A stretch of 64,000 bases of DNA from Siphonodentalium dalli (Eukaryota; Mollusca; Scaphopoda; Gadilida; Siphonodentaliidae), in contig CP136062.1 in the NCBI GenBank assembly GCA_032622095.1, forward strand, positions 155,304,875 through 155,368,874, written 5' to 3'. Each line of letters opens with the position of its first letter. Position 1 is the stretch's first letter. The notes under the pieces were generated by a model. The model saw only the letters and a list, made by a program, of their open reading frames with translations, had not been told where the DNA came from and searched no databases. The translations under genes and the position numbers were made by a program. Positions 1-64,000 of this stretch are shown here, one piece after another.

Positions 1-2289
1 ATGCTACGTCATTAGTGTTCGTATAGCACATATATCTACATATACGTTTGGGGACATCCAGGATACAAATGTGTTGTCAATCTTGGTGGTTCGCCCCATC
101 ATTGACTTCGGCGGTGGAACTTTTGCAACTTTAAATCATACCTTAAATTCCATGTACAATGGACATGACTATATATATGTTTGGTGGAAATCTAAATTGA
201 CATCAGCAAAGCGTGTATCATGTTTGAGCTCTTTCACTGATGCACAACTGTGACATCGACTTTCTTATCCTTAAACCAAACCATTAGACTCCCTATAATC
301 GATTACATAATATTTTTTGTATAAATGTGTGGTCTGTGTCATTTGGGGACCTTTAAACTACACCATTAATGCCACTATGATGGAGCTGGCTAACGACTCG
401 TCAAGTTAGCATTTCAATATCCCCCAAGGCAAGTATGCAAGGATGACTCGCATTTAATGTCCACAAATTTGAAGGACAGCGAACGAAAGAAATGATTTAT
501 TCCACCGAGCCCGTTTCTTATACCATTGAATTGTATGCTAAATGTGTTTTGGGAGGTCTATTTTACTTTAAACAGTTAACCATATATACCGCGTTCATAT
601 ATCTAATGGTGGTATCTTAATAACAGGGTCGTTTGATTCTATATTTTATGGAAATACTAATAATGCAACACGTTCGAAAGAGATTCATAGAATTGTGGGT
701 TGTTGTTGCTGCTGAAAATGTTCATGGGGAGTGATAGACCATCAGTAATGATAACGATATGGTACAAGTCTGAGTTAAGAATAAGATTGGAATGGGCTTA
801 GAGTAGTCATATCGGTTATCACAGGTAGAGTTTATAGTTTTGTTTAGAATGAGCTGTTAGTATTTTTGAATGACTCGGTGTACTCGCACCAACGGACTGA
901 AGGCCGTTGGTACTTGCGCGAGTTATTGCTATATATCCATTGCTCTTGTTATTCTGATAACATTGGATCATTCAACGTGGCAATTTACAAACTTAGTTGG
1001 CGAAATGCTTTGTCCTAGATATGTATATATGTACTTCTGCAACTTTGTACAGTGGGTTCGGGTGTTATATCAGGGGATCCACAAAGACACTTGTGGGTTG
1101 TCAAGTTGCAGGTATCATTTAATGACTGGAGAGGCGAATTCCTTTCGGATGTCGCTGATCATGAGGTAATGGTCGTTGTCCTCTATGTGTCCATATAATC
1201 AGTACGGGTGGTGGTCGGCGATGAAATGTGTGTATGTGTGATCATTTAAATCACTGCAGTTGAGTCTGGGGCGGGTGTGGTTAATATGTGTTTGCCTGGT
1301 ATTAGCTTCATAATAATGTTGGTTAACTCCCTGGTCCCCATTTAGGAACTCTGTAAATTATGCCAGGGATGCATAACTTGTTTCGTTGTGGTCGATATTA
1401 TTCCATAGGTCTATTGTTGAGGGAATTGAAGGCGGCGGAGCCGAACGTCGAGGCTTGGGGGAATTGGCCTGTCGGGTCTAAACATTTGTTATTTGAAAGC
1501 TTGTTGGGGTATCAGAGGCTTGCCGGACATCATTTTGTTCCCACCCGGTTTCCTTGTCATCGGAGAAACTTTGAGCCTTCGCAGCAACGTTACTTTTGGT
1601 GTGAACTATCGATCTTTTCCAAGAGGGTGGTATTTGCAATTGATCTGGGGGGAATAGTTTGGTTAGGGATCTTCTTCCTGGATTATATGGTACGGTCGTT
1701 GGTTGGAGTATTCATGAGGTTATTCACTTTCTCATAAATTAAAATTTTTATGAAGTGTCGGCTCGTTTGCCTACATTGGTGCTCGGCGTAATCAATCATG
1801 TATTGTTTGTCATTTTTGTTTGCTGATGTTTGGTATTCTTCTTAATAGTTTTGTGTGCATGGGTTTCACGTTGTTCATCTCTACTTTGAGGTGATTTGCG
1901 CACTCTGTAGTAGATTGCATAGCTGATTTAAAGAAAACCTTATGAATGCATAGATGTATTGACAGCCATAGTTTGTACGTTTCGGATGACATAGGATATT
2001 GTTTGTGTCGCCGGCGTCATCCCGGATTTGTGAACATCTGGCCACTTCCATAGCCGTCGATCGCACATCAGTAGTAGGTCCTCGGTCGATCGAGATTTGG
2101 GAGGCCGTCTGACCAAGTCAAGTGACGAAATGTCCTTTCTTTTTGTTGTAATTGAACTGTATATCATATTATTACTCATTTTACCTTGTGGGTCTGCAGT
2201 TGTATTCCGTTTTCCCGGATACTTAGTTTATATACTGTCTATTGCACGGAAGCGAGGAATATCGTCCAGAGAACTACGATGTTAGGTAT
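1..2289. other. No gene recognised (left end of copy A)
   Basis: AT-rich sequence without a recognisable gene. A 125-codon frame at 1,360-1,737 (+) is open in both copies (second at 47,244-47,621). The copies differ there by about six amino-acid changes against one silent change, which is not how a constrained protein behaves, so I treat it as chance. A frame at 870-1,169 (+) is also open in both copies and has no recognisable domain. The corresponding region of copy B is 45,923-48,173. Confidence 0.6.
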
Positions 2290-3970
2290 CAGTAAAATTT
2301 GGCGGATGGTCAATCTTTCGTTTTTTTAGTTGCCAAATGAAAATAAAAGCAGACGATCGACAACTATCCCAGCAGACACCTCGGACTACCCATCGAATTA
2401 TGGTCGGGCCAAAGACTGGTACATAGCCTGAGCGGTGACCCGTTAGTCATTGCTTATACAAGCCTCTTGGTACATCACCACAATGAGACAGGCGTTAGCA
2501 GTACACTGTTGAAACATTTATAAGTCATGAAGACGAAATTAACGGCACAACATACATGATAAACAGAACACACAACTAGATACCAGAAAAAAAAAATAAC
2601 AGGTGGCAGAAATTTAATCTGAAACACTGTGAGTGTCGTGACTAGCCGATTGATTGAGCCGGATCAACTCAACCACCCGTATTGAAGAGATGTAGAACCA
2701 AAGAGGACCATGAGCTAAGCCATTACCACAGGTCGATGTCTCACTTGACACGGCTGCCCTAGTATTCCCAGAACTCCTGCACCACACATCAAGGGATGCA
2801 CCCCTCGGCAAAAGTGGACCACTTTAGGGTAAATCTTTACGGGATTCTTAATAAGTGAACCTATTCTACCCGGGTCCATACGGGGATGATTTCTTTATTA
2901 TGATCAATTGGCAGCAAGCAATACAAAAATAGTGGTATATGTGGAGACAAATAAGTGTTGATAGAGATCACATGGTGAATATCCATGCACTCCCAATGGC
3001 GATTCCTCAATAAATCACCCGAATAGCCTAAAGTGAAATGGGTTTTGTATCAGATGCTGAAATGCGTCTACGATTATGTTAACTTGTCGGATTGCAATAG
3101 CTGTTCAACATAATTATAACAAGGCAATTTTGAAAGTCACATGTGCAACTAAAGACAAACTATGCATAGATGTCTGAAATATCAGAGCTCATGGAACTAT
3201 GTATGATATGACACTGATATGGACAGGAATGTCACCCCAATAGCCTCGGTGGTATTCCGTTCTCGATCGGGCGATACACATCCGCGTTGCACTCAAGCAC
3301 TAGCGACAACTGTATACTGTACTTACATATTTGCCCAAACACGTCTCGTCTTGCTCTCGTTTCCATCGATCACACCTACGCGACTATAGATATAAAGAAC
3401 CATATTCGACATTGGTATGCGACTTATGCATGATGGCATATTAACGATGTATCCATCGGCGGCATGAATGTGGCAATAATTATTCCTCCAATACCCATCT
3501 TACAATTGGTTATACATAAGGACTTGATAAAGCATACTGAGGTGTGAGATGATAACATAAGAGAGGATAGCACAAGTCTGAGTATTTTAAGTCCTCTCCT
3601 CTAAGTTTTTCAGTCTTCTAGAACCAAGAGCGTTTGGTGGGAAGATTCCATTGCACGATATTTGAAAGTAGAAATAATTCATCACATTGCTCTTTTAAAT
3701 TTTACAATTATTTTGTCCTTTAACGTACATATATAATGAACTAACTTGTGTCCCTTCTCTGGTATGCAGTCAGCAACAACCTGCTAAACCGAGGGGTGAC
3801 ATTGGCATCCGGTATATGTTGTACAGCTGAAATGCGGGCATATAACTATACTTCAGTAATGCAGAATATTAACTCACCAGTACAAGGTTACAGTCAGTTA
3901 CACCCTATTTCCCAGAACAAAGTACCAGTGGTGTACGCTTGAGGATGTTCTTGGGACGGAGACTCGTGAT
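2290..3970. repeat. Unclassified ~1.6-kb repeat R1, copy A1
   Basis: This block is similar, at clearly lower identity than the A/B duplication, to 17,560-19,030 in the same orientation. It therefore occurs four times in the window (also 48,174-49,856 and 56,155-57,625). Shared landmarks are the T-run followed by agttgcc near 2,325, the cattctacccgggtcc-like tract near 2,860, the tatagatataaagaacc stretch near 3,395, and a gcagtcagcaacaa stretch near 3,765. Relative to the 17.5-kb copy it has roughly 250 extra bases around 2,930-3,160. A minus-strand frame (2,614-2,811) is recognisably shared with 17,780-18,064, but no domain is recognised. Element class unknown. Confidence 0.75.
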
Positions 3971-4254
3971 ACGAGAATACCGATTTCTGGTTTCGCAGTA
4001 ACGACACAGGTTATTTCTTTGATTGTTCATCATTCGCACGTTAGTTTGATTTTACAACTATTTATTTATTTTATTCTCACATTATTTGATATCACACTGC
4101 CGTTATGGTACATTCATACGCTTGCAATATTGCACTGAAAACTGCAGAAATGCCAGCTGTAAAATAGTCAAAACGGATTTTTGTGACTGGCCATCGGCGA
4201 GTGATTGGCAACTCCACCAGATAACGATTTCAAGTTAGAATGTCCATGATGGAA

Positions 4255-4345
4255 ATATCTGGATTTGAACCCTCATCGCCAGCGCTGGAGGGCGAGTCGG
4301 CTTCGAGTTGTACCCCTATCCGACTGAGCCATCGATACACCCGCG
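4255..4345 (-). repeat. tRNA-like pol III head (SINE or tRNA pseudogene), copy A
   Basis: On the minus strand an A-box match TGGCTCAGTCGG (complement of 4,320-4,331) is followed 48 bases later by a B-box match GGTTCAAATCC (complement of 4,261-4,271). The spacing is long for a plain tRNA and no acceptor stem can be paired around the boxes. This points to a tRNA-derived SINE head or a decayed tRNA gene, not a functional tRNA. The same sequence is in copy B at 50,335-50,425. Confidence 0.6.
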
Positions 4346-5219
4346 TGATTGCTGATATCGCTGAGCTATTTACAATTATATTAAGAATACAGTGCGTGTT
4401 GGTATTCTTATGCCGGTCAAAATAATGTCACTTGATATGTTGGAATGTGAGATCGACACGGCCAGCGCCATCGATGGGATGCTGCTGATATATATATACG
4501 AGTACCATAAATGTTACATAGAGATGAGATGGTGCGCCCGCACTTGGCTCAACGAAGAAATGCGGCGACTTTCTGACCTTCGATAAATCGCAGTGTAAGT
4601 CACCCTTGTAACATACATACACTATTTAATCTGAATCTGTATTATCAAACTTTCCAACTATTGGACATTCCCATCGCAACACAACCAATGGTTGAGAAGT
4701 CTCAACTGATTGCTGCATTTCAGTCAAAAATTCGGTCCTTCAGTCTAAACACACAATAATACTCTTTGTTATATCAAATTATCAGCACAAAATTCAACAT
4801 AGTTTCGTCGGAAATTTCCAATTAATGTTGTGTCAGGCATTAAATGTCAAACTGTTGTACTCTTGGAAATCCACCCTGACACATGTCCCTGGTGGTAAGT
4901 ATTGCATTGATTGAAATATAGGTTTATAAAAATACTTGAGTATGTTCATATATAGTAACTAATTGGGCTATCCGGCGTTGTCCATGCGAGTTAGAATGTA
5001 TTTTTGATATGCTTTATTTGAGTACTAAATTTACATAATTATAGCCTACACACAATAATTTACTGCATAGGTGTATATATGTATACATATGTATATATGA
5101 TTGATGTATCAATGTCAAAGAATAACCATTGCCACTGCTGTCAAGACCCCCACCATGACAAAAGCAATTTTCAACACAACTTTATTACATCAATGCAGTG
5201 TTTAAGATAATCGCTAGAC
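4346..5219. other. No gene recognised
   Basis: AT-rich non-coding sequence shared with copy B (50,426-51,299). It has a short alternating TATA/GTATAC tract near 5,070-5,098 and no coding or structural feature that I can support. Confidence 0.6.
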
Positions 5220-5227
5220 TATCACTA

Positions 5228-5765
5228 CTGCACAATAACCCATTAAATGACCATTAAATTCCCATTAATCAGAAGTAATTAAAACACCATTAAAACCCAC
5301 TTAAAAACCCATTAAAAAAACCTCTTATTCGTTGTCCTTTAAGTGCCATTAAATTGCCATTAATACGGACCATTAATGGGCATTAAATCCAAAAATATTT
5401 AATGGCATGTACACAATGTGTTAATGGGCATTAAGTATCGAGTAAATGCCATTAAAACAAATTAATGGGTGGTGACATCTGTTAATGGGCATTAATTTCC
5501 CATTAAAAACCACTTAAAGGACAACGAATAATGGCCATTAAATTCATGGCCATTAAATACTTCGTAATTGTCATGGCCATTAATTTTTGCAGAAGCATTT
5601 TCATTGCTATTAATGGGCATTAATTTCCCATTAAAAGCACTTTTTACTTTCATGGCCATTAATTTTATGGCCATTAATGACATTCCACATTTTAATGGGT
5701 TGAACTTATTTTTACTTTAATGACCATTAATGAGATTTCGAATGGTTTGAAATAATGGCCATGAA
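5228..5765. repeat. Left subterminal CCATTAA repeat field of the CACTA element
   Basis: Dozens of short motifs of the type CCATTAA, GGCCATTAA and GGGCATTAA, in both orientations, lie between the left terminus and about 5,765. Spacing is irregular, so this is not a simple tandem repeat. In CACTA elements such subterminal fields bind the accessory transposition protein; that role here is inferred from position. Confidence 0.75.
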
Positions 5766-7091
5766 ATATACCATAGCAACCATTAACCAGGGCTGGCATT
5801 TTGCAGGCGGGCTGCCCGCCTACAGCCCACGCAAAATTATTTTAGGCGGGCGATTGATAGCCCGCCTAACTTCTCCTAAGTTTGACTGGCAAAGTCGCGA
5901 AGTTTTTCAGAACAAAACTTCAAAGACCGACACCGCCGACGAAACACGAAAGAGACTGTCGGTTTATTCGAAATTCCATCGCTGAAACAAAGACTAATTC
6001 GCGTTTATTGTCGACGGAGGCCACGTGCTATCCCGCACATCACTGTTATGTGTTGAAGTTGAACGCCATTCTGTTCCGGAGTTGAAATTTTTAACACCAT
6101 ACTTGAAATTTTGCGATACCTCAATGGAATCGAAAGTTGTTTATTCTCGTAAACTGTAAACAAATAAAAAAATTATGTGTAAATGAAATCAATAAATTTT
6201 ATAACTAGAAAGTCAATGTTTTCCGTAGGAATACTTTGTCAATTTTTATAACACATAGTTGATTCAGTGTCGTACGTGTCATATTAAACAAATTCTTCAG
6301 AATTTAGAAAATGCAAAATGAGTTGAAATTTGTGGAATTTCCGCGGACAATATTGATACAAATGTATAACAATCTGACGGAAAATCGGGACCAATCTTCC
6401 GAATATATTATTTTCATTCACAAGTCTGGTATGCTGTTTAATGCAATTTTTATATTTTTTGGTTGAGGAGGCTTAATAGCGTGATCACCTGATCACAAGA
6501 TACTAGGATATCCGTTATCTAATATACTAGTAGTTTAGCCTTCCACTCGAATGATATTAGTGTGTCATATTCAAAGCACACAATATATTATTCCTATTGT
6601 CTCGGCATTGCCTGTTTCAATTATGAATGAGCTTTATTCTTATCAATGGGGAGGTGGGATATGTACTATTGTACACTCCCACTCATAGTTATAAAAGTAT
6701 ACATATGAATAGTTTGGAGGGGTGTTCATGAAACCAACAGGAAACGACATGAATACAGAGTCTATAAAACAATCGCATCAAACTAGACAAATAGCCATTT
6801 CACACCAGCGTTGCTGAAGACAAATCTGAAACTATGGGTTCCAATAATGCTCCAGACCAAGTTTGAAAGAAATCCACCCAGTGGTTCTTGTGAAGATGTT
6901 TTAATGTTGCACCAAATTAAGCCTCTAAATTGCCCATAATTAACATATTGACCTAAGGCCATTAAAAATTAAAGTCCGGGCTCACAGGCAATTATGTCTA
7001 AAGTTTTGTTGAGGGAGGGAGGCTTTTTATATTTATTACTTATTTTAAATTCTTCAAAACATACCTCAAAATCGAATAATCATTTTTCATG
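5766..7091. other. CACTA interior, left part: no gene recognised
   Basis: It begins with a GC-rich stretch (about 5,788-5,880) containing several gcgggc/gcccgc words that can pair locally. This is followed by AT-rich sequence with no coding frame of note. Confidence 0.5.
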
Positions 7092-7098
7092 ATTCCAG

Positions 7099-7995
7099 CA
7101 GGGGGGGGGGGGGGCGGAAAAAAACTGCAGACACAGGGTGGAAAAAACAGTTTTCTTCGGTTTGGGTACCCCCCCCCCCCCCCCCCCAAACAGCAAAAAC
7201 TGCAGTTTTTTTCCACTGACCATTTGCCCCCCCCCCCCCCCCAGAAAAATCAAATCTACCCCAGCCGGACAACAACTCGGTTTGACTGCAAACCGAAAAA
7301 AACACCGGAGCATACAATTAACGAGAAGGTGCTTGGTAACTTAGTTTAGATTATTATGACTAAAATGGTCATTGTCTACCAGTAGAACGCAGATTTGTAC
7401 CTCGTGATATCATGACATGTACAAACATGTATATTGGTGATCGCAACGCTATGTATGCACTTTAAAAAATGACAACTAGTCATTACCTCGACTTTGAAAA
7501 AGATGCAAATGAGATGAGTGAGATACCAGCATATAACTGTTTTCTGATACCATTGGAGGAGAAATTGTTTAATACATGGGATAGTTCTCCAGTAAAAATT
7601 TGCCAGATAAGCGATCGCAGGGTAGAATTCTGCATTCGACTGGTAGACACTGACATAGTCGGCATTATTAAGAGTGTTAATGGGGTCAATATCACATGTA
7701 AACCAAGACAGTGGTTATCCAAAATTGTTTTATGTGGATTGTACTACTCGTGTATATATGATTTTGATATTAAGCCAATTTAAGGTTAATCCATATTCTA
7801 TAAAATGAGAGAAAATTGAAGTTGTGGGTCTGAAAATACATATTTGGAAAAACATTACATGCAAATTTTTTCCGACAACCCCCCCCCCCCCCCAAATGAA
7901 TAAGGAAAAAATGTACGTGTAAATTTGTTACGCCTGTGTACCCCCCACCCCCGGTACGTTGTGTCCCGCAGTTTTTTTTCCGCCCCCCCCCCCTG
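7099..7995. mobile_element. Nested hAT-like non-autonomous element, 897 bp
   Basis: The ends are CAGGGGG... and ...CCCCCTG. Internally they share an inverted stretch of a G-run followed by CGGAAAAAAACTGC (left 7,101-7,128, right about 7,963-7,993). The element is flanked by the 7-bp direct repeat ATTCCAG (7,092-7,098 and 7,996-8,002), extendable to TGATTCCAG if the bordering TG is counted. CAGGG termini with a 7-9 bp duplication fit a hAT-type element. It contains further C-runs at about 7,170-7,187, 7,229-7,242 and 7,880-7,893, and an unrecognised 104-codon frame at 7,469-7,783 (+). No transposase is visible. Homopolymer lengths may be affected by sequencing error. Confidence 0.6.
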
Positions 7996-8746
7996 ATTCC
8001 AGGTAATACAACTTGTCTCTGTGTAATCACATGTATAGCTCAATACTTGGGAATATTCTGACACCTCTGTTGTTCCAATTCCCAAAGCATGATGGCTCTA
8101 AATGGCCATTGAGGAAAGGCATAGCATGAGTTTTTTCTGGTTCTATTCATAATAGGGTGAGGGATATGGTTTATAAAGTCAGAACCGCTCAATGTCTCCC
8201 ACCAAATATCAGAACTGTACAATGTAACCACACAAGTAGAGAAACACACACCACTCAAATTACAAAAACTTCTGACAATTGTATTAGGAATTCTGAGAAA
8301 GCGGTCAGATTCAAATGTAGCAGTGCCATAATGTAGCAGTTCTGTTGCAGACATTTATGGCAATATATTCGTGTGTAGTGTTTTACTCCATACATTGGTA
8401 AATACAACCACACGACCGCTCTGTGCGATACACGTGTTCATTGTGCCTACATGACATGTATATATATCATAAAAATCCTAACACCAGTCAAAAGCTGCAA
8501 ATAAATTGCCTGATTTGGAACGAACGCGCAGATATGTGATTTTCGGTTTTCGGAGAGTAGGGACATGACATTAAATTAGTCATATGTGATCGTAAATAAA
8601 ACAAAAAATTGAATAGTATAAAATCTACTTTATGCGACTCATCGTCTATATACTTTTCGGCGCGGTGATTGTAATCTTTGCGTGTTGCATTGTTCCTTAA
8701 CGCAACGCAGTTAACGTAAACACGTTGCGTTGACGTTATGACCGCG

Positions 8747-8824
8747 TTGTTAACGCCTGGGGACCGCGTTAAACAGGACACTTATTTGTTAACGCCTGGG
8801 GACCGCGTTAAACAGGACACTTAT
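8747..8824. repeat. 39-bp tandem duplication
   Basis: Two essentially identical 39-bp units lie head to tail at 8,747-8,785 and 8,786-8,824. Each contains TTAACGCCTGGGGACCGCG. Because 39 is a multiple of three, the unit repeats in frame (LLTPGDRVKQDTY twice) in the frame at 8,738-9,145. The unit and its upstream flank are rich in GTTAAC/AACGC words. Confidence 0.9.
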
Positions 8825-9330
8825 TTTGAGAAGATCTGTGCATCTGTAATTGTAGGTATCTCAGCGCAGGAGCCTTGCGACTGTAGGTGCATGTGGTGTC
8901 AAAGTGACAGTTCTGATAAATTGGTTGAATTCATTGGGAGGAACTTCAAGAAGAAAAAAGTATTTGTGAATAACTTCATTTTAATTTTTCTATTAGATCA
9001 CCTATTTTGGCACCAGGAAACACTTTTGCCCATTGAAACTACTCGAGTTTCCGATATAGAATATCGGTTTAATGTCTTTCAAATCGTTTGGAATTTTCGG
9101 GATTTCGCCAAATCATCAGATTTATTGCATTTTATTGTCTCATAAAGTTCACCAACAGATGTTCCTTCGGTTAATCCTCCATATACACTCCACTGCAGGA
9201 TAACTGTGATCCCTGTCGTAATGCACACAGAAAACAAACTCATTTTCCCATTTTAATCAGTCCAAAATTGATGAAAAATAGACAAACGATAACATTGGAG
9301 CACGTGCTTTTGACACCGGAAGTAAATATA

Positions 9331-9383
9331 ACCGGTGCTTTTAAAAATGTGACCGGTGCTCTTAAAAATGTGACTGGTGATCC
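9331..9383. repeat. 21-bp short tandem repeat
   Basis: About two and a half copies of a 21-bp unit beginning ACCGGTGCTTTTAAAAATG, with a few substitutions, inside the CACTA element. Confidence 0.8.
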
Positions 9384-10472
9384 AAAAATAAGTCCCTATC
9401 ACTAGCGTATGGAGGGGACTTTTTTTTTCCTTTTTTAAATTGCGATAAATGGTTTTGATGCGGCGGACTTTTAGTGATGCGGGCGGGGCCCACGAACACA
9501 GACTTTAATTTGTAATGGCCTATTAAAGGTATATATCTTTATTGAACACATATTCCCAATAAAGGATAGAAAACCACACAATGCATCTTTTGAAAATATT
9601 GTGTGTCACTGTGGAACTGATATTTGTTGAAAATGAGTGGTTTGGTAACTTAATGTGCGCCAGAACCTCTGGTGACAAGCCTGTGACTCTAAATATCGTT
9701 ATGAAAGTGCTTGCTCGATAAATTCAGCCCCCAATCAAGTGACAATATATCACATTTTATCGTATAGTATATATATTATATATCGTAAAGTTACTAAGGC
9801 TCGAATTAGTTTCTCCTCTCGAAAACAAGCATATAGCACTGACGCATGTCAGGTGATCAAGCGTCCCAGTCGCCCTGGCGGCTTTAGTTTGAAAATACTA
9901 TTGGTGACATCACATAATATAGCTATAGTGTATATCATATATATATCAAATTATCTAATTAATAAAACACACTGATCATCAGACATGATTCCATTTCTAT
10001 CCATGAAAACCGTTTTGCATTTGGGTTGTATTGGTATTTTATATATAAAAGCAGTTTAACAAGCTTAAGTTGCACAGGCACAACTTGTACATTCCAATTT
10101 ATTTCATTAGAATCTAAAAGAAACCACATTTGGAAAGTGATGAACATCAATTTTCCTATTCCAATAAGATGGGGTGTTAATTAATAATATTTACACTTCT
10201 ACCTCCACTTCTGGTACCGAGATTGGATCAAGTCTTCTGTTTGGTCAGGAACTGATCAGCTGATGGAGCAACCGTAATGCGTAAAGTGTGAAAGAAGTGA
10301 CACCTGCTTCACATGTGTAACGTAGGAATTACGTTAATAACGCGCCTGTCGCTTTCAACATTCTATTTTTCATTAGAAAACGGTGCAAATCAGCTGTGCA
10401 AATCATTCATTTTATTCAATATTCGAAACCAATTTCCATTGAATGTTCTTTTTGGTGTGTAAATATAAATAA

Positions 10473-10597
10473 TGCTTCCTGTATTTCCATGCGTTATGAA
10501 ATCAGGTTGGTCTGACAAAGTTATGTGAGGAGCGCTTCAGCGCTACGCACTGCAACCTGCTTTCATACATCGATCATATCTAGAAATACAGGAAGCA
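10473..10597. repeat. 125-bp hairpin (MITE-like inverted repeat)
   Basis: TGCTTCCTGTATTTC (10,473-10,487) pairs with GAAATACAGGAAGCA (10,583-10,597). Further in, tatgaaatcaggttg (about 10,495-10,509) pairs with caacctgctttcata with one mismatch. The loop contains a small palindrome around AGCGCTTCAGCGCT. It lies within the CACTA element and is either a tiny foldback insertion or a structure of the element itself. Confidence 0.75.
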
Positions 10598-10614
10598 AAC
10601 TTTCAGTTCTTAAT

Positions 10615-11195
10615 GAGTTTGATGGGCATTCATTTTTCCAATTATATGTTAATGGCCATTAACCATCATTTAGGGCCCTTAATTTGTTTATTACTAAGTT
10701 AATGGGCATTAAACACCAGCACTATTGAGGTGATAGCCATTAATTTTTCAAAATGATTAGATAATGGCCATTAAACACCCAAATGCATATAAGTAATGGG
10801 CATTAACATATAATTAATGAGCAAAAAGTTTTCAAATCATACAGTTATGGGCAGTGGTGGGTATAAATTTGTCAAAATACTTAATTAATGGCCATTAAAC
10901 ACTCAAATACATATAATAGATGGATAATAGCCATTAAAATATTAGAGACTATGGCCATTAAATTGTAGTCTTTACAAATTTTAAGGGCATCTAATGGGCA
11001 TTAACAATACATGGTTGATGATTAATGGGAAATAGGGCAGTATTGGCCATTAAAATAACAAAATATATTGGTTTTTAATGGGTTCTGGGAAACCCATTAT
11101 TTTTTTTGTTACGAGAATTAATGGCATAAAGTAATGGATTTATGATATTTAATGGGATTTTAATGGGATTTAAATGAGATTTTAATGGGTTGTGT
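10615..11195. repeat. Right subterminal CCATTAA repeat field of the CACTA element
   Basis: This is the mirror field of the one at 5,228-5,765. Motifs such as TTAATGGG, GGCCATTAA and GGGCATTAA recur from about 10,620 to the right terminus, densest in the last 100 bases, where TTTAATGGGATT-type units follow one another. The interior between the fields (about 5,770-10,610) has almost none. Confidence 0.75.
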
Positions 11196-11209
11196 GTGCA
11201 GTAGTGTAT

Positions 11210-12000
11210 GTTCGCCCGGGTTCTAACCCAAACATATTCGAAAATCTGCACCTCTCAATGTGCCATTCCGATCGATACATTGCCATTTCGATAATAAATG
11301 AGAAACTGTTCAAGCTCATTGAATTAAGCACATTTGAAACAACGAATACCCATACTGAGTTATTGCCTCCATAAATCTTACGTTTGGTGAAGTTGGCGAC
11401 AATGTTAGTGTCAATTCTGCCAGCGCCCGTCACCCTAGCTCCCAATTTTCTGATTTGAGAAGTACCACTATTATGCCACGTCATGAGAGTGCTCGCGTAT
11501 AACGGAGAAGCGTATACATGCATAATTAAGTACGACAATCGCCGATACCAAAATGTTCTATCAACGCCCCTCCCCGATACACAATTCGTATCAAGGACAA
11601 CCACTAATTCATCATTTGGGAATAAATTATTTGATAAAATACTAATTTAAAAAAAAAAAAAAAATACTAAAACAAAATACAGAACCAAAAAAAAGAATAA
11701 TAATATGCATAAGAAAGAGGATAACAGCAAACTCACTCAACATTATATTAAGACAAAACAAAACAATTGTGGTGCAAAATAAGGAAATGTCCGATAAAAA
11801 TGACTGGACAATTTCTTAAATGAGACCATTACATTGGGTGGATAATAATTGAATTAACTTACTGGAAATTCCCAACTTATCCCAAGTCCGCTAAGTTAGA
11901 TATATTGTAGGCCCATGTACCTATCATCGCCACTCTCCAATGGATTAAAATTTTCCAACTAGTACTTCATTCCGTCCAGCTGATGGAAACTCCCAAATTG
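11210..12000. other. No gene recognised; 140-codon minus-strand frame of unknown status
   Basis: A minus-strand frame (11,604-11,182) is open in copy B as well (51,697-51,299). The copy B frame ends in a stop codon that overlaps the TAT integration site, so the CACTA insertion replaces its last codons in copy A. I recognise no domain. A long A-run at about 11,648-11,665 follows. Confidence 0.4.
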
Positions 12001-12002
12001 AC

Positions 12003-12190
12003 ACCCCTATAATAAAGGTTCGAATGGTTTCCAAATGATGACCATTCTGTCCAGATGTTGGAAACCTCAACAAATACCCCAATAATAAAGGTTCGAATGG
12101 TTTCCAGCTGATGACCATTCTGTCCAGATGTTGAAAACTCCCCAACTGACACCCCTATAATAAAGGTTCGAAAGGTTTTCAGCTGATGAC
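12003..12190. repeat. 74-bp tandem repeat, ~2.5 copies, copy A
   Basis: Units start near 12,003, 12,076 and 12,151 with ACCCCTATAATAAAGG or a close variant. Each contains GGTTCGAATGG, GATGACCATTCTGTCCAG and GATGTTG words. The array is preserved in copy B (52,096-52,283). Units differ by several substitutions, so the array predates the duplication. Confidence 0.85.
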
Positions 12191-12819
12191 AATTCAATCC
12201 AAACAGTTGACCGAAATTAGGATATCATTCCAATTTTGGTCCAAAAATAGAAGAATTAAAACAATTTCAACCATTTTTAGTTTAAACATATTTATTTGTC
12301 TAATCTATATAACCCATGACATATAACACATATATTGTGGAATTGGAGGACAGGTGCTAAATCACTTATGGGTACCCATCTCCCATATCACTGATAAATA
12401 AATAATTAGTAATAGCAAACCAACTTGACTACAAAACAAGTTGAACATATCACCGGTCACCCCCACCATTTTTGTCATGTTCCTCCAACTAACTTACCAG
12501 GCATGGATGACATTTCCAACTGCTAAACGTTTTACCAAGGTTGCAGATGAGACACCAAATACAAGTTTGTGAAACCCGAGTTCCAACTTTAAAACAACCC
12601 GTTTGTTTTAAACTTGATATCCAGTCTAAATATAACGGTGAATGCTCAGCAATTGACATGGATTTCACAATTTCATTCGTCACCGAACGGATATCAATAG
12701 TCTCAGAACAGGTGAGTGGCCACATGTGAGACTCATACATGGGGTGACTATATGGTTTTTGTTGTGGTGGAGGATTTCATCTTCTAATTCCAATCTGCAT
12801 CCCACCAAATTCCCAACTA
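12191..12819. other. No gene recognised
   Basis: Non-coding sequence shared with copy B, probably the degraded upstream part of the LINE that follows. A short frame at 12,489-12,740 (-) is open in both copies, without a recognisable domain. Confidence 0.5.
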
Positions 12820-14460
12820 TAGAGAAAACGGACAACACGACGCTCGTACTTGTTGGTTCTGAAAATAGTCTACGTGAATTAACACTGGACGAATTTGCTC
12901 GGATACTGGGTCTGCGCATAAATCCTGAAAAATATCAAGCAGGCACGGATAGGGATAGGGTCACAAAATAAAATACGACAAGCTATTACGGAACTAAACC
13001 TGTCTACTGTAAGCATTAAAAACAATTTAGGGATACATTTCGACACTAATTTAATAATCATGAATATAAAATACAATGATAGACTCGAAGATATAGAAAA
13101 GATCACAAACATTTGGAAACACAGACTCCTGACCCCTTTAGGTAGAATAACAGTTGTCAAATCCCTCATCTTACCAAAATCGACCCACTTATTTATAACT
13201 CTTCCACGTCCAGATACAGCTTTTTTGAAAGCCCTAAATACCTGTTTATACAATTTCATTTCGAATTCCAAACGTGATAGAATAAAAAGCAAACAACTAT
13301 GTGCCGACCATATGCGCGGAGGTTTGAAGATGATTAATGTTGAAAACTTTGAGAGCGCCATGAAAATTAACTGGATACGACGCTTGATTTGCAAACAATC
13401 GAAATGGGCTTCATTGTGCAATACCACCCCTTTCTTAAACGACCCACTATATCTCACTTACCATGCAAATTATATTGTAAAGCAAACAAACAAGTTCGCA
13501 AATCCATTTTAGAGAGATGATTTCGGCGCATGGTGTAAACTTATGCGATAAAATAATTCAAATAATAATATTATGGACTCAAATATCTGGAATAATCCGA
13601 ATATAAAAATCGGAGGTTCGTCGATCAACTTTAAATCTTGGAGAGATGCGGGGATATATTTTATAAATGATCAATTCCAACCAGATAGTAAATGCCATAC
13701 CCCATATACATTATATTCAACTTTCAACATCGTGTCGATTTCATAACAATCAGCAACACAATACGTCATATACTGTCATTGGCAAGTTCTCTTAATCAAC
13801 CCTTAATTCGTGTACCCTGCACATGCCCACACAATAATCTTCCTCCGATACTCCGTGACTTAAAAGGCGGACATTATTTTACACAATTCTAGCAAGTGGG
13901 AACACTATGCCGAATGCATGCCAAAAATGGGAATCCGAAATAGGCGAATAGATAGAAAATTGGGAAGATTATTTGAGCATTCCCTTTAAAATCGGTACGA
14001 AATTACAGTGGCTCCAATTCAGAATCAATACACGAATTATTAGTACCAATACATTTCTGAAGGTGGCTAACATTCGAGTCGATGGTTTTTGTAATCGCTG
14101 TCAAAACATACAAGAAACAAATACTAATATTTGCTGGGATTGTCCCCATGTCCAAACTTTTATAAACGAAATTTTAACATGGACAAGAAACAACCAATTC
14201 CCCGTTGATCTACAAAAAATAATATCATTTTCGGTATAGTTCATGAACACAGAAATTAAAAAAGTTATATTTTCCTGCTGGTTTTGAAACAATATATGTA
14301 TAGAACAAAATTCACGCCCATGCAGTTGTCTCGCTTGTTCCTTTGTGATGTCAAATTTAGATATGAATGCGAGAGATACAGCGCAAAATGTAATATGAAT
14401 CGTGACTTCGATAACCAGTGGCTGACACTTCGATATGCCTTAAAAATTCTGTGAAATTGT
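12820..14460 (+). pseudogene. Non-LTR retrotransposon reverse transcriptase remnant (L1/Tx1-like), copy A
   Basis: Consecutive, frame-broken segments read as the C-terminal half of a LINE ORF2. First comes the catalytic region (TDNTTLVL, about 12,829-12,852, where the family has [YF]ADD), then LDEFARILGLRINPEK. Next is LGIHFDT and a continuous frame at 13,060-13,512 with WKHRLLTPLGRITVVKSL and RGGLKMINVENF, followed by a C-terminal frame at 13,973-14,239 with the zinc-binding pattern CNRC...CWDCPHV. A further fragment, FRYECERYSAKCN, lies near 14,355-14,400. The arrangement is typical of L1/Tx1-type elements. Frame breaks, a 38-bp deletion near 13,728 and the TDN replacement of the catalytic aspartate make it non-functional. 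It is shared with copy B. Confidence 0.85.
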
Positions 14461-14660
14461 GGATATTGCTCAATAAACTAGAAACAAAACTGAACTAATG
14501 TGGGTATCTAAACGCAGCAACTGTGTTTAGACAAAGCCATGCATTATACCAAAATTAAACAAAATACATACAAATAAAAACACAGAAACCAGAGCGAGAG
14601 TGCTCGATTGCGGTCGGAACCATTAAGAAACTGACCATTGTGAAAACACAGATAACACAT

Positions 14661-16262
14661 AATACTTTTATGTGTAACCATATAAGGTAAGGGGGTGTCT
14701 GACCAGGTAGCAGAACTGTCAAGGTTAGCGACCCCACACCTAGCTCACTAGAAAGACAGAGAAAAGTCAAAGTAATGTGCTGGCAGGTGGACCAGAAGGC
14801 CTTTCAGAAAGTCAACTAAAGAAAAAAGTAAAACGGCTAAGAACGCATTTGTCATAAGAATTTTACACACAATTGATACCGGTCGGTGCAAAATGTACGG
14901 TCTATATAAAGTGGTAGTATAGTCCCCCCGCAAGTTTGGAAACAATTACATATGCGTGACACGGAAAGGGTTATACAGTGTATTACATATAAAACGTAAT
15001 ATATATTAGTAAAACGCTATTTATATGGCCTTGTAATCTCAATGGGTTGATATATACGCGACCATGCAAGTACAGTATCTATGTATATATATATAGGTAT
15101 ATGTGGGTATATGTGCTCATATACAACCCTACGTTGTTATTTAAGTAATATATGATGCGGATCCCACCACATCAACACTCTTCATATTACAAACCGATAA
15201 GTGTCACATATATTTAACACGAATCTTATAAGAGGTATTTAACACGAATCTTATACTAGTAAGAGGTATGCAAGTTGGAATGTACTTCCCAACAATTGTA
15301 GATGATTAGTATAGTATTCGGGAACATATATACATAGCGTTATCCAAGTTATCGTGTGTATGCGGTATGGGTGGTACACCATATAGTATTATAATATATA
15401 CACGGTAGGTATAACTAGAGTTAAACGCTCTCTATATTATATTGTTAAACGCTCTTTATGTGACCAAGTTAGCTATATATAGCTATCATATCTGTCATCG
15501 TGAAGTATCTTTACATATTACAATCAGTATATGACTATGTGACATATAGGTGGTGGTTAAACACTTAAACAAGATTTCGAATAATTAATTTAGATGAGTA
15601 CATGGGGTAATACATCTTATTGTGAGATGTATGCATGCTGGAAAGTACTCACTAACACCAGTAAATTATTACCTTAGGATTATGAAGCATAATATAAAGG
15701 GTTAGATTATATACTTAAGATAAATGTAAGTGAGCATTATATCTCACAACAATTATTATATGGGTAGAGATAATAATATTATATATATACATATATATGC
15801 ACGAAAAAACACACCTAGCCTTCCAGAATGACAATAAAAAGTCAGAATGGAGCATTGGCTGACGGACCTTGCGGCCTTTCCGTTTGTCAACATAAGTATA
15901 GTGAAAGAATTAACGGCTTTCAACCTATCTGTCATATAATTTCCCCACAAAATGAAGGTGGTTCACAAATGCATGGATGTCAAAAGAAAGGGGAGGTTGT
16001 CTGCTGTATGCATATTAAAGAAGATTCGAGGCTACGTGTGATGATGACCAAGGTCCCAATTTCCCGCAGACAATTTGCTCCTCGTTCCGATGACATGAAT
16101 TTTGAGGTGGAAGCTGGACCCTGGAGCGGTTTATTAGAATTTTGAAAATAGTTTTAGAACGTACCCCATCGAAATAAGATTCATTTAATGCCAAAAGTAG
16201 AATTTCTAGGTTTTTGAAAAATTCTCCCAATAAGTTAAAAAGATGCCAGAATGTTTTGATAA
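14661..16262. other. Copy-A-specific 1.6-kb AT-rich block
   Basis: Copy B has only about 60 unrelated bases here (about 54,801-54,862). The block holds a diverged direct repeat (14,735-14,822 and 15,810-15,897, both beginning CACACCTAG), a 25-bp tandem pair at 15,211-15,266 (tatttaacacgaatcttat), two AAACGCTCT-type words near 15,424 and 15,448, and long TATA-rich stretches. Frames at 15,828-16,145 (+) and 16,015-16,275 (-) have no recognisable domain. The terminal-like direct repeats could be the ends of an old insertion, but no target duplication is visible. Confidence 0.6.
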
Positions 16263-16599
16263 GATTAGACAGCAAAATTTAATTTAATTTAACAAGGCTC
16301 CGGCATATAACATTTGAAGTAGCTGGCAAATAAACCTCATGAATGGTTGATAACATATTTATAATCTGTTGAATATGGGGTCAATTCAACAAGTTGATAA
16401 TTGGTTAGTTGACTCAGTAGTTGATCCCTCGCCCAACAGCCAGCCTCCCTCCACATAGAATACATGGTGTCCACTTCCCTCCATGTTAACATGTTCTCTC
16501 GAAGCATAGCATCGAACATTAAAAACTCAAAGATCAAACGCTGTTTCCGAGAGTCAAAGATTTGACAGATTTTGGAGATTTTTGTTTTTGAACAATATG

Positions 16600-17330
16600 A
16601 TCAACTTGCATAGATTGTTTCGGATGATCTGTCTCGACAGAGGAGACGTAATCCATTACTTGCGCTACTGGTTCTGGAATAGGAATAGTATCACTATTCC
16701 TGCAGGAATAGTATCACTATTCCTGCACGTGCGTTGCTAGTGATACACTGACGAGTTTAGTTTGACTCTGTGTTTGAGTGCTGTCGCCAGCACACGTTTT
16801 GTAGACCCTATTGTTGAGTACGTAATCTGTGGCCGAGGACAAACTATTTTCTTAGCATCTATATATGACATATTCGTCTCAGCAATATATCATTGAATCT
16901 TGAATTCATACTCCAAATTGGGACATGGATGATCCATTGAAGCATGTTAACCTTGAGAGTTTGAACATTGCTTAATATTCGTACAATCCTTATGACCAGG
17001 AATGGAACAGTGTGCGCACCTGGTTTCTTCACTTTTACAATGTTCATGGTCATAGACTTGACATTTAAAACATTGCAATGGGTTTGGAACATATGTGCTT
17101 ATATCCGTCTTCATATACCGAACCTTCAATGTCGGTGGATGGTCGCAACGACTGAAGGTCAGAAGATAATTATTCAACGGAACGTTTTGACCATCAACTG
17201 TCTTAGTAAATCTACGGACTTCTGGAACTCCCTGTGGTGTTCTCAGCCAATATCTCTGATTCAAAGGAATCAGCTATATCGCGAACTCTCAACACAGCTC
17301 TACTACTGTTCAATGACTTGAGATGTGTGA
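16600..17330 (-). pseudogene. Non-LTR retrotransposon ORF1 (gag-like zinc knuckle) remnant, copy A
   Basis: The minus-strand frame 17,264-16,947 encodes a segment with ISTYVPNPLQCFKC followed by CysHis knuckle spacing (CFKCQVYDHEHC, then CAHCSIPGHKDC). This is the layout of ORF1 proteins of I/Jockey/CR1-like LINEs, which bind the element RNA. After an in-frame stop, similarity continues in the same orientation (NMSYIDAKKIV near 16,880-16,850). Copy B keeps the usual glycine (CQGYDHEHC) where copy A has valine. It lies in opposite orientation to the RT remnant at 12.8-14.5 kb, so the two belong to different insertions. It is inactive because of stops and truncation. Confidence 0.8.
16681..16724. 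repeat. Two tandem copies of a perfect 21-bp palindrome-like hairpin, copy A
   Basis: AGGAATAGT-atc-ACTATTCCT occurs at 16,681-16,701 and again at 16,704-16,724, separated by GC. The arms are exact complements. The identical pair is in copy B at 55,275-55,318. Confidence 0.85.
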
Positions 17331-17559
17331 GCAATATTGGTGTTTGTGCAGTGGATGTTAATTGAATAAGAGCGTTTGCTTAAATTTTTCTTGGACATTT
17401 GATCAGAAGAGATCCACTTAGTGGCCAGTCCTGATCGGTTTGACAGATTTTGATTGTCCGGCTATGCTTTGTAGCGTTTTATCAATAACAAATGCAGAAG
17501 GTTTTCGTGACATTTGATCAAAACCAAGTACTAAGGAAATACCTCAGCATCAGTGGAAC

Positions 17560-19030
17560 TTGGTGGAAGGTCAATTTTACGTTTTTTTTAGTTGCCATAT
17601 GAAAAGCGGATGATCGACAACTATCCTCGCAGTCGCCTCGGACTACCCACCGAATTAAGGTCGGGTCAAAGATTGGTACATAGCTGAATTGTGACCGGTT
17701 TAGATACTTCACATATCAGCCTATCGGTACCTCGCCATAATGAGACAGGCGTTAACAGTATATTATTGAAACATTTAAGTCACGAAGACGAAATTAATGG
17801 CACAACACACACGAACAACAACACACTACTAGACACCGGAAACAAAATACAGCAGACGGCAGAAATGTAATCTGAAACACTGTGAGGGACGTGACTAGCC
17901 GATTGATTGAGCCGGGTCAACTCAACCACCCGTCTTGAAGAGATGTGGGACCAAAGAGGACCATGAGCTAAGCCGTTACCACAGGTCGATGTCTCACTTG
18001 ACACAGCTGCCCTAGTATCCCCAGAACTCCTGCACCACACATCAATGGATGTACCCCTCTGCAAAAGTGGGCAACTTTAGGGATTTTTACCTCTGGCAGT
18101 GGGACAGTAAACACATTCTACCCGGGCCCACACGGGGAAATATTTCTTTATTATGATCAATTAGCAGCAAGCATTAGAAAAAAAACAGTGTTATGTTGAA
18201 ATTAAAGACAAGTCATGGATAGATGTCTGAAATATCAGAGCTCATGGAACTATGTATGATATGTCACTGATATGGACAGGAATGTCACCCCAAGAACCTC
18301 GGGTTGCAGTCCGTTCTGGGTAGGGCGACACATATCCGCGTTGCTCTCAAGCACCGGCGATAACGGCATACTGTACTTGCATATTTTCCCAAACACGTCT
18401 CGTGTTGCCCTCGTTTCCATCGATCACACTTACGCGACTATAGATATAAAGAACCATAGTTGACATTGCTATGTGGATTATGCATGGCGGCATGTTAGTC
18501 GGCGTCATTACTGTGGCGTCATTGTAAAGTACACAAGAAATTGACAAAGCATAGTGAATTGTTTGATGATAACATAAGAGAGGATCGCAGTTCACGTCTA
18601 AGGTTTGGAGTCCTCTCTTAAGTGTTCAGTCTTTTAGAACCAAGAGCGTTTGGTGAGAAGATATAATTGCACGATATTTGAAAGTAGAAATAATTCATCA
18701 AATTGCTCTCTTAAGTTTCACAATTAGTGTTTTCCTTTAAATTATATGTATATAATGTTCGAACTTGTGTCCCTGGTATGCAGTCAGCAACAAAACATGC
18801 TAAACAGATGGGTGAGGTACATGTGGTATTGGAATCCGGTGTATGATTTACAGCTGAAATGTGGGCATATAACTATATGTCAGTACATGTATATTAATAA
18901 CCTCTATATATTTTCGGCTTAGACAACGCGTTCGTATTATGTATGTTAGCTGAAATGCAGAATATTAACTTATCAGTACAAGGTTCCACCCCGTTTTTCA
19001 CAACAAAGTACCAAATTGTGTACACATGTG
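17560..19030. repeat. Unclassified repeat R1, copy A2
   Basis: Diverged direct repeat of 2,290-3,970 with the same order of landmarks, lacking about 250 bases near 18,180. The minus-strand frame 18,064-17,780 (94 codons) includes the part shared with the A1 copy and continues past the A1 stop. No domain is recognised. The element class is unknown; it could be part of a retrotransposon untranslated region. Confidence 0.75.
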
Positions 19031-19489
19031 GATTGTCTTGTGACGGTCTTGTATATAATCCACACCAAACTGCTCAGTGCGATAATCAGGGGACACAGTA
19101 TCTCTGTGCACATGTCTGCTGATGATAATTAGCTGTACATTTCTGGTGACAACCCCTATTGCTTTACAACTATAATGGAACAGTGCAATTATTTTGTGAA
19201 ATCGTGGATGGTGGCTAATAAACTGAAACTAATTAGTGACAAAACTGAAGAAATGTGAGTGTCTAATCTGGCATACGTAAAGAAAGTTAGCATACATGTT
19301 ATGACTTTTGACGACACTCAAGTTCACACTCCTACAAGCCACATATGCAAGGCAATATACACTGAACTTCGGCGACATTGGAAAATGAGAAAATACATTC
19401 AAAACGACTCAATTTTTTAAAAACGTTAGTCATCTCTAAGTATCAGTCGACCTGACTACAACAATTCTATTTTAATTGGTGTACTATAT

Positions 19490-19850
19490 AATCAGGTATC
19501 TCAGCGTCTGCAGAAAACTGTTGCAAGGATAGTTCTCTGTCGTAGAAGATCTGACGACAGATGCAATCTGCAAGAATTACATTGGCTACCTGTAGCAGAC
19601 ATAATTCTGTATATACGACGGGGAACTATCCTAGCATATATTCAATGGTATGAAACACGCGATCCGTGGAATATATCACTTCATTCTTCCACTGCCCTTC
19701 AAGTTTGTGGACATTCAATGTTAGCCATCCTTGCGTACTTGCCTTGAGGGCTTATTGAAATGCTACTCTAGTGAGTAGTTTAAGAATACCAATGCTGATA
19801 AATAACTTTAGGAATAGCCATTAAATAAATAAATATTACACAAACATTTC
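19490..19850 (+). pseudogene. LINE (CR1/Jockey-like) 3' fragment, copy A
   Basis: The plus strand reads YLSRLQKTVARIV... and then LQELHWLPV, the highly conserved C-terminal block of the reverse transcriptase polyprotein in many CR1/L2/Jockey-like LINEs. The segment is short and ends in a non-coding stretch terminating in TAAATAAATAAAT near 19,826-19,838, which resembles the simple-repeat tail of such elements. It is shared with copy B (58,085-58,445). Confidence 0.7.
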
Positions 19851-20700
19851 TTGTAAAAAGTTGGCAAGTCTGATTTAAAAAGGTGATCCACACCGAGTGA
19901 CCAGACATCTTACTAGCATAGCTGCGCTGAATGTGGGATCCCACATTTCATAAAACCAAGAGACAGTGAATATTATAATGCATTCTGGAGGACTATTGCC
20001 TACATGTCTCTGAATGGCGTAGAAACCTACCAAATTTTAAAAAATACGCCTCTTGTGAGAGAGTTTCGACAGCCTGTGCACCATGCACGCCCGCATCGCC
20101 GAAGTGAATTAAGTCACATTAACGTAGTAGATAATTATACAAATTATCGCGGTATATTTGCTTAAACATATGGTATATAATACCAATCTCATAATGGAAA
20201 GTATCATTTGTTACGTCTTGATTATCTAACCGAGGAACGGCAAGAGTTGATGCTTGAAATTAACACATGCTTCCAATAATAATTCATACTGGAATCGCAA
20301 AGGGATATTACTGTTTAAAGTTAAATAGCCCTAAATAAAACAAGCAAATATGATACAACTCGACATTCCGATTTGTTAGCACCAAATTGGGCACCACTAT
20401 TTAGCAAATTCCCGCCACATTTATAGTTATATCCTTGATATAAGTACTTTAATGGTGTGGTTTATATATACATGAGTGACGGGTCGACGCCATTGGTGTC
20501 AGGGCGGGGGGGGGCACACATAATGACAACAACTATATTGTAGAATTCCACTAAACTTGTATGATATATTTATAATGTATAATGTATTCAAACGTTTGAG
20601 GTGCGGGTCCAGTGGAATACATTATGGACATTCAATGTGAGTCATCCGAACTTGCCTTGAGGGCTGATTGAAATGCTACGCGGATGAGTCTTTATTCGTC
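19680..20700. repeat. Two copies of short repeat R2 flanking ~0.85 kb
   Basis: The words CTTGCCTTGAGGGCT-ATTGAAATGCTAC, preceded by tggacattcaatg, occur at about 19,708-19,768 and again at about 20,625-20,685 in the same orientation. The copies differ by several substitutions. The sequence between them is non-coding and includes a G-run near 20,506. Copy B has the same pair, with its second member split by a LINE. Confidence 0.65.
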
Positions 20701-23380
20701 TCCATGGTATACTATGGACTTCTGTCGTACATCTCCATCAACCTTGTATAAAATGTTCTCAACGCCATGCTATAGGGAGTCTAATGGTTTAGTTTAACCA
20801 TACGTCAGTCGATGTCATGGTTGGGGATCAAGGAAGGAACATGATACAAACTTCTTTGTCATCGATTGCCACCAGACGAATACATAATGGAATTTAGATT
20901 GTACATGGCATTTAGGGTATGATTTAAAGTTGGCAAAGTGCACCGTCGAAGTGAATGATGGACCCGAAGCTCTTTATAATGTGTTTTCACTGGGGCCCGA
21001 ACCATTCAATTGTATAAAGGTCACAACCTCACTATTACAGAACCAAATAAGTCCAATATGAACATATGTGGATATTTAAGTCAGACATGAACCTATTTGT
21101 ACGAGAATATGCTGGAAACGTATATGTAGGCGTCTATATGATATACTGCACTACATGGTGTACTTTAAAGTCACATGGCTGTATGCGCTCCGAAATACAC
21201 CTAATAATATTCGCTGTAGATTTTTCCCGGTATCGAAATAGGTCGAGATATACTTCCATTTTACTGCAGTATAGTCCCAGACAGACGCATTGAACTCATA
21301 CAAAATATAACTTTGAAGACGGTGTTTGGGTGCTAAACAAACAACAGCCATGTCACGGCATGGCACATTAAAGATAATTATGTGTTACGCTATTCCTGAT
21401 ATTGTAGAAATAAAGAGCGTTTGTTTCACTTCTGTGCGAAAAATTGAAAACAGCTGGAAGATGTATGTGACCATGGCAATTATTTATCAGAGCATATATA
21501 TGATGCCGGAATATAAATAGTTCGTGTATCTGTCAACCTATATTATACCTCCTACTAAATTAGGCAGACAAATATTTGGAAGCTCGAATGAGCTATGTCC
21601 GTTTAACATACTAAACACATGGTGCGTTCTAAATCAGGAATCGAAGTCGGATAAACCATATTGTAATACGACCTTGCCTAAACCTACACACAAGGCTCGT
21701 CCTGATTGGTCAGTATCCTGTATTCCCATGCAGACGCGGACCGTCCTTTTGTAGTACAATTCTAGATATTTTGAATTGTACCACAAACAATGTGGTACAA
21801 TCAGTGAAATGCTGCCAACGCCTCGAAATTTCAGAAGTCAAACCATACGGCCATTGGCTAATGTCATGCTAAAGAATGAAGAAAGAGACATATAATGACT
21901 AACTACTGTATTATACTGATTTTTAGTTAAGTTAGAACAAAAATAAGTCTTAAATGAATTTGTTTGCCACAAAAACAATGGAAAGGGTTCGTCGTTCAAA
22001 AGTGACGCTATGTTTCACTATCAGGTCTAAGAGAAGAATTGTTTGGTGGAAAATCATACCACGCAGAGCTAGAAACTGGGCTATTATATAACAGTTTGAA
22101 CATATGTCACTACAATTTCGACCAAAACATACAGTCGAATTACAAAAGAAATAAATACACTGCGCATCGACGTGTATAGTATAATTTGACCACATAAACT
22201 GATTGTACTACTCCGCTTCGCATCGTCCTACAATCAGTTTCTTTGTGGCCGATGCGCAGTGTATTTATGTCTTAAATAGATAAGACCAACATTTCTATAA
22301 AGTGTCGCACAATTAACTAAACTTATATAGTCATCTCCGTGATATGATGTATTCGTTTTAAAGTATAGTTTTCATACTCATAAGAGTCGCCGATAGATAA
22401 AGGAATCGCTATATGGCTAGTTAGGTGTTTCAAAGTGGGCAGATAGGCGCCGTTGGGTATGAGGAGCTAGAAAACAACAGCATTTATTATAGGCATCAAC
22501 ATGATACTAATCGTGCGGCTTGAAGATAAAGATTTTCTGAATTGGGGTGGAGTTGATGCATTAAATTGATAAAGACGGAGTTACCGATATCAAAATGTTT
22601 GGTTAGTTTTTAAAGATCTACAGTCCGATTTAACACCAGATGACCGAATTATCTGAGATAATGACCAGTTTACCGGGACAATGAAAAAGGAAAACTGAAT
22701 TCAATTATCATCTGTTCTATGGCACGAGCGTCGCGACAATTGACAAAGGCCTACACCAGGTTTACGCGTATACAATATCATAATTGGAAATGCTGTGTAC
22801 TATATTCCATGTTTGGGCAACGGAATCATAGCTTCTCTTTATCAGAGACACTCTTTAACAGAGATCGCTGGAATATTGCTCAGTCGACAGAAATTGAAGT
22901 CGACATCTGACCATCGAAACCTCCCGCTAATGGACCCAATCATCTTTATTTTGTGAATCAACGTTATTGCTGAGTACTCAGTTGTGATATAGTCTGTAAG
23001 ATTACTGTGGTAATAATCTTCTATAACCGATGTCTATTACACGTTCATTTTGTGTTTACTTCTTGACACGGGTCGAATTAATGGTGTTAAACTAACGACA
23101 ACAATGTGATTCAGGGTATATGATCCATGTATAAGATTGACGTTGTATTATGCCAATTTGTGGAAAACATTAACTACCTTGACCAAATATATTCCTACCA
23201 AATGTCCCCATAAAATGTTCACGTCACTTTAACCTGGACAACGCCGGGTCACCATGCTAGTACTATATATAGCATGTAATAAAATGCGTAGGAGCTGTGA
23301 GGAACACACTACTCACGTGACTATTTCTGGCAAGCAACGTTAGAATGTGATTATTTATTATAATTAGATGAGGATTCAGC
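20701..23380. other. RGK upstream intergenic DNA, copy A
   Basis: No coding gene is recognised. Short frames at 21,066-21,293, 21,326-21,520, 21,524-21,754 and 21,950-22,195 are open in both copies but have no recognisable domains, and they carry many amino-acid changes or indels between copies. A hairpin element sits at 22,151-22,268. A CACGTG E-box-like palindrome lies at 23,314-23,319, about 70 bases upstream of the TATA box. Confidence 0.5.
22151..22268. repeat. 118-bp hairpin (MITE-like), copy A
   Basis: ATAAATACACTGCGCATCG (22,151-22,169) is the exact inverted complement of 22,250-22,268. Inside, ccacataaactgattgta (22,190-22,207) pairs with 22,229-22,248 apart from two extra bases. 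The loop is about 21 bases. It is present in copy B at 61,271-61,388. Confidence 0.85.
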
Positions 23381-23384
23381 GTCC

Positions 23385-23393
23385 TATATATAG
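23385..23393 (+). promoter_or_regulatory. TATA box of the RGK gene, copy A
   Basis: TATATATAG lies about 105 bases upstream of the start codon. In copy B the same site reads TATATAAAG, an excellent match to the TATA consensus. A transcription start about 30 bases downstream would leave a 5' leader of roughly 80 bases without introns. Confidence 0.6.
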
Positions 23394-23497
23394 AGTCGTA
23401 GATAGGGACACCACTCATAACGCATTTGCAACTCATCAGTTAATAAACCATCGCTGCACATTTATATCGCACCTTCGATATCCTGTAATTTGTCAAA

Positions 23498-23789
23498 ATG
23501 TCTCGTCAAAATTATAAAATTAATGCTGAGGATCGTGACATGTACTCCTGTCGTTCGTTCAGCTTCACATCAAAAGGACTGATCAACAAGGGGGATTCGA
23601 TGCAATCTCTGAGTGACGTAAGCCTAACATCAAGTAGTGGCTGTTCTGACTTCTTTTACGCAGACGAATCGGTGCTAGACAAAGAATGCTGCCGTGTAGC
23701 TATCGTAGGTTCACATGGCGTTGGGAAGACGGCGCTGATACGACAATTTATGACGTCAGAATACGTTGGTGATGTTGACGATGTGGAAG
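23498..23789 (+). CDS. RGK gene exon 1, copy A
   Basis: Codes for residues 1-97 plus the first base of codon 98. The start ATG is in a favourable context (gtcaaaATGt) and is the first ATG after the predicted transcription start. The donor is GTTGGT at 23,790. A nearby GTACCG at 23,794 would break the frame into exon 2. Relative to copy B it lacks 33 bases after codon 48. Confidence 0.88.
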
Positions 23790-26700
23790 GTTGGTACCGT
23801 TAATTTATTTTGATTGTTTCAAGATTCGAATGGGTACCTAATTAGTACCTAAGGTAATTTCCAGATAATATCAATGTCAAATATAACCAGAACGAGCCAC
23901 TGGCTTTTTGTCTCTGGAAGTTACATAATTATAATACATAATACATAACTTTGTTCAGCAAATTGAACGGCACCGATCTCCAGTACCGGGGCTGTATTCA
24001 AATCATATATTCCTTTCTTCAAATCGTCCATTGATGAACTCGCGACTACAAAACCAGGTAAACTGTTCATGTTAGAAATTACACGTGAAAAACATATTTA
24101 CGGATATCCTTTTTTAAGTATGTCCCTTGTAATTTGAGTTCATGTCCTCTGTTCCGTTTGTAATCAGCGAATACAAAATAATAACACCGGTCCGTGTTAT
24201 ACAAACCGTTCTGATATATAGAAACCTCGATAAAATCGCCCCTAAATCGTATATTATTCATATATTTGAGTTTTACGATGCGTAAACCAGGCATAATAAT
24301 AAACGCGATGTGTTGCATCCCAAAGGGATAATTACACTCACTTCATTTGCTGTAGTATTTACCCCATCGATATCCAAATATTAAATGCTTTTAAATAGGG
24401 TAATTATATTGGTATGGGAATGGACGTTGCATATTAAATTTCGCCATGACAACGCAAGGCGTCGCGGCAACGTCACTACAAAGTTCCCAATATTTAACAA
24501 TAGTTCACAGTTAATCTATGTGTGTATATAAGTGTATTACGGGTTGATAGTTTTCACTAAAATAACTATAATTATTAATCGACGTATCATAACAAAATGA
24601 CAGATTTAATGGCATTTATCGTGTCCGACCAAAAACTGTTCGCAATATACAGATATGGTAAATGGACCAATATCATAGCAATTAGCCAGGCTGCTTAACA
24701 AGAGGTAAACAAATGTACGACAGATTATAAGACATCACCATCGCGACGAGCACTGACCGAAATCGTGATTGTATGCTGTAACCCTTGCTACACTAAAGCA
24801 TCATTGAATAGTTGTGATCCCAAATGAAATGTTCAGACAATAAGCTCAACAAACGACCATTGTCTTTGTTGAACTTATTATCTAGACGGTTCCCTCAACA
24901 AATAGGTCTCCTTCTGCTATATTATGTATCTGTCGTCTGCTTTTATCACATAACATGCCTCCAAACAAATAATAGACTATTCCAACATACCGTCGTGCGT
25001 GCGAGTGGGTTAATTTTGGTCCTAAATATTCACATAGGTTCATATTGAACTAATTTGATGATGACATAATCCCATAGAGAGCTTATACGGTTATTATATG
25101 TCGCGTCGATGAAAAAGTGACAAAAGAATTCCAATATGGGCTTATTTATTATTGAAAGAGTCCCATAATGGACTGTTTTAGAACGCGCTTATATGTCCAT
25201 ATAGAGCATATATTGAGCCTATTTCGCACACAAAAACAAGCCCGTTATAAGCTTATTTTTCACGAGAACAGGCTGACTATTCATATGTACACTTTTCAAC
25301 TGACTATGAAAATCCATTTAGTATAGCAAGAGTTAATGCCCCTCACCCAAAGTTAACTTAGTTAAGTATAAAATATTGGAAACGTTTACAACATAGCTGT
25401 GACATTGACAGATAATTTTCCCGAGAATACGAAGCTGGTATATTATTACGTCATGAATTATCAACCAACATGTATCATACCTCCTTCCAAATTATGTTGA
25501 CATAATTTGGAATCTCGAATGAGTCATTTGAGGACTTAAAATATTTGTCAAATTTTACTCTTCAGGTACCAACTCGCTTCTATAATAATATATAATTTCA
25601 GAAATCAAATAAATCATTACATACATTATTGTTTTGGCCATATGAGAGGAAGCTTCATTAATTTTGTGTCACACTGTTGATTATATGATTTATTACATAG
25701 CACAGCCCCATATATTGCAATGAAGAATAAACCAGCCACATTTAGGCCAATACATTATTGCAGGATCACCGCCTAACGATATATTAAGACATGTCTCCTC
25801 AGACCTTAAAATATATCTAGTAGTAATTTTAATTTCCTAGGCAAATATTTTGACAAGAACATTACAATAACATTGAAAATGTCGACAAAAAAGCTTGGAA
25901 ACACGGAAGATTTCTAACACAGTGTTTTTGGCAAAAAAAAAAGAAGCTAGGCATCACAAATTATTAACATCGATATGGAGAATAACAGTGTCGGTAAGAT
26001 GATGTCATGTTTTATATTGCTTGCTACTATTTCCAGTTCCGCTTTTTCTAGCTATGCTTCTGCTGTAACAGTGCTGCTCACAATTGGTATTCTGAAATTC
26101 GATTTGTTGTTTGCATTGTTTCATTCGCTATATTCCAGAAGATGATGACGATAACATCAAACAGGTGTCTGTCATGTTAAATGGAGAACAAGTCTGGCAA
26201 TGCTTTAACGAGGAACTAACAAACCAGGTATGATCTAATCCATACCACGGACATTTTGCTCCTATTCACTGTCTAAAATATATTTCATACTAGAAATTAA
26301 ATATAATGACGGCCGGTACGACTATATATATCTCGAGTTTGAAATTAATGATGTATTCATGTTTCCAAACCACCCGTAACTGGCATGGGGCTACAAATGT
26401 ATTTACTTAAATTACACATTTCAAAGATAACATATAGCATATAATTTGTTTTTCAGTCGATGTATTCGCCTAGAATTACAATACTTAAGTTAAGAAATAC
26501 GTTAGGATTACATATAGAATAAAGCTGAGTGTAAAATTTTCAAGAGTGGAATTGTGGTTTTAACCACGAGTCTTTTGGCGAGTTTTTAAAACCACAATTC
26601 CACTCGTGGTGACAATGTGGTACTGAGGGTGCTATATTCGAGGGGCACGCTTACTCAATTTAAGATATTACGGAAGTAGTGGCACGGGTTACTGTTTATT

Positions 26701-29700
26701 TAGCAAGTGTCTAAACTCGAGGGAAATGTGCGGCCCAAGCAGCCCAACATATTTCTTGATTTATTTTAATTGTGATTTTGCGAAATAGTGAATTGGCATA
26801 TACTAATAAATGACGCTTCCGCGTGCATCGTCTTGGTCGCTGCGGGACTTTCAACTCTTCCCAAAACCAGGATCTTTGTTTGTAATGTATGTCATTAAGT
26901 GCCTATTCGGGGTTCCAGTTACAACAACAACAATAACAACATCCAACCTATGATTCATGGAAAAATGTTATTAAAAAGTTGATGTACATGATACAATCTA
27001 AACGCACAAATACGAAAACAAAGTTTTTTAAATGAGAACTTTACAAGAAATATTGTTGTCGCTCTGAAACTTCGAAACTATGCAATAACTGGATACACAA
27101 TTCATTATCAAACAAGAGTATTTTATTTGTCACGTCTCGTTCCGAAAATATCATTATACACACCATCTGATAACGCAGTTTATTCAGGGACGGGTGTGTA
27201 AATAAGGAGCACAGTTAATTGAAAGATGACTGAAAGTTGAGCCCACAACACTTACACAATGTATGTATGCCTGGGTTGGGCACAGGCTAGAATTTCATAT
27301 TTGACACATAAATCATTTTAATGTGGGCCGGTATCAAGGTTAAAAATGGTCACCACTCGGATTTCGAAAACAAATTTATTTCATGCAGATGACAAATTTT
27401 GAGAAGTGAGACCAGTATATGTAGCCACTGTTTCGCGGACATCGCTGCTACCTGATACGGGTGTGGTAAAAGTAAAATGAAACATTATTTTCAAAACTAA
27501 CAAAACATGCTCTAATTATAACCAACCTTTTCTCAATACACACACCACATCCCTTTTACCCCTACTGAACATTTGAAACCAGACTGTCATTTCGTTTGTT
27601 TGCGATGGAGACCATATCTACACATTCTATGTATGATACTATGTATAATGATCGTTGACACGCCATGTATATTTTCAACCGCAATAAGCAATATTGGTTG
27701 CGGTTTAACGCCACGTGGATATTTTCCCCCATCATCTTTTGTTTGAAAAGGTCTAAAAAGCTATTACTATAAATTATTTAAGCTCACACTTCTTGAATCA
27801 GATAATTTTAATGAAATTTCAGTCGTGCACTGTACCTTGCAGTGTGAATGTTAGCATTTCAGTTAAGATTAAAAGAGCATGATACCTTGAAGAAGTACAT
27901 ATCATTTGAAGAATCGTCAATGACGACATATACACATTGCTGTGGATAAAGGCGACATATGCCAATATGTACACAAGCAGAGTGGTATATATAACATGAA
28001 ATGTTCCTTCTAAGTCGGTAGATTTGCCGAAACATTGTTAGTGAGAATATTGTCAAATTGATGCGATGCCAAACACTCCTGCACGGTGATAAAATAAATT
28101 GGAGAATAATCTTTCTCACAGTATTTATAATTAACAGATAATATATCAAAACACATCATCATTATTATATATTAAATAAATGCAGTGAATATGGCGAAAT
28201 AGTTTTCATTAGTTTATCGCCGATTGTTCAGAATCGAGAAGTAAATATCTACATTTGAGCGAAGTTCAGATATTTTCTATGGAGTACTCACTATTTGCTT
28301 GACATTTTCGGCGATGTTAGTAGAATGACACATTCACCAAATTGGCATAGCGCCTGAATACTAACATATTAGTTTCACGTACCTGCACAGGATACCAATG
28401 GTGATATTTGCTGGTCTTGCAATGACTTGCATGTGACATTCCAGTTTCTGCATGTGTGGGTGCAGACATAAGACAGGGTGCATATCGAATCAACTTAACA
28501 AATAATAATTGTGATATTTAGAGAAGGGACACTCCAGTTTCAGCAGGGCCGGGTGTAAAATGATGGGGGCATCAAACCAGTGCACACTAACTATAATATG
28601 AACCCTCAACACAATGCCTGGTTAGAGCACAGGTTTAGGATTTAAGATTTGGTTGCAGCATTATTATTTTATTGGGGATATAAATAGACAGAGTGGCATA
28701 GACCCATTAATATTATGTGACACAAACGACATTTTCGAGCATAACTGGAAGAACGCTATTTCCTAACTCCAACATCAAAACTGTTCTAAATACTCACCAT
28801 TTGGATTTTCAAAAACAAATTTGTTTTAATGCAGATGAAAACTTGTAGGTGGTAAAACGGCATCAGCGTCGGTGGCCACTGTTTTGCAGAAATCGGTACT
28901 ACTGCGGGTGGGAGGCAACGTAGTCTGAAACACTATTTTTCAAAACTCAAAGAAACCCGATAAAGCTCACAAATTCATAACTAACATTCTCTCAATACAC
29001 GTGTCATATCCAAGGTGCCGGCAAACACTGGCACACTATTTAAAGAAATTTATCCCTATTGATAATTGGAAAATGTTGAGTGTCGCACCATTATCTAAAT
29101 GAAAATCGTACAAGGATTTGTAGAAATTGGCCTGGAACCCTGAAAACATATTATAGTTTATTGATATTTAAAGTGACTTAAATGCGAGGGTTTATTACGC
29201 TGTGATATTTTTGTCTTTTTTGGAGATAATGTTTTAGTTTTGCCACTTTCCTTCAATATCACGTCAAGATATGTCTCTTGTGCCTAAAACGACAGTAATC
29301 CGGAACCACACTAAGGGCGTCTTATTCTGTACAAGCTGGCGGTGTATGTCTTGGTCAAAAGCCATGACTAGTGCTTGATCAATCAATTGAACATAATGCT
29401 CGATTATTCCTGGATGATAATTTACAAGATGCTGATGTTGAAAGGGGGTTCATCGGTCTTTGTCTTGAATAAATTTGTTCTGGATATTCCTCTCGTTATA
29501 ACTATTAAAGTAGGCATTTCTACGTTGGCCTTAAGTTTTGTTATATGATGATTCAGTCGTTTCCTAGGATTGCCAAAACTGGAAATGACACTGAGACACT
29601 GTTATTTGTATATATGTAAATGTTTAGACAATATGTAGTCGGTACGGGTGGGGCATGGAAAGTGTTTTGGACGTGTGCATATTTTATCCACTGCCCAGCT

Positions 29701-32700
29701 GCGTAGCGCTATTTGGTTATATTTAAAAATTGCTCGTTGCGAGGTGTGAATTGGGAGTCTGGCGGTGTAGAACCTTCACAAATGGCGGGGCAACATGTGT
29801 CGTATATACTGATTTGTAATTGGTGGAAGAAATTAATCTATTTGCCCGCATGCTGATAAAACAAATTCTTTAAATACAAATTTGTTGAAAATAATCAAGG
29901 ATTTTGATTTGAGTTGCCTGCTCCTATAAATTTTATCTAGACTAATGGCATTGAAATATTATATTGTGAGAAATTTACCAACACTGACTGATATGCCAAG
30001 CACCAGAACAACATGTATGGCATTGTTGATTAGACACCATCAATTGAACAGGGATTAAACAAAGATGGTGGAAAAAGAGTCATGAGCAATTTTAGAATCT
30101 GGATATACAGCATTTCTCTACGATGTACAACTCAACTTGAGCAACCTGGGTATATGCTGCTCAACTTTAAACAACTATGATACTACCGTATACTATATGC
30201 ACCGTTTGGTGGAAATCGACTCGTCCGACGACCAGTAAAACCAATTTAATTAAACAGTGGTGGTGTAGAAAGTGGGGGCGACTGAACATAGCTGCTGTTA
30301 TGACAAATTCATATTAACATACGAACATGTCACTGAATATAGTTGGGTGTCACGACCTTAGGAAAACATCAAATTTGAATCTCTGAAAGATGACAATAAC
30401 TCTAACCACAACTCTAACCGGAACGAGACCTCAATCCTAACCCGAACCGGTATGGGACGGTAACCTAACACTAACGAGGACGGAACCGTACCATAACACA
30501 AACCGAGACGGGACCATAAACTGATCCGTAACTCGAACAGGGGCACGACGGGACCTTGAACATAATCCTAACCGGGACGGGACCTTCGTCCGGGGCGGAA
30601 CAATCGGAACCGAACCATAACTCTAACCATAACTCGGGGCAAACATCAAATTTGAATCCCTGGAAGATGACGTGGGGCAGATCAAAATAATGATTTCCAA
30701 ACATGACAATAAAGAGACAGTTTCAACATCTGTTTATATTACATGAGTTTAATCCGTAACATGATACGGACATATATGTTCAGAAGAGATATCCGTCATG
30801 GCTACTGGTTGAGGTGGTTACTTCAAATAAACGAGATAAATCACTACCATGACTAATCTACGATATGAGCAACACATTGAATCCTGATAATAAAGGAATA
30901 TGAGAACGGTAACATGGGAATATGGACAGCGAGGTGTTATCCTGTACTCAGGTAAGATTTAATCTATTAAGTAATGCGGACCTATGTTGACATTTCTGTT
31001 CAAATGTTATTTCAATGAATTATGTTTTAGGAGACTACTTACCAACACCAAACTACCACATTAAGTTCGAACTGATTTATGATAATATATTCCATGCACA
31101 GGGACAATTATTCAAAACATTACTATTTATGGTTTTGCGCAATCATTCCGAAACTCGTTCTGTAGGTTGTGTATGTGACTAGTTCGTATCTATAGTAAAA
31201 TATATAAGTTTACTGAACCAATTCGATAGTGTTTCGTGTAATGCTGTCGTTGGTAGCTATATAATATTATACAGATAGATACCATTGTTGGAAGGATATA
31301 CAATACAGTTCTAGTTTGATGTAAGCAAATCACTCAACAAAAATATTTCCATGATGTTGAGTTGTTAACTTATTACACACTATAACAATAATTTAAGTTC
31401 GCTGGAAAATCAGGTTACTCAATGAGGACGCCTACAACTGTAAGAGTTTACGCTTACCTGGTTGTTCTCCCTTTTACAGAATATGGTCCCAACTCATGAC
31501 TGCGAAATCTACGTAGTTGTCTACTCGCGAGGAGATCGGAAGTCCTTCCGCCACGCAATTGACATCCTGTTCCATTTGCACCGAGTGAGCAAAGTCACCA
31601 AGCCCATCATTTTGGTGGAGAACAAGTGCGATCTTGTCCGGACAAATGTCATCGCCGCCGGAGGTGAGTACCGTGTCTTTGCCAAACACTGAATTACTAG
31701 TAGTTTCCGAATGAAATGTTCAGATATGTTCTACAACCGGCCAGTGTAGAACCTATTGTCTGAACATTATATATAGGTATGTCTCATCTGCACTTGTATT
31801 ATCTGTTCGTCTGTCGTCTGCTAATAATATGTCATTCCAATATATACTGTTATACCTGATGGGAGAAACTATTTTGTGATGACATGGTTAACATCTTCAT
31901 GGACAGTTTATTACATATATTATTGCAAATGTTCTAGCAATGGGTCAATATCTTCAAAAGTTTAAATATGTTCACTAGACGCACAAAACACTTAAATATA
32001 CTTTACCTAGATCCAGCTATGTATGGGGCCATCTCCAACTCTCTTCAATAGAATATATGCAATAAATTAATGAATTTGAGTCGTCGTGCATGAGTGAAAA
32101 AAACAGTAATTTAGTCTATTACATCGCCCATGAAGAGTATGTACTGTTGCAAAGGGAGATAAATCATGAGTCAGAAATAAGCTAAATGTTTTTGAGCAGA
32201 AATAACAAATCTAAATTAAATTGAACGTGAGTTGAATCATTGTGAACATCTACAGTACACCGGTTTATCACATAATTAACCGTTAAACCCGTCCCAATGT
32301 TTTAGTAAGACTCACGTGCATTATCGCTGCACGCAGTGACGTACGGGCTTAGATCAATGGTGTCGAAGCCAATTCGGGGACTTTATTATTATGTTAAACA
32401 TAATGTAATTACGATATTCGATTTGTGTTGCGTTATTTAGTGTTGGGTGTGAGATAACATGGTTGATACGGGTTGTTGACAAAATTGTTCAACATGAAAA
32501 GACACATTTGAAATTAAATATATTCGCTCTTGAATGTGCCTTTACATCATATTTGGTTGTGATAAGGAACCCAATATTAGTTTGGTTAACCCCAGCCTTT
32601 TCGATGTCGTTTTTCCTCGCTTATGTGTGACTGTGATAAAATGGATCTTAAATTCGTCGCATTTCTATGCGAATTGTATTATCATCTTCCAATAAATTCG

Positions 32701-33292
32701 ATTCTAGCCTCACAAAAGCTCGGCTCGAATATAATTTAGTGCACTCGGTTGATTAATTTCGTATAAATGTGCGACTCATTATATATCCTCTATGTTTCAA
32801 GTTGTTCTTTTGTAGGAAAATTGTTTTGACTTGAAACCCAGGAAGTGGTGTTTTGGAAGAAAGAGTGCTAAATTGCAAAATGGTATCCTCTCTGACAAAT
32901 GCACAATTGTTTGCGCTCTATAATTACACTAGAGTTGCAGTGAATCCACAATTGTTATGATGCTGCTTTCTTTATGAAATATTTACTTTGTGAATTTGTT
33001 TCCATGGCCTCCGATGTTGAAACAAGCTACCTCTGCCCCTCCTTGACATTCATTTTAACTTTCGAATGTCTCTTTTTTTACAGAAGGGAAAAAAGTCGCC
33101 CTGTCATACAACTGCAAATTTGTGGAGACATCGACACTCTTCAATCACAACGTGGATCAGTTGTTGGTCGGTATTCATAAACAAAACTCTCTGCACAACA
33201 ACGCGCGAACAGGCTCAGGGAGGAAGATGAAGGCACTTTTACCACGCATTTTCAAGAGTAAAGCATCATGTGAAAATTTTATGAAATTATAA
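23498..33292 (+). CDS. RGK-family small GTPase (Rad/Gem/Rem/Rgk-like), four exons, 257 aa
   Basis: The exons are 23,498-23,789, 26,139-26,227, 31,480-31,663 and 33,084-33,292. All junctions are GT/AG and the phases 1, 0, 1 give one continuous frame. RGK proteins are Ras-superfamily members that restrain voltage-gated calcium channels and act on the cytoskeleton. The N-terminus (1-65) is serine-rich with RSFSFTSKG. G1 is GSHGVGKT (71-78), followed by FMTSEY as in insect Rgk proteins. Next come an acidic stretch (92-102) and VSVMLNGEQ, then NKCD (175-178) and ETST (203-206). The tail is basic, with a cysteine at 251, seven residues from the end, as in RGK proteins, which lack a CAAX box. The vertebrate DxWE form of G3 is absent and nothing clear replaces it. 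Copy B repeats exon 1. The family call is confident; the ortholog is not assigned. Confidence 0.9.
23790..26138. other. RGK intron 1, copy A
   Basis: AT-rich intron. The first ~1,060 bases are shared with copy B. A stretch at about 25,440-25,640 is a diverged partial copy of 21,530-21,860 (landmarks TATACCTCCT and CTCGAATGAG). No other gene is seen. The acceptor reads TATTCCAG. Confidence 0.7.
26139..26227 (+). CDS. RGK gene exon 2
   Basis: An 89-base exon between TATTCCAG and GTATGA, too short to stand out as an open frame. With one base from exon 1 it codes E-DDDDNIKQVSVMLNGEQ and a further 12 residues ending in TNQ. The VSVMLNGE part matches the second beta-strand region of RGK GTPases. 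The segment where G3 would be expected follows and is divergent. Confidence 0.82.
26544..26605. repeat. 62-bp perfect hairpin in RGK intron 2
   Basis: GAGTGGAATTGTGGTTTTAA (26,544-26,563) is exactly complementary to 26,586-26,605, with a 22-base loop. In the intronic RNA it would form a stable 20-bp stem. Confidence 0.85.
27236..29050. repeat. Diverged direct repeats in RGK intron 2
   Basis: About 27,236-27,590 and 28,600-29,050 share a series of words in the same order: GCCTGG.T..G.GCACAGG, CTCACC/GTCACC before GGATTT.C.AAAACAAATTT, ATGCAGATGA, GCCACTGTTT, and CTCAATACAC. Similarity is moderate. The identity of the repeat is unknown. Confidence 0.6.
30361..30671. repeat. Satellite island in RGK intron 2
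   Basis: It contains AACC.GGACGGGACC-type units, as in the large array at 34-36.8 kb, here about 250 bases long. It is bounded by a direct repeat of acatcaaatttgaatc (about 30,367 and 30,643), each followed by a ctg-aagatgac variant. Minus-strand frames across it are translation shadows. Confidence 0.8.
31480..31663 (+). CDS. RGK gene exon 3
   Basis: 184 bases coding residues 128-188 plus one base. It contains IYVVVYSRGDRKSF, the conserved beta-4 strand and following helix of RGK proteins, and the guanine-specificity motif in ILVENKCDLVR. The acceptor is CTTTTACAG and the donor GTGAGT is a perfect consensus. Confidence 0.9.
31664..33083. other. RGK intron 3
   Basis: AT-rich, with no gene. 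A hairpin at 31,715-31,768 pairs AATGTTCAGA and GTTCTACA with their complements 54 bases across. The acceptor is TTTTTTTACAG. Confidence 0.75.
31715..31768. repeat. 54-bp interrupted hairpin in RGK intron 3
   Basis: AATGTTCAGA...GTTCTACA (31,715-31,734) pairs with TGTAGAAC...TCTGAACATT ending at 31,768, with unpaired interior bases and a 9-base loop. Confidence 0.75.
33084..33292 (+). CDS. RGK gene exon 4 and stop
   Basis: 209 bases completing codon 189 and coding to residue 257, then TAA at 33,290-33,292. It contains YNCKFVETST (G5) and NHNVDQLLVGI, the last helix of the G domain, then a basic tail ending KSKASCENFMKL. The cysteine seven residues from the end matches the C-terminal signature shared by Rad, Gem and Rem proteins. 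Confidence 0.9.
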
Positions 33293-33639
33293 TTTATCAG
33301 TCACCTGTTCAGCAACATTCAGAGTATGATATGATGTTAATATAACAATTGTTATATATGTATCATCGGTTATGTGAGATCGTGTAGCACGAGTGCTGTG
33401 TGGTAATGTGTTATCTTTGTCAGTGTTGAGAAGGAAACATGTATACCATTTTAAACAGAGAATACTTGAAGCTAATAACCATATCCTGTCATCCATTTGT
33501 AACTCAGATATATTCAAATCGAAATTATTCAAAATCATGGAATCATATGTTGTACACTTAGCTGCATATTTATTTTACATAAATGTAGCATATAACGTAT
33601 GATTATTTTGTAAGTTATGGATACTTATGTATGGTCTGA

Positions 33640-33645
33640 AATAAA
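33640..33645 (+). terminator. RGK polyadenylation signal AATAAA
   Basis: A canonical AATAAA about 350 bases after the stop codon, with no better candidate between. It implies a short 3' UTR ending near 33,660-33,670. Confidence 0.6.
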
Positions 33646-33664
33646 ACTATATATGCATGTATAG

Positions 33665-33800
33665 CATTATCATCATCACCATTATCACCGTTGTCATCAT
33701 CATGGTCATTATCGTAATCATCATAACTGCTATCTGTTATCACAATCAACATCATCATCGCCGGCATCATCATATTCATCGCCGTCGTCTTAAGTAATCA
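33665..33800. repeat. Degenerate (CAT)n microsatellite
   Basis: About 135 bases of interrupted CAT/ATC trinucleotides immediately after the predicted RGK poly(A) site. Confidence 0.85.
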
Positions 33801-33997
33801 CCACCAATTGTTTGGATTATATGAGCATTGGTGGTTAACTATTTCGGTCGTAAATATATCTACACGCGCTTCCATTCATCAAACGACGTGAATTCCGTTA
33901 CTAATTCCTTATTGATCATTCGGCAAAATCCGAGAACGGTGGGAAATTACCTCTCATTCGTAAGCGGCCAACGGGGTCGAACACAATTAGGATCAGC

Positions 33998-36980
33998 TTT
34001 CAAAAAGTGGCCTGAAAATGAGTTACCTCTCTGGTCTGTCAGGAAAATTTCGGGACCGTATGAACTTTAACCAGGACGGGCGTGTTGGGACCCTAAAGGG
34101 ACGGGACAGTAATTCTAGCTGGACCCGTGCCGTGGCTATTAATCTAACCGCGGGCGGGACAAATCGGTACCCTAATCCTAACCGGGGTGGGACGCGACTC
34201 TAACATTAACTGGGACGGGACCTTAGGCCTAACCCTAACCGGGACGGCAGCTTAACCCTAACACTGAACAGGACGACGCGGTATCCTAACCCTGACCGGA
34301 CGGACCATAAGTTGTATGTGGGTGTTCGGAACGGATTGTAACTTAACCATAACCGGACCAGGGCCCTACACCGGAGCGGAACGGTGCGGGACCCCAACCT
34401 TAACCCAGACTGGACGTGACCGTAATTCTAGCTGGACCGTGACTCATAGTTCTAACCGCGGACGGAACAATTCGAGATCATAACCGGGGCGGGACGAAAC
34501 CCTAACTCTAACCGGGACGGGAAATAAAGCATAAACATAACCCTAACGGCAGCTTAACTCTAAGACTGAACAGGCCTTGTCCGGCCGGACGGGACCATAA
34601 CCTTTATGTTGGGGTAGGAGGGACTGTAACTTTAACCCTAACCGGATCGGGGCCCTATCCAGGAACTGAACGGGGCGGGGCCCTAAGCCAGGCAGGACGG
34701 GACCTTGACCCAACCCTGACGGGACATTAACACTGGCTACACCAATAACCCTAAACCTAAACGGCACTGGAAGGCTCTGAACGGGAATTTAACCCTAGCC
34801 CTAACCGAGACGGGACCATAACGCTAACCGTTAGGGGAACCCAACACTAACCGGGACGTGACCCCTGACCCTAACCTATTCGGGACGGGAGCTTAACCCT
34901 AACACTAACAATACTCGTAACCTGATGGTGGATCCGGATGGTCCGTACATCGGACGGGACGAGCCGGGACCATAACAAGGAAGAGACGGGACCACAGGAC
35001 GATACCCTAACTCTAACCGGAACCCTAACCCTACTCCGGGGCGGAAGTCAGGGGAAGGACGTTAATACAAATCAAGTTCATAACCATAATCGGGACGGGA
35101 CCAGTCGGGGCAATAACAATAACTGAAACGAGGCCTTAAGCCTAACCACAAAGGGGACGGGACCTAAACCATAATACGGACCAGAACGGGAGGTTAACAT
35201 AACTACAACCGGGTCTGGTGCTAAACCCTAACCCGTACCGGACGGGCGGGATTCTAATTTGGATGTGGTGGTTCGGAACGGTACTGTAACTTTAAACATA
35301 CTCATGTCGGGGGTCTAACACGGAAATGAAGTGGGCGGGACCCAAACACTAACAGGACGGGGCCTATGCTCCAACCGTGACCGTGACGGGACCCCAACCC
35401 TTGGCACAACTATAACCCAAACCCTAAATGGACTGGACGGTTCGGGCGGGAACTTAAACACAACACAACTAACCTGGACAGGGCTCTGTCACTAACCGAT
35501 ACGGAGCCTTAAACATAACCTTGGCGGGAGTTTAACCCTATCTGGGACGGGAAGTTACTACAGTAATAACTGACAACAATCGTTACCTGGCGGGTAATCC
35601 CGACCGCGCACGGGACGAGTCGGGACCATAACCAGGACGGCACCCTAACCTTTAACTGAACGTAACTGGTTGGAACGGGACCTTAACACTAACCGTAACC
35701 ATAAAACGGGACGCGGCCAGGGGACCTGACGTTAACACTAGCCATAACCGGGACTGTGCGGCTCTGGACCGGAATATCACAATAACCATAACTGGGACGG
35801 GACCAGTCGGGATCCTAACACTAACCGGGACTGGACCTTTGCCCGATTCCTAACTCGAACTTGGACGGGATCTTGAGCCTAACCCATAACCGGGAAGGGA
35901 CGGGACCACAACAAGGGCGGTATCCTAACAGTAGCCAGAACTGGACGGATTGGAACGGGACCTTAACCCTAACACATTACACTAAACCGTAACCAGTGTC
36001 ATGGGACGCCCGGGACGTTAACACTAACCATAACGACAACCCTAACCGGTACTGGACGGCTCTGAACGTGAAATTCACCGTGGCGGGATGGGACTGGACC
36101 TTAAGCCTAACCTAATTGTGAGTGGACCCTGACCCGAACCGAGACAGGGTCTTAGCCTTAGCTCTAACCGAGAGGGGACCGTAACACTATCCGAGATTTG
36201 ACGGGAGCGTAAACCGAGCCCTAACTCTAAGCGGGACTCGACATTAAAACTAACTCTATCTAATCCGTGGAGGATGGGACCTAACCCTAATCTGGACGGA
36301 ACCGTAACCCTAATTATAACAGGTACGGGACTCAAACCCTAACAGGACGGGATGTAAACCTTAACCCTAACTGGTACTGGACCTTAAACCTAACTCTAAG
36401 CCGAACCGGGTATGGACGGGCCCTTAACCATCACTCTAACCGGGACGGGACCTTTAGGTTCCCCTACCCAACCGCGGCGGGTGTGTGCCGGCCCTTAATC
36501 CTACTCTAATCCGAATGCCAGCGGGAGGACATTAAACCTATCTCTAATCCGAATCGGGGCGGGATGGGACCTTAACACTACCCATAACCGGGACGGGACT
36601 GGACCCACACACTGACCGTAATCGGCACGGGACGATAAGGGCCGTGACCGGACCCTAGTATAACAGGGATAGATCGAGATGGGACCTTTACACTATAGCA
36701 CTAATCCTAAACGGGGCAGGACGGGGCTGGATCCTAACCCTAACTGGGACGGGACCCTAACCATAACCGGGATGGGACAGCGGGGGCGGGTAGTGACGGT
36801 AACGGGGCGCGCGGGCGAAGCAAATCGTAGTTGTGTGGTTGGGGCGTCACTGTACGTCTGTTTTCGACCAATTGGCACTGATGTTCTAATTTTTTCGGTC
36901 CAAATTATCGCCCCATGCACTTTCACTTCAACGTTCCAGACCGAGCATAGCGGCAACTCATATTCGGACACTTTTTGAAA
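33998..36980. repeat. Telomere-like GC-rich satellite array with inverted flanks
   Basis: From about 34,060 to 36,820 the sequence is a degenerate array of roughly 22-24 bp units combining CCTAACCCTAACC (the complement of TTAGGG-type telomere repeats) with GGGACGGGACC. Individual units are heavily diverged and vary in length. Just outside, tttcaaaaagtgg (33,998-34,010), followed by gaaaatgagtt and ggtctg words, recurs in inverse orientation at about 36,935-36,980. The array may therefore sit inside an element with terminal inverted repeats. Many short frames cross it on both strands; all are repeat artefacts. Confidence 0.85.
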
Positions 36981-39900
36981 CTCGACCCAAATTTACTTCG
37001 GCTAAATCGAATTATATCCAGCTATTATTTACATATACTTCTGAACACCTGATATATACATATTTTTTTATTTTGAACTATCAACGTTAGCGTTGTTAAA
37101 GTAATGAGAGCGGATCTCAAGTTACAAAGTACACATACTAATAGCGCTGTCAATGGCTACCGTTTAAAACCTGTTTACCCTGGAAGCCTATAACATTGTA
37201 GAGGTCGGTTGTGTATTATGACATCAAATTGAACATATCCATACTGCACATGGCGTCACTTTATATTGCAACCAGTATTTTCGCATACGTCTTGAATTAA
37301 CGAACAGCAGAGGAATATCTGCAGGTTGCTTTCATGTTTTCATTTCAATTCAATATATTGGGACGTTTGTACATCCGCAATCCGATAATTGACTAAGAGA
37401 TGATTATAATTTTGCGTAGAAGTACAATTTAGTTTTATCTTATCGAATATGCCATTTCATTTTATGGCATTGTCTGATTTATTTGATTTATATTCGTGAA
37501 TAATCCTGTGTCTTTCAATTGTTCTTGGCTGACTCGCGATAGCTATTCACGTGATTAGATTCATATATCTGTATGTGGCTCATGTTTTCGCTTTTACTGT
37601 GTGTATCATGGTTTTGCATGCTTCCATATCTACTGGTTAATTTATTTTGGCTTTTATGTGTTAATTTCATTTCATTCGAGTCTTTGGTAACGTACATAAA
37701 TTGCCCAAAACCCGATATTTGGCCAAGCGATTATTCAACTTTTGCATAGAAGTAAACTTTATTTTTTGAAAATATCATTTTATCATGACATTCACTGATT
37801 TGTATGATTGTTATTCATGCGCTCTGAATAATCCTGTCACTTCCAATTGTTGATTCGTGATCTTGAATCACGTGATCATATTCATATATTTGGCGATTGC
37901 TCAAGCCGATGTTCTATGTTTTCACGTTTACTACACATAGCGATTACGCAGACCAATGTTCTACATGTACGTTGTAATGTTTATTACATTATGTTGATTG
38001 TGTTCATGGTATACATTGTCCCGAATGTCCTTAACCAGACACCACATGTAAGCGAAAAATAAATTTGTCGGATCGGAATAATGGACTTTGTCTCACTTAC
38101 TCCCTATGCATGGAAATTGCTTTAATGGGCATCAAACCAGTTACATTACATAACTACGGTCTTTACTTATTGTATACAAATTAATAGAAGTTCAGTAAAA
38201 ATAACTATAATTTGATTAAGTCTCTTTAATCCGTTTTATCGAAGAAAATATATCGTCAAATGTATAGCGTATTGGGGTACTATTACTTGTACAACCACTT
38301 ATCTCATATCTCCTAGATTCGTTTCGTTTGCAACTGATGGTAAATTGTGTTCTTAGTATTTGGTTGAAAGGTAACTGATATGTATACTGTTGATACGCGC
38401 GGTTCCAGCTGGAATATACGCACCCCTGATCAAGACTTTATGGTCCTGCTAATGTGATGTGATGCTGGTGGTCTCTGCTGAATTGCTATAACGCGATTGG
38501 GGCGAACTGATGCTGTTAAAGGCACGTGAGGCCTTAGTTGTCGAAAATATTCATATTTGTTCCAATCACCGTAAACAGAAAAACATTAAAACGCATACAG
38601 TTTCGTTCATATATACCATGACCATCGCGTAAACAGCATGTTATCATAAAGATTTACTATATTTTACCTAAGCAAGAGCAAGATTGTGTTACAGAAGACA
38701 GCACAGTGCTGCTGGCTAATCACACACAAATGGCATAAACGCTCTTTATTCGTTCCATATCAGGAATTCACCAACAAAGAACGCTCTTTATTTTTAACAT
38801 CATAATATAAACAAACACCAGAAAAGTTACTTTTTATGCTTTTGTTTACATAACAATGGTCAAAGATATGACAATAACATACTGTTTATGCGATATTTCT
38901 TATTTGTATACGGACAAAGTCTGTCTACATTTTGTTGTTCTTTCTGTTTGTGGCGTTATTTGACGGGTGGAAATATTTTCACAGGATACCCACCGCCAAG
39001 GCCAACCGTACCTTTAAGACAAAGTACCGTTATTTTTCAAATGTTGTCATTTTCTGGGTATATGGCTAATACGAGCGGTTTGGAATAAAACCAGTGCATG
39101 TTTGGAACATAACAAAACATAGACATTTTGAACAAATATAATAATGGCTGCTCTGGTGTTTGCAAAACTATGTGAATTGCCATCTTTCTATAGTCGATTT
39201 GCCACAACTAACACAACCAATATAAACATATCTCGCAATATATATATGTGTTGGAATGTTTGATACACACAATGGCTTTTCATATTGCAGATTTTCCGAA
39301 CGCCGCACAAATGACAATTTCAGAACAAATAACGTACATTTTCTTAACAGCGTAAATTTACCATGACAGCATCTTAGCAATTCAACAGGGCCCACCAGCA
39401 TCGCATCACATTGACGGGTCCAGTTGACCAGTTGTGAAACTGTAATAGGATGAAACTTTAATGGTCTGACTGTATTTGTGTTCGAGGGTACGCCAATACA
39501 TGGGATTCGTTAATCCAATAATTTATTATTGCGACAGTTCTTTAATCTTAGTGTTCGATATTCCGAGAGTTCGATACTTAAGAATTTACAGCGACGTGGA
39601 CATGAATAAAAGTCGGGCCTCATCAACATAAAATAAATGTTCCCTGAGGCATCACCACGCGCAAAAGAATCCCACCGGTATCAAATTTAAGCATCATACA
39701 CACATTTGGGAACAGACAATTAACGCACCCGTATATCTAATTGCGTAAATGATACACAAATATCCAAATGTTCGTCTTTGTCGTGTCTTATACATGTATG
39801 TTACAACATATGTGACTTATTGGTGCTCTATATAAAGATTCTCGTACATGCACGTGCGTGAGCTACACATACACGTGTAATAATTTAACGCGATGCTGGA

Positions 39901-40102
39901 ACGGATACCAGTTTCTGTATGTGAGGAAACTACATGATATTCTGAAAGCTAGCGCGACTTACATGTATATTCACATATTCGCGACTTTCGGACTATCGAA
40001 TAATCGTAATATCTAACTATCTGACAAACGAACTGCCCTAATTTTTTCGTCGTTTGACAAATATACAACATTCATATTTGAGAATATGTGGGACAGTTGA
40101 AG
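36981..40102. other. No gene recognised
   Basis: AT-rich intergenic DNA. About 37,375-37,660 and 37,705-37,990 form a diverged tandem duplication (landmarks GCGTAGAAGTA/GCATAGAAGTA, GAATAATCCTGT, TCACGTGAT). Two AACGCTCTTTATT words lie near 38,738 and 38,781. Short frames such as 38,888-39,088 have no recognisable domain. Confidence 0.6.
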
Positions 40103-41340
40103 CACAGGTCCCCAGATCAAAAATGTACCCCACCCTCAATAATACTTAATCCCATAGAAAGGTATTCAACATGGCGGGGCCTAATTTTTTAATTTTGTTT
40201 CAGTCAAAAAAAAGTTAAAAATAGAAGAATTTTGTTTTTGTTACATAAAGGCCTCATATATACGTAGAAATGTATTTTCTTACTCTTCAATTTCATGTAT
40301 CCCGCGTAAAAAATGGTTAAAAAAACTCCTGTTATGAGCACAGGTCTGACAGAAACCGGCTGTTGAAATACCTCGTTCGAGATGGTGTCCGCTCAACTCG
40401 GTCAAAAAGCCGGATTTTTACACTGACTAGTGCTTCAAAAACGCCCTAACCGGTAAGTAGAAAAATATAGTATACATCATTAGAAGCGGAATCACGGCAT
40501 CATATCTCTCGTATTTATTGAAAAATCAGTTTCATAAAACCGGAAGAAAATTTTAATTGTCCAAAACAAGCCATTTTGTAAGTAAGCTGAAATGACGTAA
40601 TACTAATTGGCATTGGCCCAATATAAATCAAATATATAACGAAGAAGTAATGTACATACGATCTAAATGTTTACGAAGTTATATTCTTGTCCATGTGCAT
40701 GTTTTCAAATCGGCATTCGTGTTAATTCAATCTTTATCTATTCTTCTAATTTTTTATAAATACATATTGTGTTGCATAGAACTATAAATAGTACTCACGG
40801 CAAACTCGCAAAAAATGGCTGGTTTTTGGAAAATTTTAATTTGCTTCCGAATTCATGAATCTGATTTTTTCAATAAATACGAGAGATACGATGCCGTGAT
40901 GTGGCCAGATTGGTTTGGGTGTGTCAGTAAATAATTCCGCTTCTAATGATGTATACTATATATATTGTACTTACCGTTGAGAGTTTTTGAAGCGCAAGTC
41001 GGTGTAAAAATCCGACTCGCTGACCCAGTTTAGCGGACACCATCTAGAACGAGTGATTTTAGCAGTCGGTTTGCGCCAGACCTGTGCTCATATCCGGAGT
41101 TTTTCTGAACCAATTTTACACGGCATACTTAAAATTGAAGAGTAATAAAATATCTTTCTACATATATACGAAGTATTTATGTTGCTAACATTATTTGTGT
41201 GTGTTTTGAACCTGTTTGTGGACTTTGAAAAAGTTATTACCAATTAGGGCCGTCCGCGTTCGATACCTTTCTATTATTGGAAGAATAATATTAAGTATTA
41301 TAGGGGCTGGGGCATTTGTTGTTTGTTCTGGCGACCTGTG
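40103..41340. mobile_element. Foldback-type element, 1.24 kb with ~0.5-kb inverted arms
   Basis: The arms begin CACAGGTC (40,103) and end GACCTGTG (41,340). They match in inverse orientation over nearly their whole length: TAATACTTAAT and ATAGAAAGGTAT near the ends, then GAGCACAGGTCTG, GATGGTGTCCGCT, CGGATTTTTACAC, TATACATCATTAGAAGCGGAA, and TCTCGTATTTATTGAAAAA. Each arm has small indels; the right arm has about 35 extra bases near 40,900-40,935. A spacer of about 220 bases (40,586-40,808) separates them. No clear target duplication and no coding frame, so it is non-autonomous or decayed. Superfamily not assigned. Confidence 0.8.
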
Positions 41341-41639
41341 AGTTAAAGATGCCCAAATTTGATAAAATACACCTAATGTGACAAAATACACCAAATTTGA
41401 CAAAAACAAAACTTTGGCAACATAAGCATGGATGCTATCATAGACGATATTGGAATGTTTGCTAGACTGACCACAGTCAAACGTGCTAAAAAGTTGCTCT
41501 TTTGAAATTCGACATTTGGCCATCAATACTTCATAATGATGATGCAGGGTTCGTTGTGCCATTCATTTTCTTGTATACAAACTGTGCATTTGAAGGTTGT
41601 TTGCTGTCAAACCGTCAGGGCATCTTTAAGTCATCGCTA

Positions 41640-44600
41640 GCAACGTTAGATGTGCTCACAAAACCTAAGGATACACAATGATGCGAGTCTTTCCAGTAGG
41701 AGCGTGGACGAACAAAGTATGAGGAGTTCCAACTCTAGAACATCCTACATACAGTTGTCCATGCGAAAATTAAGACAGTTGTAAACAAACAACAAATACA
41801 GTTTGGCCTTGAGACTTATTAATTGAAATGGCAAAGCTCAATTTTTGATTTTAGTTTCTTAAACCGAAACGGAATGTCAGATGGTATGGGGGTGTGCATG
41901 GCATAAACACATATTATCCACAGCCAGGCAGAATAGTAGCCACAATGACATGCTCCAATAGCTTAGTGACCACCAGCCGTGTTCCGTTGAAAATGTTGCG
42001 CAGACGCATGGTTTTGCTCCTGCTTTCAGCCAAATATGGTGAAGAGGAAGACATGGTACCATGGCTCTAATAAATTAAATTATGTGCGATAGGTGACAAC
42101 CTCTGATGAATCTGTAACAACGTCAACTGATGTGTAGGAATGAGAGCTCCCGGGCATTTCATTAACACGTTTGTTGTTGATGCTGTTCAGTCACAGACAT
42201 TGGCGCAATAATTGCAAGTTTACATAGACAAGTAATGTTTTGATAGTGGTCGCGTAGGCTTGAGAACACACGTGAAACGGGGAAGGATCCACACGCCATC
42301 ATCGTCTAAAACACTTTAGTTTCTCTAAGTTGTTGTAATGTTCGAGCGAACTGTGCGAAAGCTGGTTCCCATGGAGTTGTGCTCGCAGCGATTTATGGTT
42401 ACATGGTGCCGCAACGAAGAAGACTTCACGCAAGCCTGGTTCTCGTCAGCTTTCGTCCCCCTGGTAATGACTGGTAAAGTTTGCCTAAAGTCACCAGACA
42501 ACATGACAGTGAGTCTCCCCATTTGTGGATTTGTATCCCGCACGTCTTTTAATGTTATGTCAATTGCCTCCAATGATCTGGTATGTGCCATTGTGCATTC
42601 ATCCCATACAATCATGTGTCACGTTCTGAACAATTGCGCAAGTCCGGAAGTTTTGGAAATGTTGCAAACCGGAGCATCATTGGTGACCAAGTCCAAAGAC
42701 AACTTAAAGGCAGAATGAGCTGTGGCAGCATTACCCGACGAAGCAACATGTTCGTGACGAAGTTTTCTCCCCAGTTCCAGCAGGTGCATCGTGAAAACAT
42801 ATTCCTCCAGTATGAGATTGCATTCGACCGATGGTGGAATATGCTACCCTTTATTCGTGTAAAAAAAAAATCATTTTCATTAATGTATCTGACCAAAGAA
42901 TCGATGTCGTTGAATGTTTGCCGTAATATCTCGTTGTCAGAATGTTCAGCTCGCTTCAGTTTGAGGCCGACCAAGCGTATGCAGTCCTTCTCCTCGCATA
43001 GCAATAACCATGTCTTCTATATCTATTAATGCGACAATGAAGACCTCATCACTGTAGGCACTTTCCATTTCCGGGTATCTTAATTGAACCTGGTGTTTAA
43101 AATCTTCAGAAAAATCATCCCGTTATTGGTATAGTATTAAAGGATCACAAACTTCACATGTTTTGAGGATAATTGCAGAGAATTATGAGGCTTGTTGCTG
43201 AATGCGATGCCGAAGATTTCATTAAAGTTGCATCCCATTTGGTATCGTCTTCGAGCAGTTCGCGCTTAACGCATGCTTCTCGGTAAGTAGCGCATACGTC
43301 GCCATCCACAATCCGGAGATCTGCAAACGAAGTTGGACAACTGACTTCACGTAGGAGTAGTCTTTAAAACAAACATGAATGTTGGTTGGGATGGACGGTG
43401 TGTACTCCATAAAGCAGTGTCAAGTCTAATGTCAGCATGATTGTCTAGAGCACCTCAGTTTCTTCAAGTTCATCTGTTGTTACACCACGTGTAGTTGGGT
43501 GGTATTGGGTTATAAAACAACGTTTGTGCAAAGGAATCTTCTTGACACAGTTTAAAGAAAACCGTCAGTATAGTATCTCACGGTGATATTGCTGCGTTAT
43601 CGGTGGGTAGAATAAACCCGCTGACCATTTTCCAACTGGACAGCAAGTTGTTGGATGGCAGGATGTCGTTCGTGGATTGGAAATCCAGATATCCTCCACA
43701 AAGCTTCATTGCTGCTTATATATCGGCCCATCTGGTATTGGGTAACTTCATCGTGGACATCTTGCTGAAGTGCATGCATAGCAGCATCCGATGTTTTGTT
43801 GTCGCCTTCGAGCAATTCGCGCTTAACACATGTTTCTCGATAAGTAACCCAGACGATGCCATCCACAGTCCGGTGATCTGCAAAAACGTGGGAGGTGGGA
43901 CCCTTGACTTCATGTAGTAGTCTTAAATGGAAACATTCATGTTGGCTGGAATGGACGGTGTATACTCTCACTATAGTAGTGTCGTGTCTAATTACAGCAT
44001 TGTATTCTACTACAGAACCTCGTTTTCTTCTATTCCATCTGTTGTTACGCTACGTGCAATAGGATTGTACCTGGTGATAAAACAACGTTTGTGCCAAGGA
44101 ATCTTCCTGACACAGTGCTATTGCCTGATTTGCAGCATTATCGGCGGTAAAATAAACCCGCTGACCATTTTCCAAATGGACAGCAAACTGCTAGATGCCA
44201 TGATGTTGTTAGTGGACTAAAATTTCAAATATCCCATAAAACCTTCATTGTTGTGTATATATCTGATTGCTTTTAAACCACCGTCTCCATGTCTCCTTCG
44301 CATGTAAGAAGGATACTCATCCTCGGCTGTTTTAGTCTCCAGAATAAACGATTCGCGGTACCGTTTCTTGCACTTATTGTCTTTCATACACGGTGATTTG
44401 TGTTTATTGGAATTGAATGGACCGTGTACCATTATTGTGTGTCTCGACAATGTCGAAGAGCCATCTGTCTGTTGCAGGATATGGAAGCTCTGCCGATATG
44501 ATGGATTCAAGCTGGTTGGATTGAATTTTGGTGATGAGCCAAATCAAAATATGCGCATGCGGCAACGAATTCTATGGTGGACTTTTGGCACCGCACTGGT

Positions 44601-45460
44601 CCGGCAATTTGGGACATTGTCATGAGGTCCATTACTTTCAGTACTAGGTGGAATGTCAGTGAGATAATATCTGTGACGTAAGTTTGACCAAGTAGAAGCT
44701 CACATTGTGTTTCCTTCCATTTTGAATTACATGTGATTGTTATAAGTAGATCGGATCGGTCGTAATGCCGAACAAAGGTCATGGCATGAAATGACAGGCA
44801 TAAAAGTCCATACAAGAGACGGTCTTTCTATAGTTTCACCTGCCTGTGGAATTCCAAAGTGATAACCCTCTTCCCCATTCACAAACAACAGAGGTTACAA
44901 TAGGACATCATGCTATCTGTGTTTCGATGTTGCGTCTGAGATTATTATATCTGCATTTTAAAACAATATCCCTGGTTTCATATACCAACCAGTCACGATC
45001 ACAGCTACTTCGTGGCATTACGGTGCATTCAAACGGCGAGCATGCTCTCCAGATTGAACATTGTCAGCATCAATGACGACTTCTTGTTCTTGTCTAGGTG
45101 CACATTCCAAGGTGTACTTAGACCTTTGAACGCTATTGGTTGAATGTAGCATGTTCTGTAATGTCACAATGATATCAAATCGTGTTCCTTGGTTTCCGTT
45201 GTATCTACTCTGCGTCTGGCTCTGAGGATCTCGCACAAAGTAAAGTTTTAGATATCGAGGTTGTTCGTCAGGCAGCGGCTGCAGGGATCCGAATATGTGG
45301 TAAACCTGCCCTTGGACTTTAGATATAGGCATACGCCCTCCTTCCCCGTTGATATTGGGACCTATCGATGTTATCTGAACTGCGATATTGTAGTTGAATG
45401 TTATTCAGAAAATGTTTCGATTCGGGCGTGGTGCCGACCAGAAGACTCCGATGGTTCTAG
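41640..45460 (-). pseudogene. Helitron RepHel (Rep nuclease plus Pif1-like helicase), decayed
   Basis: Read from 45,460 downward, fragments in changing frames follow the order of an animal Helitron protein. The N-terminal domain comes first (QGQVYHIFGSL, SGEHARRLNAP at 45,332-45,018). The Rep region follows (MTFVRHYDRSDLLITITCN), with the HUH motif as LPHAHILIW near 44,570-44,540, one frame away from the flanking code. Next are NMVHGP-like and SSNEALWRI blocks and YTVHSSQHECF. The helicase has AHSAFKLSLDL, Walker B IVWDECTMAH, and LSGDFRQTLPVI (about 42,710-42,460). The C-terminal block ends NKSQGQT-like and QLYVGCSRVGTPH-like near 41,720. Helitrons move by rolling-circle replication. Stops, frameshifts and an internal duplication make this copy dead. 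Its TC and CTRR ends were not located. Confidence 0.88.
43195..44265. repeat. ~555-bp tandem duplication inside the Helitron relic
   Basis: About 43,195-43,762 and 43,763-44,265 are related in direct orientation: CTTCGAGCA.TTCGCGCTTAA at 43,249 and 43,806, TAAACCCGCTGACCATTTTCC at 43,608 and 44,150. The Rep-region blocks around SSNEALWR and YTVHSSQ are therefore present twice, and the order of the protein blocks is scrambled. Confidence 0.82.
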
Positions 45461-45922
45461 ACGCATGGTTATTCTCATCGTTCAGATATGTACCCCACAT
45501 AATATATAATATACAAAAAACTGTTGAGAGCCCCATGCTATTATAATTAAACTGTATAATTGAATAATGCGCATATCGTTCTACAGAGGTACATATACCG
45601 CGGTTCGTTCTATATGAAACAACCGAGCCGAACACTGAAACAAACGCAAAAAAATGTATTAATGTCAATTTTGCCCCCATTTGTGGCCAAATTATCCACC
45701 ACATAATTAATTATGTTGTGTTTCAGCGACACTTTTTAGAAACGTTTATCTTATCTATTATGGTCTTAATCCAATTAACCGACATCAATTCCCGTTCAGT
45801 ATATCATGTAGACGTCTACATATCAGTTTCTATGAAAATCGTTGAATTAGTTTTATCAATTGTGTTGCTCGTCATCCGTGATATCAATTCCTGACCCAAA
45901 ATGGAAGCCAGCCGGAACATTT
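45461..45922. other. No gene recognised (junction before copy B)
   Basis: AT-rich sequence between the Helitron relic and the start of copy B. A minus-strand frame at 45,704-45,405 has no recognisable domain. No gap, terminal repeat or transposon end is visible at 45,923. Confidence 0.5.
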
Positions 45923-48173
45923 ATGCTACGTCATTAGTGTTCGTATAGCGCAGATATCTACATATACGTTTGGGGACATCCAGGATACAAATGTGTTGTC
46001 AATCTTGGTGGTTCGCCCATTCATTGACTTCGGCGGTGGAACGTTTGCAACTTTAAATCATACCTTAAATTCCATGTACAATGGACATGACTATATATAG
46101 GTTTGGTGGAAATCTAAATTGACATCAGCAAAGCGTGTATCATGTTTGAGCTCTTTCACTGATCCACAACTGTGACATCGACTTTCGTATCCTTAAACCA
46201 AACCATTAGACTCCCTATAATCGATTACAGAATATTTTTTTTATAAATGTGTGGTCTGTGTCATTTGGGGACCTTTAAACTACACCATTAATGCCACTAT
46301 GATGGAGCTGGCTAACGACTCGTCAACTTAGCTTTTCAATAACCCCCAAGGCAAGTATGCAAGGATGACTCACATTTAATGTCCACAAATTTGAAGGACA
46401 GCGAACGAAAGAAATGATTTAATCCACCGAGCCCGTTTCTTATACCATTGAATTGTATGATAAATGTGTTTTGGGAGGTCTATTTTACTTTAAACAGTTA
46501 ACCATATATACCGCGTTCATATATCTAATGGTGGTTTCTTAATAACAGGGTCGTTTGATTCTATATTTTATGGAAATACTAATAATGCAACACGTTCGAA
46601 AGAGATTCATAGAATTGTGGGTTGTTGTTGCTGCTGAAAATGTTCATGGGGAGTGATAGACCATCAGTCATGATAACGATATGGTACAAGTCTGAGTTAA
46701 GAATAAGATTGTAATGGGCTTAGAGTAGTCATATCGGTTATCACAGGTAGAGTTTATAGTTTTGTTTAGAATGAGCTGTTAGTATTTTTGAATGACTCGG
46801 TGTACTCGCACCAACGGACTGAAGGCCGTTGATACTTGCGCGAGTTATTGCTATATATCCATTGCTCTTGTTAGTCTGATAACATTGGATCATTCAACGT
46901 GGCAATTTACAAACTTAGTTGGCGAAATGCTTTGTCCTAGAGATGTAATTCTGTACTTCTGCAACTTTGTACAGTGGGTTCGGGTGTTATATCAAGGGAT
47001 CCACAAAGACACTTGTGGGTTGTCAAGTTGCAGGTATCATTTAATGACTGGAGAGGCGAATTCCTTTCGGATGTCGCTATAATCAGTACGGGTGGTGGTC
47101 GGCGATGAAATGTGTGTTTGTATGATCATTTAAATCACTGCAGTTGAGTCTGGGGCGGGTGTGGTTAATATGTGTTTGCCTGGTATTAGCTTCATAATAA
47201 TGTTGGTTAACTCCCTGGTCCCCATTTAGGAACTCTGTAAATTATGCCAGGGACGCATAACTTGTTTCGTTGTGGTCGATATTATTCCATAGGTCTATTG
47301 TTGAGGGAATTGAAGGCAGCGGAGCCGAACGTCGAGGCTTGGGGGAATTGGCCTGTCGGGTCTAAACATTTGTTATTTGAAAGCTTGTTGGGGTATCAGA
47401 GGCTTGCCGGACATCATTTTGTTTCCACCCGGTTTCCTTGTCATCGGAGAAACTTTCAGCCTTCGCAGCAACGTTACTTTTGGTGTGAAATACCGATCTT
47501 TTCCAAGAGGGTGGTATTTTCAATTGATCTGGGGGGAATAGTTTGGTTAGGGATCTTCTTCCTGGATTATATGGTACGGTCGTTGGTTGGAGTATTCATG
47601 AGGTTATTCACTTTCTCATAAATTAAAATTTTTATGAAGTGTCGGCTCGTTTGCCTACATTGGTGCTCGGCGTAATCAATCATGTATTGTTTGTCATTTT
47701 TGTTTGCTGATGTTTGGTATTCTTCTTAATAGTTTTGTGTGCATGGGTTTCACGTTGTTCATCTCTACTTTGAGGTGATTTGCGCACTCTGTAGTAGATT
47801 GCATAGCTGATTTAAAGAAAACCTTATGAATGCATAGATGTATTGACAGCCATAGTTTGTACGTTTCGGATGACATAGCATATTGTTTGTGTCGCCGGCG
47901 TCATCCCGGATTTGTGAACATCTGGCCACTTCCATAGCCGTCGATCGCACATGAGTAGTAGGTCCTCGGTCGATCGAGATTTGGGAGGCCGTCTGACCAA
48001 GTCAAGTGACGAAATGTCCTTTCTTTTTGTTGTAATTGAACTGTATATCATATTATTACTCATTTTACCTTGTGGGTCTGCAGTTGTATTCCGTTTTCCC
48101 GGATACTTAGTTTATATACTGTCTATTGCACGGAAGCGATGAATATCGTCCAGAGAACTACGATGTTAGGTAT
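45923..48173. other. No gene recognised (left end of copy B)
   Basis: Counterpart of 1-2,289, missing the 38 bases corresponding to 1,157-1,194 (junction after 47,078). The open frames are the same and equally unconvincing. Confidence 0.6.
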
Positions 48174-49856
48174 CAGTAAAATTTGGCGGATGGTCAATCT
48201 TTCGTTTTTTTAGTTGCCAAATGAAAATAAAAGCAGAAGATCGACAACTATCCCAGCAGACACCTCGGACTACCCATCGAATTATGGTCGGGCCAAAGAC
48301 TGGTACATAGCTGGAGCGGTGACCCGTTTAGTCACTGTTCATACCAGCCTCTCGGTACATCACCGCAGTGAGACAGGCGTTAGCAGTACACTGTTGAAAC
48401 ATTTATAAGTCATGAAGACGAAATTAACGGCACAACATACATGATAAACAGAACACACAACTAGATACCAGAAAAAAAAAATAACAGGTGGCAGAAATTT
48501 AATCTGAAACACTGTGAGTGTCGTGACTAGCCGATTGATTGAGCCGGATCAACTCAACCACCCGTATTGAAGAGATGTAGAACCAAAGAGGACCATGAGC
48601 TAAGCCATTACCACAGGTCGATGTCTCACTTGACACGGCTGCCCTAGTATTAACAGAACTCCTGCACCACACACCAAGGGATGCACCCCTCGGCAAAAGT
48701 GGACCACTTTAGGGTAAATCTTTACGGGATTCTTAATAAGTGAACCTATTCTACCCGGGTCCATACGGGGATGATTTCTTTATTATGATCAATTGGCAGC
48801 AAGCAATACAAAAATAGTGGTATATGTGGAGACAAATAAGTGTTGATAGAGATCACATGGTGAATATCCATGCACTCCCAATGGCGATTCCTCAATAAAT
48901 CACCCGAATAGCCTAAAGTGAAATGGGTTTTGTATCAGATGCTGAAATGCGTCTACGATTATGTTAACTTGTCGGATTGCAATAGCTGTTCAACATAATT
49001 ATAACAAGGCAATTTTGAAAGTCACATGTGAAACTAAAGACAAACTATGCATAGATGTCTGAAATATCAGAGCTCATGGAACTATGTATGATATGACACT
49101 GATATGGACAGGAATGTCACCCCAATAGCCTCGGGTGGTATTCCGTTCTCGATCGGGCGATACACATCCGCGTTGCACTCAAGCACTAGCGACAACTGTA
49201 TACTGTACTTACATATTTGCCCAAACACGTCTCGTCTTGCTCTCGTTTCCATCGATCACACCTACGCGACTATAGATATAAAGAACCATATTCGACATTG
49301 GTATGCGACTTATGCATGATGGCATATTAACGATGTATCCATCGGCGGCATAAATGTGGCAATAATTATTCCTCCAATACCCATCTTACAATTGGTTATA
49401 CATAAGGACTTGATAAAGCATACTGAGGTGTGAGATGATAACATAAGAGAGGATAGCACAAGTCTGAGTATTTTAAGTCCTCTCCTCTAAGTTTTTCATT
49501 CTTCTAGAACCAAGAGCGTTTGGTGGGAAGATTCCATTGCACGATATTTGAAAGTAGAAATAATTCATCACATTGCTCTTTTAAATTTTACAATTATTTT
49601 GTCCTTTAACGTACATATATAATGAACTAACTTGTGTCCCTTCTCTGGTATGCAGTCAGCAACAACCTGCTAAACCGAGGGGTGACATTGGCATCCGGTG
49701 TATGATGTACAGCTGAAATGCGGGCATATAACTATACTTCAGTAATGCAGAATATTAACTCACCAGTACAAGGTTACAGTCCGTTACACCCTATTTCCCA
49801 GAACTAAGTACAAGTGGTGTACGCTTGAGGATGTTCTTGGGACGGAGACTCGTGAT
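48174..49856. repeat. Unclassified repeat R1, copy B1
   Basis: Counterpart of 2,290-3,970, with scattered substitutions, for example the CGGGTGG versus CGGTGG difference near 49,134. Confidence 0.75.
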
Positions 49857-50073
49857 ACGAGAATACCGATTTCTGGTTTCGCAGTAACGATACAGGTTAT
49901 TTCTTTGATTGTTCATCATTCGCACGTTAGGTTGATTTTACAACTATTTATTTATATTATTCTCACATTGTTTGATATCACACTGCCGTTATGGTACATT
50001 CATACGCTTGCAATATTGCACTGAAAACTGCAGAAATGTCAGCTGTAAAATAGTCAAAACGGATTTTTGTGAC

Positions 50074-50267
50074 AGTTTTCAACCAATAAGCTTTAACAAT
50101 GATCATGTAGAACTGCGATTTTTTGCATGATTGCTGATTGATTGGTTTGGGTTTAAGGTCACTTTCAGCTGCCAAGACCATAATACGACATTGCCAGTTT
50201 TAGTGGTGGTGAAAACCGCACATTTACGGCTAATCTAAACTCTCGTCGGCCATGTGCGGCAAACCAC
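50074..50267. mobile_element. 194-bp copy-B-only insert
   Basis: Copy A reads straight through at 4,187/4,188. The insert is non-coding, contains ggtttgggtttaagg and gtggtggtgaaaacc words, and has no obvious terminal repeats or target duplication. It may be a SINE-like fragment in B or a deletion from A. Confidence 0.5.
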
Positions 50268-50334
50268 TGGCCATCGGCGAGTGATTGGCAACTCCACCAG
50301 ATAACGATTTCAAGTTAGAATGTCCATGATGGAA

Positions 50335-50425
50335 ATATCTGGATTTGAACCCTCATCGCCAGCGCTGGAGGGCGAGTCGGCTTCGAGTTGTACCCCTATC
50401 CGACTGAGCCATCGATACACCCGCG
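50335..50425 (-). repeat. tRNA-like pol III head (SINE or tRNA pseudogene), copy B
   Basis: Identical A-box (complement of 50,400-50,411) and B-box (complement of 50,341-50,351) to copy A. Confidence 0.6.
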
Positions 50426-51299
50426 TGATTGCTGATATCGCTGAGCTATTTACAATTATATTAAGAACACAGTGCGTGTTGGTATTCTTATGCCTGTCAA
50501 AATAATGTCACTTGATATGTTGGAATGTGAGATCGACACGGCCAGCGCCATCGATGGGATGCTGCTGATATATATATACGAGTACCATAAATGTTACATA
50601 GAGATGAGATGGTGCGCCCGCACTTGGCTCAACGAAGAAATGCGGCGACTTTCTGACCTTCGATAAATCGCAGTGTAAGTCAGCCTTGTAACATACATAC
50701 ACTATTTAATCTGAATCTGTATTATCAAACTTTCCAACTATTGGACATTCCCATCGTAACACAACCAATGGTTGAGACGTCTCAACTGATTGCTGCATTT
50801 CAGTCAAAAATTCGGTCCTTCAGTCTAAACACACAATAATACTCTTTGTTATATCAAATTATCAGCACAAAATTCAACATAGTTTCGTCGGAAATTTCCA
50901 ATTAATGTTGTGTCAGGCATTAAATGTCAAACTGTTGTACTCTTGGAAATCCACCCTGACACATGTCCCTGGTGGTAAGTATTGCATTGATTGAAATATA
51001 GGTTTATAAAAATACTTGATTTTGTTCATATATAGTAACTAATTGGGCTATCCGGCGTTGTCCATGCGAGTTAGAATGTATTTTTGATATGCTTTATTTG
51101 AGTACTAAATTTACATAATCATAGCCTACACACAATAATTTACTGCATAGGTGTATATATGTATACATATGTATATATGATTGATGTATCAATGTCGAAG
51201 AATATCCATTGCCACTGCTGTCAAGACCCCCAACATGACAAAAGCAATTTTCAACACAACTTTATTACATCAATGCAGTGTTTAAGATAATCGCTAGAC
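50426..51299. other. No gene recognised
   Basis: Counterpart of 4,346-5,219. Confidence 0.6.
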
Positions 51300-51302
51300 T
51301 AT
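51300..51302. other. Empty CACTA target site (TAT)
   Basis: Flanks cgctagac and gttcgcccggg are continuous here, whereas in copy A they are separated by the 5,984-bp element and duplicated TAT. No footprint is left, which favours never-occupied over excised. Confidence 0.9.
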
Positions 51303-52095
51303 GTTCGCCCGGGTTCTAACCCAAACATATTCGAAAATCTGCACCTCTCAATGTGCCATTCCGATCGATACATTGCCATTTCGATAATAATTGAGAAACA
51401 GTTCAAGCTCATTGAATTAAGCACATTTGAAACAACGAATACCCATACTGAGTTATTGCCTCCATAAATCTTACGTTTGGTGAAGTTGGCGACAATGTTA
51501 GTGTCAATTCTGCCAGCCCCCGCCACCCTAGCTCCCAATTTTCTGATTTGAGAAGTACCACTATTATGCCACGTCATGAGAGTGCTCGCGTATAACGGAG
51601 AAGCGTATACATGCATAATTAAGTACGACAATCGCCGATACCAAAATGTTCTATCAACGCCCCTCCCCGATACACAATTCGTATCAAGGACAACCACTAA
51701 TTCATCATTTGGGAATAAATTATTTGATAAAATACTAATTTAAAAAAAAAAAAAAAATACTAAAACAAAATACAGAACCAAAAAAAAGAATAATAATATG
51801 CATAAGAAAGAGGATAACAGCAAACTCACTCAACATTATATTAAGACAAAACAAAACAATTGTGGTGCAAAATAAGGAAATGTCCGATAAAAATGACTGG
51901 ACAATTTCTTAAATGAGACCATTAAATTGGGTGGATAATAATTGAATTAACTTACTGGAAATTCCCAACTTATCCCAAGTCCGCTAAGTTAGATATATTG
52001 TAGGCCCATGTACCTATCATCGCCACTCTCCAATGGATTACAATTTTCCAACTAGTACTTCATTCCGTCCAGCTGATGGAAACTCCCAAATTGAC
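51303..52095. other. No gene recognised; 132-codon minus-strand frame of unknown status
   Basis: Counterpart of 11,210-12,000. The frame 51,697-51,299 is the uninterrupted version of the one truncated by the CACTA element. No domain is recognised. Confidence 0.4.
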
Positions 52096-52283
52096 ACCCC
52101 TATAATAAAGGTTCGAATGGTTTCCAAATGATGACCATTCTGTCCAGATGTTGGAAACCTCAACAAATACCCCAATAATAAAGGTTCGAATGGTTTCCAG
52201 CTGATGACCATTCTGTCCAGATGTTGAAAACTCCCCAACTGACACCCCTATAATAAAGGTTCGAAAGGTTTTCAGCTGATGAC
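52096..52283. repeat. 74-bp tandem repeat, copy B
   Basis: Counterpart of 12,003-12,190, same unit number. Confidence 0.85.
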
Positions 52284-52912
52284 AATTCAATCCAAACAGT
52301 TGACCGAAATTAGGATATCATTCCAATTTTGGTCCAAAAATAGAAGAATTAAAACAATTTCAACCATTTTTAGTTTAAACATATTTATTTGTCTAATCTA
52401 TATAACCCATGACATATAACACATATATTGTGGAATTGGAGGACAGGTGCTAAATCACTTATGGGTACCCATCTCCCATATCACTGATAAATAAATAATT
52501 AGTAATAGCAAACCAACTTGACTACAAAACAAGTTGAACATATCACCGGTCACCCCCACCATTTTTGTCATGTTCCTCCAACTAACTTACCAGGCATGGA
52601 TGACATTTCCAACTGCTAAAAGTTTTACCAAGGTTGCAGGTGAGACACCAAATACAAGTTTGTGAAACCCGAGTTCCAACTTTAAAACAACCCGTTTGTT
52701 TTAAACTTGATATCCAGTCTAAATATAACGGTGAATGCTCAGCAATTGACATGGATTTCACAATTTCATTCGTCACCGAACGGATATCAATAGTCTCAGA
52801 ACAGGTGAGTGGCCACATGTGAGACTCATACATGGGGTGACTATATGGTTTTTGTTGTGGTGGAGGATTTCATCTTCTAATTCCAATCTGCATCCCACCA
52901 AATTCCCAACTA

Positions 52913-54597
52913 TAGAGAAAACGGACGACACGACGCTCGTACTTGTTGGTTCTGAAAATAGTCTACGTGAATCGTACTTAACACTGGACGAATTTGCTCG
53001 GATATCGGGTCTGCGCATAAATCCTGAAAAATATCAAGCAGGCATGGATAGGGATAGGGTCACAAAATAAAATACGACAAGCTATTACGGAACTAAACCT
53101 GTCTACTGTAAGCATTTAAAAAAAATTAGGGATACATTTCGACACTAATTTAATAATCATGAATATAAAATACAATGATAGACTCGAAGATATAGAACAG
53201 ATCACAAACATTTGGAAACACAGACTCCTGACCCCTTTAGGTAGAATAACAGTTGTCAAATCCCTCATCTTACCAAAATCGACCCACTTATTTATAACTC
53301 TTCTACGTCCAGATACAGCTTTTTTGAAAGCCCTAAATACCTGTTTATACAATTTCATTTCGAATTCCAAACGTGATAGAATAAAAAGCAAACAACTATG
53401 TGCCGACCATATGCGCGGAGGTTTGAAGATGATTAATGTTGAAAACTTTGAGAGCGCCATGAAAATTAACTGGATACGACGCTTGATTTGCAAACAATCG
53501 AAATGGGCTTCATTGTGCAATACCACCCCTTTCTTAAACGACCCACTATCTCTCACTTACCATGCAAATTATATTGTAAAGCAAACAAACAAGTTCGCAA
53601 ATCCATTCTAGAGAGATGATTTCGGCGCATGGTGTAAACTTATGCGATCAAATAATTCAAATAATAATATTATGGCCTCAAATTTCTGGAATAATCCGAA
53701 TATAAAAATCGGAGGTTCGTCGATCAACTTTAAATCTTGGAGAGATGCGGGGATATATTTTATAAATGATCAATTCCAACCAGATAGTAAATGCCCTACC
53801 CCATATACATTATATTCAACTTTCAACATCGTGTTCCCAGAGGGTGAATTTCGTGATGCTAGCCCGCTATGTCGATTTCATAACAATCAGCAACACAATA
53901 CGTCATATACTGTCATTGGCAAGTTCTCTTAATCAACCCTTAATTCGTGTACCCTGCACATGCCCACACAATAATCTTCCTCCGATACTCCGTGACTTAA
54001 AAGGCGGACATTATTTTACACAATTCTAGCAAGTGGGAACACTATGCCGAATGCATGCCAAAAATGGGAATCCGAAATAGGCGAATAGATAGAAAATTGG
54101 GAAGATTATTTGAGCATTCCCTTTAAAATCGGTACGAAATTACAGTGGCTCCAATTCAGAATCAATACACGAATTATTAGTACCAATACATTTCTGAAGG
54201 TGGCTATCATTCGAGTCGATGGTTTTTGTAATCGCTGTCAAAACATACAAGAAACAAATACTAATATTTGCTGGGATTGTCCCCATGTCCAAACTTTTAT
54301 AAACGAAATTTTAACATGGACAAGAAACAACCAATTCCCCGTTGATCTACAAAAAATAATATCATTTTCGGTATAGTTCATGAACACAGAAATTAAAAAA
54401 GTTATATTTTCCTGCTGGTTTTGAAACAATATATGTATAGAACAAAATTCACGCCCATGCAGTTGTCTCGCTTGTTCCTTTGTGATGTCAAATTTAGATA
54501 TGAATGCGAGAGATACAGCGCAAAATGTAATATGAATCGTGACTTCGATAACCAGTGGCTGACACTTCGATATGCCTTAAAAATTCTGTGAAATTGT
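52913..54597 (+). pseudogene. Non-LTR retrotransposon reverse transcriptase remnant (L1/Tx1-like), copy B
   Basis: Counterpart of 12,820-14,460 and slightly better preserved. It keeps TDDTTLVL with both aspartates of the catalytic doublet, a serine-tyrosine codon pair lost in A (SLRESYLTLDEF), and 38 bases missing from A near 53,835-53,872. It still carries frameshifts (an A-run at about 53,117) and a stop at 53,609-53,611, so it is dead. Confidence 0.85.
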
Positions 54598-55193
54598 GGA
54601 TATTGCTCAATAAACTAGAAACAAAACTGAACTAATGTGGGTATCTAAACGCAGCAACTGTGTTTAGACAAAGCCATGCATTATACCAAAATTAAACAAA
54701 ATACATACAAATAAAAACACAGAAACCAGAGCGAGAGTGCTCGATTGCGGTCGGAACCATTAAGAAACTGACCATTGTGCAAACACAGATAACACATAAT
54801 ATCAAAATAGACAACAATACTGCTTTGAGAACAGCCAAGATATAAAACCTGTATAAAATTAGACAGCAAAATTTAATTTAATTTAACAAGGCTCCGGCAT
54901 ATACCATTTGAAGTAGCTGGCAAATAAACCTCATGAATGGTTGATAATATATTTATAATCTGTTGAATATGGGGTCAATTCAACAAGTTGATAATTGGTT
55001 AGTTGACTCAGTAGTTGATCCCTCGCCCAACAGCCAGCCTCCCTCCACATAGCATACATGGTATCCACTTCCCTCCATGTTAACATGATCTCTCGAAGCA
55101 TAGCATCGAACATTAAAAACTCAAAGATCAAACGCTGTTTCCGAGAGTCAAAGATTTGACAGATTTTGGAGATTTTTGTTTTTGAACAATATG

Positions 55194-55914
55194 ATCAACT
55201 TGCATAGATTGTTTCGGATGATCTGTCTCGACAGAGGAGACGTAATCCATTACTTGCGCTACTGGTTCTGGAATAGGAATAGTATCACTATTCCTGCAGG
55301 AATAGTATCACTATTCCTGCACGTGCGTTGCTAGTGATACACTGACGAGTTTAGTTTGACTCTGTGTTTGAGTGCTGTCGCCAGCACACGTTTTGTAGAC
55401 CCTATTGTTGAGTACGTAATCTGTGGCCGAGGACAAACTATTTTCTTAGCATCTATATATGACATATTCGTCTCAGCAATATATCATTGAATCTTGAATT
55501 CATACTCCAAATTGGGACATGGATGATCCATTGAAGCATGTTAACCTTGAGAGTTTGAACATTGCTTAATATTCGTACAATCCTTATGACCAGGAATGGA
55601 ACAGTGTGCGCACCTGGTTTCTTCACTTTTACAATGTTCATGGTCATAGCCTTGACATTTAAAACATTGCAATGGGGTTGGAACATATGTGCTTATATCC
55701 GTCTTCATATACCGAATCTTCAATGTCGGTGGATGGTCGCAACGACTGAAGTTCAGAAGATAATTATTCAACGGAACGTTTTGACCATCGACTGTCTTAG
55801 TAAATCTACGGACTTCTGGAACTCCCTGTGGTGTTCTCAGCCAATATCTCTGATTCAAAGGAATCAGCTATATCGCGAATTCTCAACACAGCTCTACTAC
55901 TGTTCAATGACTTG
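55194..55914 (-). pseudogene. Non-LTR retrotransposon ORF1 remnant, copy B
   Basis: Counterpart of 16,600-17,330. The frame 55,858-55,541 keeps the glycine in the first zinc knuckle (CFKCQGYDHEHC). The same internal stop follows the second knuckle. Confidence 0.8.
55275..55318. repeat. Two tandem 21-bp palindrome-like hairpins, copy B
   Basis: Identical to 16,681-16,724. Confidence 0.85.
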
Positions 55915-56154
55915 AGATGTGTGAGCAATATTGGTGTTTGTGCAATGGATGTTAATTGAATAAGAGCGTTTGCTTGAATTTTTCTTGAACATTTGATCAG
56001 AAGAGATCCACTTAGTGGCCAGTCCTGATCGGTTTGACAGATTTTGATTGTCCGGCTATGCTTTGTAGCGTTTTATCAATAACAAATGCAGAAGGTTTTC
56101 GTGACATTTGATCAAAACCAAGTACTAAGGAAATACCTCAGCATCAGTGGAACT

Positions 56155-57625
56155 TGGTGGAAGGTCAATTTTACGTTTTTTTTTAGTTGCCATATGAAAA
56201 GCGGATGATCGACAACTATCCTCGCAGCCGCCTCGGACTACCCACCGAATTAAGGTCGGGTCAAAGATTGGTACATAGCTGAATTGTGACCGGTTTAGAT
56301 ACTTCACATATCAGCCTATCGGTACCTCGCCATAATGAGACAGGCGTTAACAGTATATTATTGAAACATTTAAGTCACGAAGACGAAATTAATGGCACAA
56401 CACACACGAACAACAACACACTACTAGACACCGGAAACAAAATACAGCAGACGGCAGAAATGTAATCTGAAACACTGTGAGGGACGTGACTAGCCGATTG
56501 ATTGAGCCGGGTCAACTCAACCACCCGTCTTGAAGAGATGTGGGACCAAAGAGGACCATGAGCTAAGCCGTTACCACAGGTCGATGTCTCACTTGACACA
56601 GCTGCCCTAGTATCCCCAGAACTCCTGAACCACACATCAATGGATGTACCCCTCTGCAAAAGTGGGCAACTTTAGGGATTCTTACCTCTGGCAGTGGGAC
56701 AGTAAACACATTCTACCCGGGCCCACACGGGGAAATATTTCTTTATTATGATCAATTAGCAGCAAGCATTAGAAAAAAAACAGTGTTATGTTGAAATTAA
56801 AGACAAGTCATGGATAGATGTCTGAAATATCAGAGCTCATGGAACTATGAATGATATGTCACTGATATGGACAGGAATGTCACCCCAAGAACCTCGGGTT
56901 GCAGTCCGTTCTGGGTAGGGCGACACATATCCGCGTTGCTCTCAAGCACCGGCGATAACGGCATACTGTACTTGCATATTTTCCCAAACACGTCTCGTGT
57001 TGCCCTCGTTTCCATCGATCACACTTACGCGACTATAGATATAAAGAACCATAGTTGACATTGCTATGTGGATTATGCATGGCGGCATGTTAATCGGCGT
57101 CATTACTGTGGCATCATTGTAAAGTACACAAGAAATTGACAAAGCATAGTGAATTGTTTGATGATAACATAAGAGAGGATCGCAGTTCACGTCTAAGGTT
57201 TGGAGTCCTCTCTTAAGTGTTCAGTCTTTTAGAACCAAGAGCGTTTGGTGAGAAGATTTAATTGCACGATATTTGAAAGTAGAAATAATTCATCAAATTG
57301 CTCTCTTAAGTTTCACAATTAGTGTTTTCCTTTAAATTATATATATATAATGTTCGAACTTGTGTCCCTGGTATGCAGTCAGCAACAAAACATGCTAAAC
57401 AGATGGGTGAGGTACATGTGGTATTGGAATCCGGTGTATGATTTACAGCTGAAATGTGGGCATATAACTATATGTCAGTACATGTATATTAATAACCTCT
57501 ATATATTTTCGGCTTAGACAACGCGTTCGTATTATGTATGTTAGCTGAAATGCAGAATATTAACTTATCAGTACAAGGTTCCACCCCGTTTTTCACAACA
57601 AAGTACCAAATTGTGTACACATGTG
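56155..57625. repeat. Unclassified repeat R1, copy B2
   Basis: Counterpart of 17,560-19,030. Confidence 0.75.
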
Positions 57626-58084
57626 GATTGTCTTGTGACGGTCTTGTATATAATCCACACCAAACTGCTCAGTGCGATAATCAGGGGACACAGTATCTCT
57701 GTGCACATGTCTGCTGATGATAATTAGCTGTACATTTCTGGTGACAACCCCTATTGCTTTACAACTATAATGGAACAGTGCAATTATTTTGTGAAATCGT
57801 GGATGGTGGCCAATAAACTGAAACTAATTAGTGACAAAACTGAAGAAATGTGAGTGTCTAATCTGGCATACGTAAAGAAAGTTAGCATATATGTTATGAC
57901 TTTTGATGACACTCAAGTTCACACTCCTACAAGCCACATATGCAAGGCAATATACACTGAACTTCGGCGACATTGGAAAATGAGAAAATACATTCAAAAC
58001 GACTCAATTTTTTAAAAACGTTAGTCATCTCTAAGTATCAGTCGACCTGACTACAACAATTCTATTTTAATTGGTGTTCTATAT

Positions 58085-58445
58085 AATCAGGTATCTCAGC
58101 GTCTGCAGAAAACTGTTGCAAGGATAGTTCTCTGTCGTAGAAGATCTGACGACAGATGCAATCTGCAAGAATTACATTGGCTACCTGTAGCAGACATAAT
58201 TCTGTATATACGACGGGGAACTATCCTAGCATATATTCAATGGTATGAAACACGCGATCCGTGGAATATATCACTTCATTCTTCCACTGCCCTTCAAGTT
58301 TGTGGACATTCAATGTTAGCCATCCTTGCGTACTTGCCTTGAGGGCTTATTGAAATGCTACTCTAGTGAGTAGTTTAAGAATACCAATGCTGATAAATAA
58401 CTTTAGGAATAGCCATTAAATAAATAAATATTACACAAACATTTC
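58085..58445 (+). pseudogene. LINE (CR1/Jockey-like) 3' fragment, copy B
   Basis: Counterpart of 19,490-19,850 with the same LQELHWLPV block and TAAATAAATAAAT end. Confidence 0.7.
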
Positions 58446-59256
58446 TTGTAAAAAGTTGGTAAGTCTGATTTATAAAGGTGATCCACACCGAGTGACCAGA
58501 CATCTTACTAGCATAGCTGCGCTGAATGTGGGATCCCACATTTCATAAAACCAAGAGACAGTGAATATTATAATGCATTCTGGAGGACTATTGTCTACAT
58601 GTCTCTGAATGGTGTAGAAACTTACCAAATTAAAAAAAATACGTCTCTTGTGAGAGAGTTTCGACAGCCCGTGCACCATGCACGCCCGCATCGCCGAAGT
58701 GAATTAAGTCACATTAACGTAGTAGATAATTATACAAATTATCGCGGTATATTTGCTTAAACATATGGTATATAATACCAATCTCATAATGGAAAGTATC
58801 ATTTGTTACGTCTTGATTATCTAACCGAGGAACGGCAAGAGTTGATGCTTGAAATTAACACATGCTTCCAATAATAATTCATACTGGAATCGCAAAGGGA
58901 AATTACTGTTTAAAGTTAAATAGCCCTAAATAAAACAAGCAAATATGATACAACTCGACATTCCGATTTGTTAGCACCAAATTGGGCACCACTATTTAGC
59001 AAATTCCCGCCACATTTATAGTTATATCCTTGATATAAGTACTTTAATGGTGTGGTTTATAGATACATGAGTGACGGATCGACGCCATTGGTGTCAGGGA
59101 AGGGGGGGGTCACACATAATGACAACAACTATATTGTAGAATTCCACTAAACTTGTATGATATATTTATAATGTATAATGTATTCAAACGTTTGAGGCGC
59201 GGGTCCAGTGGAATACATTATTTTTCTTTCTTTCGCTTTCCTTCAAGTCTATGGAC

Positions 59257-59259
<3 letters not shown>

Positions 59260-59288
<29 letters not shown>

Positions 59289-59752
59289 CATTTAAAAACG
59301 CATTATACAATAAAGTTTCAATGCGCTTTACAACAAAGCGCGACAAAAATAACATTGAAATGTAAAATTTAAAAAGCATAGTAATAAGGTAAAGGAAGTT
59401 AAGATGATGACTAAGAACTAGATTTAAACTTAACGATTAACTTGCGGGAAACATTGTCTAAAAAGTAAAGTTTTGAGATCGGTTTTGAAATCCTTCAATG
59501 TAGAACATCGTCGAACAGTTTGTGGCAGACCGTTCCATACCTGCGTAGCCAATTCCTGAAAACATTTTTTACCGTAATTCACGTTGGGTTTCGCTATTGT
59601 CCTAATGTCTAAACCGCTTGTCGTTGAACGCGTAACTCTGCCGGATTTTAGGACAAACATATCAGATATGTACTCAGGCGTTGTCTTTCTCAATGATTTG
59701 TATATAGTCACCGCACATTTGAACTTAAGTGAGTCAATGTTTGAACATAAAA
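59260..59752 (-). mobile_element. 5'-truncated LINE 3' end, copy B only
   Basis: The minus-strand frame down to 59,430 reads VTIYKSLRKTTPEYISDMF, CFQELATQVWNGLPQTVR and LKDFKTDLKTLLFRQCF, the end of the reverse-transcriptase polyprotein of CR1/L2-like LINEs. It is open to its natural stop. A ~140-base 3' region ends in an (ATT)n tract (about 59,257-59,285), seen as (AAT)n on the element strand, the usual simple-repeat tail. The start is truncated at about 59,752, as is normal for target-primed insertion. Copy A lacks it (20,626-20,634), so it inserted after the copies separated. It splits a copy of repeat R2. Confidence 0.85.
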
Positions 59753-62505
59753 ATTCAATGTGAGTCATCCGAACTTGCCTTGAGGGCTGATTGAAATGCT
59801 ACGCGGATGAGTCGTTATTCGTCTCCATGGTATACTATGGACTTCTGTCGTACATCTCCATCAACCTTGTATAAAATGTTCTCAACGCCATGCTATAGGG
59901 AGTCTAATGGTTTAGTTTAACCATACGTCAGTCGATGTCATGGTTGGGGACCAAGGAAGGAACATGATACAAACTTCTTTGTCATCGATTGCCACCAGAC
60001 GAATACATAATGGAATTTAGATTGTACATGGCATTTAGGGTATGATTTAAAGTTGGCAAAGTGCACCGTCGAAGTGAATGATGGACCCGAAGCTCTTTAT
60101 AATGTGTTTTCACTGGGGCCCGAACCATTCAATTGTATAAAGGTTACACCCCCACTATTTCAGAACCAAATAAGTCCAATATGAACATATGTGGATATTT
60201 AAGTCAGACATGAACCTATTTGTACGAGAGTGTTCTGGAAATGTATATGTATGTGTCTATATGATATACTGCACTACATGGTGTACTTTAAAGTCACATG
60301 GCGGTATGCGCTCCGAAATACACCTAATAATATTCGCTGTAGATTTTTCCCGGTATCGAAATAGGTCGAGATATACTTCCATTTTACGGCAGTATAGTCC
60401 CAGACAGACGCATTGAACTCATACAAAATATAACTTTGAAGACGGTGTTTGGGTGCTAAACAAACAACAGCCATGTCACGGCATGGCACATTAAAGATAA
60501 TTCTGTGTTACGCTATTCCTGATATTGTAGAAATAAAGAGCGTTTGTTTCACTTCTGTGCGAAAAATTGAAAACAGCTGGAAGATGTCTGTAACCATGGC
60601 AATTATTTATCAGAGCATATATATGATGCCGGAATATAAATAGTTCGTGTATCTGTCAACCTATATTATACCTCCTACTAAATTAGGCAGACACATATTT
60701 GGAAGCTCGAAAGAGCCATGTCCGTTTAACATACTAAACACATGGTGCGTTCTAAATCAGGAATCGAAGTCGGATAAACCATATTGTACGACCTTGCCTA
60801 AACCTACACACAAGGCTCGTCCTGATTGGTCAGTATCCTGTATTCACATGCAGACGCGGACCGTCCTTTTGTAGTACAATTCTAGATATTTTTAATTGTA
60901 CCACAAACAATGTGGTACAATCAGTGAAATGCTGCCAACGCCTCGAAATTTCAGAAGTCAAACCATACGGTCATTGGCTAATGTCATGCTAAAGACTGAA
61001 GAAAGAGACATATAATGACTAACTACTGTATTATACTGATTTTTATTTAAGTTAGAACAAAAATAAGTCTTAAGTGAATTTGTTTGCCACAAAAACAATG
61101 GAAAGGGGTTGTCGTTCAATAGTGACGCTATGTTTCACTATCAGGTCTAAGAGAAGAATTGTTTGGTGGAAAATCTTACCACGCAGAGCTAGAAACTGGG
61201 CTATTATATAACAGTTTGAACATATGTCACTACAATTTCGACCAAACCATACAGTCGAATTACAAAAGAAATAAATACACTGCGCATCGACGTGTATAGT
61301 AGAATTTGACCACATAAACTGATTGTACTACCCCGCTTCGCGTCGTCCTACAATCAGTTTCTTTGTGGCCGATGCGCAGTGTATTTATGTCTTAAATAGA
61401 TAAGAGCAACATTTCTATAAAGTGTCGCACAATTAACTAAACTTATATAGTCATCTCCGTGATATGATGTATTCGTTTTAAAGTATAGTTTTCATACTCA
61501 TAAGAGTCGCCGATAGATAAAGGAATCGCTATATGGCTAGTTAGGTGTTTCAAAGTGGGCAGATAGGCGCCGTTGGGTATGAGGAGCTAGAAAACAACAG
61601 CATTTATTATAGGCATCAACATGATACTAATCGTGCGGCTTGAAGATAAAGATTTACTGAATTGGGGTGGAGTTGATGCATTAAATTGATAAAGACGGAG
61701 TTACCGATATCAAAATGTTTGGTTAGTTTTTAAAGATCTACAGTCCGATTTAACACCAGATGACCGAATTATTTGAGATAATGACCAGCTTAGCAAGACA
61801 ATGAAAAAGGAAAACTGAATTCAATTATCATCTGTTCTATGGCACGAGCGTCGCGACAATTGACAAAGGCATATACACCAGGTTTACGCGTATACAATAT
61901 CATAATTAGGAATGCTGTGTATTATATTCCATGTTTGGGCAACGGAATCATAGCTTCTCTTTATCAGAGACACTCTTTAACAGAGATCGCTGGAATATTG
62001 CTCAGTCGACAGAAATTGAAGTCGACATCTGACCATCGAAACCTCCCGCTAATGGACCCAATCATCTTTATTTTGTGAATCAACGTTATTGCTGAGTACT
62101 CAGTTGTGATATAGTCTGTAAGATTACTGTGGTAATAATCTTCTATACCGATGTCTATTACACGTCCATGTTGTGTTTACTTCTTGACACGGGTCGAATT
62201 AATGGTGTTAAACTAAAGACAACAATGTGATTCACGGTATATGATCCATGTATAAGATTGACGTTGTATTATGCCAATTTGTGGAAAACATTAACTACCT
62301 TGACCAAATATATTCCTATCAAATGTCCCCATAAAATGTTCACGTCACTTTAACCTGGACAACGCCGGGTCACCATGCTAGTACTATATATAGCATGTAA
62401 TAAAATGCGTAGGAGCTGGGAGGAACACACTACTCACGTGACTATTTCTGGCAAGCAACGTTAGAATGTGATTATTTATTATAATTAGATGAGGATTCAG
62501 CGTCC
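59753..62505. other. RGK upstream intergenic DNA, copy B
   Basis: Counterpart of 20,630-23,380. No gene is recognised. It includes the hairpin at 61,271-61,388 and the CACGTG site at 62,435-62,440. Confidence 0.5.
61271..61388. repeat. 118-bp hairpin (MITE-like), copy B
   Basis: Counterpart of 22,151-22,268. The outer 19-bp arms are unchanged, and the few substitutions fall in the unpaired stretch between the stems and in the loop. Confidence 0.85.
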
Positions 62506-62514
62506 TATATAAAG
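62506..62514 (+). promoter_or_regulatory. TATA box of RGK copy B
   Basis: TATATAAAG about 105 bases upstream of the ATG, a closer match to consensus than the copy A version. Confidence 0.65.
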
Positions 62515-62617
62515 AGTCGTAGATAGGGACACCACTCATAACGCATTTGCAACTCATCAGTTAATAAACAATCGCTGACATTTATATCGCACCTTCGATA
62601 TCCTGTAATTTGTCAAA

Positions 62618-62942
62618 ATGTCTCGTCAAAATTATAAAATTAATGCTGAGGATCGTGACATGTACTCCTGTCGTTCTTTCAGCTTCACATCAAAAGGACT
62701 GATCAATAAGGGGGATTCGATGCAATCTCTGAGTGACGTAAGCCTAACATCAAGTAGTGGCGAATCGAGCGAGAGTTCTTCCCGTACTTCTAGCTGTTCT
62801 GACTTCTTTTACGCAGACGAATCGGTGCTAGGCCAAGAATGCTGCCGTGTAGCTGTCGTAGGTTCACATGGCGTTGGGAAGACGGCCCTGATACGACAAT
62901 TTATGACGTCAGAATACGTTGGTGATGTCGACGATGTGGAAG
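62618..62942 (+). CDS. RGK-family GTPase, copy B, exon 1 (rest beyond window)
   Basis: 325 bases coding 108 residues plus one base, with the donor GTTGGT at 62,943. It is identical in layout to copy A exon 1 but with 11 extra residues (ESSESSSRTSS) in the serine-rich linker before the G domain. Other differences are mild: DK to GQ just upstream of the first strand, one isoleucine to valine, and at least four silent changes. G1 (GSHGVGKT) is intact. Whether exons 2-4 exist cannot be seen. It is either a tandem paralogue or the other allele. Confidence 0.85.
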
Positions 62943-64000
62943 GTTGGTACCGTTAATTTATTTTATTGTTTAAAGATTCGAATGGGCACCTAATTAGTAC
63001 CTAAGGTAATTTCCAGATAATATCAATATCAAATATAACCAGAACGCGCCACATGGCTTTTTGTCTCTGGAAGTTACATAATTATAATACATAAGACATG
63101 ACTTTGTTCAGGAAATTGAACGGCACCGATCTCCAGTACCGGGGCTGTATACAAATCATATATTCCTTTCTTCAAATCGTCCATTGATGAACTCGCGACT
63201 ACAAAACAAGGTAAACTGTTCATGTTAGAAATTACACGTGAAAAACATATTTACGGATATCCTTTTTTAAGTATGTCCCTTGTAATTTGAGTTCATGTCC
63301 TCTGTTCCGTTTGTAATCAGCGAATACAAAATAATAACACCGGTCCGTGTTATACAAACCGTTCTGATATATAGAAACCTCGATAAAATCGCCCCTAAAT
63401 CGTCTATTATTCATATATTTGAGTTTTACGATGCGTAAACCAGACATAAGAATAAACGCGATGTGTTGCATCCCAAAGGGATAATTACACTCACTTCATT
63501 TGCTGTAGTATTTTCCCCATCGATATCCAAATATTAAATGCTTTTAAATAGGGTAATTATATCGGTATGGGAATGGACGTTGCATATTAAATTTCGCTAT
63601 GACAACGCAAGACGTCGCGGCAACGTCACTACAAAGTTCCCAATATTTAACAATAGTTCACATTTAATCTATGTGTGTATATAAGTGTATTACGGGTTGA
63701 TAGTTTTCACTAAAATAACTATAATTATTAATCGACGTATCATAACAAAATGACAGATTGAATGGCATTTATCGTGTCCGACCAAAAACTGTTCGCAATA
63801 TACAGATATGGTAAATGGACCAATATCATAGCAATTAGCCAGGCTGCTTAACAAAAGGTAAACAAATGTACGACAGATTATAAGACATCGCTATCGCGAC
63901 GAGCACTGACCGAAATCGTTATTGTATGCTGTAACCCTTGCTACACTAAAGCATCATTGAATAGTTGTGATCCCAAATGAAATGTTCAGACAATAAGCTC
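62943..64000. other. RGK copy B intron 1 (partial)
   Basis: Counterpart of 23,790-24,847. The minus-strand frame 63,471-63,232 is present in both copies without a recognisable domain. The window ends here. Confidence 0.7.

Follow-up and report, generated by a model that had tools for sequence, protein, structure and literature searches.

In the sections of the literature cited here, the CACTA (En/Spm) transposons of plants are described as having CACTA tips, short terminal repeats and a 3-bp target duplication, together with subterminal regions of several hundred base pairs that contain direct and inverted repeats (PMC8978399). The animal TRC elements (SmTRC1, its insect relatives and Spongebob of Hydra) are assigned to the CACTA superfamily and carry a Transposase_21 domain, and CCC tips and 2-bp duplications are reported for them (PMC1636069). 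Enlarged EnSpm elements have been reported from a red alga, at 16–20 kb (PMC6431247), and from Ectocarpus, at up to 15.2 kb (PMC12477816); for giant elements, these sources describe nested insertions that are carried along, and families without transposase genes. A connection between giants and haploid-rich life cycles has been drawn (PMC12477816), and efficiency is said to fall once the cargo exceeds about 6 kb (PMC6431247). Chapaev3 elements are reported to have CAC...GTG tips and 3-bp duplications and to insert at ATWAT (PMC4079192).

The window analysed here is a 64-kb stretch of the Siphonodentalium dalli genome, and we confirmed that its positions 5223–11206 (forward strand, 5,984 bp) are a CACTA (EnSpm) transposon. 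The element is non-autonomous: nothing in Pfam, transposases included, matched the six-frame translation of 5800–10610 (stops written as X) at E ≤ 1. In itself, this short element is ordinary. The terminal inverted repeats, CACTACTGCACA at 5223–5234 (forward strand) and its reverse-strand partner at 11195–11206 (TGTGCAGTAGTG as read on the forward strand), each occur once in the window and pair at 12 of 12 bp, the perfect CACTA-type ends that a sequence-only reading of this DNA had claimed.

The element lies in copy A of a duplicated sequence, and its limits were set by comparison with copy B, which lacks it. The alignment of the two copies has a single 5,987-bp gap, exactly at the element plus one TAT. 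In copy A, TAT stands at both 5220–5222 and 11207–11209, and the duplication is unambiguously 3 bp long, as had been claimed, because the adjacent bases do not lengthen the repeat. Copy B runs uninterrupted across ...GCTAGACTATGTTCGCCC..., with one TAT at 51300–51302 and no footprint, so that the empty site is indeed clean. The window contains five inverted pairs of 12 bp that match perfectly, lie 300–8000 bp apart and have the same 3 bp on both outer sides, and therefore such a pair is by itself not rare; the element's is the only one that falls on the gap between copies A and B.

Subterminal repeats in direct and inverted orientation, as for a member of CACTA/EnSpm, are present at both ends. 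Counting [CG]CATTAA/TTAATG[CG] as a half-site and ATGGSCATTAA as a full site, we found 29 half-sites (50 per kb) and 9 full sites in the left array (5223–5800), and 19 half-sites (32 per kb) and 7 full sites in the right array (10610–11206). The half-site density in the element's flanks is about 0.5 per kb, and tips simulated with a first-order Markov model held about 1 half-site on average and 5 at most. Near the left tip the CCATTAA units are 11 bp apart; near the right tip they are 11 or 22 bp apart, in mirror orientation.

The interior contains a nested hAT-like insertion at 7099–7995 (CAGGGGGG...CCCCCCTG ends, ATTCCAG repeats), whose site is filled in 11 of 18 CACTA copies, empty in 6 and undecided in 1. 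Two weaker nested candidates, at 6482–9859 and 8208–8917, stood above simulation. Searches of the window with Rfam at gathering scores and for tRNAs gave no match.

The element belongs to a family with uniform ends. All 30 left ends that we fetched, the window's own among them, start with CACTACTGCACA, and only two pairs of them have common flanks up to the junction. When 20 copies were fetched as 10-kb pieces, the right end was visible in 18, and all 18 are flanked by exact 3-bp duplications, not by 2- or 4-bp ones; 17 were read by the end pattern and one (L051), whose end is mutated, separately. The ends and the duplication length proposed from the window are shared by these other genomic copies. 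Near-identical copies only suggest recent activity.

Frames of at least 130 aa were listed in the same 20 pieces and inspected by eye, and seven were scanned with Pfam. None of the seven matched a transposase, a scan that split or short exons would escape; two were reverse transcriptases (L036 and L040) and four had no match. A rhodopsin-type receptor, the seventh, was seen in the flank of L051. The family end pattern had no match in viral contigs, and its single match in bacterial and archaeal contigs, which lies in a Clostridia MAG where 8,000 bp contain 8 half-sites, was judged to be due to chance.

An autonomous partner with a TNP2-like transposase, to be sought through the termini, had also been proposed, and copies with such a transposase were found in the genome. 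Ten copies of 31.4–32.4 kb, among the best 40 of 118 candidate left ends (the set that was scored), have both family ends and a Transposase_21 domain. Their PF02992 matches lie 24.7–25.6 kb inside the left end, on the same strand and in 909-aa open frames, and their family right ends follow at 31.4–32.4 kb; by chance, 0.06 left ends would be expected within 30 kb of a PF02992 match. The domain of one giant was read (a 190-aa stretch) and scored 96.6 bits to Transposase_21; no PDB sequence matched this piece of the transposase at E ≤ 1. The sequence read from the giants comprised the left 1.8 kb and 570 bp of the middle. In each of three, the first 578 bp hold 30 half-sites. Three left tips are about 0.2% apart. 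Taken together, the ends, the 3-bp duplications and the TNP2-like copies in the genome uphold the assignment of the window element to the CACTA superfamily.

The window element keeps about 1.7 kb of the giants' left and 1.6 kb of their right outer parts, without their ~29-kb middle. The common left part, 5223–6956 (forward strand), matches at about 92%, as read in three giants (L027, L030 and L031). The common right part, 9588–11206 (forward strand), was queried as 9588–10600, which matches at 95%, and 10907–11206, at 96%. Between the left and right parts, 6957–9587 occupies the position of about 29 kb in the giants that include the transposase domain. Among the scored matches (best 40 of 786), none to its portion 7996–9587 lies in any of the ten giants; this portion also occurs in a copy of 20.4 kb and in another for which no left end is listed.

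Judging from these comparisons, the 32-kb copies are the likely autonomous source. The real source could still be a different relative, because the giant tip that we compared over 480 bp diverges by 3.5% from the window element and because the genome holds 66 more PF02992 matches outside the 909-aa group. A length of 32 kb is very large for a CACTA element and, in an animal, unusual.

It seems improbable that the 32-kb objects, rather than being transposing units, consist of a smaller element embedded in segmental duplications or in assembly joins. Matching duplications are absent in four of the ten, which speaks for such an origin; on the reading as transposons, these four, with their unequal 3-bp flanks, call for ectopic recombination between copies, for errors in assembling 32-kb repeats that are nearly identical, or for damage to the site. 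However, the other six have exact 3-bp duplications (with the odds of a match set between 1/64 and 1/20, the chance of six equal flanks in ten is 3e-9 to 3e-6), the spacing of ends, domain and shared right part is nearly constant in all ten, on six contigs, and three giant left flanks of 1.5 kb each have no homology in common that reaches the junction.

Copies A and B belong to an array in which one exon is present at least 39 times, and each is one of its units. Their earlier description as two duplicate copies is right in that both exist, but they are not a lone pair; similarly, the insertion is polymorphic in the sense of filled versus empty array units, not as something shown between individuals. 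A haplotype-duplication artefact as the sole origin of the two copies is disfavoured by the array, inside which haplotypes may be mixed. The single left end in the array interval (among the best 40 of 118) fits the proposed insertion after the copies had separated. It also argues against reading the 6-kb gap as a deletion or excision in copy B, not an insertion in copy A. A one-sided gap is expected either way, but the borders of this one fall precisely on the tips of the element, one TAT is missing and no footprint is left, and we regard such a loss as very unlikely.

PIF/Harbinger elements make a TWA duplication and Transib elements a 5-bp one. The window element has TAT, 4 of the 17 independent target sites of the family are TWA, and the empty site shows 3 bp; neither group fits. 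That the window element is Chapaev3, a CMC relative, is scarcely credible: CAC...GTG ends and 3-bp duplications are common to both, but Chapaev3 reportedly duplicates TWA between A and T (PMC4079192), a context (ATWAT) seen at 0 of the 17 sites, and the giants' domain matches Transposase_21/TNP2.

We therefore hold it to be highly probable that the locus is a non-autonomous CACTA element in a unit of a tandem array, with ends that match a 32-kb TNP2 family, and likely moved in trans. Cut-and-paste transposition would have brought the element into a single unit of the gene array, the staggered insertion giving the 3-bp target duplication. Its recognition ends would consist of the 12-bp CACTA tips and several hundred base pairs of CATTAA-type subterminal sites, like those of the 32-kb family, and the TNP2 (Transposase_21) transposase of the giants, acting in trans, most likely moves giants and short copies. 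To give the latter, the ~29-kb middle was probably lost or replaced, and nested insertions then changed them further. We infer recognition in trans, present activity and this direction of size change.

A more tentative idea, which we find possible and still rather doubtful, is that the 32-kb copies represent a giant CACTA of an animal with a cargo of genes in the ~24 kb between the left part and the transposase domain, and that they are still moving, as the closeness of the three left tips and the open 909-aa frames would suggest. If true, a cargo giant would sit in an animal, outside the haploid-rich lineages from which giant DNA transposons have been reported. The spread of a 32-kb CACTA element in an animal would bear on the upper size of cut-and-paste elements. 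Moreover, one genome offers occupied and unoccupied sites, a non-autonomous family with many copies and a 32-kb partner with an open frame, which makes trans-mobilisation of a CACTA element directly testable outside plants.

Compared with known systems, the family is like plant CACTA (En/Spm) in its tips, short terminal repeats, subterminal repeats and 3-bp duplication, as far as these are described (PMC8978399), and in the Transposase_21 protein of those copies that encode one; it differs in its animal host, its CCATTAA half-site with the palindrome of this, and the 32-kb length of its transposase-bearing copies. With the animal TRC elements it shares being a Transposase_21-bearing member of the CACTA superfamily in an animal (PMC1636069), but CACTA tips (30/30) and 3-bp duplications (window plus 18/18) here, as opposed to the CCC tips and 2-bp duplications reported there, place it outside that group. 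The portion of the open-licence PMC literature covered, a scope that leaves out Repbase and gives a weak negative, contained no animal CACTA/EnSpm element above 20 kb. The giants resemble the giant algal elements in being enlarged EnSpm (PMC6431247, PMC12477816), and differ from them in their length of 31.4–32.4 kb and in their animal host.

The CACTA element occupies positions 5223-11206 of the window (5,984 bp) and is bounded by one TAT on each side. Its 12-bp terminal inverted repeats are perfect (CACTACTGCACA and TGTGCAGTAGTG, each occurring once in the window), and no transposase was found inside it. When copy A was aligned with copy B (1-24900 with 45900-64000), substitutions amounted to 1.42%, and of the 23 gaps two were just ragged alignment ends; one gap of 5,987 bp coincided exactly with the element plus its TAT duplication. 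The empty site in copy B (51300-51302) is a single clean TAT with no footprint. The sequence-only reading, which had described a CACTA insertion polymorphic between the two copies, was right, coordinates included.

Copies A and B each form one unit of an array with a Ras-like GTPase exon. A 501-bp piece of copy A containing the exon gave 39 matches in C2:155.08-157.00 Mb and one on C7 (C1-C7 being contigs of this genome). With 40 of 69 candidates scored, the array comprises at least 39 copies (C2:155,076,404-157,004,260; median spacing 40.8 kb); four minus-strand copies sit at the low end of the interval. In the window, the exon lies at 23400-23900 (copy A) and 62609-62953 (copy B), the latter with an in-frame 33-bp insert absent from copy A. 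Its Pfam match to a Ras-type GTPase is weak and below cut-off; RGK would be a candidate name. Since only one of the scored CACTA left ends (40 of 118 candidates) falls within the array interval, the insertion is, within that scored list, private to one unit.

The window also holds Helitron remains (42000-45899, minus strand; PIF1-like helicase, E 2.5e-24, with a Helitron_like_N match below cut-off), an olfactomedin Pfam match that is likewise below cut-off, and a 527-bp insertion in copy B (59220-59746). The latter overlaps an open frame (59433-59798, minus strand) that by eye resembles a non-LTR retrotransposon tail; a closely similar protein tail, for which Pfam gave no match, occurs in L043, a left-end copy from the genome search.

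The assembly that contains the window (2.23 Gb, 9 contigs) yielded 48 matches to the left 300 bp of the element (40 of 118 candidates scored). All 30 left ends fetched, the window's own included, start at CACTACTGCACA, one of them (L010) with an additional CACTA 10 bp upstream. Apart from two pairs (L017/L018 and L022/L024), the 1.5-kb flanks of these left ends have nothing in common at the junction. Among 20 copies retrieved in 10-kb pieces, 17 had a right end recognisable by pattern, and the 3-bp flanks were equal in 17/17. L051, whose flank contains a rhodopsin-type receptor frame (E 2.5e-21), has a mutated right end and still matching flanks (ATT/ATT). Together with the weakly matching Ras-like exon and the below-cut-off olfactomedin match, this receptor frame suggests that the host is an animal. 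No right end was present within the 10-kb pieces of L036 and L048; the closest right end listed for L036 lies 20.4 kb away. The sites recorded were AAT, GTT, AGA, ATA, AAG, TTA, GTA, CAT, GGT, TTG, TAT, TAA, TCC and ATT, with TWA at 4 of 17 independent sites (window counted, L051 left out). The shared ends and 3-bp duplications that had been proposed as a genome-wide check were both recovered. The closest relatives among the copies compared, L032 and L033, share 98.2-98.3% identity along the full element.

The left 578 bp of the window element contain 29 half-sites ([CG]CATTAA or TTAATG[CG]) and the right 597 bp contain 19, against 3 in its 4,809-bp middle and 30 elsewhere in the window (58,016 bp); in first-order Markov simulations (2,000 runs per tip), counts averaged about 1 and peaked at 5. 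All 16 occurrences of the full site, ATGGSCATTAA, in the window fall within the element. Near the tips, half-sites are spaced by 11 bp, about one helical turn, or double that (18, 29 and 40 from the left tip; 19, 41 and 52 from the right), in mirror orientation at the two ends. Subterminal direct and inverted repeats of this kind are described for plant CACTA ends, and those ends are reported to be needed in cis (PMC8978399).

Inside the element, an insertion at 7099-7995 has G-run ends (CAGGGGGG) and 7-bp ATTCCAG repeats, the ends suggesting a hAT-like label. The window element was compared with 17 fetched CACTA copies that also have both ends; of these 18, 11 carry the insertion, 6 lack it (four by exact empty site, two by alignment through the site) and one is undecided, meaning that it landed in CACTA and then travelled with it. 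Two pairs of 11-bp inverted repeats, each flanked by 4-bp repeats (6482-9859 and 8208-8917; 0.02 expected in simulation), are possible further nested insertions.

A candidate for the TNP2-bearing partner that the sequence-only reading had suggested seeking was found in ten copies with the family ends. Of the 78 matches in the genome to the PF02992 (Transposase_21) profile, 12 fall in 909-aa open frames. For 10 of 40 scored left ends such a match lay 24.7-25.6 kb inward in the same orientation, whereas 0.06 left ends would be expected by chance within 30 kb of a match. The remaining 30 had no PF02992 match within 100 kb among the best 49 compared. With the element's right 300 bp as query (40 of 130 candidates scored), a right end was found for all ten of these giants, 6.13-6.19 kb beyond the domain; their lengths are 31,430-32,365 bp (median 32,317). 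Two more 909-aa matches (C1:95503381 and C3:271406948) have a right end about 6.2 kb on but no left end among those listed. One giant domain, read over 190 aa without a stop, scored 96.6 bits to Transposase_21 and includes a C-x2-C stretch that by eye resembles the C(2)C motif described in this group (PMC12730594). Over 480 bp, three giant left tips diverge by about 0.2% from one another, and one (L030) by 3.5% from the window element. Exact 3-bp duplications flank six giants; the other four (C4:160946867, C3:459920, C2:230262293 and C5:191059190) have intact tips and unequal flanks, which could plausibly reflect recombination between copies or an assembly misjoin of near-identical repeats. 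Separately, twelve PF02992 matches with near-equal scores and one TAG stop each span about 5 Mb at C7:18.86-23.97 Mb.

A listed right end could be assigned to 35 of the 40 scored left ends. The distance is 5.3-9.5 kb for 23 of these and 20.4 kb for one; ten are the giants, and the last is an apparent 13.5-kb copy that borrows its neighbour's right end and should be discounted. L040 and L044 lack a partner in that list, yet both ends are present in their 10-kb pieces. The window element's first 1,734 bp are common to three giants (about 92% identity), and 9588-10600 matches all ten at 95%, adjoining their right ends. Among the scored matches to the segment 7996-9587 (40 of 786 candidates), none lies in a giant; the segment was found in short copies, the 20.4-kb copy and a copy at C6:197779773 that has no left end among those listed. 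On these sequence comparisons, the simplest reading would be that a giant-like ancestor lost its middle and gave rise to the short copies; the reverse, a short form growing into a giant, is also possible.

CACTA tips, 3-bp duplications, subterminal arrays and a TNP2 transposase together place the family in CACTA/EnSpm. The animal TRC type, as described in PMC1636069 and PMC4298943, has instead CCC tips and 2-bp duplications, and Chapaev3 is reported at ATWAT (PMC4079192), which occurs at 0/17 family sites (window counted, L051 left out). The open-licence texts searched yielded no EnSpm of 32 kb, or of such size in an animal; the enlarged EnSpm elements they do describe measure 16-20 kb in a red alga (PMC6431247) and, in Ectocarpus, at most 15.2 kb (PMC12477816), compared with a median of 32,317 bp for the giants.
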